Source: Antitrichia curtipendula (lineage: Eukaryota; Streptophyta; Bryopsida; Hypnales; Leucodontaceae). Taken from it: a stretch of 64,000 bases of DNA. The stretch covers positions 51,474,029-51,538,028 of the forward strand of contig OX579633.1 of assembly GCA_951230915.1 (NCBI GenBank), written 5' to 3'. Shown here piece after piece: positions 1 through 64,000 of the stretch. A program made the position numbers and the translations under genes. Each line of letters opens with the position of its first letter. Within the stretch, counting starts at the first letter, position 1. Below the pieces are notes generated by a model. That model was not told the DNA's origin. It did not search any database and saw only the letters and a list, made by a program, of their open reading frames with translations.

Positions 1-372
1 ATCAACAATTCTCAATGCATGTCTGTCAGGAGTGAACTCAATTGATGTATCTTTGTTCAATATAATTGTTGATTCATTAGATGGCTTCATTGACAATGAT
101 AGAGCAGCAATGTCTTTTGAGACAAGATTAGATTTGCTTGTAAGGTTGCTTATGAAATCATGAATTATGCCTTGCAAACGATTGTTTGAGGTATCTACTT
201 TCTCATGTAGTCTAGAACCCCCCCCTTCTATATTTGTAACACATGAACTCATTCCTTGGATGTCTTCTACCTGACCTGGCCCTGCAATGCATTTTACTTG
301 TTGCTGACAACAAAATTCTTTGGCAATTTCATCTGTTATTTCATTGTCCTTTGGTCTACGTCCATTCTTCAT
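1..372 (-). CDS. Partial open reading frame running off the left edge, function unknown
   Basis: An ATG at 370-372 opens a minus-strand frame that stays free of stops for 124 codons to the window edge. The product is hydrophilic and starts MKNGRRPKDNEITDEIAKEF, with two adjacent cysteines just after, then a Ser/Asn-rich stretch. I recognise no domain. A run of eight C at 219-226 gives three glycine-rich codons without breaking the frame. No splice acceptor is obvious just before the ATG, so it may be a real start. Open length in such AT-rich DNA is the main support. It could be the N-terminal part of a gene or a transposon remnant. Confidence 0.4.
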   Translation of the reverse strand, partial: MKNGRRPKDNEITDEIAKEFCCQQQVKCIAGPGQVEDIQGMSSCVTNIEGGGSRLHEKVDTSNNRLQGIIHDFISNLTSKSNLVSKDIAALSLSMKPSNESTIILNKDTSIEFTPDRHALRIVD

Positions 373-726
373 TGTTTAGCATAGTTGCACATGTATGACG
401 TCAAAGACTTCTAGTAAAAGGTGCTTTCCTCTTAACGATGAACTTGAAAGTGAACGGTAAGATGCATGGGTTGTTTCTATGATTTATTGTAAAGAAAAGC
501 CAAAGACAGTCCAATTAACTAAGCTAAGCATGTTTGCTAGTTGTATATGCTTATTCATTTCACCAGAAACATCTACTAAAAAATAGATTAAAATAAGAGT
601 AACAACAATCAACATTAATACATAAAATGTTCATTCTTTCTCACCAGATTTATTATAAAGTCCTTCTCTATGAGAGCAAATTGTGTATATTTAGAATCCT
701 TCCCTCTTGATATCGCACACATGTGC

Positions 727-1295
727 TTAGACATTTTTTTTGAAAAAAGTTGATCCTTGGTTATTCACCAACGTCTCCCAGTGAGTGGGACTGACCTCTA
801 GTGATTTAAGCCTTCCTGCATCAATGAGACAATTCAACCTCCACTTGTTGTTTATCAAAATCTTTGTGATAATGGGAGCCATCCAATTGTTGGTCACCTT
901 CGAACTCTCTCCCTTCATCTTCTAATTTGCACACAAAAGAAAACTATGAATATAAAAGCTTTCTATGCCTTCTTCTCATGCTATTCAATGCATGCAGCAA
1001 CAACATGGTATTCCTCACCAACGTATTGACGCCTTCAAAAACACCTCATGTACTTTGATGGCTGAGCCTCCCAGTTGCTTGTGGGATCTAGATCCTTTGC
1101 ATAACGCTTGATGTCATCCGCCAAAACCGACATCATTCTTCTATAGGGATGTCCACCTACATCTACTCTAACAAGTTTTCTATCTTCCAATTCATTTTTT
1201 TTCTTTGACTGATGGCATTTTTCTTCATCATCTTCTTTGTCCTCTTCAATTTCATCATCCTCCCTTTTTGCTATGGCATATCCATCACTATACAT
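727..1295 (-). other. Two possible coding fragments upstream of the edge frame
   Basis: Minus-strand frames at 1035-1295 (an acidic Glu/Asp/Lys stretch, then a segment containing RVDVGGHPYRRMMSVLADDI) and 727-918 (NNWMAPIITKILINNKWRLN) look protein-like in composition and lie on the same strand as the frame ending at 372. Candidate donor and acceptor phases between them do not clearly agree, so no exon join is proposed. They could be exons of the same gene as the edge frame or decayed transposon sequence. No family recognised. Confidence 0.2.
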
Positions 1296-1650
1296 CGAAA
1301 TGACCAGTGTTAGTGTCTAGTTACTATTGACTCTTCCATCACTATTATAATATGAGAACTACATGTTGTGCAAGTCATATATGCACATAGACTATATGTA
1401 AACCAATAATATGCATAAGCTACCAGTTCACGCTATGTATAACAATCATTACTCTTTTAATTTTCTAATGACATGTGTGAAAGTAAACACAGTCATACTA
1501 CAAACATTCTTGAGTTTGCTTGCTACACTTTAAATACTTTGTAAATATTAGCATGGTTTGGAGAAATGAAAATTAACTCCTATGAATGACATAGTTGGTA
1601 ATGTTGGGCACATTGAATTCATCTGTGCCATGCTCTCAAACATAGAATCC

Positions 1651-2565
1651 TTTAATCCCTAAAGTTCCATAACTATGTTTTCACCGAAAATGCTCAAGAA
1701 CTGCCATTTTTAGTACAAGTACCAACATTTTGAATTTTTTTTTGACACATGTAACTATAGGATCTTGCAATACACTGACTTGAAAACATGTGGTAAAAAT
1801 TTCAGAAATTTCCGCTGTTTGGATTGCAAGATATAAGCATTCAAATTCATTGAAATCATGTTTTTGGCCTTACGAAAAACAAGGTAGCTGCACTTCACAA
1901 GCTCACTTTTCTATGAAAGAATGTTCAAAATGGTGGTACTTTTTTGGGATCTTTTTCCTAGACAAGTTGGCCATGTGCTTAAAAATATCACATCATTTGA
2001 AATTGCACAACATATAGAAAAAAATAGTAAAGAGAAAAAAGTAGAGAATGATTCAAAATACAAAATTGTTAAGAATTTGATTATGGAATTGAAAAATGCC
2101 AATCCCAATGGTTGAAATGTTGTAATAAACAATCTACATCCTACGATTTTATTTTTTTCAGAAAATATTGAATAAGATAAAGGACTTCAAAGTTTATTTT
2201 AGAGTAGAGAATCCATATCTACCCGCAAACTAGAATTCCTCATAACTTTTGAGTCATTGGTCAAAATGGAATGATTCAAAGCTTTCCACATATATATATA
2301 ACTCTAGAAAACCAATTTCAAATATTTGTTTATGAAAATAGTGTTTTTTTCTAATCTGCTCGGACTGCCCGGCCGTGGAAAAAAGTAAAATATTAGACCA
2401 TAAGTTTTGACTCGTATTTCCAAATGTCATGAAATTTAGTGTATATAAAAGATACTAATTTTCCACGACTTCAATTAAAATTTCAGCCAAAAATATTCCA
2501 ATCACAGGTATTTGCCTAAAATTTCTATATTGCCAAAAAATGCAAGCTAGTCTTTTAGGGAATAA
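1651..2565 (+). repeat. Dispersed TTAA-ended repeat, copy R1 (~0.9 kb)
   Basis: Begins with a TTAATCCCTAAAG-like end and finishes with the inverse (CTTTTAGGGAAT). The interior shares ordered blocks with copies R2-R7: a 'GGATCTTGCA' block near 1760, an 'AATCCCAATGGTTGAAATG' block near 2100, an 'AAAGCTTTCC' block near 2280, then 'CATAAGTTTTGACT' near 2399. Inverted ends and lack of coding capacity suggest a non-autonomous DNA element. The short frames inside it are not genes. Confidence 0.6.
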
Positions 2566-4090
2566 TTCATTGGAATCATGTCCTATGCCAAAGAAATACA
2601 AATTCCCTCAAAGTCGAATCCATTGTATGCCAAGTCCTCTTCAATAAGAAGTGACAACCAACATTTAATTTCCAAACGTACAGTCACTATCCTTGTAATG
2701 AGGACAATAAGGAATATATGGAAATGTTGATTACTAGTAATGATTCTAACACTTCAACAACAAAGGTGAAATAGAAATATATCGAAAATATATATCGGAA
2801 ATCAAAATTGAAGGACAATAGACAATGTTCACCAAACATACGTTTAGTGGAACTAGTTCATGTCCAACATAATTAATTCATGTCACATGCAAATTATAGA
2901 TGTCAAAAAGAAAACAATGCCATTTTCCAAGATTGCCCACCTCTGAAGACGCAGTTACGAACAACCCAAATAGTACTTGAATGTTGACACATTGGTGGTA
3001 TACATGTTGCTTCTTCAGACGTTCAGGATTTGAACATTATGAGACTTGAACAACCTTGACAATTAAACAATCATCAGAAGAGACCATGCACCACATGCAT
3101 GAAGGCAAACAACAATTTACAGCACAAACTTCTCATCTGTGTAGGCGTTATCGGGCTCCCCAACATGCTAGCCAGCTTCTTCATCCTCTGAGAAAGAATT
3201 GGACTAGATTATCCAGTATCCAAATCAACAACAAAATGTAGATTTCTTTTCATGTCAACACCATTTTATAATTGTGATCACATCCACGGTTTGGACTTTT
3301 AGTTCTGAATATTGTATAAGAGCATCCCACTAATTCTTCTCTATTTCTATCACTATCACCATCTGGATGAAGGGGAGCTAATATGGGAGAGGAATGACAA
3401 TCTCCACCAATTTCTCTCTATAACTTGAACATTCTACCATATATTGAACTTGTTTAGTGAGTACAAGCAATAACACAATAGTTTAAAAGTAATGACTATT
3501 GAATAAGAAGGGATAAATTGTGTATTTTATTAGTAAATGCTAGTTTAGCAATTACAAGGGTTGAAGTCTAAATTTTAATTTTTTTTCATCTTTGTACTTT
3601 TTGAAGCTCCTCACAAAAAAATAGATTCTCTACTTGAGATATATCTTTCCCTTGAAGCATGGTTGTGTCCTAAATTTGGAAGCTGCATTATTTATTTCAG
3701 GTGCTTAATTAACATAAACCTAAAGTTTAAATTTATGATAAGTTGTAGCTCTATAGTTTTAGGGACTTCAAGTACTGTATTAGCAATTCAAATTCAAACA
3801 ACAAGAATTCATTATATACTTTTCTTTGTACATGGTATACAAGTTTTACGTTGGGGTGTGCAAGAAAACAATGTTTTGTCAAGTGGTCGGAATTTACTAT
3901 TCACATTATTTTAAAACTCTTCTATGCGTGCACATGAATAACGAAAAACATGGATTATGATGGACATCACATGTATTAGTAAAACATGAATTGCATGTGT
4001 CTACTTGTAAATGATCTATTTGGATTTCTTTTTGCAATTTTGGTCGTTGTTTTTGTGTGATTTTGTGTTGTTTTGATTATGTTTTTCTTA
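2566..4090. other. Gene-free AT-rich spacer
   Basis: No convincing gene, RNA or repeat boundary was seen. The short frames here (near 3056 and 3663) show neither domain signals nor good codon texture. Confidence 0.4.
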
Positions 4091-4094
4091 TTTT

Positions 4095-5690
4095 AATTCC
4101 AAATTGGTGATTTTGAATGTTTGTTAACCAATTTGGGGAGTCAATTCTTTGTGATTTATTCCAAGTCAGAAGCAGTCAAGCATGAGTTGCTGGGCTGGAA
4201 TCAGAAGGGAAGCCTAATCAGGGGGTGAAGTGTAGTTCAAAGTTGTTTGTGGGTGATTCCAAATTGGAATGTTCTAGTCCTAGTTGGGACTATCTTTGTC
4301 AAGCCAATTTGGAGTTGCGGTGGTTTCCAATTTGGATTATGCTTGCAGTCAACAATTAGGATTGTGTTGTCCCAAATTTGATTTTTATTGTAAAGAGTGC
4401 CGATTTGGGAGTTTGTGTTTGTGGTTTTGGGCAATTATGTTTGAGGTTCCTATTTGGCAGTTGGTGAGTTTTGAGGTGATGTCCAAGTTGGTTGAGGAAC
4501 CAACTGGCTCGGAGTTTTAAAGGGGTGTTTTCCGATTTGGAAGGGACCAATTGTTGAAGAGAGTCTAGTGCAAGTCCCAGTCTGAGTGGCTGTGTTTGTG
4601 TTTTCCAATTTGGTGTGTGTGTGTTTTTGTTATGTGTGTGTAGAAGAGAGTCCTAATCGGTTCGTGTATTTTTGATGATTGTGTGCATGTGTTTGTGATT
4701 TGGAGTGTGTGTCCGAATTGGTCGAGCAAGTGGTTGCAACAAAGGTCTGATTTGGAAAATACGAAGTGGTGGAGTAGAAGGTTTAAGTTCCAAATTGGTG
4801 TGAATGAAGAGCAACATTGTAGAAATGACTGCTTGTAGAGATTAATTAATTCCTATTAGGATTTGTGCATGGTGATGCTGGTATATAGGATGTTGTGATG
4901 ATGTTATGGTGGAGATTTTGGATAATGGAGAGCTAATTGGAAGTAGAAATTTTATTGTCCAAATTGGAATGAAGAGTTGATTGCAGAGAAGTTAGTGGAG
5001 CAAGTCAGTTAGCAAAACAATAATTTTTGTAACGGTGATATGTCACTAATTTGGCTTAATAAAGTATGGATGAAAGCGAATTGGGTATGATGTGGTGAAT
5101 GGAAGTTTGGAGTTGTACACATGATTGTGTATGTTCCAATTTGGTAGATAGAACAATGATGTTGATGTTGCCAAGTTGGAGTGTGGCAGTCTGTAGGTTA
5201 AACCAAATTGGAAAGTTGATGATGGCATGTATGAGTTTAAGGAATGTTTTAAGTTGGTTTTAAAGTTATATGTGCTTGGGTGTTAATTCCTAGTCGGGAA
5301 TAGAGCAGTATTCAGTCTACCAAATCGGAATGAATTTCTAAAGGAAAAGTGAGAAAGTTTAGCAAATCCAATTAGGAAATCAATATGTACCATGGCTGAT
5401 TAGTATGAGCGAAAAGAGAATTATTCCAAGTTGGATAAAAAGGAGAGTAAAATCTGCAATTGTTGTAGTTAGTGGAGCTGAGTTGGAAAATCAAATACGG
5501 TAAACCAAGTTGGTGGATTTGGCGGTTCCAAAGTAGGACACAATATCAACAAAGTGACGAGTCGAAGTGGGAAGCTCAAGGGTTTGTTGTTCATATATAC
5601 AGCAAGCCAAATTGGGAATTCAAGGCTGAATTGGTGCCGGTCAAGTCCGATTTGGGAGAAAGACAAAACATTCCAATTGAAGATTAAAGA
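4095..5690. repeat. Cluster of ~35-40 copies of a near-palindromic CCAAATTGG motif
   Basis: A short motif of the form (T/G)(T/C)CC-A/G/T-A-N-TTGG-(A/G/T) recurs every ~20-80 bases. Clear copies lie at 4098, 4127, 4258, 4302, 4325, 4447, 4481, 4530, 4602, 4711, 4745, 4789, 4957, 5134, 5169, 5201, 5367, 5423, 5502, 5605 and 5645. The sequence between copies is not repeated, so this is neither a tandem satellite nor a coding repeat. Spacing is irregular and frame is not kept. The segment leads into an LTR-like tail (next feature). Confidence 0.6.
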
Positions 5691-5849
5691 TCAAAGTTAA
5701 TTGGGGTGATACTTAATCTTGGTGGTTATAAGAATGGAGTATCAATGAATTTAGTAATTAATTATGTAATTGTGAGGAATTATATTATTACTAGTTGAAA
5801 GTATGCCTTTCTTGGGTGTTTTATTCCTTAGTTAGTTGTTCTTTGGTCA

Positions 5850-5990
5850 TTGTAGAAATAATCCTATTTAAAATAGCCTCCCTGGAAACGAACTTATACT
5901 ATTAGCTTAGTTTTCCAAATAGGATCTAAGCTTATCTACACTACTTTACTTCTTCTATGCAATAAAGGATTGAAACAATGGAATTATCCA
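5850..5990 (+). promoter_or_regulatory. LTR-like tail: TATA-like box and polyadenylation signal
   Basis: A CTATTTAAAATAGCC stretch near 5868 is followed about 95 bases later by AATAAA (5961-5966), the usual order in a retrotransposon LTR. No primer-binding site follows, and I could not fix a TG start or a target duplication, so a solo or decayed LTR is only a possibility. Confidence 0.25.
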
Positions 5991-6520
5991 TTAACTATAG
6001 TTGACTTCACTCAATAGAAAATCCAAAAATAGACCTTCTAGTGCCCTCATATATAAAACAATCATGAATGTTTCACTCCAACACACACTACCAAACAAAC
6101 AATTGAAAACATTGGAACTTGATGTTGCAACTAATGTGCCTATTTTTAATTTCATTAATGTTTCACATAACATTTGCATGTTCAATTTAGTGTCCAATGA
6201 AGCATACAAGGCTGGTGTGCTCCCAACTTCAAACCCTCCAAACATCCATCAAACATTCATCTGTCTACCAAAACATCTACTCAAATTATGCCTTCCATAC
6301 CTTCAAACTATCTATCGCACCCATGTTGGCTTCAATATCATGTGTTTCTATTAAACGCAACAAAAAACAAAGGTTTCTTATAGTGTATTGGGGCTTGTAG
6401 TGCCAAACTTTAATATTATAGCCTGGTGCACCAAGACCACCTCTTTACTAGCTTACAATTGTGAAGACGCTTTTGATATTCTTGTAACAAAGTTGAAAGT
6501 TACAAAATCCACATTAGCAT
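5991..6520. other. Spacer with no supported feature
   Basis: A 117-codon plus-strand frame at 6001-6354 overlaps an equally open minus-strand frame and shows no domain, so it is not called as a gene. Confidence 0.3.
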
Positions 6521-7735
6521 TTAATCCCTAAAGGACCAAATAGTATTTTTTTGGCAATATAGTGATATTGGGCAATTAACTCCAATCAAATTTTTTATTC
6601 TTTTCATTGAAATTTTCACATAACATGTGCCCAAGGAGTAGCTTAAAGGTGCAACCGTTTTCATAACTTTTGACTATATGGTAAAAGAAATTATTGCATG
6701 ATATGTAATTTTTAATGCTTGACGGAATGACGGGTAGCTCGAGGAGCTAAAAAATCACTTTTCTAAGAAATAAAAGTTTGAAATTGGTTTCCTGGATTTA
6801 TATATACATGGAAAGCTTTGAATAATTCCATTTTGATTAATAAGATGAAATTTATGAGGAGATTTAGTTTGAGGGCATGCACTTGTGGAATCTCTATTTT
6901 AAAATGAACTTTGAAGTCTTTATTTAACTCAATTTTGAATATTTTTGGAAAAATATTGAAAATAAAGCACTGGATGTATATTGTTTATTACAACATTACA
7001 ACCATTGGGATTAAAAAATTTTGATTTCCATAACTCAATTTTTAACAATTTAGTATTTTAAATTATACTCTATTTCTTTGTGCTTACTATATTTTTTGTT
7101 GAAATTTTTTAAATGTACTCCCAGCTTATGTCTTCAACATATTATGGAAAGTATCACTCAAGTAGTAGGATCTACACATTTTTGTATAAAAAGTTTGAAA
7201 GATTAAATCTAATCATTTGGGAAGAATTTAAAACATTGTTGCTAGTATGTGAGCCTAGGATCTTAAGCCCATGAGCCTAGGAGCCTAGGCTTCTATGTTA
7301 TAAGTACTTATATTATAGACACCTTCCATAGTTACAGGGTATTTATATTATAGGTGTCTGTGTCATAGGTACCTATATTATAAGCACCTTCCATAGTTAT
7401 AGGATATAAATATTATAAGTATGCATGTTTTAGATACCTTCAATTTTTGTAGATTACCTAGGTATTTACACCTAAGCTCAAAGTTCATAGGCTCACATGC
7501 TAGCATCATTTCTATGCTCTTATGCTAGTGTCGTTGGAGTTGAAAATACTTCTTTTTCAAATCCAAGCAACTTGATCTTGCAGATAGTAAGATTTTTTAT
7601 TCTGAAATTTTGGGAGATTGTATTCTAGTAAGTTAATTAAAAGATTCTACAGTTGAATTTGTTAATAAATATATAAAGGTGAAGATTTTAGTCTTGCTTT
7701 GGATTTGAATACTTTGAAACAATTTAGGGCCTAAA
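6521..7735 (-). repeat. Dispersed TTAA-ended repeat, copy R2, split by a MITE
   Basis: Starts TTAATCCCTAAAGGACC and runs in the opposite block order to R1: the 'GGAAAGCTTTGAATAATTCC' block at ~6811, then a 'CAACCATTGGGATT' block near 7000, then, after the MITE at 7234-7536, a CAAATCC..ATCTTGCAG block resembling copy R5. The right end near 7735 is approximate. Confidence 0.5.
7234..7536. mobile_element. 303 bp Mutator-like MITE with 10 bp imperfect target duplication
   Basis: The left end (CATTGTTGCTAGTATGTGAG) and the right end, read inverted (CAACGACACTAGCATAAGAG), form degenerate terminal inverted repeats. A second inner inverted pair is GTGAGCCTAGG near 7250 and CATAGGCTCAC near 7482. Flanks are GAATTTAAAA (7224-7233) and GAGTTGAAAA (7537-7546), 8 of 10 matching, as expected for an old 9-11 bp MULE duplication. 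The interior has two imperfect ~85 bp repeats around CACCTTCCATAGTTA. The ends match those of the 16 kb element at 9754-25704, so this is probably a non-autonomous relative mobilised by the same kind of transposase. Confidence 0.65.
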
Positions 7736-7739
7736 ATCA

Positions 7740-9217
7740 TCAATTTCATTTAAGGATTTAAGGAATAAAAATTGTCCCCTAGAGATCTCCACTTCACAAT
7801 GAAAGTGGAATGTTTTTGCTTTAACCACCATTAATGAATTTAAAAAAAAAAATTTAACCCTAAATAAATTCCTTGTGAAATATTCCTTAATCTTTTGTTC
7901 TTTAGCAAAAAAAATGTAAATCAGATGAGTCAAAGGGCCTACCCGCCTTAATAGGTGTGTTTTCTCCCATATTAGTCACTAGAATGTTAATCCTAGAGTG
8001 CTCCGACATCCAATTTCTGGATGATGAATAGATTTATATTCTTATTTTTTTCTTGTTGTTGCTTGGATGAAAGTCATTTTAATTTATCAAGATACTTTAT
8101 CAAGTTCTTGTTTAATTTGTTGGTTGGATTTGGTGTTACTAGAGTACATATTTTTCTAAAATTACAAATGTGGAAGTATGTCAAGTGGTTGACCAAGCCC
8201 AAATTGCATTGACTCTAGTTCAAAACTGGATTTGCAAAAAATGAGGTCATAAATTTAAAGAACACAAAAAATTCCAAAAATCATCATGCTAAGAGAACCT
8301 CTTTTCAAATCCATTCCAACAACTTTTACTTCAAAAATTATAATATTTTGCTTGTGATTGAATTTTGAAGAAATTTTAAATTTTTTCTTTCAAAATTCAT
8401 TAAAAGTATTGGTGATATCATTGGTGAATCTAATTATAGGGATGGAATCTAAAATTTAAAACCTACAACTTTCATTTGTATACCAATTTCAAAATATTCT
8501 TCCAAATAGTACTTTATAATGATTTTCTCCCAATCATCAATTTTGGACATGTAAGGGTTAATTTTCTTGGACCAAAAGTTTAATTTGTTGGCTTGGACTT
8601 GACCAACCTCGGGTAGTGTGCTCAAAAAGCGTCCATCTTCTTCAAACCATCCCTATTTTAGATGGAGAATGGAGATGGGGCGATCCTTAAATGGACCACT
8701 TTAGCAATTGAAGGCATCAAGGAAAAATTATTTTTCTATTGCAAGAGCCAATCATGGTCTTTGATTTCAGCATATCTTTTTACAAGTTGCAAGTAGATGG
8801 ATTATGGAAGACCTATGTTCACAAAGAGGTGCCTATGCCCTAAATCTTTGAAAATTTATAAGTAATTCAAATACAAAACCACTTGTGTTTGGTTCCACAT
8901 CTATTTTTCTTTCTCTAAAAAATGATCTAAAAATGTTTCCGTCTACGGGAGCCTGTGGAAAAGGTGAACCAACCCTTAAATGGTTACTTTAAGAGCATAT
9001 TATCTTAATTATTTCCTATGGAATCACCATTTCTGTTGGTTCGGCATATAAACATTCCTGCCACTCCATGTGGAATGCTATAAAATAATGTCCTTGAAAC
9101 CCCAAACCCAAAGGAAGTACTAGGTGACATTACCTATTGGAATACAACTAATGTAGAAATCTTACAAATCTTCGAAATCTGACATCAAAAATGCATTCGT
9201 AGGGCCACATTTTTATG
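7740..9217. other. Spacer with no supported gene
   Basis: AT-rich sequence. A 63-codon frame at 8021-8212 and others have no recognisable domain. Some blocks (for example near 8300-8500) resemble other dispersed repeats of the window but without definable ends. Confidence 0.3.
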
Positions 9218-9753
9218 TTAATCCCTAAAGACCCAAGGCCATTTTTTTACCAAAAAACTCTCAAAACTGCTATTTTTATAGCAAAGAGTAAAAAAAAATT
9301 TAAATGTTTTTTTCCACATCTAACCGTAGGATCTTACACCTAATTAGTGTAATAATGTGTGTGGAATTTCTTAAAGAAATTTTGACCGCACAAATTGCAA
9401 CACACCTGCATTTAAAGTGAAAAAAACAAGTTTTTCAGCACATTGCAAGACTAGATTTTTTGACTTAAAACATTTTTAACTTAAAATTTTTGCACTACAA
9501 CATTTTGAGCTTTAAATCTTTATAGTAGAGAATTGATGAGAGTCTAGGGGAAAAAAAAACTTAATCATCATTCTTAAAAAAATTGTTAAGTAGAAGTAGG
9601 TACAAGATAGAAGGAAAATCTAAAATATTCATATATTTTTGATGGAATTAAAATGCACTAATCCCAGTGGTGAGATTGTTCTAGCAAGTAAACCAAACCA
9701 CACAAAAAAAAAAAAAAATTGAAAAATTTGAAAAATTGCATTCAGAAATGAAT
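9218..9753 (+). repeat. Dispersed TTAA-ended repeat, copy R3, left part, ending in the target duplication
   Basis: Starts TTAATCCCTAAAGACCC and keeps the R1/R4 block order (CCGTAGGATCTT at ~9307, ACTAATCCCAGTGG at ~9657). It breaks off at CAGAAATGAAT (9743-9753) and resumes after the same 11 bases at 25705. The two parts add to about 911 bases, the size of copies R1 and R4, which are uninterrupted and colinear across the junction. Confidence 0.75.
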
Positions 9754-9815
9754 GGGGGTGCTATATTGTGAGCCTTGGAGCCTGAGCCCAGGAGCCTAGG
9801 AGCCTAGGAGCCTCC
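9754..9815 (+). repeat. Left terminal and subterminal repeats of the 16 kb element
   Basis: Terminal GGGGGTGCTATATTGTGAGCC-type end (the inverted-repeat core is GCTATATTGTGAGCC), followed by several direct copies of GAGCCTAG/GAGCCTGA up to ~9811. Such subterminal clusters are typical transposase-binding regions; that role here is inference. Confidence 0.6.
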
Positions 9816-10029
9816 AATTTGTGAAGTAATTTTCAGTGATTATAGGTGTTAGGACCCATGACCATGGATTTAGGATTTAGGGTGGAATTATAATTTTGAA
9901 CATAAAAAAATAAAAAAATGAAAGCATTGTAAATATGAAATGGGGCGGTATATCATATAACGGGGAAAAATACCACATAATATGTCCTCAAAATGTATCA
10001 CAGCTATACTAAGATATAGCAGAGAAGTG

Positions 10030-13000
10030 TCATGCAGTATCTTCATAAAGAATACTGCTAGAAGATCTGGAAGTAGACCTCTCATCAGAGTCTGATGACT
10101 GACCATCAGACTCTTTAGTGGAGTCATCTATGAACATCAGAACACGAGGATCTATGGAGCTGATCCTAGAAGGCGGTTTAGAGTCATGGCTCTGGAATTG
10201 TCTAGCTACTGCCTCAGCATACAACGGAAGCTGAAACGGTCTAGGTGGGCTTCGGAAGAATGCAGGATCTGCAAAAAAAGGTTTACGGGTAGAATCCTTC
10301 ATCTGCGCAAGTTGCCTACAAATAGGGACACAACAGAATATTAGTATGGATGAGAAAATGAAATCACATAAGAAAGAATTAAGAAAAATAAAGGCAAACT
10401 TACTTACTAAATCGTGAGGTCTTCACAATATGGCGGACCTCCACTTCTTCATCGTCAAGGTCAGCAACAGGAGGAGCAGGGAGCATAGGTACAGGTGTTG
10501 CGTTCACAGGTATACGGATGAGAGGAGCAAGCAAGGCCTTGAAAATCGCCTTATCTTCTTCTAGGGCTAGAATGTGGCGACCAGTAGCTCGGCAAGCATA
10601 AATGCTTGCCCCTGCAATGATATAGAGAGAACAAAAGAAGACGGATTAGAATTCGACAAAGAGAGTAGAGCGTGAAAAAATCTTCATCGGAAAAAAACAA
10701 ACTAGAACATCTAACCTGTAGACGCGGTGCAGTCCATGACAACGTCACCAGGCAAAGTTGTCGCCTCAACAAGCATCTGCATGAAGGCACGATCCTTTTC
10801 CCGAGGACCACGCCAGGCAATGTTGCCATTCATTGCCACATCGTCCTTCCCACAACAATTCTGGAGAACATCATCCTTGGCTACGTTGACGCCAACTGCT
10901 TCGTGAGCAGGAAGGAAGTGGAACGAGAACTTGGATTTAGAACTTCCACTCCGAGATTTGACATAAAGGGACATGTTGAAACGCATAGTCTGCACAAAAA
11001 TACAAAATTATATCAGATGGCGAAAACAATCAAATTTATGATTAAAACCTCCAAATCATAGAATGGTTTAGGATTTTACCGTTTTGGAGATGTCCGAGGC
11101 TAGAGCCAGGTGAATCCTATTCAAGACGAACAAATCAATCTGTAAATGGTAACCAAATGATTTGGCGAGACTAACAACGGATGACTTGACAGGTCGGCTG
11201 TATAGGTACATAACAAGAAGCCCCCCCCCCGTCGTGTAGAAAGGTATCAGCAAAGTCAAAGACGGCTTGAAGCTTTTCCTCCGAGAACTGATTCCAATAT
11301 GGAACGGAGGCTTCTGGATTGGAAATGCCCGGAACAGGTAGGCCCTCTGGAACATCAACAACAATCAAGTCGACAGCGGGACGCTTGGCCAAAGCGTTGT
11401 CAAAGAATCGATCCTTGCCGGCGGCATGCTGCACACATGAAAAGACGGCAAAGAAAATGAGAGAAATTAGACCAAAGGAGACAAAATCCGAAAAGAAAAT
11501 ATTCAATGACATTGTTAGTATCTTGTCTAGGATCCATAAGTGAAAGTTTGCACAAGTAGGATTCATAATAAAATTTAGACTTACCCATTTCAAGGCTAAT
11601 TGGTGACTCTATGAAATAAACAAAAAACATCTGAAGTGGGGACGCGATGGCATAGATATAAAACATTGTGTCATTGCAAGAGTAGTCTTCCACTGGTTTC
11701 ATCTTTGCGACGAGAGAACACTATAAACAACAACGTTCTGGACCCCGACCAACTCTAACAAACAAGGAGATTGAACCTCCTCTACAAATCAAATAAAAAG
11801 AATCTCAGAATTTAATGAACACGAAGCAAAAATCAGGGCAACGTCTAGAAACTTGTAAATAAACCATACAACTGTACAAGCAAAAAGGAAATATACAAGG
11901 AAAAAGAGGCACCACCTTGTTTAAAAAAGCCACAACAAAATCGATGACGCCAGGAGAAGGACCATTGTCGACTCCAAGTAAACTAGAGACGGACTCATTC
12001 AAGATGCACTGATCGATAGGAGCCACCGAATCCAAGTCAACAACATGGAGCGGCAAGCCACGCATCAAGCGCTCCTGGGTGAGCGAAAATCCTGATGAAG
12101 ACTCCTTCATAGGGCCATCACTTGTCGCTTGTTCGGCATTTGGTGTCTCTGCTTTCCTCTTCTTCCCCTTTTGCTTGCCCTTGGCCTCATCTTCCTTGGC
12201 CTTTTCCTCTTGTCGTAGTTTCTTCTTCTGTGCTGTCTCCTCCGTCCTCTTCGTTGTCTCTTCCCATTTCATCTCCTTTTTCTTATCGGATATTTCACGC
12301 CTCTTAATGGCCTTCTCCCGTGCTTCACCGTCCATGCCAGCAAATTCGTCAAACTCGGGCTCTACCACTGCACTTTCCTTGATATTGCTGAAAAGAGCCA
12401 ACTCCTGGGGGGGGATGTAACCCTGGCTGCACTCCAAATACCAAGCACCGGCTTGGAGGTGACCGCTGGTCCAGTTCTTCACTTGAATGGCCGAGAATAT
12501 ACAGTCGGGAGATGAGCGATCGAGCCATGTGTTGAGGAAAGGCGGCAAATCAGCCTTGGCGATGGCTTTCTTTGCATACAATTCAAACTTGAAATACGTG
12601 GAGGACCATAAATAATTCATCAAGAAAAGATGATTAAAGGAATAACAATCTCAACACAATATCCAACAAAACCCAAAGAGGCAAAGTAAATACCTATAAA
12701 TTATCCTCTTCACCACAAGGATAGAGCCTTTGAAGTCTTTAAACGAGTCTGACTTCTTGAAGGCGTCGGCCCCCTTAAACACTCCCACGAACGCATGCTC
12801 CCACAACCTCATCCGCCAACCTTCTATGTATTCTTGAATAGACTCAGGCTCCGCGGCTGCATCCATATACACCTGAATGTTGTCGGCTCGGATAATGCTG
12901 TCAAACATCTCAGAGGCTTTATCCTCAATCTGTAGAATTGACAAGAGATTAGTCAAATATGGCTCAAACTAAATAAGAGAAATCGATAAATGCGATGGAA

Positions 13001-14795
13001 ATGCACGATGCATATGAACAACATACCGCAGCATACCAACATGCCTTCGATAAGAAAGAATTGAGTTTGTCGTCATTTGCTGGACGTTGTGGAAAGCGTC
13101 GGGCCTCACGGGTGGAAGCGGATGAATTAATCCACTTCAACCATTTCACCTTGTGGTTGACATGAGCATTTGATGTAGCTATTAGTTGTAGCTTGTCCAA
13201 GGTCAGCTCCGGAACAGTATACAGACTCCAGTGTCGTTCGATCTAATAAGAAGCAAAATCAGTTTAGTGAACTCAAAACCTGATGAAAATCAATCACTAA
13301 AGTGGAGAGGAGGAAAGCTCAGCCAAAAAGTAGAACAACGAAATAGAATAGAAGAAATACCTCCAGCAGCCACTCATCACCTAACGCAGGGTTGGCGACG
13401 GCGACAATCTTGGATAGCTTTTTGTAGAGATTACCAGTTGCATCCCTGGTAGAAACACGTATAGCTGCTGCCACGCCTTCGTTTGTGACCTCCTCCGTAG
13501 GTGTGTCTTCATGATACTTGCGGACAGCAAGGTCCGAAGCTACCGCAATCTCTTGCTACAAAAAATTGTTCTCAGTTAACACATTAGACAATTTCTGGTA
13601 CATGAGAACATGAAATGGAGTTGAAAATGTGATAAACAGCCCAGACAAGAAAAACCAGAAGCATAAAACAAAATCTTACCTGAAAAATGAAAGACGTGAA
13701 GACCTCAAGAGGCATGGAGTACCAGGTCTTCCGTGTGTTCTGCTGGCAGGTCTTCTGTTCCTCTTTGCTAAGAAGGTCATTGAACTTCTCAATGGGCAGG
13801 GTACCGTACTTCCGAACTCGATACAATGTATGCACCAGATTAGTCTTTACGTGCGAATTTTCGGTGTGCCTAAAGTGAAAAAAAGGTCAAGTTAAATTTT
13901 AGGTGGGCCTGAAGGAAAACACTACAAACATTAAATTATGAAATGGGAATGAGACTCACTTGTTGATGTCATGCATGACCTGCATCGTGGCTCCAACTCG
14001 TCCTCTGGTATCCAAAATGATTGAATCCACACTTATGTGCCAATCCAATTCATCACCATGCAGTCGAGAAATATGTCGCATCCGTGCTATACGCCTGTGG
14101 TTGCCGTCGCACACGTAGAATTTTGCACCTACCGGAATTTGGAGCTCTGGAAGTTCCCCCAACTGGACATTGAAATCATCATTGACAATGTTCCAAAAGG
14201 GACCCCAGTCGACCTTCTCTGCATCTGAGAACACTCCCGAGCGCCCTTCCTCATCTGAAACCGACACATAGAAAACACGAGCTCCCTCCTCATACCCATG
14301 GACGAACTCCTGTTCCAATTTAGTCAAGTCACAAGACAATGTAGGCCTTACCATAGGCATGGGCACCAAACGGCACAAGGGGATTCTCATGCGAGAGAGA
14401 TTGGCCGGTGCAATACGCAAACTGGATATTGTATTCACAAAATCCAACTTCTGCGCTGCCCGTATAGCATCTTCACCTCCCGCAAACTTCCCCGAATCTG
14501 GTGCATAGCCCTCGCCTATATCCCCATTTGCCTCGTCGGAACCCAGTATCTAAGGTTGGTCATCAGATAGTGTTTGATCCGATGTAGGAGCTGCTGATGC
14601 CGAGATGACAATACCCTTTTCAACATACAAGCACAAGAATGTAAGGATCGAGATCGAACCAGAAAACGCACAGTGATACACAAACTTAAGTGAGTAAATT
14701 ACAAAGAACACAAGAAGGAATAACTCGCTCCCGATTTATACCTCTTCGGTTATTGCAGTGCCTCCGACCATATTCTCTTCTGGTACCTCCACCAT
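10030..14795 (-). CDS. Composite ParB-like / beta-class DNA methyltransferase-like gene, 12 exons, probably frameshifted
   Basis: Exons (high to low): 14795-14742, 14549-13960 (or from 14615), 13869-13680, 13555-13361, 13242-13027, 12929-12714, 12587-11916, 11720-11585, 11428-11080, 10989-10716, 10611-10404, 10315-10030; nearly all junctions are GT/AG with matching phase, introns ~70-220 bases. The ~1,130-residue product starts MVEVPEEN. Near residue 170-190 lies FYVCDGNHRRIARMR, the core of the ParB/sulfiredoxin nucleotide-binding fold. Around 590-640 a Lys/Glu-rich helix ends in KGKQKGKKRKAE, a likely nuclear signal. The last third has methyltransferase motif IV as VVDVPEG (usually DPPY), a DGGGLLVMYLYS strand, then motif I as GDVVMDCTASTGAS (usually DPFAGSGTT) and RHILALEED. 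IV before I is the beta-class order. Both motifs are degenerate, so catalysis is doubtful. Breaks: a G10 run at 11221-11230 (nine would keep frame) and an unresolved frame change in exon 11585-11720. An upstream noncoding exon is likely because CAG precedes the ATG. Confidence 0.7.
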
Positions 14796-15029
14796 CTGAG
14801 TAATGTACATGAATTACAAAGAGGAATTAGTTCTAAGCCGATTAAAACTGGTGAATGACAATACTGGAACATTCAAGAAAGAGGAGAACAACATAGATTA
14901 GCTAGGATCAGTCAGACATGGTAGAGAAACCAAGTCCTAATTGAAGAAGCCTAAACTGATCGTGTGTGTTCCATCAAGGCGGGGTAGAGTTGTTTCTCTC
15001 GTTCATGAGATGACGGAAGTTATTGGTAC

Positions 15030-18000
15030 TTGGAACGTGACGAAGAACGGGATCAAGAGAACACCTCAACACGTGAAGGACTGGGCCATATGAACTGATC
15101 ATCCCCGAGATTGTGATCTGGTTTAACGTCTCTCGCTAACGAGAGCTCCCCCGACCGATTCTACTTGTGGGTTGAGCACCGTGAACAAAAAATATTGACT
15201 CAAAGGAATTACAACCACGACATGAATCGGGGGTGAGGACTTTGGAACCTGTCCCGAGTGGGGAGCCTTGCTTGTTCTCTCTCGCCGACGAGACGCTCTG
15301 GCAAGGTCAGATTTCTTGGGAACGATACACGCGAGGGAGAGGCTGAAACCAGCGTGCCTCGTTCCGGAATTACGTCACAGAAAATCTATCGGTGACATAA
15401 AGCTGGGCTGAGACATATGGTGGCGGATAAAGAGAATCCCGGACGCCTCAGCTCACGAATTCTCCGCCCAGCTGAACCGATCAGCCCCGAGATGGTGATC
15501 TCGTTTCTTGTCTCTCGCTAACGAGAGCTCCCCTGACCGATTCCAAATACGAGAAGAGCGCCATGAACAAAAATTATTGACTCAAAGAAAATACGACCAC
15601 GACAAGAAGCAGGGGTGAGGGCTTTGGAACCTGTCCCAAGCGGGGAGCTTGGAGATTCCTCTCTCGCCGACGAGACGCTCCGGCGGGGTTAGATTTTTTG
15701 GGATCGATACACGCGAGGGAGAGGCTGAAACCAGCGTGCCTCGTCCCGGAATTCCATCACACAAATTCTATCGTCGCCCTAAAGCTTAGGGGAGGCATAT
15801 GGTGGCGGATAACAGGACCCCATGGACGCCTCAGCTCACAAATTCTCCGCCCTGATGAACCGATCAGCATCGAGATGGTGATCTCGTTTCTTGTCTCTCG
15901 CTAACGAGAGCTCCCCCGACCGATTCCAATTACGGGAAGAGCACCGGGAACAAAAATTATTGACTCAAAGAAAATACGACCACGACAAGAAGCGGGGGTG
16001 AGGGCTTTGGAACCTGTCCCGAGCGGGGAGCTTGGCGATTCCTCTCTCGCCGACGAGACGCTCTGGCGGGGTCAGATTTCTTGGGATTGATACAAGCGAG
16101 GGAGGGCTAAAACCAGCGTGCCTTGGCCCGATGTTCTATCACAACGAAACTATCGTCCCCTAAAGTTGAGAGGAGGCATACGATGGCGGAGAACAGGCCC
16201 CCATGTACGCCTCAGCTCACGAATTCTCCGCCCAGCTGAACCGATCAGCCCCGAGATGGTGATCTCGTTTCTTGTCTCTCGCTAACGAGAGCTCCCCTAG
16301 CCGACTCCACTTACGGGAAGAGGACCGTAAACAACAAATACTGTCTCAAAGATAAAACGACCACGTTAAGAAGCGGGGGTGAGGGCTTTGGAACCTGTCC
16401 CGAGCGAGGAGCTTGGCGATTCCTCTCTCGCCGACGAGACACTCTGGCGGGGTCAGATTTCTTGGGATCGATACACGCGAGGGAGAGGCTGAAACCAGCG
16501 TGCCTCGTCCCGGAATTCCATCACACAAAATCAATCGTCGCCCTAAAGCTTAGGGGAGGCATATGGTGGCGGATAACAAGACCCCATGGACGCCTCAGCT
16601 CACAAATTCTCCGCCCTGATGAACCGATCAGCTTTGAGATGGTGATCATGTGTCCTGTCTCTCGCTGACGAGAGCTCCCCCGATCGATTCCACTTACGGG
16701 ACGAGGACCATGAACAATATATATTGACTCAAGGAAAACACGACCACGACAAGAACCGCCCTTGAGGACATCGGCACCTTTCCCGAGCGGTGAGCCTTGC
16801 AGGTTCTGTCTCGCCGACGAGACGCTCTGGCGGGGTCAGATTCCTTGGGAACTAAACACGCGAGGGAGTGGCTAAACCCAGAGTGCCTCGTCCCGGAATT
16901 CCGTCACTGAAAATCTATCGTCGCCATAAAGCTGGGCTGAGGCATATGGTGGCGGATAAAGAGAATCCCGGACGCCTCAGCTCACGAATTCTCCGCCCAG
17001 CTGAACTGATCAGCCCCGAGATGGTGATCTCGTTTCTTGTCTCTCGCTAACGAGAGCTCCCCTGACCAATTCCAAATACGAGAAGAGCGCCATGAACAAA
17101 AATTATTGACTCAAAGAAAATACGACCACGACAAGAAGCAGGGGTGAGGGCTTTGGAACCTGTCCCAAGCGGGGAGCTTGGAGATTCCTCTCTCGCCGAC
17201 GAGACGCTCCGGCGGGGTTAGATTTTTTGGGATCGATACACGCGAGGGAGAGGCTGAAACCAGCGTGCCTCGTCCCGGAATTCCATCACACAAATTCTAT
17301 CGTCGCCCTAAAGCTTAGGGGAGGCATATGGTGGCGGATAACAGGACCCCATGGACGCCTCAACTCTCGAATTCTCGGCCCAGCTGAACTGATCAGCCCC
17401 GAGATGGTGATCTCGTTTCTTGTCTCTCGCTAACGAGAGCTCCCCTGGCCGACTCCACTTACGGGAAGAGGACCGTAAACAACAATTACTGTCTCAAAGA
17501 AAAAACGACCACGTTAAGAAGCGGGGGTGATGACATTGGAACCTGTCCCGAGCGGGGAGCTTGGCGATTCCTCTCTCGCCGGCGAGACGCTCTGGCGGGG
17601 TCAGATTTCTTGGGAATGATACACGCGAGGGAGGGCTGAAACCAGCGTGCCTCGGCCCGATGTTCTGTCACAACGAAACTATCGTCCCCTAAAGTTGAGA
17701 GGAGGCATACGGTGGCGGAGAACGGGACCCCATGTACGCCTCAGCTCACGAATTATCCGCCCAGCTGAACCGATCAGCCCCGAGATGGTGATCTCTTGTC
17801 CTGTCTCTCGTTCACGAGAGCTCTCCCGACTGATTCCACTTACGGGAAAAGGACCATGAAGAAATAAATATTGACGCAAAGAAAATTCGACGACGACAAG
17901 ACTCGGGGGTGAGGACATTGGCACTTGTCCTGAGTGGTGAGACTTGTAGGTTCTCTCTCGCCGACGAGACGCTCTGATGGGGTCAGATTTCTTGGGAATG

Positions 18001-18945
18001 ATATGCGCGAGCGAGTGGCGTAAACTAGCGAGCCTCGTCCCGGAATTCTGTCACCGAAAAACAATCGTCATCCTAAAGCTGAGCTGAGGCATATGGTGGC
18101 GGAGAACAAGACCCCTTGGACGTGTCTGCTCGTGAAGGCTCGGGCCACATGAACTGATCATCCCCGAGACGGAACACTGGTTTGACATCTCTCGCTGAAG
18201 AGATCTTCCCCGAACAGGTGCACTTACGTGATGAGCACCGATAACCACAATTTCTGACTGAGAGAAAAGACGAGCACGACCAGATGCGGGGTAAGGAATT
18301 TAGAACCTGTCCCGAGAGGGGAGCTTGGCAATTTCTCTCTCGCCGACGAGACGCTATGGAGGGGCCAGATTTCCTGGGACTGGATTGCCCGGGGGAGTGG
18401 CTTAAATCAGCGGCCTCGTCCCAAAATTCCGTCGCACATTATCTATCGTCGTCCTAAAGCTCCACTCAGGGATTTTGGATCCGGGAACAAGACCTAATGG
18501 ACGCCTCAGCTCACAAAGGCTCGGCCCAGCTGAACTGAACTGCCCCGAGATGGTGCACTGGTTTCACGTCTCTCGCTAACGAGAGCTTCGCCGACCGGAT
18601 CCTCTTACGGGATGAGGACCGTGAACTACAAATCGTAACTCAAAGGAAAGAAGAAAACGACCAGAAGGGGGGGTAAGGACTTTGGCACCTGTTCCGAGCG
18701 CGGACCCTGGATGATTCCCTCCCGCCGACGTGAGGATGGTCGAGGGTCAGATATCGCGGGACCAATACGCGCGATGGATTGGCCGGACAGAGTGCGTCGT
18801 CTCGAAATTCAAGCACGACCAAATAACCGTCTCCCTAAAGCTGAGTCGATGGCTTGATGTGCCGATGAACGAGACCCAGGGGACGCCTCAGCACGTGAAG
18901 GCTGCGCGGAGCTGAGCTGATCAGCCCCGAGATGGTGCAACGATG
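15030..18945. repeat. Tandem array of ten ~382 bp GC-rich units
   Basis: The anchor TCTCGCTAACGAGA or a variant occurs at 15131, 15513, 15896, 16277, 16660, 17042, 17425, 17806, 18190 and 18571, giving steps of 381-384 bases. Each unit has a second related hairpin, TCTCGCCGACGAGA, about 149 bases later. The array is visibly richer in G+C and CpG than its surroundings. It starts just upstream of the methyltransferase-like gene and ends at the 5' region of the transposase gene, so it separates two divergent promoters. Outer units are the most diverged. Repeated 60-68 codon frames inside it are a by-product of the repetition. Confidence 0.85.
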
Positions 18946-19500
18946 AGACGCAGAAACCCTAACGAGAAGCTATACCGGAAACTGAACCCTAGGAGAGACG
19001 GTTCTTTCTCTTCCTTTGCTGCAGCGGTAATCGGCAACCCTAATCCTTTACTCGCGAGGCTGGATGTGCGGAGGGGACATCATCTTCACGGGATTGTTCC
19101 GGGGGCGGGGACATCTTGCATGAAATCGAAACCTCAAGATCGCACCGTGTCCTAAACCCCTCGACACCGAATTCCAAAGCGACTGTCCAAGCTTGGGGAA
19201 TAGCGGATGGATGGAAGCGAAACTAACCTCAGAATCCCCCGCTTGGGGATCTTGTTGCAGTACAACATGGACGGCGGTTGCTGGTGTCCTGCGGCGAAGA
19301 TTTGCTCTCCCGCTCCTCGTGTCCATTTCGGCAGCCTGCAAAACCTCGATCCGTCGTCAGTTTGACTATGAGACGAAGAGCATGGAGGTATCGAATTCGC
19401 GTGGAGGTATCGGAAGAGGTTCTCGGATTTCAAGCGAAGTACCGTCATCGACTTGAGAACCCTATCTCTCTGTCCGGTGTCGGGTGGATGAGAATCAACA
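18946..19500 (+). promoter_or_regulatory. GC-rich probable promoter/5' region of the transposase gene, with telo-box-like motifs
   Basis: Right after the last array unit, GC-rich sequence holds AAACCCTAA (18955-18963), GAACCCTAGG near 18983, CAACCCTAATCC near 19036 and CCTAAACCCC near 19153. AAACCCTA telo-boxes are common in plant promoters and 5' leaders. Several short overlapping frames lie here on both strands, none convincing as an exon. Location and composition are the only evidence. Confidence 0.35.
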
Positions 19501-20596
19501 CTGCTTGACTTTTTTAAAGGTTATGTGCCCCTAACTATTGTTCTCCCATACTGTAACAGCCTTGATTTAGAGCATAACACAATTCAGATCAAGCATCTGT
19601 CATCTTCACACAGGGAAATTCTCAAACAAATCGACTTAGCATATAACTTAGTAAGACTGGGCGACTGGCGTGCAGATTTTTTATTTATTTACAGAAATGA
19701 TGCCCTGCGTTTGGGCAGCCTCATCAACATCACGATTCCTCTGCATAAACGGGTTATTAGAATTTGCTGATTCTCCAAAAAGGGGCTTGTCGAGGATTGT
19801 TCCTTCCTGGATGTGCTCCCCCGTCCCAAATTTTGGATCCCTACTTAATAACACCTTCCGTGCTTGTTTCGACCTAGTCATTCTAACTCTCCTTAATTCT
19901 CTGGAAGTAGAGAAATACAGCTTACTTTTTCTTCTCTTGCATCTCTTTCCCCTACTTGAATCAGTGCTTGATGTTGATGGTCGCATTAGCATCTAAGAGA
20001 TCTGCTCCACTACTTTAGTTCTATGAGATTACATACTGCAGGACCTACTTTATATTTGAAGCTACTGGACATCATCATCATCAATTTTGAAAGAGCTTTT
20101 CATTCCTCGATGTTACCATTTATATGGTGGGAGGCTGTCTTCTGACGTAATGAATCGTAGTACATGCCAGTCATTGTCATTACTTATCATTCACAAATCT
20201 TATATTTCCCTGATGGAGGATATCCGTTTCCGTGGGAACTCTTTTTAGGTTACCTAAATTGATCTTAGTGGATTCTCATATTATACTGATAGCCTTATTT
20301 ACCTTCATCCGCTATACGTACACAATTACATATTCGTCTAAATCATTAATACCTTTCCGTCTAAGTATTGGGATCGTATTCATGATTCATATCTTCTATG
20401 ATTTTGTAGAAATCAAAGGCCTTCATTGTGCGCTATATGTAGGTTCTCTGATACATGTCAGTGCAGACTAAAATTTACAATTGCTTGGATCACGAAATCT
20501 CATGTTCACTGTCATTTAATTCGAACGTATGCGCCGCTACTCTGGAATTTGAGTATTCTCATGTGCAATCATATTCAAATTACTTTAAGGTTATAG
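19501..20596 (+). other. 5' leader or unresolved first exon/intron region of the transposase gene
   Basis: AT-rich, with no domain-bearing frame. The transposase frame at 20597 opens with TTG, not ATG, so its true N terminus probably joins an upstream exon here or in 18946-19500. I could not choose a join. Confidence 0.3.
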
Positions 20597-23500
20597 TTGA
20601 ACATCAAAGACCTCGTTCTATATACAGGTCTTAGGTTCTCAAGTCCTGACCGATATGTTTGCCGGTTTTTGGTTGTTATTTTTTTTTCCGTACTGCCTCA
20701 TTTCTTGAATTGTGGCATCAAGGCTTCCATTAGAGCTGATGGATATGAAGTTCTTCTTCTTCTGCGTCTGAATGCTGATGGTGTAGCAGAGATTACAAGC
20801 CACTTGATTCATGTCCGGTATGGTTTCTCTCAGTGCTCAATCTACGTCGAGGAGGAGATTCTATCAGAGTCGGGAACTCTTCTTCACTCTGTTCTTATGT
20901 CTAAGACTCAAACTGACCAAGGGAATTTGTGGATTCTGCCAATGGGTCGTTACAGAGCATTTGGATTGTTGTCTAATGTAATTGCTGCTTCTTCAGGTTT
21001 GTTGACACCACAGTCTGATGCATCAACTGCACAGGCTCCGTTTCTTAGAGTAGTAAAAGTCGAGTCAGGGTGTCATCTTCAGTCATATGATGGGACGGGA
21101 AGCGGTAACGTTCCTGTACCTCGAGAGGGAATTTCAAGTCCAATAGTTGAGTTGTCAAGCGACTCCGAGGACGGGATGCCATATATGAGTCGTAGTTCTC
21201 CAACGGTATCATTCCCACCAGAAACTTCGACAATGCCTTCTGCATCTCAGTCTTGTTCTCTTCGTGAAAGTAGTCCTGCTAGTTCGAACCTCTCACGCCC
21301 TCCTCTCTATCCAAGTGGTCATTCATTCCCTAGTGTGATGCAGTGCATCCATAAACTGGCAAGTATTAGAGGGTCTAGAAATGAGCTAGCCCATCTCAAT
21401 TTTAAAACCATTGATCACCAGAAGGTCCAGTTCCTCCCAACGAGTTTCGATGGTGATATTGTTTTTGAACTGCCTCCATGCACATCATCCGCTTCTTCGT
21501 GTTCTTCTAAGAACATGAATGGCATGGATAAACGCTACGATGGTCATACTTGGTGTCGTACCATGACTTCAAACATTCACAATGATTTAGGTTTGAAATT
21601 TAAGAAGTCTTCCTGTGCTGGTTACTTGGCTTGCAGTAACAGTGCCTGCGATTATTTGAAGAGGTGTTCCAAAAGGAACGAATCAGAGTGGATTGGGAAT
21701 ACTAGTACTCCATTCCAAGTGGGGACGAATCCTCCTAAAGATTCTACAGTAGTTTGTAGAGTGTGCAAATTGACACCGACTTGTATAAATTTCTGTGACG
21801 CTCGAATTTACTATGTTATTGGTGTGGCTGATATGACGAGGGCTTGCATTCATCTAGGAAATCATAACCACCCTGTCGTAGATGGTCTGTGTAGAGATTC
21901 CATTAACACCATCTCTGGACTCATCGAGAAAGAAGTGAAAAAGGCTCCTACTGCTAAAGCGTCCGCCATTGCAGTGTCTGCTAGTAAAGAGTTTTTGGAC
22001 ACATTCCTTGTTCATGCAGGTGACGGCCCGAAGGAAATGCTAAGAGGGAAGGCCTTGGATGATGTTATGGACAAGTTCCAGGTGCTCAGTTCGCCAAACG
22101 TTCGGAACATCATTGCGTCCTTCCGCAACACCGGCAGTGGAGGAGAGGAGATAGATCGCATATTGGCAATGAAAAAATAAGCGAAAATGGAGTTCATTCA
22201 TGACAGTGTATTCCCTGAACAAGGACAAGAGAAGGTGTACCTTTTCAAGATGCTCGTGGATGGCCCAGGCAGCGGAGTTGACCTCGTCAGGCGGATGCAA
22301 GTAGGAGGAGATCTGGCCAATTCTTGGCTCATGTTTGATCATGTCAAACGTGTCAAAGGTTGGACAACTATCGCTTGCCATGTTTACGACTCTGCCTATT
22401 GCAAGGTGATGACAATTGCAGTATGCGATATGCAGTCAGAAGATACAGAAGGTCAAATCATCATGTGGCGTTGCCTTAATCGAGTGATGGAAAAGAACGG
22501 CTTCCCGAATTCTAACTTCAAAGGCTTCATGGCCGATGGTGCTCAAGCGAATTGGAATGCTGTTCGAATCGTGTACGGCACTGGCAACCCGAAGGACAAG
22601 ATGATTGATCGGGAATGGACGTGCCTTTTTCATTGGGCAACCTCCATGAAGCAACACACTGAGAGACTTATCAAGCGGGAGTTGCAATGTCAACATGTTC
22701 GGCTATGTAGATCATACAAGGATGCAAAGACATTAGAGGAGGCTGAAAGTAAATACTTGCAGATCAAGGCATGATGGTACTCGTCCGGTGCAGCATCTAC
22801 TGAATCTCTGAGGGAGCTTGAGCTCTGGTTGGCATTCTGGCACTTCAGATATCGACAGTGGGGTGGTTTCATGGAAACGGTTAGTTTCTTACTTTATTTA
22901 AAGTACTTCACACTTGCTCAAGATGACTACAGGCTGAGGTTTGATTTCTGTGTTATATATAACATGACGTCTTTAAGTCTTGCAGGAAATGTCCTCAGAT
23001 GAATTGGCTGATATGCCTTCTTGCAATTTATCTGAAACAATACACAACAAGTGGCTCCAAGCATCTGGGAAGCGCGGCACAGACTTATACATCGCGACAT
23101 GCGACGATTGGGTGAGAGCTTTTATGCAGATGACAAACTTTCGAGTGTACCTAAATGGCGGCCCGTCTGGATTCGGCCCATCTAGGCAGGACTTGAAATT
23201 GAAGAGGGCAGTTGCATCTATGGATGGAAAGAGAATCACCGACGCCCTATGTAGTATGCCCGGGGCTAAGGAGGTTTGCACGCGCATACCTCATTTGGAA
23301 GGAGAGGAAGTCTTTGGTTCCTCTAAGCGTCCGGCTGATGTACCTATTGGGTCCGAGGGTGATTCTCATCGCCTGGACAAGGTCAACTTCTCCCATCCCC
23401 GAGTGCAAAGTAGATCTACTGATCTTTCAAATGCAAATCAAGTTGATGCTACTCCTGAAATCCCTCATGTTAAGCATGTACTTGAGACTGATTGTGACCC

Positions 23501-24359
23501 TTCAGAATGGCACATATCTCGTCTTTCTGTGAAGTCTAAGAAGAAGTGTCATGCCATTCAATCGCAGACAGAAGTGAAGTGCAAAATGACCATAGTTAGG
23601 GGCTCCAGAGCCACTGCTGCTCCAATGTATAAGGGGCAGAAGCGCGAGTTCAAAGGCACAAGAGTGGAGGTAGACGAGTTCTGGTTCTGCCCGGACGACA
23701 TTAAGCGTTGCGTGATGGGACCTAGGAGGTCTCACGTCCTTAGTCGACCACGAATCCCAAATATTTGGCCAGTGTCGATTGGCACGGCCCTCACCTCTGA
23801 GGAAATTATTCTCTTTGAGGAGGCAGGGTTCCGCCTCCAGGAGCGTCCGTCTATGTCTCCAAGACGCCTATTCACTTCCTCCAACCTTTTTGAGGTTATG
23901 GAATGGACTTATGCAAGACCACCTCATGCTGACAAGCCCCCATGTATTCGGAATGGAAAAAGCATCCGGAGGAATGACAGGGCACCAACTGATGATCACC
24001 GCAACCAATGGGAGAGTGCCAGGAATGTGACCGGAATTATTCTTGGTGTGAACATCTTGCCGTATCCGGGACTTGGAGCTGTCATCACTCTACAATCTGG
24101 CGTAGAACCTCACCACATGATATATCGCATCAGTCTCTGCAATTTCCCAGCTTGCACGTGCCTGTACTTTACCGGTATGATATCTACATCCATTGGGAAG
24201 CGAGGGAAGTATGTCAATTGCAAACATTTGTACTACATCTTCCGGTTTTTGTGCAAGTCCGACTTCAAGAAAGACAAGTTCATTCATGCTCCAAGCATGA
24301 GTATGGATGAAGTGATGATACTTCTTCAATTAGCGGGGATGATTAAAAACAATGTTTAA
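20597..24359 (+). pseudogene. Mutator-like (MULE) transposase with zinc cluster and SWIM finger, two in-frame stops
   Basis: One frame runs 20597-22879, then an intron 22880-22985 (ACG|GTTAGT ... TTGCAG|GAA, phase 0), then 22986-24359, about 1,220 codons. A Ser/Pro-rich N-terminal part is followed by a GCM/WRKY-FLYWCH-like zinc cluster (~21540-21875: WCRTM, CAGYLACSNSACDY, CRVCKLTPTC, ending HLGNHNHPV). The MULE core follows: VYDSAYCKV with the likely first Asp (~22386), FMADGAQANWNAV with the second (~22531), and CLFHW. Near the C terminus ACTCLYF...NCKHLYYIF (~24150-24225) is a SWIM CxC...CxH finger. Stops: TAA at 22178-22180 and TGA at 22772-22774, both inside conserved continuous frame and not removable by an obvious intron. 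The start is unresolved; the first in-frame ATG is near 20898, though similarity-like sequence extends upstream. It would cut and move elements such as the one it sits in. Confidence 0.8.
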
Positions 24360-25704
24360 TATTGCAGTATGAGGGCTAGAATATGCTATACTAGAATACT
24401 TAGAATTTGGATGACTCTATGTATCCAATTAGCAGCAAATGCTTTTAATGTATGAGCATCTTTCTTGAATCTGTCGATTCTTAAAAAAATGCAAGTATAT
24501 CCAGTATTTCAGTTTTTATCTTTTGTGACCTGTTTGTGCATATTCCAAAGTGATTCATGAATGCAATGTGTGCTTTCAATGTGTCATAAATACTAAACCA
24601 TGTATGGCATTAAATTGAATTTTTATAGAGACTTGGTGCCAAAGCACGTATACTGAATATACAATATAAGCTAAAAATGATCCGTTCAAGAGTTTTTTTA
24701 ACACTTACCCGTAGTAATCTTTTCTAAACTGCGCCAAGGTCTAGCGGCCGAATTAGACGTCTCGGTACCAAAAGAAGGATTTCAGGGGGGTATCTTCGCG
24801 ATAGAATCCAACGAGAAATTTGTAAACTGCTCCATACTTTTGTGGCTTCATTTGGCGTCTCAGTACCAAAAGCATAATTTCGTGAGAGTAATATTTGCCA
24901 CAAATCTTTAGGAATCCCATTACAATCTAAAAAAGGATAATCTTTTTGGTCCTCTGGATGCACGATTAACACTGAATTTTAAATCCTGTAAATCACTCAC
25001 AGGATCATCCAAAATGCAGGAACAAAAACTGCTACACTTGTGGGCCCAAGTGTCTCGATTGGGGCCTCAAGTGCTATATGTGGAGGTCCAAAGTGTCTCA
25101 TTTGGGACCCCAAGTGCTACACAGGGTTAACACTAATCCGCAGGTATTGTGAACAACTACTCTAAGTCCTTTTACATTAGTTTATTTCGAAAATTCCAAT
25201 TCTGTGTTGTATCCCTATTAATAAATGAAATGGCAATAGACGTCATCACGAGAAATAATTTTTAGAACTTAAAAACATGAAGTACCTAAAGTAAAGAGGG
25301 ATGTAATTGTCTACTACAATGATGGGTGGCAGTCAACTCACGCCGATCTTAAGCTTGCCTAATCATGTATCTAAAGTATTCTTATATTAGCTTATATTTA
25401 TAATTCCAATCAATATGGGATAATCAAAGGTCATTGTTTGATATATTGAATGTACCTATAAAAAATGTAGAAAGCAAAAAAATCATATTCTGAATCTGTT
25501 CATAGATCCACGGTAATAGGTCCACGGCTGCAAGTCCGCAGTCATAGGTCCACTATTTCTTACCTAGAATTTTTAAATATATTCGGGTTTTTTTTCCTAA
25601 CACTAATAAATTTAAAAGTTATTGAAAGTCAATCTTTGGGCTCACAAAATGGACGCTCACAGCTCTTAAGCTCACAATTCTAGGCTCACAAACTAGCGTC
25701 GTTG
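24360..25704. other. 3' region and right subterminal part of the 16 kb element
   Basis: No further gene. It holds a pair of related segments near 24750 and 24860 (each with GTCTC-G/A-GTACCAAAAG), an imperfect 42 bp direct repeat at 25041-25122 built on CAAGTG/CAAAGTGTCTC, AT-AGGTCCAC-type repeats at 25505-25553, and GCTCAC repeats at 25638-25690 leading into the right terminal inverted repeat. The 82-codon minus-strand frame at 24724-24972 covers the internal duplication and is not called as a gene. Confidence 0.5.
25640..25704 (-). repeat. Right terminal and subterminal repeats of the 16 kb element
   Basis: Read inverted, the end is CAACGACGCTAGTTTGTGAG. The CAACGAC-CTAG outer part matches the right end of the MITE at 7536 and the inner part matches the left end at 9760. 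GCTCAC recurs four times in the last 70 bases. The target duplication follows at 25705-25715. Confidence 0.65.
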
Positions 25705-26079
25705 CAGAAATGAATACTAAAAGTTATTTTTTTCAAGAAGATGCTCTAACTTCCCGAAAAACAAGAATGTCCATAACTTTCTCATAACAAATCCAAATGA
25801 AATAAATCAAAGCTTTCCAGATAGACAAAAATATATTCTACGAGAAAAAAATATTAAAAAATTCAAATTCAAATTTTTCAATTTTTTTTATGCTGCCTAG
25901 GCTGCCCACCGTCCCCTATTTTGAGCTTATTTGGTCATAACTGTTGTTCCCGGGCACCGATCGTGGAAAAAATTATCTTCAAAAAAAGTTTCAAAAAATC
26001 ACAATAAAAATTCAGCCCGTAAGTACCTGCCCAAAATCCCATTTGTCCCCCGAAGGGACAACGGTCTTTTAGGGGTTAA
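25705..26079 (+). repeat. Dispersed TTAA-ended repeat, copy R3, right part
   Basis: Resumes the repeat after the insertion. A block containing AAAGCTTTCCAGATAGAC (25820) aligns with AAAGCTTTCCACATATAT of R1 and with a TTTCTATATAGAC block of R4, and the copy ends GTCTTTTAGGGGTTAA at 26079, the inverse of the left end at 9218. Confidence 0.7.
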
Positions 26080-26499
26080 GGAAACAACACCCAAAAGCAT
26101 CCCAATAAGCCTTTGACTACCATAGGTTAAGCCAAAATCAACCCTAGTGTCTAGTGTCTCAAGTTCAGAATGTGTACATTTTGGATAAGATCCTCATGGG
26201 TTGGTTTAGTATCATCTAGCATGGTTAGGTTGGCCCTTTTTTTTAACTTTTTGAAAAAGTGCCAAGATTACATTTTCACATTCATCCATCTTCTGGATGA
26301 AAAAAAACTTTTCATTCATATTTATGCATTTTTTCATCCCAAATTGGCAACTTCATCCACAATTTTATTTAAAATGAAATTTTTTTGGCAAAAAAAGAGT
26401 ACTTTTTATCTAGCAAAAAGTAGACATTTATTTAAAAATGGTGCAATCTGGCCCCATGTTGCCAAAAAAAAAAGGGGCCTAATTGTAACTTAATAGTTT

Positions 26500-29400
26500 T
26501 CATGGAGAATTTGTAGCCAAGCTGGCGTCCTGGGTCAGGAACTTTGATTGAATGTCTTCAAGCTTGTGTACGACTTCAGCCATAGTTGGCCGCAGTGACG
26601 GTGATGGTGAACAGCAACCCATGGCCAGTTTCAGTGCCTACCCAAACAAACCCATTGATGAAATCCCGTTTCATTTGTTTCCAAATAAAAGAAAGAAAAG
26701 AAAAGAAAACCAAACCCATCACTGGAGACTACAATCCAGTTATAACTTAACAGCGACTTCCTAGCAGAACTGTTACAAATTTACAACTTAAGAGCAGCCC
26801 CACAGCAACACGCCACAACTGACCTCTAAAGGTTCTATACCATTGAGCTTTTATGATAGAGGAATGCCCTCTGTTGATTTGCTTGAGCGTGTTGCTGTAC
26901 GGGTGCCCTAAGAAGTCGTTTCTTATGAGTGCATCTAATGCATCCAATTAAGCTTAATATGAGGAATTTTCATTACCTCCAGTAGTCCATTCTCTGCGGG
27001 CACACAGATACTTGGTTTCAGCAACTCCAGATCCAGCACATCACACAGGCGCTCCCCAAGAATGGCAGCATTCACAAGCTCTTGTAGAACAACAATTGTA
27101 TCACTGCCTGACACTTTTCCGGGCTTTTGTCCGGTTAGAATCTCAAGCAGCACAGTGCCGTAGCTGAAAACATCAATGTGAGTTGAGAGTCTCTTTGATT
27201 TCCTCAACTCTGGAGCTTTGTACCTGGAAATCTCAACAGAGAATGGGTGAGATGATACTACTTAAAACCAAACGCATGAAGGACCTGATCCAATCTTATC
27301 CATGGTGTGTAAGCAAGACAAGGCTAGACTAGACAATGGGCCATTGATCTTTGAATGGAAATAAGGGACTTGAACATAATTGTCCCTAATTGGGAAATGT
27401 TTCTACTGAACTAAACCTTTACAAATTCTTGCCTAATGTGCAACTTCTCCACATATGGAGAACCATAGATCTATTTGACGTAAATCTATTTTTAGCACTT
27501 TGAAAATTCATAGTTGATCCAGAGAGTGTCTAAGACATGCTTGCTAAGAGAATCTAAAAAATTCCTTTTTGACTCCCAACAAACCATTGAGCAAAACAAT
27601 GGTAGTTTAAATTGAAAGAACGTTGAGACCCAAAAGTGACCCATGGATGATTTTCAGGATTACTGTAGACTGTAGACATGAAGAATGCACCTACTGGTTT
27701 GAAAATCGGATCATTTTTGATAAAGTACCTTAGTCATGGTTCTAGGGTTAAGAATCAAAGTCATGCTTATTTGGACAATTTTAGGTCTAGTTACCTCACT
27801 GCCACTTGCTGCCACTTGCCGAGGTCTGCTTGCTCTTTGCATGTTTACATAAGAAACCATGCATGCTGAAAGCTACTTGATCTCTCAAGAGAATTTGGCT
27901 CTTGTACCCCCAGTGATCTCCACACCAGTGATCTAACCATGAAAGTACACTCCTTCCTAAAATTCTTAAAGACTGATGGGAAGAAAATAGAATCCTGTAC
28001 CATAACAATCGAATGAAAGACTCATGAGCATTCAGGAAGCAATACAAGACAATGTGCTATGGACCTGTTTTGTTTTAGGATTTTAGAGTTTGAGGTTCGT
28101 GCAAGTACCCCTCATCAGCTGCGTGAACGACCATGCTATTTGTTGCTGCGGGAGTTACGAGGAGATGGAGTCCGTAAGACGTCAGAAGCGCATTGTGATG
28201 TTCATCGACTAAGATGTTGGAAGACTTCAGATTCGCATGCACAAGTGGCTCAAGGTGCAAGTGCGCAACGCCTTGGGCTATGGTGAGCGCCAGCTTGTGT
28301 CGCTGCGTCCAGTTCAAGGTGCATTCACCTGCTTACTCACCTCACACTTTATTAGAACATCGAGAAATTTTTAAATCCTCAGCAGTTTTTAGGGATTAGA
28401 CCTAGTTTGGATTGATTGAACCATCCGGAATTTTGAGGATCCTTTGCAGTTTCAGTGAGTAAACTTGGTTAGAACATCCAGGAATTTTAGAATCCTGTGT
28501 AGCTTTGTTCGATTAGACCTAATTTGACTTGAGTGGATCATCCAGAAATTTGAGAATCCCGAGCAGTTTTTGTGACTAGACCTAATTGGCTTGATTAGAA
28601 TACCCAGAAATTTTTAACATCGTGTACATTTTTGTGTGGTTAGACCTAATTTGAGATCAGTGTTTACCATGAATGATATCAGCGAGAGATTTGCCAACGA
28701 TGTGATCGTAGATTAGCAGCTTCTCGTTTTTCCGACTCAAATAATAAGCTCGCAACGGGACGAGGCTCGGGTGCTTGACAACGGCCAGTCGCAGGACGCC
28801 TTGCAGAAACTCGGGCTCCTCTCTTGCGACGTTGTCTTTGAGCAAGCTGAGCGACAGCATGTGCTTGTTGCTCGGTAGCCAAGCGCGGTAGTGTCGGCCA
28901 TAGCTTGTTTCCTCCAGCAACTACGTCAAAACATGTCACATGTACTGTAAGCAGACTACCTTGGACCGCACACTTCAAGTTTCAAATGGTTTAGCAAATT
29001 CAAAATTGGCGTGAAACTCCCTAAAGCTATTGATGATGGAGTCTTAAAACCTTTCACAAAAAATTAGTTCAAGAATCATAAATGTCTTGTGATTTACGAT
29101 GAACGGGCAAAATTTTCACAAAGAGAATGCTTCCCCTTCACTGCACATTCACCTCACGTAGTTATTCTCACTTGTACTAGAAGTTGGTGACTCAAGAACG
29201 TTTCTTGCAATTGAACTATAGTCGATTTTCTGGATAAAATCCATAAGGTAACCAACTTTCTTGCTACGAGAATGAATTTTTCTTGCAATAGTTTTGCGCG
29301 GTTTGTTCAGAGAAGGAGAAATGTGCGGTCAATGGCATGTCTACCTTGTATCATCCTTTTATTTTTGGTTTAGGGTTTGAACAATCGTAGTGACAATCAT

Positions 29401-30603
29401 TCGGAAGATAATTGATTTCACCTCACTTGCAGACTTGAGCACGATGTCTTCCGTGAGAGCCCCCCCGACACCCTCGTAAAACTGCACGAGCTTCCCTTGC
29501 GGAAACTTCGCCTCGTCGTTACGTGCTTTCTTCAGCAAGCGCATTTTCTTCAGCAACAACGCGTACATCGACAACGTGGTCAACTGGAAAATTCCATAAA
29601 AAAACAGCACAATGCAGAACGCCACCGCGGTGATGAGCAGCGTGATGGCAGTCGGATTCATCAGATCTCTGTGTCTCCGGTGTGTCGTCACCATTGTATG
29701 AAAACACGGCGTTGGCAATGGAGGTCCACACAGCCATTGGGAGTTTCCCTCAAACACCCGAGGATTGAATCTTTCCTTGAACGAAGGAATCGGGCCCATG
29801 AGATGATTCCCGGCAACTGTGAATCCCCGATCTAGGGAGGTGCTCAAATTGCTCAGATTCGCAAATTTCATGGGAATCACATACGTAAACTTGTTGTGGC
29901 TCAGATCAAGCCAAGAGAGATTTGCAAAGTTTGCAATGAACAGAGGGATGGTTCCCGAGAGGGAGTTTCGACCTAGCGTCAAACTTGTGAGTGCTGAGCA
30001 GGTGGTGCCCGGTCCCCCTAGGGGGAAAGGAATGGAGCCGCTGAAGTTGTTGTTATGCAGCAACAGAGTGGTGAGTTTGGATCCCCTGCAGAGGTTCCAG
30101 ATGGACACGGGGATGGTCCCCGTGAGCAAATTCTGCTCTAGAGAGATGACGCTCAGACTAGGGTTGTTGCCGAACTCCTTTGGGATGGAGCCCGTGAGCT
30201 TGTTGTTGCCGAGGGTGAGCTCCTTGAGCCCGTAGAGCTTGGCGATGGCGGGGCTGAGCGTTCCTGTAAGACCGGCTGATGGGAGAACCACGGTGGTGGC
30301 GACTGCTCCGAGATCAGTTGCGTACGTGAATGTGAATGTGTAATACTCTTCCTCGCAATTGAACGGGAAGCTCGCCTCGTGCGACCACGTTACGCCCTTC
30401 CATGTGCACAGCGGGGCGGTGATGTTCCAGCTGCTGAGTACAGGGTGGGTGGGGCTATCCAGGGACTCTTTCAGTGCGAAGAGGGTGATGACGTCGGGCG
30501 CTAAGGCGACAGCAGCCGTTGTTGTCGTTGCGGAAACGTAGACTGCAATGAAATTGCAGAATGTCAGAGCTTGGAGTACCTTCAGGTGCCCATACCTGTC
30601 CAT
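26500..30603 (-). CDS. LRR receptor-like pseudokinase, TMKL1-like
   Basis: Five exons: 30603-29422, 28920-28668, 28328-28109, 27223-26977, 26637-26500, all GT/AG with matching phase, giving ~679 residues, about the size of Arabidopsis TMKL1. The ATG at 30603 is preferred because MDRYGHLKVLQALTFCNFIA makes a good signal peptide; an upstream ATG would only add a charged extension. Then come ~6 leucine-rich repeats (~120-290), a membrane segment (AITLLITAVAFCIVLFFYGI) and a protein-kinase-like domain. That domain lacks the active residues: the beta-3 lysine is absent from HMLSLSLLKDN, the HRD loop is HAN (LVHANLKSSNIL) and DFG is SYG. EETSYGRHYRAWLP, DEGYKAPELRKSK and ALKLAMGCCSP follow the TMKL1 pattern closely. 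The product should sit in the plasma membrane and signal by scaffolding, not phosphorylation. Assignment to the TMKL1 clade is from remembered family sequence, not a search. Confidence 0.88.
28350..28660. repeat. Intronic minisatellite, ~64 bp unit, about five copies
   Basis: Within intron 2 of the TMKL1-like gene, the block (A/G)AACATCC-AGAAATTT...GATTAGACCTAATTTG recurs at about 28353, 28418, 28471, 28535 and 28597 with 10-25% divergence. The last unit ends next to the splice donor of exon 2. Confidence 0.6.
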
Positions 30604-30699
30604 GTTGCAATCGAATTGCCCTACAGTCTGTGTACCCTCGAACCTCGTCAAGGTTGCAAGCTGGGGTCCCAACTTTTTCACTAAGAAATTTAGAATTGT

Positions 30700-31125
30700 G
30701 CTCCTGTCAATGGTAGTGTGGCAAGGGTGCAGGGTATTCTATGATGTCATTTCAGAGAAGATCATAATAACGACGTTGGAGTGTAATCCTGTTCTAGAAA
30801 CCCGCTGGCAAATTCGTCGTTTTAGCTTCACCTTGGAGCTGCGCTAACAACGACTTTCGTGTCCGCAATACCTCTCCACTGCCCATTCCAACTATGACTC
30901 CAAGAATGACATAGTATTAATGTATGACGTAGTATTATTGTATGACAAGTGTGCTGCAGTCAATGATAGTGTGGCAAGCGTGCAGGTATTTTAACATCTT
31001 TTAAGAGAGTTTGAGTATACTCTTGTTCTAGAGACCGGCCCATAACTTGGACCTTCATCTTGGAGCTGGCTAACGCCGACTTTCGGATCCGCGATACTTT
31101 GACCGTTCTTCGACTTCGTGAATGC
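30700..31125. repeat. Imperfect ~253 bp direct duplication upstream of the TMKL1-like gene
   Basis: CAATGGTAGTGTGGCAAGGG (30708) recurs as CAATGATAGTGTGGCAAGCG (30961). Further shared blocks are CTTGGAGCTG..CTAAC and GACTTTCG. The first copy overlaps the presumed 5' leader of the pseudokinase gene. A shorter TATGAC/TAGTATTA repeat lies at 30910-30947. Confidence 0.5.
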
Positions 31126-31129
31126 GACT

Positions 31130-31931
31130 GCAAGCATAAAAGATGAACTTGAGGGCTCTCAGCACAAGCAAAACTTTGTGTGAGTCGGGTATGATTCTAT
31201 GGATGATGTGTGCAAGGATACGGTGAGGATTCGGAGAATTACTCGTGGTAGTAATGCACTTGAGAGAGACTGACCTCGTGGTGAAGGTGACTCTTCCTCC
31301 TGGATCACGCGGGGGATCACTTGTGTACGATTAGTCCTTTGCCCGTTGAGCTTTTGAGGATGCTATACTTTTTCAGATAGATCACCTTTAAGATGACTGC
31401 TTTCAAATACTACTTCCCTTTTCTGGTTTCAGGGAACAGAACGAAGATTGTATGCCATGGGCAGATTCAACACGAAGCAAGTACCAATTTCTCTGGACAA
31501 TGTGGGGTTGCAAAAGCTGCAATGAATTGATGTAGAGCTCAATTACAGAATAATCGATGAGTCTATTTTTGTTGCCATCAATAACCACACGAAACGTATA
31601 ATCCTATCTACCTACGGTTGTCTTCGCATTGTGACTACAAGATGTAGTCCAATCATGCGACAGTGTTTTCGGATGATAGGTACGTGCCACAATACAATTC
31701 TCTCATTCCTGAGGACATTCTCATGTTCTCTGGAGGACAACTTTGGTTATAATGTGACTCTTTTCCAGATTCAGCACTGGAAGCTACAGCTAGAATGGAA
31801 TAATGAGCTCTGAATCCGTTAGCTGAACTACTTGGTGGATTTGATGGCGAATGCTTCTCATATTCTATCTTCGTAGATACTCATTATGGACATTGTGACG
31901 TATATGCATAAGCTGAAGTAGACTTGGAACT
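31130..31931. other. Spacer between two minus-strand genes
   Basis: Probably the 3' untranslated and terminator region of the RING-H2 gene and the distal promoter of the pseudokinase gene. No gene or RNA seen. Confidence 0.3.
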
Positions 31932-33925
31932 TCACTGCGTTGTTGCTCTGAATGGCAATCCTCCTTCTGCTTTGGGAACTGGTTGAAACTCAAATGATCC
32001 CTGCGAGTTCTCTGACAGGGTCTGCACATCTTCTGGAACTCTGATGTCTTCAGAATTTCGCAGAGAATCATCTGAAACACATCTACTACTATTTACAACA
32101 CCACTGGCCTCGACAACTGCTGGTGGTGTAGCGGTCAATTCTTTCGACCCAAGGGTTTCTTGAGAACTGACTTGGCATGGTAAGTTGTCATTGCTTTCTC
32201 TTGGTTTTATCTGGATGCCTTCTTGGATCTGAACCAGAATCTGAACGACTGATTGGTGACGATTGTCAGGTATGGCCGTTGACTCGCCCGAGGGGACAAT
32301 TTTGACCGACTTCGTTGAGCGCTTGCATGTGTGCCTCCGGTCTTCCTGAGGTATGCTTATAACATGGAAATCTCCCCTTTTCTGACGAGTCTCCATCTGT
32401 GCTTGCTCAGTAACAGCTTTTGGCTGGGTTAGTAGTTCGATGCCATTTCCTGAGGGGCATGTTACGTGAAGAGTGCCCTCAGTCGTGAGTGCAGGCACCG
32501 GTGAAGCAGGCAATGGGAGACGCCGGTTGTGCATCATCCAGGATGGAGCGCTGTTGTCAGATATCACCTCTAACGTTACATCCGAAGAAAGGGGACCCTC
32601 TCTGCAATGCTCTTCAGTCAGCAACTCTCCAAATGATGCTGTGAGCTCTGACATGCTCATGCGGCAGACTGGACAAGTGGTTTGCTTCTCAAACCATGCA
32701 CCCACACATACAGAATGAAAGACATGTTGGCAAAATGGCAGCTGCCGCAGAACTTCCCAGTCCTCGTATTCCACGAGGCATATCGGGCACCTGGTTGCAC
32801 CAAATGAATTTCTTGGTCAGAAAGATGTACTAACATGATTTGATATCTCAACTATATCGTTTAGATGAAGTGTATGTAAGATACTTCCCTTTCATACTCC
32901 ATTACTCCCTTCTCTGCAAGGGCGGAAGTTGGTGCCCTTAACTAATTTACAATCAATTTTTAGGACGCATTTTCAGCTATGAAACAGGACACCAAGGACT
33001 GACGGGCCAACAAATTGAAGCACTGTATACGGTCAAGAGCTCACGATATCAATGAGCTTGCCTCTAAGCTTAAGGAGTACAAGAGGCAAGTCATGTTACA
33101 GTTGGAGCCCTGAAGGACAGCACGACAGGACAGTAACAAACTGACACCACCTGGATTTATGTCAAGAGGGTAACTATCCAGGACACAAGAGTCAATGATG
33201 AGAAATGTATACACCTTGAGGTGCACCTAATCACCTATAGCTCAACGCCAACATTATTTACACAAGCTATCTTCCCAAATTCTATTATTTTTTCGCGGTT
33301 AGCCTGTAAGTGCTAAAATGGTCAAAAGTATCCCTAAAATTAGAGTAGAAATGAATTATTTTGGATGCTTCATGGAACGTATCAAAATATACCAGAGGAA
33401 TGAATCATTTGGAAGCTTCAAGTAAGGTAGTAAATATACCAATAAACAGGAGAAATCACGCTCTACATTTTTAGCAGCAGAAATATGTTTCGGAAGTTAC
33501 TACCATCAACTATTAGCTTCTTTTTTTAGTATTATCACTCAATAGTATTAACAGTCAATATGTGAAGAGACTACGGTAGAGCACTCAAGAAAGCACTTAC
33601 TGCAGGTCTTCTGAAGCAGTACACTTAAGATCACATGCTTTGATGGTTGGAAATGTCTCCACAATGTTCCTGCCAATTCCGAATTCAACCTGTGGAAAAA
33701 ACCCGACTTGGATCAATGTGGGTTCTCTGACAAAATATGTATTGAATTGAATGAAAGGATTGACCAGCTGCAGGAGATTAGAAGACTCACTGGAAAGTCG
33801 TGTAGAGCTGGAGTGTTTTGAGCTGCTACAAGGCGGGCTCGGAGTTGCCGGATGCGCCAGTAATAGTAGAAGAGCGTGAAACACACGATCATGGTCAGTC
33901 CGAAGGCGATCGGGGTTCCTATCAT
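31932..33925 (-). CDS. ATL-like RING-H2 E3 ubiquitin ligase, membrane-anchored
   Basis: Three exons: 33925-33791, 33689-33601, 32790-31932, with canonical GT/AG sites and matching phase; 360 residues. The first ATG after an in-frame stop is at 33925. One membrane helix (IAFGLTMIVCFTLFYYYW, residues ~6-23) is followed by a basic stretch, then GIG in place of the ATL GLD motif and IVETFPTIKA. The RING-H2 finger (~75-115) is CPIC, then 15 residues, CQHVFHSVC, 10 residues, CPVC, with the proline two before the third cysteine and the tryptophan (GAWFEKQTTC) expected in ATL proteins. The long Ser/Gln-rich C-terminal tail has no known domain. It likely sits in a cell membrane and passes ubiquitin from an E2 to an unknown target. 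The finger is complete. Confidence 0.85.
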
Positions 33926-33950
33926 GGCTTCCAGCTTGACTTCTGAGTTC

Positions 33951-34190
33951 TGATATTGTGCAGATTGCCCTCTCTATAATTGATTGGCTCAACTGGTGAA
34001 ACTTGTTCAATCAACTTGCTGGAAATTTCGTTGCAGAAGCTGCACTTCCACTGAAAATGTTCTGATATTCTGCAAATTGCCAAGTATATAATCGACTGTC
34101 GAAAGTTTATTGAACTGGTGCTATTGGTTCAATCAACTCTCTGGAAAATTCGATATCGACTGAAAAGCTGCGCTGTCACTGAAAAAAATC
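33951..34190. repeat. Tandem ~112 bp duplication just upstream of the RING-H2 start
   Basis: TGATATTGTGCAGATTGCC at 33951 recurs as TGATATTCTGCAAATTGCC at 34063, and the two units stay alignable to TTCAATCAACT..CTGGAAA and CACTGAAAA. A weaker third start is near 34197. It lies 25 bases above the ATG, so the duplication falls in the 5' leader or proximal promoter. Confidence 0.6.
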
Positions 34191-34199
34191 CCCTCGTTG

Positions 34200-36820
34200 A
34201 TCATATTCGCAGAATACTGGAAGCTCTCCTCTGATTCTCCGCAAATGGCACAAATGTGATACTACTGCTACCGAAGACGCCAGCCCTCAAGAACATCACG
34301 CAAGTGCAGCATTCCTACCTCTCCAGTCTATAATGAGCAGGTTCGTGTAATTGCAGCTTCCACTCATGTACTTGAATGTGCTTCACAAAACCCAGCTCAC
34401 TCAAACAAGAATCACTATCTCGACATTACAGTACTAATGCGCAATGCAAAGGTGGTTACCTTCTCTCTTTCTTAATACAAGTGCAGTACTGAAACGATCA
34501 ATTATGCTACCTAATTTGAGCTTTACAACTGCACGCAAGACGTCATTTATCCTCAGCTTTATAAATGCACAATATGGCATCGTTTGTGATCCACTATGCC
34601 ATATCCTACTTGAAGTGATATACTCAGAAAGATGCAATTTGCTAACTTAGCACACTGGAAGCTGCAAAAAGAACCTAATGGCACACAGAGTGAGTTGGAG
34701 AGATCTTGTTGAAGGAGGAGATGCGAAAGAACTGCAGGAGTCGACACGGATTGAGCCTGAAGAAGTTAACCAGGGGAGGGACTCCAAGTACTAAGTCTGG
34801 AGCTGATCAGTAATTATGAGAACCTGCAGGATTTCGAAGTTACGTCACACAAGTGCTGTCAGATTGAGGGTGAGAAGTCCTCATCTGACAAGTTTAACCT
34901 TGATTTTGAGCTTCATTCAAGGTAAGGTAACTATCACCTAAAATCGTACAAACAAGCAATTCAGCATGGTTGCCATTATTATATTGAAAAACTTTTGGTG
35001 AGATTTGTTGGAAGCCGAAAGGGGATTTTAGATTCTTTAAGAATGCATTTTTTGGACACTATATGAATAAACTACAAATTTTTCATAGTGCTGAAAATAG
35101 GATTTAGGGTAACCAACCATAGACTCTCATGAATAATGGAAGTACATTTTAGGCAAGAATCTAGCTTGTGCAATTTTAGGAAGCGTGCAATTTAAGGTGT
35201 AGTTACCTTAAAGAAATCCATAATCGCCATTCTTTGCACCTAGTCTAATTCTTTTTCAACTTAAAATAAATAAATAAATAAATAATAAAATTTGTTAGCC
35301 AATGAAAGATGATACCAACTCACCACAGAATGCATTTTTTGGATCATATATGCAAAGAGTTATGTATGTTTGGAAGCTTTATCGATAGATAAACAAATGC
35401 TTAAGTGATCCACATCCTGTTAATCGAGATGTACCTTTTATTTCAGGTTTTGGGGTGCTCCTTTTTTCCACATAGGTTTGAGGGAAAAGTGATTACCGGT
35501 AAGCTTACTTACATTTGGTTTTGTGTTTGGTACTCAGGCAGGTAAGCCAGGACTTGTCAGCAGCGTTGATCCAAGGACACCGGGAGATCAAGTTCTATTT
35601 TGTCAGAAGCAGCAGCAGTACAAATGCTGTGCGAATTTTGGTAAATCAATTTCAAGCACCAAGTATTAATGATTACCAAATACCGGTGGGTGACTAGGTG
35701 GAGACAGAAAACTCTGTGGTCAAGGGTTTTTTTGTAGGCATTTAAATGCCTAAAAGAACCAAGCCTTAAGAGGAAAAATTTGAAGAACAATTGGATGATG
35801 ATGCCAAGATGTTCCAATTTTTGAAAATAATTTGGATGAAAATTTTCAATTTTCAATGAAACTCATCCAAATGTGGATTAAATAATAGTTCTATCCAAAA
35901 TATAGATGAATACTAAAATATTTGGCTACATCATTTTCTTGTATATTGCCACTTGGCATCACTTCTCCAAAAAACAAAATAAAAAGATGTGACTATAATC
36001 AGCAATCCCTACTTCAATAAAAGTATTCATTTACAATACCTTTGAGAGTGAAGTGCAATTTGGAAAATGGGTGGACTAGATTACGCTTCAAATTCGAAAC
36101 AAATCTCAAACTGCACTAAGGTCACAGGTCCAGAGATCACCCACCTAAGAGCTGAAATTGAATTTGGGGGAAGCAAGAGCTTCTTGAAATAATTTTCAAT
36201 AAATTTCCCTTGAAAGACAAGTGGAATTGGCATCTAATCCAAGTCGTTTCATATTTTTTGGAGCTTTGTTGAATTAGCTATAAAAATTTGAAGTTGAAAT
36301 GGCATAGGGTTCTAAAATCGCCCACCTCCTAAAATGTACATTGTTTATACATTGCCGAAGGCTATGAAAAAGAAACATGTACACATAGTGCACATTTGAG
36401 GATGTGTGTGGTTTTAGAGCCTATGCAATTTCTAAGCATGTTACCTTAAATAGTGAAATTAGTTTGCCTTGACAATTAGGTTGCTTTACTTCAAGAACAT
36501 TACTTTACAAGCCATCAAAGTCAACAAATATTTCTACAAATATTTCCTTTTGTACATATGGAGGTTCTTGAGCCCCAATTACAATTGTATTTAATTCAAA
36601 AGTAGTAAATTTTTGTAAATAAACAATAAATATTTATATAGTGTAGAACATTGAGAAATTAATGTGGGGCAATTTAATTTTACTATTTAGTGTATAAGAA
36701 ATTGCATTCAACAATTGTTGCACGATTTGAAAGAGTTTGTCAAAGTTCAAAACCCATATAAAGATGAAGATGAGAGCAAAAGCACTACACTTTCTTATGA
36801 TCATAACATTCATTAGCAGA
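34200..36820. other. Spacer with dispersed-repeat fragments, no gene
   Basis: Contains an (AAAT)n tract at 35265-35285 that could be a retroposon tail and AT-rich blocks similar to 62.3 kb (TTTGGACAC..ATATGAATAAA). No frame with domain signals. Confidence 0.3.
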
Positions 36821-36847
36821 GTAGTGGGCTGCCTTCCCTTGGACGGA

Positions 36848-36912
36848 ATGGTGTGGTATATTCCACACCATCTCATTCGGCGGATGAAATGGTGTGGAAT
36901 ATACCACACCAT
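36848..36912. repeat. Double palindrome built on ATGGTGTGG
   Basis: ATGGTGTGGTATATTCCACA at ~36849 (completed by CCAT) is itself palindromic. Seventeen bases later the reverse-complementary version ATGGTGTGGAATATACCACA follows. The four arms can pair as two small hairpins or one larger one. Confidence 0.6.
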
Positions 36913-37205
36913 CATTAGCTAATTTACACGCGTCATTTCAGTCAGAGGGTAAGTCAATTGGCTGCAACTGTACAACATACATTAAAAATTAAAACAAAAC
37001 CAATGTCCATACACCCATTAAATCAAACACACAAGAACCAGCATTCTACACCTATACATTGTATGTTTTGAAAACTCAAAACATTATTGGTTTTATGTGA
37101 ATGCAAGGCAAAAATATGGTTCATTATTACTATAACTTTCGGCTCGCATTTATATAAAATCATTACTATTTCGAGTACTCAATGGGAAAGAAAGCTATAT
37201 ATATA

Positions 37206-37778
37206 TATATACACCTGGAGTGGTAGGAGGTAGAACAGCCCATGTGGGATAAACAAGTTAGAATTTGTTGTTTGTGAAGCACTCATAGTTAAGTCAAAAA
37301 CAAATAATTTTGTTAAAAGTGAAATTTCAGACTTTATTTAGGCATAGTAGAATAACTCTTCGCAAAAAACTTTGAACTAAAAGAAGTTGGTAAATAAATA
37401 TAAGTTTCACCTCCCAAAATCCGTTTGTCATTTTGAATATCCAGTCAAAAGTTATGGACAAATTTGAGAGAGGGGTTGGAAAAATGTTAAAGAAGTTGTC
37501 CATTCCAACCCCACTCTCAAATTTGTCCATAACTTTTGATTGGATATTCAAAATGACAAACGGATTTTTGGAGGTGAAACCTGTATTCATTTACCAACTT
37601 ATTTTAGTTCAAAGTTATTTGAAAAGAATCATTCTACTATGCCTAAATGAGGTCTGAAATTTCACTTTTAACAAAATTATTTGTTTTTGACTTAACTATG
37701 AGTGCTTCACAAACAACAAATTCTAACTTGTTTATCCCACATGGGCTGTTCTACCTCCTACCACTCCAAGTGTATATA
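37206..37778. mobile_element. 573 bp foldback MITE: near-perfect hairpin with ~276 bp arms
   Basis: From TATATACACCTGGAGTGG on the left to CCACTCCAAGTGTATATA on the right, the two halves are reverse complements with few mismatches, around a ~20 base loop at 37483-37502. The left flank is an (AT)n run, so a TA target cannot be shown. The two ORFs read from the arms are mirror images of each other, not genes. Confidence 0.75.
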
Positions 37779-38046
37779 AAGAGTGTCTTCTCACTAGAAA
37801 ACTCAAAATGAATTATTGATGACAAATAGTAAGATTACAATAGTGTAATACTCATTGGATTTATAGTGTTTTTGGCAAATTAGATATGTAAGTTCCTAAA
37901 ATTAACAAAAGAAAGTGGAGAATATCATACTTTACTGCCACTATCCTGGTACCGAAGCTTGCATTAATGATGAGAGGATGAATCCTATGGATGAGGACTC
38001 CAGAGAGGTAAAGGCAGCCTCTCTGAAGACTAATGAATGTTATGAT

Positions 38047-38947
38047 AACCTCTAAAGTCCCAAGGTCTTTTTTCCATTGAAAACCACTCAAAACTGTCAT
38101 TTCAATTGCAAAGAGCAATTGTTTTTAAAAAATTGCCTTTTGGGCATTTCCAACCGTAGGATCTTTGCACTAGACTAGTACAAGATTGTGTGGAAAAAAT
38201 CTTGGAAACTTTGACCTTGTGGATTGTAAGATTTTTGCATGTAGTGTGAGACATTGAGTTTCTTGTACAATCCATGGCTAGATTATTTGACTTTGAATTT
38301 TTTTGACTTAAATGATTTAAATGAAAGATTCTAATTTTAAAATTTTGTATGTTGAAGAATTGAGTCAATAGTTGAGGAAAAAAATTCAAATAAAAAAATT
38401 TGATTTTTTTCCTTTAAAAAGCTATTAAGTATGAGTATATACAAGATAGAAGGAAAGATTATATCATTACGAACTCTAAGATGGAACTAAAACACACTAA
38501 TTCCAATGGTAGATTATTCTAACAAAATAACTAAACCCTACAAAACTATCTTCTTTTTTAAAATTTAAAATTGAGTTCAAAAATGATTTCAATATGTTCT
38601 TTGCACATGAAGATGTTATGATGGTTTGCAAAATATGATGGTTCATAATTTTCACATCACTAATCAAAATAGATTGAATTAAATCTTTCTATATAGACAA
38701 ACACATATAATCTACAAACCATATTTATTTATTTATTTTTAATTTCAATTTTTAAATATTTTTTTGCTTGGCCTTGGCCATTTTGAGCTTTTGCATAGCT
38801 TTTGCTTTGGAGCACCAATTGAAACATAAATAATGTTCCCCAGTAGTAGCTGATATTTTTTAGTCATTTTAGAAATTGAAATCATAGAAGCTAGCCTTTC
38901 CAAAATTTAATTTGTGTCTCGAGGGGACAATGAGATTTGGGAATTAA
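38047..38947 (+). repeat. Dispersed TTAA-ended repeat, copy R4
   Basis: Same block order as R1 and R3 (CCGTAGGATCTTTGCAC near 38155, ACTAATTCCAATGG near 38500) and uninterrupted where R3 is split, so it serves as a paralogous empty site for the 16 kb insertion. Ends near TTTGGGAATTAA. Confidence 0.6.
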
Positions 38948-38949
38948 TC

Positions 38950-39475
38950 CTAAGTATCTCTAAAGTCCTTTTTGGCCACCTATATTGTTGTAAATAGTGG
39001 ACTATATTTTGAGTTCTATTATATTTGAATATTTTTTTATCTTTAAGAAAATCTTCATTTTATAGTATAGAATGTAACATAGATGTGCTAATTACCGCAC
39101 AAACAAAATTCAAATCCTTCTCCACAATATTATAGAAACTTGGCACTATAATCAAATTCCATATTAAGATTACTTAAGAAAAAAAGTGTGCAAAATGATT
39201 TCCTCTTGCAAATTTCATTCCAACTCAAAGATAACAAGCCTAAAATCTAGTAAATAAAAGCTTGTAGCATTTCACTGCATAGTATGCGGTATCTGTGCTT
39301 TGGTTGGATATCACCCTAAACAAAATTATTTGGTTCTTGTACAATTGGTGCCTGGTTATAGGCAATGTCTGATGATTGGCTTGTCTATCTTATATGAATA
39401 CAAAGCTATTTTCAGTGGATTTTTTTATTGACTTTTAGTACATGTATAGTGTGGATTTTATAAGATTGTAGCACG

Positions 39476-39511
<36 letters not shown>

Positions 39512-41150
39512 ATGAACCTTTAAGGATTAAGAAATGTTCTCATTTATTAAGATTGGTGTTAGTGAGGATCTTAGAAACAAAATTAATCATACCTTTAATA
39601 TGATACACTATATTAAATTTGTTAAAGGTTTGTTTGCACTTAGGAATTATGTTGAAAATTTTACTTTTTTTTGCTATTAATGATAAATTGAAAGTCATTG
39701 TAACATTTAATAGCATGACCTATGTTAGCCTAATTGGTATTTTTAGTTACTTCAAGCCTAATTGCTTGTGCTTTTAGTGCCTAAAATACCACTATGGATT
39801 CATTTGGTGGATAGGAATGGCACTAGTAACATGTCCGTTTGAAAGTGGAAAATACAACATACACATGTAGTTAGGGTTTGTTTGCACATTCTATATTAAT
39901 CAAATAATACTTTAGATGTATACATCTATTCAAATATATGATTCTATAGAGGCGTTAGCCTTGCGTACGTATATTGTTATGAGAAGAAACCAACAAACAA
40001 TTTAGAAGAAATGTGGTTATAAAAATGAAATTGATTTTAGTCAACTTTTAAGAAACACAAAAGATAAAGGAAAGATGCATGATTGGGGTTTTTTCACATA
40101 TTATGCCAATAGATTATACAAAAAGGTTGCACAATAGACATCTATAACTATACAACTTTTAGTACAATGTGGTATTTCAAAGCTAAATAATGTTGTCTTT
40201 GATCAATAAATAAGTCTTTGATGTTAATACATATTTTCATGTCACTCTTTGTTTTTTGTACCTTGAATTTGATTCTAAATTGCTTATAAATGGATGTTTA
40301 TAGTAAAATATACCCTAAACATTGAAAAGCACTATATTTTGTTGGATACCAGAGCATGTGCACAATGTGTCATTATTTGAGTTGTCAAGTATATACACCA
40401 CTAAATTAGTTCACCTTCATTTCTAAATTAATTTTTTCACACTGATTGTTCACTGAATCACAACACATCTATGAATTTTGTTTTCCACGTTTTAGATACA
40501 TTTTGTACAAACATTATGATCTTCAAGATGCATCATGCAATGATCACAAATATTTTGCAATGGATGAATCTCCAAACAATGTATTGTTTTGTAGAGCTAA
40601 ATGACTAAAATATGTCATATATAAATAGCAATACATGCTTATCGAACAATATGTCAGGAATATGGTAGTTTTATGAATTTTTGCTTTTTAGCCTTGTTCG
40701 GATACCGTGGTCTTAAAAGTGTTTGATGAATGACTTCATTGTGAATTCCATAATCATATAATGCAACTACTGATGCAATACTTGGAGTATTTTCATGATT
40801 CCCTTGGTCATGCAAGTTGTGTCCTTCCACGGTTAAGTTACATCTTTCCACAATTGGAAGATGTTACTCAATAGCAAGTGCCACATATCAGTCGCAAAGT
40901 AAACATGCTCACATAGATATTCAACTATTCAATTTTGAACTTTTTAAAGATACGGAAAACCAATTAATTTCCAAAGTAAATTTTTTTGCACAAGGTTGTT
41001 AGTAGCTTCAAATTTGAAAGCCACAATGACATATTAATCTTAGGTCCATCTCAACTAGATAAATTAATACATGGTAGCTTACTTCAATACTTCATTGAAA
41101 CATGAGAATATTGGTATAACTGTAGTAATTCTATACTTGTAGATAAGTCT
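38950..41150. other. AT-rich spacer with an (AT)15 tract, no gene
   Basis: An uninterrupted AT dinucleotide run at 39479-39508 is the only clear structure. Short frames are without domains. Confidence 0.4.
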
Positions 41151-42994
41151 TATTGAAACAACGCCACCCATTGGTAGCAAAGCTACCCGGCCCAAGCTAC
41201 CTGGCCCAAGCCAGACAAAAAATGATCCCCCACCGTATATTCAGACAATGAAAGGAAGAGCTTGGTCATGTTAAAATTGGCAGTGGAAACTACATGACAA
41301 CATCCTTGCCAAGCCTATTGACTAAGTAGCTTTAAAGGTATCAAATCCTATTTTGTCGTGCTTTTGTATTGTTTAATCTTGTTGAATTGTCGATGCAATG
41401 CAAGGATGTGAGAAGCTAGTGCATAAGTAGAAAAGTGTTAATTGTAACAAAAGAGGGTTTGGAGTGACATCACTAATTTTTGGCGATGAAGATGATTGGA
41501 ATTTAGGATTTTCTAAGAAAGGGAGCCCACAAGAGCATCACACGTGCTACTCAACAAAGCAAGGGTGTGGAGGAGGGGTGTGGGCGTTCATTTATCCACC
41601 CTCGATAAATAAACGTACACAATCAGGTTCTAGAATCCTACGAAATCATCTCTATCATAGCGGGTGTCTAAGTGTAAATCCATTGTGCCTTCCAAGCAGC
41701 AGAACTTTTTTACTAATGCCTAATCACCAAAGCTTGCATGATTGGCCCCTAGTTTTGGAATCACGGTGGGGATTTAACCAAGGTAAGTGGCAACTAAAGC
41801 CGCGAAGGTTTTGACGTATAAGAAAAGAAAGTCTAATTTTAAAAATCCTAAGTCATAGAGCACTTCATTCCATTTCTAAAAACTTAAAATTCACCCAAAT
41901 CTGACACTCCTATCAAAAGTTATGGCCGGATGAAGTTTTAACCGCTAATCGGTGTTTAAAACTTCATCCACTAATTACTACTGATTCCTCTTTCTAATTT
42001 ACTCCTAAGTTTTACTCTTACTCCTTGGGATTTTCTAATCACCCCAGATTCCTAATTTCATCCCCCTTGGATGTGTCTAGGTTTATTTCATCCAAATTGC
42101 ATGAGGAACTTCATCTGCATGTAACTTCTTCATTTTGACTCCGATTTGGATGAATGTTGACTTTTCGGAATTCCACAGACTTGTACTACAACATTCTACA
42201 TCCACTTCTGACCTGACTTCCCCTCTTGCCTACTCTAGCTCTCGGCCCTAAAGATTAGTGTTTAATTCTAAGTGGATTTGTGCGAAAAGAGGAAGGGTTT
42301 AGTGGCCTACCCTAAACTGCAAGTCGTGGAGGAGATTGTTGAAGCTCCCGGCTCTCGTCATTGCACTCTTCTTGATGCCCTCCGATGACTTGGTGTGAAT
42401 GGGGCCAGTTGGTTCTTCCTCTCTTTCTCTCCCTTCTATTTTATTTCCCCCTATTTCTTTACGCTATGCTAATTCTTTCCAGCCACCTCTTACAGCCTTA
42501 ATTTGGTGCGCTCCCCTGTTCTCTTACGTCTTCATGTGTTCATTGGTTCACATGAAGTGTGGGGATTTCTCCTAATCCTATCCTCCTTTCTTTTCTCTCC
42601 TAAGTCTTCTCCTCATTCATGCTTCTCATTGTTATGTGCTTGGTGTGCTTTAGAGAGCTTGAATGGTGAGGATGTTTGTAGGTGTGAGGATGGTGTGGAG
42701 ACTTAGTGGAGAGGTTACAAGCTTGTTCCTAATTTACCCCCTTCTTCCCTTTTGGGTCTAGCCTACCTATTCCTTTCTATGCATCTAATGTGGCCTATTT
42801 ATCATGCTCTTTATTTCTTCTTTCTAACTATGCTTGCTCTTTCTATCCTAGACTAACCCTACCTTCCTATCTAATCTATCCAACCTCTACTCCCCCTAAT
42901 TCCTCTTTAATCTCTCCTACCCTAATTTAGTCGTAGTATATCTCCCATTTCTCCCTAGACGGGGAAAAAATACAAAATAAAGATGAATTTTATG

Positions 42995-43185
42995 GGGTCC
43001 GGCCTGTTGGTTCTGGTGGCTGCTGGGGTCCGGCCTATTGTTGGGGCCTGGCACTTGCTGGACTCTAGTGGCTGTTGGAATCCGGCACTTGTTGGTTTGC
43101 TGGCTAGGGTCCGGCCTTGCTGGACTTTGGTCTGCTGCTGGGGTCTAGCTTGGCTAGGCTCTAATGATGGACTGGGCCCGGTTTT
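42995..43185 (+). repeat. Degenerate GGTCCGGCC-rich direct repeats inside the foldback element
   Basis: GG(G)TCCGGCC or a variant recurs five times (43000, 43027, 43078, 43109 and weaker copies) with TGCTGG/TTGCTGG spacers. It is a GC-rich island in AT-rich DNA and may be transduplicated host sequence. Confidence 0.4.
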
Positions 43186-43374
43186 TTCTCTACCAATACT
43201 AACTAAAAATAAAGGGAGGGGGAGATAACAATAAATGAAAAGGAGGAAGAGTCACTTCCTCCCGTCCCTTGCTATTCAATACTTTCTATCTTAGGAGACC
43301 TTTAATTCTTGGACACTAAACTCTGAAAGTTTCCAAGCGTGTTTTGAAAACTAAACTTTGAAATATATGACGAG

Positions 43375-43965
43375 GGAGGTGCAAAGCTCCACCATGATTT
43401 TGGCTTTAACACCAAATCTATAACTCTTAGTTCCATGGAGGTTCAAAGCTCCGCCGTCCCCTTGAGTTTAACACACAATCTAGGACTCGTGAGGCGTTTG
43501 GGGGATTTAAAGCTCCACTGTAGAGGGAAAACCCATTATTACCAAATGTTCCTTAGACTAGAGGTTAGTTAGCAATACACTTGCAAGGACTGGCCACGAC
43601 CAAGGGTTAGTGTGAAAGCAAGGGATAGTTAGTATTCCTCTCTTAGTTAGTGTCACTCAACTTGTGCTAGCAAAATTCAACTTGGCACTAAAAGACCCCC
43701 AAAGCGGCATCGCCAAGGTACGGTGGGGGGTGACTTTAGGATTAGTACAAGGGTCAAGAGCACAACATGTGCCACCAAAACTTTAAGAATAGAAGAACAA
43801 AAGAAAAATCACAATCAATGATCACCAATGAGAAGGTACACGACTCTTGGGGAGTTCCCAAGACTCCAAAGAATTTGAACTAACACCACAATGATCATCA
43901 ACAAAGATGCACACAATTCTTGGAGGACTTCCAAGAGCTCTAAGAGCTTGAAATAACACAACAAC
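43375..43965. repeat. Two sets of short repeats inside the foldback element
   Basis: Three AAAGCTCC(A/G)CC-type copies lie 60-66 bases apart at 43383, 43445 and 43509. Farther on, an imperfect 73 bp tandem pair starts at 43820 (GATCACCAATGAGAAGG) and 43893 (GATCATCAACAAAGATG). The 75-77 codon minus-strand frames over this pair are repeat artefacts. Confidence 0.4.
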
Positions 43966-45308
43966 AAGGCCAAAAGTACCCCTAAAAACATTGTAAAGGT
44001 TTTTGGTTGAAGTGCCAAAATCCCAACATAAGTTGGACCCAACGGACCTCAACACAAGAATGGGGGGTGGTTTGAGAGGGCAGTGGGCCCCCTTTTATAC
44101 CTTTTAGGGCCACCCACCTCCTCTCTTTTGATTGAGGGTAAACCTATCTTTTAGGATTTTCATCCTTATCTTCAAAGATTTTCCCTCAAGTCCAGAGTAA
44201 CGTTGGATTCAACTTCTAACTTTTGGAGTTTAACTCCAAATTGCAAACGGATTGCACCATTGGCTTCAGAAGGCCATTTTTAGTCCAGGAACTATTTTCT
44301 TCTTTATCACTTGCATCCAGAAGTGATTTAATCTTTGAATTTTTGGAAATGTGCATTGAATGTACATTTGTACATTGATCAACTTTTTTTCCAATACAAA
44401 TACATTTTAACTCCACAGATTGATCTAAAAAAATTGATTAATGAAATCACCAAATTTATGCATATGCTTCCATATGTTACTTGCAATCAAATCACTTTAC
44501 CACATGAATACTCTTTTGAATGTGATTCTTTTGTCATATGACATTGAATCACATTACCACATACATTAGGGCCACCACAAGAACCATATCCATGAGTGAT
44601 TGATACATAATTTTCTTTTTTTTCTTCTTTCCTACTTTTCCCTATGGAAAGATAATTTTTATAATAAGTGTTCACTAATACCATTGTACTTCTATAAACT
44701 ATTGTTTTTAATAATTGAGGTATATAAAATAAAAAATATATTTATTATTTAAATGACTATAATAAATTGATTAATTTTTTAAGATCGATTTTCCATCTAA
44801 AACTAATAAGGGTTCATCTGTGGCACTTATTATGATCTTATGTGAATAGTTTTGTTCCTAAGTGTATGCATAATTAGAATGAATCCAAAATGATATTTTA
44901 ATTTTTTTTTGGTCTCATGTTCTTTTTTGGTCCATTATAAAAAACAGTCAAGATTATTAAATAAAAAATATTGTGTATTTGCCACTCAACTATAGAAGTG
45001 AAATAACTTCCATTAGACAATGCTATCTCTTTCACCTATCAAACTACACTTATAGTTATAGTGCTATCTCTTTATATATTTAAATTATGTGTTGGCTAAC
45101 ATAAATAACAAGACTTATATTTTATTCTTTGTATGTACCTTAGATCAATATAGAAAGTAAAAGAGTGTATTGAAATAGGCTTGAAGTAAAGTAAAATAAT
45201 GTATTGAAGTAGGCTAGAGGTAAAGTAAAAGAGTGTGTTGAGGTGTGTTTGAAATAGACCTCCAGGACACTTTAATACATTTTTTTATTTTTTTATTGAT
45301 TTTTAATC

Positions 45309-45312
<4 letters not shown>

Positions 45313-45350
<38 letters not shown>
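45313..45350. repeat. (AT)n microsatellite
   Basis: Uninterrupted AT run next to the inner edge of the right arm of the foldback element. Confidence 0.8.
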
Positions 45351-45354
<4 letters not shown>

Positions 45355-46228
45355 TGCTCCCCTCCATTATTGAGTGTGCCCCTCCTCCACACCCTTGCTT
45401 TGTTGAGTAGTGCGTGTGATGCTCTTGTAGGCTCTCCTTCTTAGAAAATCCTAAATTCCAATCATCTTCATCGCCAAAAATTAGTGATGTCACTCCAAAC
45501 CTTCCTTTGTTACAATTAACACTTTTATATTTATGCACTAGCTTCTTACATCCTTGCATGGCATCGACAATTCAACAAGATTAAACAATACAAAAGCATG
45601 ACAAAATAGGATTTGACACCTTTAAAGCTACTTAGTCAATAGGCTTGGTAAGGACGTTGTCATGTGGTTTCCACTGCCAATTTTAGCATGGCCAAACTCT
45701 TTCTTTCACTGTCTGAGTATACGATAGGGGATCATTTTTTGTCTGGCCATGCCCTAGCTTGGGCCGGGTAGCTTTGCTACCAATGGGTGGCAGTGCTCTT
45801 ATTCCAATCTTTAGCAACGGAGGAACCTATTTATGAAATAAATTATAAATTTTGTAGAAACTTTAATTTCTAAGATCTTAGAATCTCAATATTTTTGGCT
45901 TGTGCTTGTATATCATTATTGAGCTCCAAGGCAGTCCCCTTTGCTTCATTGAAGAAAATTTTGAAAAGAAGATTGTCATGAGTTGTGAGCCATTGAAAAA
46001 GAATAATTTCTTTTGTAAAACAAATTTTAAGTGTCACTTTAGACAAGGGACCCAACCTCATTAGTCAAGATGAATGTTAGGTCTTTTTGTAGCATATCAT
46101 ACTTCTTTATGATCACATCCAGTCCTATTGGAATTGAAAATATCTTTGTAAAACACTAATGTGTGCACTTTCACTATCATACATTTTATATCACAGGAAA
46201 TTACATATTGGAAATGGACCTACATAGT

Positions 46229-46496
46229 TTAACCCCTAAAGGACCAGCCTGCTATTTTTAGCAACATAGCAATTTTGGGGAGGTAAATGTGACTAGATAT
46301 TTGCATAATTTAGGCCCAAATATTAATAGAAGTTGTGGACAAGGAATATCTTTTATGTGAACAAAATTTTATGACATTTGGATATACAAGTAAAAAGTTA
46401 TGGCCTAATATGTTACTTTTTCAACAAGCATGAAGTCCGGGCAGATTTCAAAAAATCACTTTTTAAAAAAATAAAATTTTGAAATTGTTTTTCTAG

Positions 46497-46546
<50 letters not shown>

Positions 46547-47190
46547 AGCTTTTAATCATTCCATTTTGATCAATGAATCAAAAATTATGAGAAATTTTAG
46601 TTTGCGGGCAGTTATGGATTTTCTACTCTACAATAAACTTCGAAGTCATTTATTTCATTCAATTTTCAATATTTTGGGAAAAAAATAAAATTATAAAATG
46701 CAGATTTTTATTATAACATTGCAACGATTGGGATTGTCATTTTTCAATTCCATAATTAACTTCTTAACAATTTAGTGTTTTGAGTAATTTTCTACTTCTT
46801 TCTATTTACAATTTTTTTCCTATAATTATGTTGTACAATTCCAAATGATCTGATTTTTTTTAAGCATGAAGACAACTTGCCCTGGAGAATGAATCTAAAG
46901 AGTAACCACCATTTTGGATGTTTTTCATACAATTGTGACCTTGTGAAGTATAGTTGTTCGTTTTTTTCCAGAGACAAAAAAGGATTTTTATCAATTCAAA
47001 TGCTAATATCTTGCAATCCACACAGTGGAAAATTCTAAAAAAATTCCACGTCTTTTTTTAAACCAGTGTACTATAAGATCCTTAGGTTTTATGTGTCAAA
47101 AAATGTTTTTTTTTCCAAAATTTGGTACTTGTGCTCAAAATGGCAGTTTTCAAGTGTTTTAAGGGAAAACATAATCAAGGAACTTAACCC
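46229..47190 (-). repeat. Dispersed TTAA-ended repeat, copy R5, with an (AT)21 expansion
   Basis: Starts TTAACCCCTAAAGGACC. In reverse it shows the R1 block order: AAAAGTTATGGCC near 46392, the AAGCTTTTAATCATTCC block near 46546, GCAACGATTGGGATT near 46721. The short AT stretch of other copies is expanded to ~43 bases at 46499-46542. Confidence 0.55.
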
Positions 47191-47199
47191 CAAAATGAC

Positions 47200-49020
47200 C
47201 CTGGAAATTCCTGAGCTTCTAAGAATTTGTTCTAAATTGAATTAAAAGCCAACATTTTGATAAGTTGTATCAATTTTTTTTGAATTGTAACCGTACAAAA
47301 TCAAACTAGACATGTTAGACATCACATTAGAAAAGAAAACACAACAATATCTCTTCCGGATTGAAAGATTATAATGTTTGATCACGAGGGTGTTAAAACT
47401 GTGAAAGTGATTTGAAGTCTTTCAATCCTCTTTTCACATGTCAAATCTAAAAAGTTAGTCACCAAAAAAATATGAGGTTGAAGGGCCTAACATGCATAAC
47501 CCCAATCAATTTATGACTTCTCAAAATCTACTCTACAATTTTTTTGGATGAATTTCTAATGTGATTTTTTCTCAAAGATCTAGTGTATTTGAGGCTCATT
47601 CCCAAGAGCCCTCAACACTACAAAAGTCAAGATTGCAATGGACACCCGTGCACAAAATCTTGAATAGAAAAATCATAATCAATCATTTTCAAAATCAGAT
47701 TTTTGAAGCTAAAATTAAACTTCAAAAATAATTGATCAAAAATATAAATTACAAAAAATAGTAGTTTGGTAAGGTTTTATTTAACTTCAAAAATTGATTA
47801 AGGACACATTCTGTCCTCAAGGTCCTTTTGGGATTAAGGGGTTAAAGTTTGTATTTTCATTGTCACTATAATTGCACTTTCTACGTCACAAGATATTAAG
47901 GTAGGAAGTCTACAAAGCACCCATTTAAAATTTGAGTAAATCTTTTCGATGAAGAATGTTATGAATTTTTGAAGCTGAAAAGCAATGGTCACTAAAAGTG
48001 TCTACCTCCTGAAATGTACACTAATTGTAAATTGTTGGTGCAATGAGAAAGCAAAATTAATACCTCTATATTAAAAGATGCTTATGGAACCCGAACGCTT
48101 TATGGACCTCCTACCTTCTCCATCAATGTGGCAGTGAGGAATTTCGCAAGTGTGAAGGATTTTGAATTATCCCTAAACTCCATGTAGCTAACAATCAATG
48201 CTGCAATCTTCAGTATTATCACATGAATTTTGGACTCCTAGACTGTGACATTAAAGAGTTTTGTGTGCAGTTTGATACTCCAACAATCCTTGGTACATTT
48301 GCATCTACTAGGGACAGTGGGGTACAATATTCTTACAAACTCCTTGTTGTGTCTATACAAAAGTTCCCTAATGTGGAAACACGTGATAACAATTGGTATT
48401 GCAAAATTAATGTTGCATTCTTACTCAATCTCAATCAAACATACCAAATTTCAATTCCAAAAGACCAAAACTCAATTTGTGGTGAAATTTTTTAGGTATA
48501 TTTCATAGTTGTACAAGATTAATTAATTGAAAACCATTGATGATGAATTTTGAAGATTCAATTTCAGAGACATGTAGAAGCATCTCTACAGTCACATGGA
48601 AAAGTAAAGTGTGAATGAAAAACTTAGTTCATTCATGGAAGGATTTTGACAATTGAATGTCGGTTGTCATAGGCTCTGTTATTTTGGTCTTAAAGGGCTA
48701 AAACACCTTTATAGACCCAAATATTTTCAACTACCAAAACTGATCAATGATCTCACAAGACTCCAAGCAAAAAATGAATCAAAATGGATTTACTAAGACT
48801 AAATTTTGTCTTTCAAAAGTAAAAAATAAAATAAATTTAAAAAAAAGTTTCAAGAGGTCTACACTCTACTGGAAGTCTAACTCCTCCAAAAGGGATCAGC
48901 TCTGGGAAGCATGCCCTACCTTCCCTCACCTTGAAATTGTTGCCAAAAGTGTAAACTTTGGTAGACATCTCTGCCATTGAATCATTGACAGACTAAGAGC
49001 ATCTGCAATGTGTGCTCACC
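47200..49020. other. Spacer with repeat fragments, no gene
   Basis: A TTTTGGGATTAAGGGGTTAA end near 47830 suggests another degraded copy of the TTAA-ended family. The 87-90 codon overlapping frames at 48223-48508 have no domain. Confidence 0.3.
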
Positions 49021-49030
49021 ATACAAGCCC

Positions 49031-49100
49031 TGTAACGGCAAACGGCGGGCCATTCCATGAGGCCATGTAACGGCAAACGGCGGGCCATTCCATGAGGCCA
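49031..49100. repeat. Perfect 35 bp tandem duplication
   Basis: The 35-base unit beginning TGTAACGGCAAACGGCGGGC is present twice head to tail (49031-49065, 49066-49100) without a mismatch, so the duplication is recent or conserved. Confidence 0.85.
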
Positions 49101-49104
49101 TGAA

Positions 49105-49940
49105 AGTGCTCGTTTATTCTTTGGAAAAGTTGACCCAGTGCAAAGCTAACAAACCTAACGTGAAGTGGAGTTTTTTGCATTATAAAAAGAAAGAAAGAAA
49201 GGAATCTACATTAAAGAAGATTTTTCATTGAAACAAGGGAATGTTGAATTGATTGGCATGCCTAACAAGGTTGACAATAATGATTATTTCTACCGTGAGC
49301 CAACTTGCGGGACCTTCACATTTTGCAAATTTGTTGATCCGGGGGGACGCATACCGAGACCATGGAAGTGGAGTTCCCAATAATGTTTGCATTGGAGCCC
49401 AATTTCAATTAGAAATTAGTCCATGCCCGGTACAATGCCAATATTGTCTGGATTGTCGGGTGCATTGCGACATCTCTACCAGGGCACGCCATAGTGCCCT
49501 TGTAGGTGTTGTAGCATGCTCGGAAGATTTTTAGTGACCCACCAATGCAATATCCAAGAATTTGACAATGCAAGCCCCACAAAAAACTAGCAACAACACT
49601 TCAAGTTGATATGCCTCGGTCATTTGACTTGAGCTAGAGCATTACATAAACTTAAATGCCTAGTTTGGATATCAAGAGCAAATTGCAAACAAGGCTTTAG
49701 GGCCAACCAGGGCATTGGTTGTACAAGTGGGTTTAGCCATGAACTAATTAATTACATGCCTTGTAATTCAAAGTTTGTGACATTAAATGTATCAGACAGT
49801 TTTGCCTACTTTGAGTTTATTAATGACAAATTGTCACAATGAGCTCTAATAAAATTGAACTGATTTTGTCCCCTTGGTAAGCTCAAAAAATAATTTAAAT
49901 TAAATTAAATTTTTTAGTACCCACCCCATCCTACCCCTTT
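49105..49940. other. Spacer; possible decayed coding remnant at 49253-49534
   Basis: A 93-codon Cys-rich plus-strand frame is present, but neighbouring frames read equally well and no domain was recognised. It may be transposon debris. Confidence 0.2.
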
Positions 49941-49989
49941 GTAATTTTTAGGTGCGGGTGCAGGTTGGGGTGGGGGTGGCATTTGATTT

Positions 49990-50195
49990 GGGATATATCC
50001 CATATCCCTTATCCATATCCGTATCTCGTATCTCACATCTTATACCCATATTGTATCTACATCCCGTACCATATCTATATCTATATTGTATCCATATCCA
50101 TATCCGTATCTCGTATCTCACATCTTATACCCATATTGTATCTACATCCCGTACCATATCTATATCTATATTGTATCCATATCCATATCCGTATC
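49990..50195 (+). repeat. CATATC-type hexamer repeat with an 85 bp tandem duplication
   Basis: Degenerate CCATAT/GTATCT hexamers make up the tract. On top of this an 85-base unit is duplicated almost exactly (GTATCTCGTATCTCACATCT at 50021 and 50106). The frames of 119-134 codons over it are low-complexity products of the repeat. G-rich GGGGTGGGGGTGG segments flank it on both sides (~49967 and ~50229). Confidence 0.75.
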
Positions 50196-50359
50196 CAAAA
50201 TTGTTTTTCAAGATCAACGGCAACAGATGGGGTGGGGGTGGAGGTGGGGGTAGGAGGAAATGGAAGATTCACCACTTTGGGGCACATTGTATGTCATATT
50301 ATCTTTCATTTGGTGTGTGTGTGATGGGGAACAATAACAAGCTGGCCCCTTTGTAGCGC

Positions 50360-52560
50360 ATTCCTAGAGATGCTCTAACTTAGTTTCTACATACATATAT
50401 TAAACGGAAAATCTATTATGTACCTGAAGATAATTTAATATGTAGAGTACATTCACCCCAGAGGCCTATAGTAGGATATGCCCTTTGTAGATATCATCAC
50501 TCAATGTACATCTCTAAAACCCAATATGGATGTATGTTGAAGAAACAATTTTAGAACATCTACCAAAATGTTAGAACTAAGGTAGTCGACCTCATTCCGA
50601 CCATTTAAGCAATTATGCATATTTGGAGCACATTTTTCTTGAGTGGAGAAACATTCCCATGTACAAAAATAGAGTTTAGAAGGATTCCATATTTTTTCAG
50701 AATTTTTTTTTTCAAAACATAATTACTATGAATTCTTTAGTTGAGGATTTTGTTCAACCTATTCTTGTCATATAGGTTTTCCTATTTCCAACTAGAGGTT
50801 GGTTGCAAAATCGACCAAGATTGCAGCCAGTTGTAATGTGCCACGACCACATTGGGATCTGAGCCATAATTAATCACTGCTTTTCTCTTGCTGATTGAAA
50901 AGAGAGTAACCTATATAACGACAAGAATAGGTCCCTGGTATGAATGAGGTCGGCTACCTTATTGCTTCAGTATGCCACTCTTTTGTGAAACCTGTTCGCC
51001 TTGGGTTGACTTCCAATGCCTGGTTTTGAATGGCAGAGTGAACATATGAATTCTACTAACGCCCACAATAAACCACAGCACAGTAATTGAGTTCTTAGAC
51101 TAAATCCTCATGAGAATTTGGTTCCAGGTGACATCGATCTCTTCGTGGACGTTAATATCATTCATCTGTTCACTCTTCCATGACCTCCCTAGATATCCAC
51201 ACCTATTGTAGCCACTGCAGATGACCAGTCATTACAGTCCTGCAATTTCTGCAGAAACACATGTGATTTGGTCAACGAAATTAAGCTTAACTCCCCCCCC
51301 AAAACACAATGTAAACTTGACATGACATTTTGAAATCATCAATCCTGCTCCATCATAATTGTTCAGATGTTTCGAGCAATCTACTGTATGGCAGAGCCCT
51401 ATTTATTGTTGCAGTGAAGTACCTATTTGCAAATTAATTAAGTTACGTTAAGTTACGTTACGTCTGAATACATTGACTGAGTGCACTCCTGTAAATTAAA
51501 ATGGAGAAGCATTTTCCTTACCTAGCAGAGAATAAGTTAGGTACTAGAAAAAATAGATTAGTAATATCTATGCTAGTAAGCTTACCCCATAATCAACTCT
51601 TGAAGCTCTGTGCTCGTGATTCGCATATTCTGTAAGCTTACTTATCTGTCAAAAGAACAATCAAAGAGTCTGGGTAAGATAACTACATCAATTAGCCTAA
51701 TTTTCTGGCATGCAATGACTTGTATTTTCCGCCCGTTTGTAATGCAAACCTGAAGTACAAAACTGATATTGTCAAATGATCATACAAAGGGAAATTCTAA
51801 AGAGAATTTGTGAGAAGCTAAAGATTATAAGAACATGACTTCAGAATATTTTACTATAATTACTGCAGCTATGTGATGTTGACAAGAGTAATGTAGCTGG
51901 AGTTAGACAGTACAATATCTGCACATACTGTCGCCCTGGTAAGTCAGTTACACGTTGTAAGTTACTCCAATTTTCATGAAACCCATGAGGATACTAAAAC
52001 TGGTGGGGACCTGATTGCAACCATTGAGGTGTAAGAAATCATGACTTAGCTAAATTAATGTCTCTAGTCACCGCTCTTTGAATGGATAATAGGGACCTCC
52101 CAGTGTTTGAATGCTTGCACGAGAATATCTTTAACCTTGAGAGAAACAAAATAATGCCCTCTGAGAGAAGAACTACAAATAACCTCCCTCTCACCTCCCT
52201 CCAATCTCAATCCTTGGTGTACCCCCATTATACTGGGGATTATTTTTTATCCCCCTCAAACATAAGATAAGATATCCCTTGGGTTGTAAATGTACCCAAA
52301 GCGGCCCAAAGTCCATATTCTTAGGATGAAAAACAGAGTGCTGCATGATGAAATTTTGTCCAAATAAGTTCTTGTTCATCCTTGGATCATTGAAAAACAA
52401 CCTTCCTGTATCACCAACTCCGTTTGACAAAATTGAGAAAAATAATGTATTTGCACAAAGAGAGAAGGAAAAAATCATACAAAAATTCAAAGACGTATAA
52501 TATAGTTGCACAAAGATTGAAGAAGAAGAAGAAAGGATCTGGGCGTTAAAAGATTCGGTT
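50360..52560. other. Spacer with no supported gene
   Basis: No domain-bearing frame, no RNA gene. A TTAAGTTACG microrepeat occurs near 51437. Confidence 0.3.
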
Positions 52561-52935
52561 ACCAAAGTTGATTGTGGCAAGAATCTCAGAGACCACTTCA
52601 AAGAACAGGAACGGCGACAGACGCAAAGCCAGGGAAGAGGCAGTGCATGAGGACAGCACACTCAGCACGTGTCTAAGCATGCCATTGTCATGCAGTGCCC
52701 CACACCGGCTTCACTTCTTCCTCCACCACTCAAAACAGAAACAAAATCAAAATCAAAACAACAAGAACGCAACATCATTTTCACTCCTGCCAAATTCCAA
52801 GACAACAATAGAACCCTAATTCCTCAACCTCAAGCTCAGCTGTATCTCCATACACATGCAGAGTCCACGGGTCAGGCATCGCGACGGATCTCCCACACAC
52901 ATGCCTCCCACCATTTGCAATTCCGAAAAACTTGA

Positions 52936-53025
52936 GGCCAAGTGCTTGCCAAGTGCTTCCCAAATGCTTGCCAAATGCTTCCCAAATGTTTGCCCCATGT
53001 TTGCCCGGTGCTTGCCCAATGCACA
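52936..53025 (+). repeat. 11 bp minisatellite, consensus GCCAAATGCTT
   Basis: About eight imperfect copies (GCCAAGTGCTT, CCCAAATGCTT, GCCAAATGCTT, GCCCCATGTTT and so on). The period is not a multiple of three, and frames are open on both strands, so the overlapping frames are not taken as protein. Confidence 0.7.
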
Positions 53026-53389
53026 GGAGACCAGCAGCGATGCCTGTCCAATGGACACTGCGTGATAGTATCCCTCCCCAGGTTGCCACTGCGGAGGCTT
53101 TACTCCATAATCTCAAGAACAAGAAGTGTCACACCAGTGCCTAACTTGAGCAAACTAGGATTCAGCATACCGTCGACAGCCAAAACAACAACAAGCTAAG
53201 CAATTCAAACCAGAAAGAAAACACAGACTGCGCCACAAAATTTGAATAGCGTTTGCAACCCAATGCGAATATCAACACCCCGTCCCCGATTGCCACCACA
53301 GACACCTGCACACCACCAGAATACTTCGAAAGCTCTCCCACCCTATCGACTTATGTAGCACATTGTCCATGATTGCCCTCCAATTGCTC

Positions 53390-53775
53390 GCGTACTACTA
53401 ACTCCAGTAGTACTACAAAGCTCCATTCCAGCTTTGCTGCATGAAGGAATTGGTACTACCAAGGGCAAGAATTAGCGTGGCACCCAAGTGGGGAGATCAT
53501 GTAGTACAGTACAACAGCCAAGGAGGCGAGCCAGCTTTAATAAACCCTTGGAATCCTTGGAACCCCTTTAGGAGAATGTCGTCACTCTTGAGCGAATTGA
53601 AGGGGGGCTTGCATCCAAGTGTACTAGCGAAGCTGGTAGTACCAGTAGTACAAGAGGAGGTTCACGGGAGTACATTGGCTGGGACTGGAATCACATGATC
53701 TCGGACCGAGAATCCACTTGGGAAGTGTTGTACTGAGAATTTTCTGGAGTTCGGAGAGCTTCGCTTGTGTACTAC
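53390..53775. repeat. Cluster of GTAGTAC/GTACTAC motifs
   Basis: About nine copies in both orientations in <400 bases (53392, 53407, 53410, 53453, 53501, 53636, 53645, 53769 and near-copies), several within small palindromes such as CTGGTAGTACCAG. Intervening sequence is not repetitive. Confidence 0.4.
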
Positions 53776-53803
53776 ACGATTCCCTAAAACATGAAGGATA
53801 TTC

Positions 53804-53821
53804 GGGTGGGGTGGGGTGGGG
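53804..53821 (+). other. Potential G-quadruplex
   Basis: GGGTGGGGTGGGGTGGGG: four G runs with single-base loops, a textbook G4 motif, followed within 40 bases by a long T/C tract (53862-53900). Confidence 0.6.
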
Positions 53822-53929
53822 ACCCTAGACTATGGGTGTCGTTCGTGCTGCAACACCGACTTTCTTTTCTTTTCTTTTTTTCCTTTTTTTTTCCTTTTTT
53901 TTGTGGGTTGGGTTGGGGGGAGCGACAGG

Positions 53930-54355
53930 CATCTCAAGAGAGTTATAATTTATTTTTTGAGGGAATTTTAGGTGATATATTCCCCCAATGTCAATGGGTG
54001 ATTTGCTAGTACATATTTTATGAACTATAGAGTTAATCGTAAAGTTTGTTGTATGTTTGTAACAAGGTGTCAGAGGAAGGTTTTAACTAAAAATAGTTCA
54101 AAAGAAACATGGCACCAAACTCCATCAGATCCACAAGGAGCTCAAAAGAGTTATCATTTTTTTTTAAGGAATGTTAGGTGATATATTCCCCCAATGTCAG
54201 TGGATGAAATCATAATGATTTGCTAGTACATATTTTGAAGACTATAGGCTGTAGAGTTAATTGTAAAGTTCGTTGTATGTTTGTAACAAGGTGTCAGAGA
54301 AAGGTTTAACTAAAAACAGTTCAAAAGAAACATAGTACCAAACTTCATCAGACTC
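53930..54355. repeat. ~205 bp imperfect direct duplication
   Basis: GGTGATATATTCCCCCAATG occurs at ~53971 and ~54178, and GTATGTTTGTAACAAGGTGT at ~54051 and ~54277; both copies continue into TTCAAAAGAAACAT. No coding potential. Confidence 0.6.
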
Positions 54356-54715
54356 TAGTTTTGGGTACTTTAAGGAATTTTGTCTTGCGATTTTCCCAAA
54401 CTTCGGGCTCTTGATCTGGTAATGCACACACTTTACGATTAACTCTAATATTGCTCTCTTTGGATGAGTGAGCATTCTTTTGGAAGAATAATTTAAATTC
54501 CATTTGCACGTAGTATGTTCAAAAATCCCTGACATCGACTATTCAATGTATAGAATGGCATATGGATTTTTGTTTTTATTTTATTAAATCCTTTGGATGA
54601 CTAAATGTGTGAGAGGCTTCTAGTCCATATGAGGAATGTGATGCATGTGGATTGACAACATGAGTGAGTTGGACTCTAAAAGAAAAAGATAAATTCTAAT
54701 CTATAAGTGTTTTTA

Positions 54716-55257
54716 ACCCTTAAGCATTCAAACGACCATTTTCTGGTCGTTGCCCAACTTTAGGCAAAAATTTAATGCAAAAGAATTTTTTTTTAAATTA
54801 TTATTATTTTTTTCCCAAAATAATGGATCATCTTTCAATATTTACATTCAAAATTAAGATTACTATGGTCAAACAAAAATTAAAAGAGAAATAACACAAA
54901 GTGTTTAGATTTGGCTACTATTGAAAAATTTACTATTTTGGAAAAGTGTTGGTGTTCTCATTTCTAGATCTTATGCATTTTTTTCACAAATCAATAGAAA
55001 CCGCAATTTTGACCAATCAAAAAAAAATTCAAATCCTAAAGGTAGAAATTGTATTTTTGGTGAATTTTTGATGTTATATCTTCAAAATTCATTTGAAGAG
55101 AATCTAAAAATAATTTTATAATTTTGACCATATAGATACTTTCTACTTTTCATGCTTCACATTATATTCTTTGATGCAAACTTCAAAAAAGTTATAGAAT
55201 TTATATTTTTAACACATTTGTGTTTTGTCCAAACCCCTCAGGCTTTTAGGGGTTAAT
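54716..55257. repeat. Short TTAA-ended repeat, copy R6 (~540 bp)
   Basis: Bounded by TTTAACCCTTAAG on the left and GGCTTTTAGGGGTTAA on the right. Shorter than other copies, probably an internal deletion. Confidence 0.4.
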
Positions 55258-55259
55258 AT

Positions 55260-56840
55260 AGAGGTACATATTATATTCTTCAATGCACCAATATTGATAA
55301 TCTCAGGGTAGAGATGTAGTTAGAGCCTCATGTGATTATGTATTCTAAAGGCATAACAATTCAAAAAAACAAAACCCAAATACAAACAAAAGTAGATTAC
55401 TTGTGACTTTCATTTGTCTTAAAAGGAAAATTTAGTGAAAGTTGTTTGGAAATTTGTCAACCTTCCCCAAAGCTAGATTATTGAGCCCTTAAATGGCTCT
55501 TTTTAGATTTTCACCTTATATCTTTCACGTTCAATTCATGTTTTGAAATTTTTTTGTCTATATATTGTACTTATATAATTATCATTGGTTTCAATTTTAT
55601 TAGTTGTTCATTAACTAAGTAGGTTCCTTCTACAAAAATCAAATAGTACTTGGGATCAATGAGGAATTATTTGTGTAAAATAATATTCCAAAGCACTTTA
55701 TTTATCATCTTGAATATGGATTTTAGAATTCTTAGGAGTTAAACATTTGATAACAAATTATAATTCCAATTTTTAGTATATAATACAAGTTGCAATCTTT
55801 ATTGGAGTGAAGGAGCTTCTTCTACAACACGCATACATCTAGATCAGACATTTGGAATGTGGATGGAACATTAGTTGCTCATTTGAATGGAAGAATGTTT
55901 GTCAAAAATCTCAAGATATCATCGTTTAAACAATTTCATCCTCATGAAATTGAGAAATTTATAATTGAAAATATCCTTCAAAATTTTTAAAAAATTGAGT
56001 GAAAAATCAAATAAAGAAAATTCCAATTAGATGCCTTCATTGGACAATTTTGGCAATTTTGGTATCTTTTATTCAATTCTTCACTTTTGAAATTTGGCAT
56101 ATATGTAACATGATAAAGTATGCAATTATCACAAAAAAACTTCTATACATGCAAAAATCCTATTCCAAGAATCAAAACTCTACTAACCCTACCAAATAAG
56201 TTTGAAAAAAATATTTTCTACAAATTACAAATACTACTATCTTGAAATATGAACTCTTAAAGTCTTTGTATTTGTTCTACATATTCCAAATGTTTGTCTC
56301 TTAATTCTCACCATTTAGATTTCAAATAAAAATGTCTTCACTTCACAAGAAATCATCAATAAAAGACTAGTGTCTTGCCAATTTTCAGTCCTTTCTAAAC
56401 CCACCCCCTACATATTTTTGCTTGAAATGTTCTCACTATTTATGAATCTAAAGTTTATTTTAGAAACACCTATTTTCAACACTTTGAAAATTCATAGTTC
56501 ATTCTTTTGATGTCCAATAAATGCATAAGAAGAGAATTGATATTACTTTTTGACTTCCAACAAGATCCAACAAAAAATTTGCAACTTAATAATGGAAACA
56601 ATGCTCAATTGCTTATTAAAATGCATTTAGTTATAGTTAACTTATTGAGAGGCTTGGGAGAAATGAAGAGCTTTCGACCTGCCATGGACGCAATGAAGGA
56701 AACGAGAGCCAGCCAGTAATGAATACATAGGAAGCTCAGCAGGAATACGGAAGTCATCATCCAATGGTTGTCAATCAACAGTGGCATTCTCTAGTTTAAT
56801 ATGATACAATTACAGTTTCTTACAGCACCGGTGAAAAGTG
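55260..56840. other. Spacer, 3' flank of the plastid-protein gene
   Basis: AT-rich; the block near 56460-56570 (CACTTTGAAAATTCATAGTT) recurs at 27500 in an intron of the pseudokinase gene, so it is a dispersed repeat piece. No gene seen. Confidence 0.3.
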
Positions 56841-56844
56841 AACA

Positions 56845-59800
56845 TTACGAATCATCGTCGCTCACTATTTCGCTACTCTCCTTGGCTTTTGATTTCGCGA
56901 ACTTCTCATCCCACTGCTCCATTTCTGCTCGGTTGATATCTTCTGCTGTCGTTATTTCTTTCGTCTCCCCAGTTGGTTTCGGAGCCTAGAGAAACAGAAT
57001 CAAGTACAATTATGTGAGAAAAAAGTGCGCACATGAATGCGTTTGTAATAAGTCAATTCGCATGTTTAAAACATGCAACAATTTCAAAACATCTAATGCA
57101 GACCCACCTTGGAAGGAAGATCAACGACCCAGACATTGCGAAATTTAAAAAAAGGAGTTAATGAGCCACTAACAGGTCTTTCGGCAAGTTGTTGCAACCG
57201 GAGGAATAAGGTGTCAGCACGCTCCTTCATCTGCTTCACTTGAGTGCCAGAAAACAGTGCTTTGGAAACGTTTAGATCTTCACCTCCTTCACTGCTTGCC
57301 GAGATATCGAGCTGCCAAAGCCTCAACCCGTTATGGTCTAGCCAATATTCAAGTCCGACTGTCCACTTTGGAAATAAATTCTTCAGAGGGAAATGGACAG
57401 GCTAAGGATAAAAAGACACTACACATCGAACTGGCGGCCAGTGCGACGATAACCACTTCAAGAAGAGGAAAATACTTAATTACTGAAAACATCGTCGTGT
57501 TTTAAAGAGGCAACTGACCAGCACTCACCCAAACTAGGTATCCTTGTACAGGAATGGGGGGAGGAATGGCGTCCCTCAAGAACCATAATACATCAAGGGT
57601 ACATCAAACCATTCAAATATACTCATCAAGGAGCAAGAGAATACTACATCTTACAGCTACAGTCAGAGTTAGCAGTCAGAAATGGTCTAAAGAAAAAGGT
57701 ATTAGATAAAGTATGAGGTCAATAGAGAAGTACAACCACGACAGCAACTGGGAAAAGGCAATATTTGCTTCCCTGCAAATTAATTACATCAAAATGCACA
57801 TTACAGGCGGTATGTTAACCCTACAAAGAACAGAATGGCGAGGGAATGTAGAACAGACCACGTACAGGTGCTTCAAGAACGCGGCACATAAAAGTATATC
57901 GATCACTCTCTCTCAAATCTCAGTTATTATCCTCCTAGAGTATATGGTATGCTCTTTGCAATACAACACTCTGGAACTTTAGAAAACATACAATCCGGAG
58001 GTAAGGCCGTTCACACCACCACCAAATTAGCCGAGGAACTTACAAAAACTGCAAAGAGCTTATGGAATCGTATAACTCCATAGTTGGTTCGGCCACAATA
58101 CGACCTTCATCTAAGGATCACGTTGCTGCATGATAATCTGTACCCAACTAGGCGCAGTTGGTAAAAATTTTCTTTCGCTATCTCCTCAAATTAGTACTAA
58201 AGCCATCAAAACGTTTATATTATCCAGAACTAGACAACGTATAAGGAACGACGTGAGGATCAGTCGCACAGTAAACGGAATACAAGAACCACTTCAAGGA
58301 CCACACAGTTTGAATTACTCCGAGTATGCTATCCTTCACGGCCTACTGAATTGCATTGCAAAAATGGATTTTCCATCGCTCGCAGTGATTTGAGATGAAT
58401 AGAACACACTGTGTCACTGTCTCAATCTATAGCAATGCATATGTGGAAACTTCTCCTAGGTGGAAGTAAAAGAATGTACCTGGACATGGAGAATGCAGGC
58501 GAGAACGCTGGCAATAGGAAGCCAGCTATCTTCCGGTGATAGAGACAGACCAGACCTGCGTAACAGTGAGGGTTAAAAAATGGTGAAATTGAAAAGAAGC
58601 TAAATAAGCATTACTTTGCTGAGAGACCACACTCAGCAAAGCATGCACACTTTGCTGCACAGAGACTTGACACCAAAAATTTATAATCCAACATTAAAAG
58701 GGTGACCCCCCAATAGACTATCATCATCTCTATTTATATGGTTTGATCAAAACATGAGCAACATACCATCTCAACTACAAATATTGCACTACCAATTACA
58801 ACCCCACTAGGAATTAAAGCTGAGAAGAAAACAAAATACCTCAAGTAAGGAGCAATATACACGATAGCATAGATGAGATAACGCTGCTTTCTAGTGTCTA
58901 GCCACGCGAACACCCACACCTGAACAGTCCAATTTTTGACCTCAGAAAACCGACAACGCAACCTCAGCAGAGAAACTCACAACCAACACCTACTGAAAAA
59001 AAAACACCAATGAGGAAAGTCGGAATGACAATTAAACAAGCTTCAGCTAAAGTAAGGTGGAGGATACAATTTGAGTCACTTCAAGGGTTTCAACCAATAT
59101 GTAGGAGTGTGCTTTCGTTAAGAGATCAGTATAGAGCTCTAGAGAGATTAATACGTTGTGTACAAGAGCCAAGTCTGTTGAGGTCAAGTTTTTATCACAA
59201 TGTATGAATTTCTTATTCAATTTTCAAAGTGAGGTTGAAGACCACTATTGAAGGTACAGTAGACAACCACATTTCCATTCAAAGATCAAAAGCCATAGAC
59301 ATTAAGCCAAGTCATGCTCACACCACCTGCTAATAAGTCCAACAAAGAGAATTGAAAGAGATGAGTTTCTGTATGAAACAGGAATCAGTCAATAGGAGGC
59401 GGCTTCAAGCCACCAACAGTTTCATTCTAAAAACTATTACCAGCCAATTGAATAGAGGAATGAAGCTAATGATGCCCATGGCTGCAAATCGAACATCGTC
59501 TCCTCCTAGCGGCGAAACGCTTTCGTTTCCGTCCTCACTTGGAACGTCGGCGGGAAGCACAAGAGTGCTCAACACCGAAGCTGCAATCGCTAATGCGAAC
59601 GGTGCGTCATCTTCAAGACCTGCTCTGCAAATGCCAGTCCCTCTGTATCGAATACTCTGCACACAGCGTTAAACAGAATCTCCACTCATTAAAATGACCA
59701 CCAACGGGTAAAATCTCTTCGTGCTAACAACACCAAAACGAAACAGCGATCAAGAAACTATCAAAAGGATAAAGAAACACCGGTACAATACGAAAATCTC

Positions 59801-60144
59801 AAATTCTGAAACGAAATTCACAAACATGCGTGCACAAGCAAGAAACCTGAGAACCCTAACCTTAATCGTGGCTTGCATTTTGGCCCGCTGTGTCCAAATT
59901 GAACTGCGCCCTTGCACCCAGGCCTCTCGTCCTGCCACTGCGTCATTTGAACAATCTCAAATCTCAATCAAGGATAAAACAGAAAATCCAGGAATGGAAA
60001 AAATATTGGAAATTATTGGAAATCAGTCGATACAACCAGAATGCTGCCTCACGCACCTAGTAACCCCGGAGATGGCTTGAGAGCTCGCCGTAGTGCGGTG
60101 CCAGGACAGCCTCCATAGCCAGGCTTACAGCACAAAACTTCCAT
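56845..60144 (-). CDS. Probable chloroplast-targeted multi-pass membrane protein, family not identified
   Basis: Exons: 60144-60057, 59937-59861, 59656-59441, 58919-58840, 58555-58480, 57401-57108, 56985-56845; GT/AG throughout with matching phase, ~323 residues. A further exon ending at 57529 (in-frame RDAIPPPIPVQGYLVW before a GTGAGT donor) fits phase 0 to the next exon, but I found no clean acceptor for it. The N terminus (MEVLCCKPGYGGCPGTALRR and on) is basic with no acidic residue for many positions after Glu2, as in plastid transit peptides. Hydrophobic segments: FALAIAASVLSTLVLP, AAMGIISFIPLFNWLVWVFA, YLIYAIVYIAPYL and WLPIASVLACILHV. The C-terminal half is soluble (DHNGLRLWQLDIS, KQMKERADTLFLRLQQLAER) and ends in an acidic tail. 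Exon texture suggests a conserved plant protein, but I cannot name it. A G-box lies ~200 bases upstream. Confidence 0.7.
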
Positions 60145-60344
60145 CAATTCTCCAATTCTCAAGCACCGAAAGAAACCAAAGAGAGCGCAGAAAACTTGGG
60201 GAAGCTGCAAGTGTGGGAACAATTGAAATTGTGCGTGAGCTTTTGCGATTCGGTGAACAAGAAGCACAGGGCATCTGCCGGAGATTTATAGACCAAATTT
60301 TGGGATTCTAGGGCAGCGAGGATGCTGGGATTTTGGAAGGGGGA

Positions 60345-60354
60345 GCCACGTGGC
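60345..60354. promoter_or_regulatory. G-box (GCCACGTGGC)
   Basis: A perfect 10 bp palindrome around CACGTG, 201 bases above the ATG at 60144. G-boxes bind bZIP and bHLH factors and are frequent in light-regulated promoters, which fits a plastid protein. The functional link is inference. Confidence 0.5.
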
Positions 60355-60399
60355 ATCCGTGATTTGGGGCTTTTCCTCCAAGTTTTTAAATTAGCCATA

Positions 60400-61065
60400 C
60401 GTGATTTGTTTTTTAAGTTGAAATTAACTGATTTGTCCTAGTAGTGAAGGGGAGAAATTAGCAACACATAGAAAATCAGCGTCACCACAAAATAATTATT
60501 TTGTGAAAATTGGTACAATGCAATAATATTTCAATTTGCACTAGTTTGCATTAGTGTGACTTTGATAAATTAGACTCACATGCACTATTAGGATAAATCA
60601 ATACAATTGAAAAGTTATAAATTGGATGAAATATCACTCAAATTGAATGCAAAAGGGACATAGATGAAAATTTTGGTAATAGAGAGTGAGGTCTTCCATT
60701 CCTCCACTCCCCGATCCATGATTTAAATTGCAGGTGAAATCCCAAGGGTCCATTTGTCGAATTTCTTAAGAATTCCGTAAGTCAATCTTCAGTGATGAAA
60801 ACCAAAAGGGGGACGAGTCAAGGGAGCTCTGTGTTTTTTGGATTTGGCGAAGCCTCGTCGCAAACTTGTTTCTTCGATCTGGTGATGGCGTCAAGGAATT
60901 TTTCTATGCGCTTCCTCTGGATTCACGTAGTTGTAGTGTAGCTCTATCGATAGACACCAGAACAGCAACCGTGGGTCACAACTCTAGGATACTTTCATTT
61001 ACCTCACCTAACAATGATGAAGTTCAATATTGTGGATACACACGAAGGATTAGGGTGATATAAAT
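60400..61065. other. Upstream spacer between the plastid-protein gene and the LINE fragment
   Basis: No gene recognised. A GC-richer stretch at 60840-61050 may be the 5' part of the LINE fragment or unrelated sequence. Confidence 0.25.
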
Positions 61066-61069
61066 CCAC

Positions 61070-62064
61070 AAGAGCCAAAATCGAGCCTCCTATTTCGTAC
61101 TTCATGGCATCACACAAGGTCTGGTCTTCGACCCAGGGCGTTGGCAATGGAGCAATGGTCTATCACTCATGGAATACTCAACATTTGTAGGTCGCTATCT
61201 TATCACCTATAATGCCCGACCAAAGACTACCATCATGTCAAAATGGGATGGAGACCTTCCACCCACCTTCACTCCCAATTAGAAAGATGTGCGGCACAAG
61301 GCTCGATCTCTTAAGGACGCAGCCTTCATGTGGTCTATCTGGCATAAAGATGTTGCCGTTCACTCATGGAGAGCCCGTATTTCCCCTAGCATCGACACCA
61401 ATTGCAATTGTTGCACACTAGGTCTTGAGGAAACACATATGCACTGCTTCTTTGTTTGCCCACAAGCCCAAGAGGTATGGAACTACGCTCAGTCGATTAT
61501 CCACCACATGTCAGGATCTCAACCTATCTTGGGGCCTCACATTGGATTCGATGCCATTCAATGTATTTTTGGTTCTACCATTCCAGATCGATTCACTAGC
61601 TTCCGCACCATCTGGTCTTTACTTAGAGGCTCTTCCTTGTGGCTCATTTGAATCACTCGCAACAACATTGTTTTCTCAGGGAGCACTTGGCCCCCAAGTC
61701 TACTACAAGATAAACTATAGAATGCCCTTTTAGACTCAGGCAGAGCAGCTCAACTCAAGGCCCATATTAACTCCCGACAACACCCCCAACAACATGATAT
61801 CATTTGGTCCAAGTTTGATAGTATTTGGCTCCAATCTCCTGTGTTAGCTTTTCAGAGTGGATCGACCATCGTCTGGAGTAGGAAGAGACCTACCATGTGT
61901 TCCTTCTCTTAGTTCGTTTTGGTTCTTGGTCTGCCCTTTGCTTTTCCTTTTTTTTGTTTTGCTCTTATCTCTTCATTTGCCAGCCTCGGCGTGGCTATTG
62001 TTCTCTGTTTTTTTTAATGCAATGGTACTTTCCATTTGTTCAAAAAATAAATAAATAAATAAAT
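61070..62064 (+). mobile_element. 5'-truncated LINE (non-LTR) fragment with zf-RVT domain and (AAAT)n tail
   Basis: The plus frame from ~61070 to ~61911 reads as the C-terminal end of a plant LINE ORF2: FDPGRWQWSNG, then the zinc-binding zf-RVT region (SWRARISPSIDTNCNCC...EETHMHCFFVCPQAQEVW) and LWLIWITRNNIVFSG. It has an in-frame TAG at 61277-61279 and lacks the reverse-transcriptase and endonuclease parts. A T-rich untranslated stretch leads to an AAAT repeat at ~62042-62064, the usual LINE 3' end. Target duplications were not found. Dead copy. Confidence 0.75.
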
Positions 62065-62555
62065 TTGGGTAACAAGTAGATTATTATTTTTTTAAATTTA
62101 ACAATAATAAAAATAAAAATTACCATCTAGTAATGTATTGGCACTAGCTAATTAAAAAAAGATAGGGTTATCTATTCTAAGATTAAGGTATATGCATATA
62201 TAATTGCAACTAATTGCAATTAAGCATATTTATATGTATTTTATTATTATTTTAATAGGATCTTAGTGGTTAGTGAAAAAAGATTCTAATGCACTTTATT
62301 ATGCATTATTTGGACACCGTATGAATAAATTATGAATTTCAAAATATAATACATAGGTGAATCATAATTTGACATTGAATTTTAGTGATCAAACAATACA
62401 TATTTTCATAAATTAATATCTATAATACAACCAAGAATGTATGATAGATTTTATTTTGGATGTATATATTGTAGAAATATTAATAATCTACTCAAGCTCT
62501 AGAATTGGTGATTGATATATAAGTTGTTGTTTGAGTTGGGTTTATTCTTTAAGGT
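62065..62555. other. AT-rich spacer
   Basis: Nothing beyond short A/T runs seen. Confidence 0.3.
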
Positions 62556-63525
62556 CCCATTGTCCCTATGGGGGACAAAATGGATTTTAGTCAATTTCCT
62601 GTGAACTCAAGTTTTGGCAAAAAAAATTGAAACTTTTTTTAAAGATAGAAAATTTTATTAGTTTTTAGAAAATATAATTTTCATTTTAATCGGTGCTTGG
62701 AGCAAAAATTATACCATAGTAAGTCCAAATTTCAATTTGATGGGTAGTAAAAGAAATCCACAAACACTTGAAATAAAACTTTAAAAAATTTGTTTCTTAC
62801 AGATTGTAGACAAACCAATCTATGAGAAATAAATTTTGGATTTGTGGTGTGAAAGTTATAGATCATTTTATTTTGTAGGCAATTAAAGCACTTTTTTTCA
62901 AAAGTAATGTATAGGTTTTGTTTCTAAGCTCAAATTTCACATTTTATTGTTAGAACAATCTAACCATTGGGATTAGTTTGCTTTAATTCTATCTTAGAGC
63001 TATTAACGACTTTGTTTTTTTCTCTATCTTAAACCTACTTCTATTTAATAATTTTTTAAAGAATAAAAATCACAATTTGTCTTTTTTAAATTCTAGATTT
63101 TAAATTCAATACTTTGTGATTAAAAAAAATTTATTCAAAATTTGTAGAGAATTTTCTTAAAACTAATCCTTATATGACATTTTAAGATCTTGGAAGGCTG
63201 TCTAAGCTTGGATTTCAAAATCTTTTTTAAATGGACATTTGTAGTTTATTCAAATGACCAATAAATAAAGAGCTTCAACCCTCCTCAAGGCCATGGGCAC
63301 CTTCATAGACACTATTCAAAAAGTTTATCAAACTTTTTAATGCAAAACCTACAAGTTCAAATTGTGATTCAAAATCTAAGATCTAAATTGATAGATGTAG
63401 CTTGTAAAGACAAAGATAATGCTACCAATTAAGGAAGTTTACATGTATTGGAAATTGGAAGAATTTTCATAAAGATTTTGAAAAACTGGCCCCTTGTGTG
63501 GGGTCTATTGTTTAAGGGTTAAGAA
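62556..63525. repeat. Dispersed TTAA-ended repeat, copy R7
   Basis: Bounded by TTAAGGTCCCATTGTCCC and, on the right, GTTTAAGGGTTAAG. It shares a CTAACCATTGGGATTAG block near 62950 with R2 and R5. Ends are diverged. Confidence 0.45.
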
Positions 63526-63956
63526 GATTCAAAGCCTCATAAATTAGTTGCCACAATGTTCCCAAACCAAACTTTTTTCACTTTGAACACAATTATCTAA
63601 CAATCTATGTTGTCAAAGTTTCTAAAATTTCTTTCACACATTCTCATACTAGTCTATTGCAATATTCCACAGTTAGATATGCAAAAAATATACCATTAAA
63701 GTCTTTTTTTAAACTTTGCACTAGAAATGGTAATTTTGAACGTTTTCTTGATGAAAAAAGGCCCTATGACATTAGTAGTTATATTTAAGTCAAGATCCAT
63801 GCCATTCCTAAGGACAAGAAGTTCAATTGGAATCTCACATGGCCAAAATATGAATGTCTTTCTAGACTTTAAAGAACATTTTTCTTTTCTACCACTCTAA
63901 CAAAATTTTGAGGACTATCATGCTTTAAATCTAACAAGAGTAGATACACCAACACT

Positions 63957-64000
63957 TTAATCCCTAAAGGACCAAACTGCATTTTTTTGCCAATACAATG
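63957..64000. repeat. Start of another TTAA-ended repeat, R8, cut by the window edge
   Basis: TTTAATCCCTAAAGGACCAA at 63957 and ATTTTTTTGCCAATA just after match the left end of R2 closely. Confidence 0.5.

Follow-up and report, generated by a model that had tools for sequence, protein, structure and literature searches.

The window analysed here, a stretch of 64 kb of DNA, carries two divergent genes separated by a satellite-like array and raises two questions: do these parts travel together as a single mobile element, and what does the second of the genes do for it? The first can be answered plainly: the region is a recently active, two-gene transposon of the Mutator superfamily (IS256-type), about 15.5 kb long. 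For the second, the reading that we favor, and which we regard as evenly poised between right and wrong, is that gene 2 encodes the element's own recognition factor, with anti-silencing as the outcome.

A multicopy element with defined ends

In the 400 Mb genome, 38 near-complete left ends were scored, 34 of them with a right-end partner, and each of 10 further copies fetched from other places has the left and right ends, the two genes and the array (Table 1 gives the features of the window copy). An earlier note on this DNA had proposed that the two divergent genes and the array move as one element, to be checked by looking for other copies in the genome with the same ends. These copies bear the proposal out: among them there is neither a case of genes and ends being inherited apart nor one of matching flanks without an insertion. 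The transposase frame is free of internal stops in one of the 11 copies and gene 2 free of stops or broken splice sites in another one, and the private substitutions are largely of the C-to-T type (75% and 80%).

The degenerate inverted ends described by the earlier note just inside the duplication are 22-bp repeats that have GCTA..TTGTGAGCC in common and agree by eye at 15 of 22 positions, if the left end is read with the C that precedes GGGGG in 10 of 11 copies; the window copy has T at this position, and the opposite end, reverse-complemented, likewise begins with C. With the terminal C counted as part of the element, exact target duplications flank all 11 copies; those of nine copies are 10 bp long, those of the other two 9 bp. 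The duplication in the window had been put at 11 bp, and the window has exactly two occurrences of CAGAAATGAAT (9743-9753 and 25705-25715); the flanking duplication is real, but its length is 10 bp, because the T at the left terminus gives a chance eleventh match. Chance or ancestral identity without insertion can be ruled out as the source of the 11-bp match, since the same ends were retrieved from 10 other places, at each of them with a duplication of its own.

The outer flanks of the element join into one older dispersed repeat (R3), colinear with the intact copies R1 and R4, as had been claimed, and alignment scores compared with shuffled sequence agree: the left flank scores 144 against R4 (200 shuffles: mean 16, maximum 23) and 61 against R1 (maximum 26), the right flank 62 against R4 (shuffle maximum 26) and 39 against R1 (shuffle maximum 20). 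R3 shows only about 66% similarity to R4, and blastn missed the right flank entirely in the repeat comparison within the window; the match between flanks and repeat is therefore old.

Table 1. Positions of the element, its parts and adjoining repeats in the window
Feature	Position	Strand	Remarks
Non-autonomous relative, 303 bp	7234..7536	+	Ends of the same kind; duplication matching 8/10
Older dispersed repeat entered by the element, left half	9218..9742	+	Colinear with repeats at 1.65 and 38.05 kb
Left target-site duplication CAGAAATGAA	9743..9752	.	Exact repeat flanking the element
Whole element	9753..25704	.	15,952 bp including terminal base; 10 fetched copies share its ends
Left terminal inverted repeat	9753..9774	+	GAGC subterminal repeats then to ~9812
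Gene 2	10030..14795	-	11-exon model, GT-AG introns, consistent phase
Gene 2 exons 1-6	14795-14742, 14549-13960, 13869-13680, 13555-13361, 13242-13027, 12929-12714	-	
Gene 2 exons 7-11	12587-11916, 11428-11080, 10989-10716, 10611-10404, 10315-10030	-	
Gene 2 methyltransferase-like exons	10404..11428	-	DVPEG in place of motif IV; DCTASTG in the motif I region
Gene 2 ParB-like exon (...KFYVCDGNHRRIA...)	13960..14549	-	At least 390 homologues; predicted fold match to ParB/Noc
382-bp tandem array	15091..18937	+	10.1 units; between the two divergent genes
Palindromes TCTCG-N4-CGAGA	15131..18584	.	Two per unit, ~150 bp apart; 19/20 window sites
Transposase gene	20597..24359	+	Exons 20597-22879 (true start unsettled) and 22986-24359; intron 22880-22985
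Right terminal inverted repeat	25683..25704	-	GAGC subterminal repeats on its inner side
Right target-site duplication CAGAAATGAA	25705..25714	.	Exact repeat flanking the element
Older dispersed repeat, right half	25715..26079	+	Colinear with repeats at 1.65 and 38.05 kb

The transposase and its placement

The first gene has in-frame stops at 22178-22180 and 22772-22774 in the window copy; these are absent from the 10 other copies, stops at other positions occurring among those, and a reassigned genetic code was rejected on this ground. The IS256 family comprises the prokaryotic kin of Mutator, and in the structural model of the transposase a member of it, ISCth4, provides the sole Foldseek matches at ≤1e-3 as well as the top Z, so that the protein appears to adopt a DDE/RNase-H fold related to IS256. 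The IS256-like DDE RNase-H fold is shared with Mutator-like elements (MULE/MuDR); a putative WRKY/GCM-like fold at the N-terminus and a SWIM-like CxC..CxH seen by eye may correspond to the zinc-finger DNA-binding and SWIM parts of these elements. The 9-10 bp duplications of all 11 copies fall within the 8-11 bp given for MULEs in the passages seen of PMC6446971, and degenerate terminal inverted repeats are likewise a Mutator trait, one that some MULEs lack. Some MULEs, too, are described as having a second gene that runs opposite to the transposase. What differs here is the length of about 15.5 kb, the ParB/methyltransferase-type second gene, the central 382-bp array and the want of a Pfam match: no family, the MULE models included, was hit by the transposase query, and no MULE family by the nine of its 67 homologues that were scanned. 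This last result is what speaks for placing the element outside the Mutator superfamily; set against the ISCth4 matches and the duplications, such a placement is most improbable, and the large Mutator-like element recognized by the earlier note is upheld as such.

The transposase yields a dN/dS of 0.25 against the single subfamily-2 copy, that copy's own decay included, a value that weighs against the recognition-factor reading. The first transposase frame had no phage match, viral_contigs gave no relative of the transposase or gene 2, genome_contigs none of gene 2, and no Rfam family reached gathering scores. The longest contigs of one transposase homologue and one gene-2 homologue share the same size (185,737), which may hint at linkage of the two genes elsewhere.

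A ParB-like and methyltransferase-like second gene

Gene 2 encompasses about 1,080 codons on the strand opposite to the transposase, with one frameshift in a G run (11221-11230) in the window copy; a further exon tried at 11779-11705 lacked a GT donor and is not in the model. The second gene that had seemed unusual from its sequence can now be named as ParB-like plus methyltransferase-like, both of these being parts of bacterial type. Its second exon has at least 390 database homologues; most of the aligned homologous frames stop at one and the same place, and the few continuing ones diverge there. The structural model of this N-terminal part points to a ParB fold at a pLDDT of 71, the best Foldseek match having an E of 3.3e-3 and a TM of ~0.35 and none reaching ≤1e-3, and a PDB profile search with the exon profile returned no ParB, only chance matches; both results count against the recognition-factor reading.

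Toward the C-terminal side, gene 2 matches PF01555 (N6_N4_Mtase) at an E of 1.7e-4 and 22.1 bits, which is under the curated cut-off of 26.7, CcrM (6pbd) at 9e-5 over residues 18-228 and, as a profile, DpnA at 2.6e-4. The canonical motif IV of the beta-class DNA amino-methyltransferases is D/N/S-P-P-aromatic. Gene 2 instead has DVPEG in the window copy, in 6/6 other copies translated and in 6/6 homologues covering the motif (8 found), and because of this we class it as methyltransferase-like only. Between subfamilies, all parts of the gene show a dN/dS of ~0.1; this, together with the homologues of the second exon, led us to reject a passive captured fragment. Only three fixed changes, two of them non-synonymous, separate copies of the methyltransferase part within subfamily 1, which counts against the recognition-factor reading.

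Could gene 2 be a working methyltransferase, with N6 of adenine or N4 of cytosine as its target, which binds and marks its own element, as proposed for similar algal transposon proteins? Its domain make-up, strand and size match those of the Ectocarpus Sola1-1_Ec32 protein (1104 aa), the methyltransferase part is conserved between subfamilies, and the reported relatives have been proposed to be active, which also counts against the recognition-factor reading; nevertheless, the DVPEG at motif IV in every copy translated and every homologue covering it, along with a motif I region, DCTASTG, that also departs from the canonical form, makes this unlikely.

The central array and its palindromes

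The array varies from 4.1 to 10.1 units among the 11 copies. The earlier note had called it satellite-like: it is a tandem array that moves with the element, but the reading as a satellite of the genome at large or of centromeres was rejected, since all 113 matches to one unit lie within 16 element copies and none elsewhere, with a single-unit query that would mostly miss the diverged units of subfamily 2. The window has 20 palindrome sites with ≤1 mismatch where 0.63 are expected, the twentieth lying outside the main run at 14997-15010, and in most copies the palindrome also occurs in an intron of gene 2. Between subfamilies the units are 51% identical and the palindromes are their best conserved part, in a comparison that used one of the two palindromes as the cutting point for the subfamily-2 units. 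Three observations count against the recognition-factor reading: both palindrome arms are intact in just 41/59 and 43/58 units in copies c02-c09, and in 5/10 and 6/10 in c10/c11; a second ranking put the 14-mer ACGCCTCAGCTCAC on top in the window units; and in c02-c09 it put ACGCCTCAGCTCAC and one more 14-mer above the palindromes.

Alternatively, a host factor might read the array as a promoter or enhancer, with gene 2 acting elsewhere. The array is flanked by two divergent genes and GC-rich without depletion of CpG (CpG o/e 1.02), and other 14-mers of the unit are equally well conserved within subfamily 1; two palindrome copies per unit were nonetheless kept while the units fell to 51% identity, with a ParB-like protein encoded in the same element, and we consider this account rather improbable. 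A ParB-like fold, repeated palindromic sites, a very long element and selection on gene 2 as strong as on the transposase would also suit a role in transposition, in which bridging across the array holds the element together or maintains excised circles, much as partition complexes do in bacteria. This too is doubtful, for copies with anything from 4.1 to 10.1 units have all inserted, and the 12 copies scanned have no palindrome within 1.9 kb of the left end.

A proposed mechanism of self-recognition

While the element and its two-gene make-up are directly observed, we infer for gene 2 a self-recognition that leads to anti-silencing, and advance the following mechanism. The ParB-like part is predicted to bind the TCTCG-N4-CGAGA palindromes that fill the array, along with the intronic one of gene 2 in most copies. 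From the bound array, the protein would then hold the two divergent promoters open against host cytosine methylation. In the methyltransferase-like part the canonical catalytic tetrapeptide is missing; binding of DNA or S-adenosylmethionine, or interference with methylation, would be likelier tasks for it than adenine methylation. By analogy, gene 2 would act like the VANC anti-silencing proteins of the Arabidopsis VANDAL elements, built from unrelated parts. In its boldest form, which we offer tentatively as possible though short of probable, the proposal is of a eukaryotic ParB-parS-like self-recognition in a Mutator-type element: a ParB/pseudo-methyltransferase loads on a fast-evolving TCTCG-N4-CGAGA array, spreads or recruits, and undoes the silencing of its own copies, as a second, independent anti-silencing of the VANC type. 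If true, the element would have a means to recognize itself and protect itself from silencing. With the candidate site named, a single protein and a single 14-bp sequence suffice for a direct test of how large transposons evade cytosine methylation in plants.

Relationship to known systems

Proteins with ParB-like and DNA methyltransferase parts, with a proposed role, are already known from a few algal transposons: the passages seen of PMC12477816 describe a ParB-methyltransferase accessory gene (1104 aa) in Sola1-1_Ec32 of Ectocarpus, and cite further cases from green and red algae (Iyer 2011, Petroll 2025). Compared by that description, both accessory genes lie opposite to the transposase in a giant DNA transposon and encode a ParB-like N-terminus and an N4/N6-type methyltransferase in about 1,100 aa; the transposase there is of Sola1 type in contrast to the Mutator/IS256 type here, and the conserved DVPEG motif, the palindrome array and measured selection are on the side of our element. 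With VANDAL/VANC, as portrayed in passages of PMC5735166 and PMC10398659, it shares a Mutator-type element, an extra gene and rapidly evolving tandem repeats that carry a short motif and lie in introns and noncoding DNA; the ParB/methyltransferase parts differ, a Pfam scan of gene 2 found no VANC-type domain, and anti-silencing is proposed here by analogy. DIRS1-type retroelements likewise carry a predicted-inactive N6-adenine methylase domain, but are tyrosine-recombinase elements of unrelated mechanism, with no mention of a ParB part in the passages seen of PMC3537659. Titles, abstract beginnings and passages from a literature mostly outside the subscription journals describe no ParB/methyltransferase gene in a Mutator-type element. 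New here are the Mutator host, the DVPEG motif and the site array: with this family, such genes are seen alongside transposases of a second superfamily, the gene is under strong selection, its catalytic motif is conserved though non-canonical, and a specific binding site can be predicted, which recurs through an array known only from element copies.

Genomic surroundings

Frames encoding LRRNT_2/LRR and RING domains adjoin the element; these neighbors, taken with the decay at non-CG cytosines, suggest a land-plant host.

Insertion, copies and decay of the element

The flanks of the block align colinearly across the junction, well above shuffles, with two further copies of an ancient dispersed repeat, and on this ground the block is an insertion into that repeat, as the earlier note had proposed. 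The note had also read an 11-bp target duplication at its ends; the 11-bp word occurs in the window only at positions 9743 and 25705, and exact direct repeats flank 11/11 element copies, so that the duplication stands but its length does not, being 10 bp in nine copies and 9 bp in two when the base preceding GGGGG (C in 10/11 copies, T in that of the window) is counted as part of the element.

In the 400 Mb assembly the window has the coordinates C1:51474029-51538028. The block's first 601 bp have 41 genome matches, 38 of them nearly complete, which fall into subfamily 1 (14 at 96-100%) and subfamily 2 (24 at 91-94%), these match and subfamily counts being lower bounds, with 40 of 166 first-look candidates scored; the last 600 bp have at least 40 matches (40 of 244 candidates scored). 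For 34 of the 38 left ends a like-oriented right end lies no more than 60 kb away, at a spacing of 12.2-19.0 kb in 29 of the pairs; four left and six right ends are without a partner. The 10 further subfamily-1 copies that we fetched all span the element from first to last base (13.6-19.0 kb) within differing flanks, one with small indels in the initial 30 bp, and the tandem array is present in 11/11 copies. The proposal of one element whose ends and array move together is thus borne out.

Nine copies (c01-c09) diverge from their majority by only 0.6-1.4%, and on this sequence evidence the family has moved recently. Gene condition was assessed copy by copy, no copy being repaired. C/G transitions account for 338 of 453 private substitutions (75%) on the gene-2 side and 494 of 614 (80%) on the transposase side of c01-c09; they affect 3.1-3.6% of CpG positions and 1.3-1.4% of other C/G positions, and A/T transitions run at 0.11-0.14%. 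Such decay is as expected for cytosines methylated in CG and non-CG contexts, and suggests that the copies are silenced by the host.

Gene 2: structure, domains and selection

Gene 2, the minus-strand gene of the element, is modeled with 11 exons, GT-AG introns of matching phases, ~1,080 codons and a predicted start; one trial exon lacking a GT donor was dropped. Its exon lengths and splice sites are kept across copies, bar scattered damage, which upholds the earlier view of a second, divergent gene co-moving with the element. Among the copies, a G run in one of the methyltransferase exons differs in length, which causes frameshifts; at this site GGTGGTGG-type sequence is present in two of the three subfamily-2 copies.

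The second exon has at least 390 database homologues, 120 of which are listed at 52-68% identity. Most aligned homologues' frames end where the window's exon, and hence the query itself, ends, and the few running past it differ mutually beyond that point. Its structure model (pLDDT 71, pTM 0.67) has Noc and ParB as top structure matches (best E 3.3e-3, prob 1.00, TM ~0.35), none being at or under E 1e-3, and the top 14 in order of Z (8.1 to 6.9) consist solely of ParB, Noc, KorB and PadC. Sequence profiles are weak (DndB and DGQHR 0.002-0.1, phage ParB family 0.06), and a profile search of PDB with this exon returned no ParB. A partition-like architecture is one rival to the role proposed below.

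For the C-terminal exons the matches are N6_N4_Mtase (E 1.7e-4, under the curated cut-off), CcrM (9e-5, residues 18-228) and, as a profile, DpnA (2.6e-4). DVPEG replaces the catalytic tetrapeptide of this methyltransferase-like part in the window, in 6/6 other copies translated and in 6/6 homologues covering the motif (of 8 homologue hits). Self-marking of the element through methylation is the alternative that concerns this part.

Between c01-c09 and the pair c10/c11, gene 2 has five non-synonymous and 14 synonymous fixed changes (dN/dS 0.10) and the transposase five and 16 (0.09); for copy-private changes dN/dS is 0.50 and 0.55, respectively. The methyltransferase part contributes two non-synonymous changes to one synonymous, too few to judge. 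Compared with the left 5.4 kb of three subfamily-2 copies (10 codons left out), gene 2 shows 48 non-synonymous to 133 synonymous changes (dN/dS 0.10; ParB 0.13, middle 0.08, methyltransferase 0.09-0.10), and its introns diverge at 17% of sites. The transposase gives 0.25 against a single subfamily-2 copy, that copy's own decay included. Judging from these substitutions, gene 2, methyltransferase part included, is kept through rounds of transposition.

The array and its palindromes

The array, lying between the two divergent genes, comprises 4.1-10.1 units of ~382 bp per copy. It was labeled "satellite-like" earlier, but it is no satellite of the genome at large: 113/113 genome matches to one unit lie inside 16 element copies (the scoring covered all 19 first-look candidates). 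In two copies (C8:11476412-11525429 and C9:14167506-14186548) the array matches form two separated blocks, which suggests nested insertions into the array.

The palindrome TCTCG-N4-CGAGA, first spotted by eye in one unit and tested afterwards, has 20 sites in the window at ≤1 mismatch, against 0.63 expected; 19 are in the array and one is at 14997. All 12 copies examined carry 9-20, and 11 of them, the window being the exception, have an extra one at about element position 1947, within a modeled gene-2 intron. A ranking of every 14-column window in the alignment of units gives the two palindrome positions the highest scores among windows that do not overlap (0.979, 0.964). In a second ranking, projected on one reference unit (no subfamily-2 unit being projectable), they rank 2 and 16 of 369 in the window units, 3 and 15 in c02-c09 and 1 and 15 in c10/c11; many neighboring ranks are overlapping windows, and in two groups out of three a different 14-mer takes the top rank. 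The two palindromes keep both arms undamaged in 9/10 and 9/10 window units, 41/59 and 43/58 units of c02-c09, and 5/10 and 6/10 of c10/c11. Set against six units of one subfamily-2 copy, window units have a mean identity of 0.51 and the palindromes 0.925 and 0.90, which once more makes them the top two windows without overlap. One palindrome served as the cutting point for the subfamily-2 units; the other, 150 bp off, did not. The array could alternatively serve as a host-factor enhancer.

Proposed role of gene 2

Since gene 2 is under selection, its product has a predicted ParB-like fold, and the palindromes are kept in a fast-changing, element-only array, we argue that the gene-2 protein recognizes its own element: the putative protein would bind the palindromic sites, with anti-silencing of the element as the outcome. 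Among worked-out analogues, the nearest is VANC of Arabidopsis VANDAL elements, reported to bind motifs within noncoding tandem repeats that diverge rapidly, and to remove methylation (PMC5735166, PMC10398659). In its parts gene 2 is most like the opposite-strand ParB-methyltransferase gene of an Ectocarpus Sola1 element, whose authors suggest that it binds and epigenetically modifies the element's own sequence (PMC12477816); DIRS1 elements are described as carrying a methylase predicted inactive (PMC3537659). Because of these parallels and the sequence evidence, we commit to self-recognition with anti-silencing over the three alternatives, giving the joint claim an even chance.

Surroundings in the window

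Positions of further features in the window
Feature	Position	Strand	Remark
MITE-like relative	7234-7536		303 bp; same kind of ends (GTGAGCC..., ...CTAGTGTCGTTG)
Dispersed-repeat copy adjoining it	6749-7096
G run, gene-2 methyltransferase exon	11221-11230		~7 to ~20 long among copies, some interrupted
Gene-2 segment that may hold a further small exon	11915-11429	-
Leucine-rich repeats + LRRNT_2 open frame	29362-30738	-	domain match
RING-H2 finger open frame	31935-32816	-	domain match
Inverted pair	41163-41578 / 45379-45791		416 bp, 92.5% identical
Reverse copy of R1 (a dispersed-repeat copy)	46234-47185	-	74.6% identity, 959 columns
TA dinucleotide run inside it	46500-46543
Dispersed-repeat copy in two matched parts	62943-63765	-

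The two domain-bearing frames are probable host genes and suggest a land-plant host. The 10-bp duplication of the MITE-like relative is imperfect (8/10, a frequency of 0.0009 for random pairs). The inverted pair possibly represents the ends or copies of another element, and the last dispersed-repeat copy, its matched parts lying wider apart than in R3, the copy split by the element, therefore possibly has an insertion of its own.
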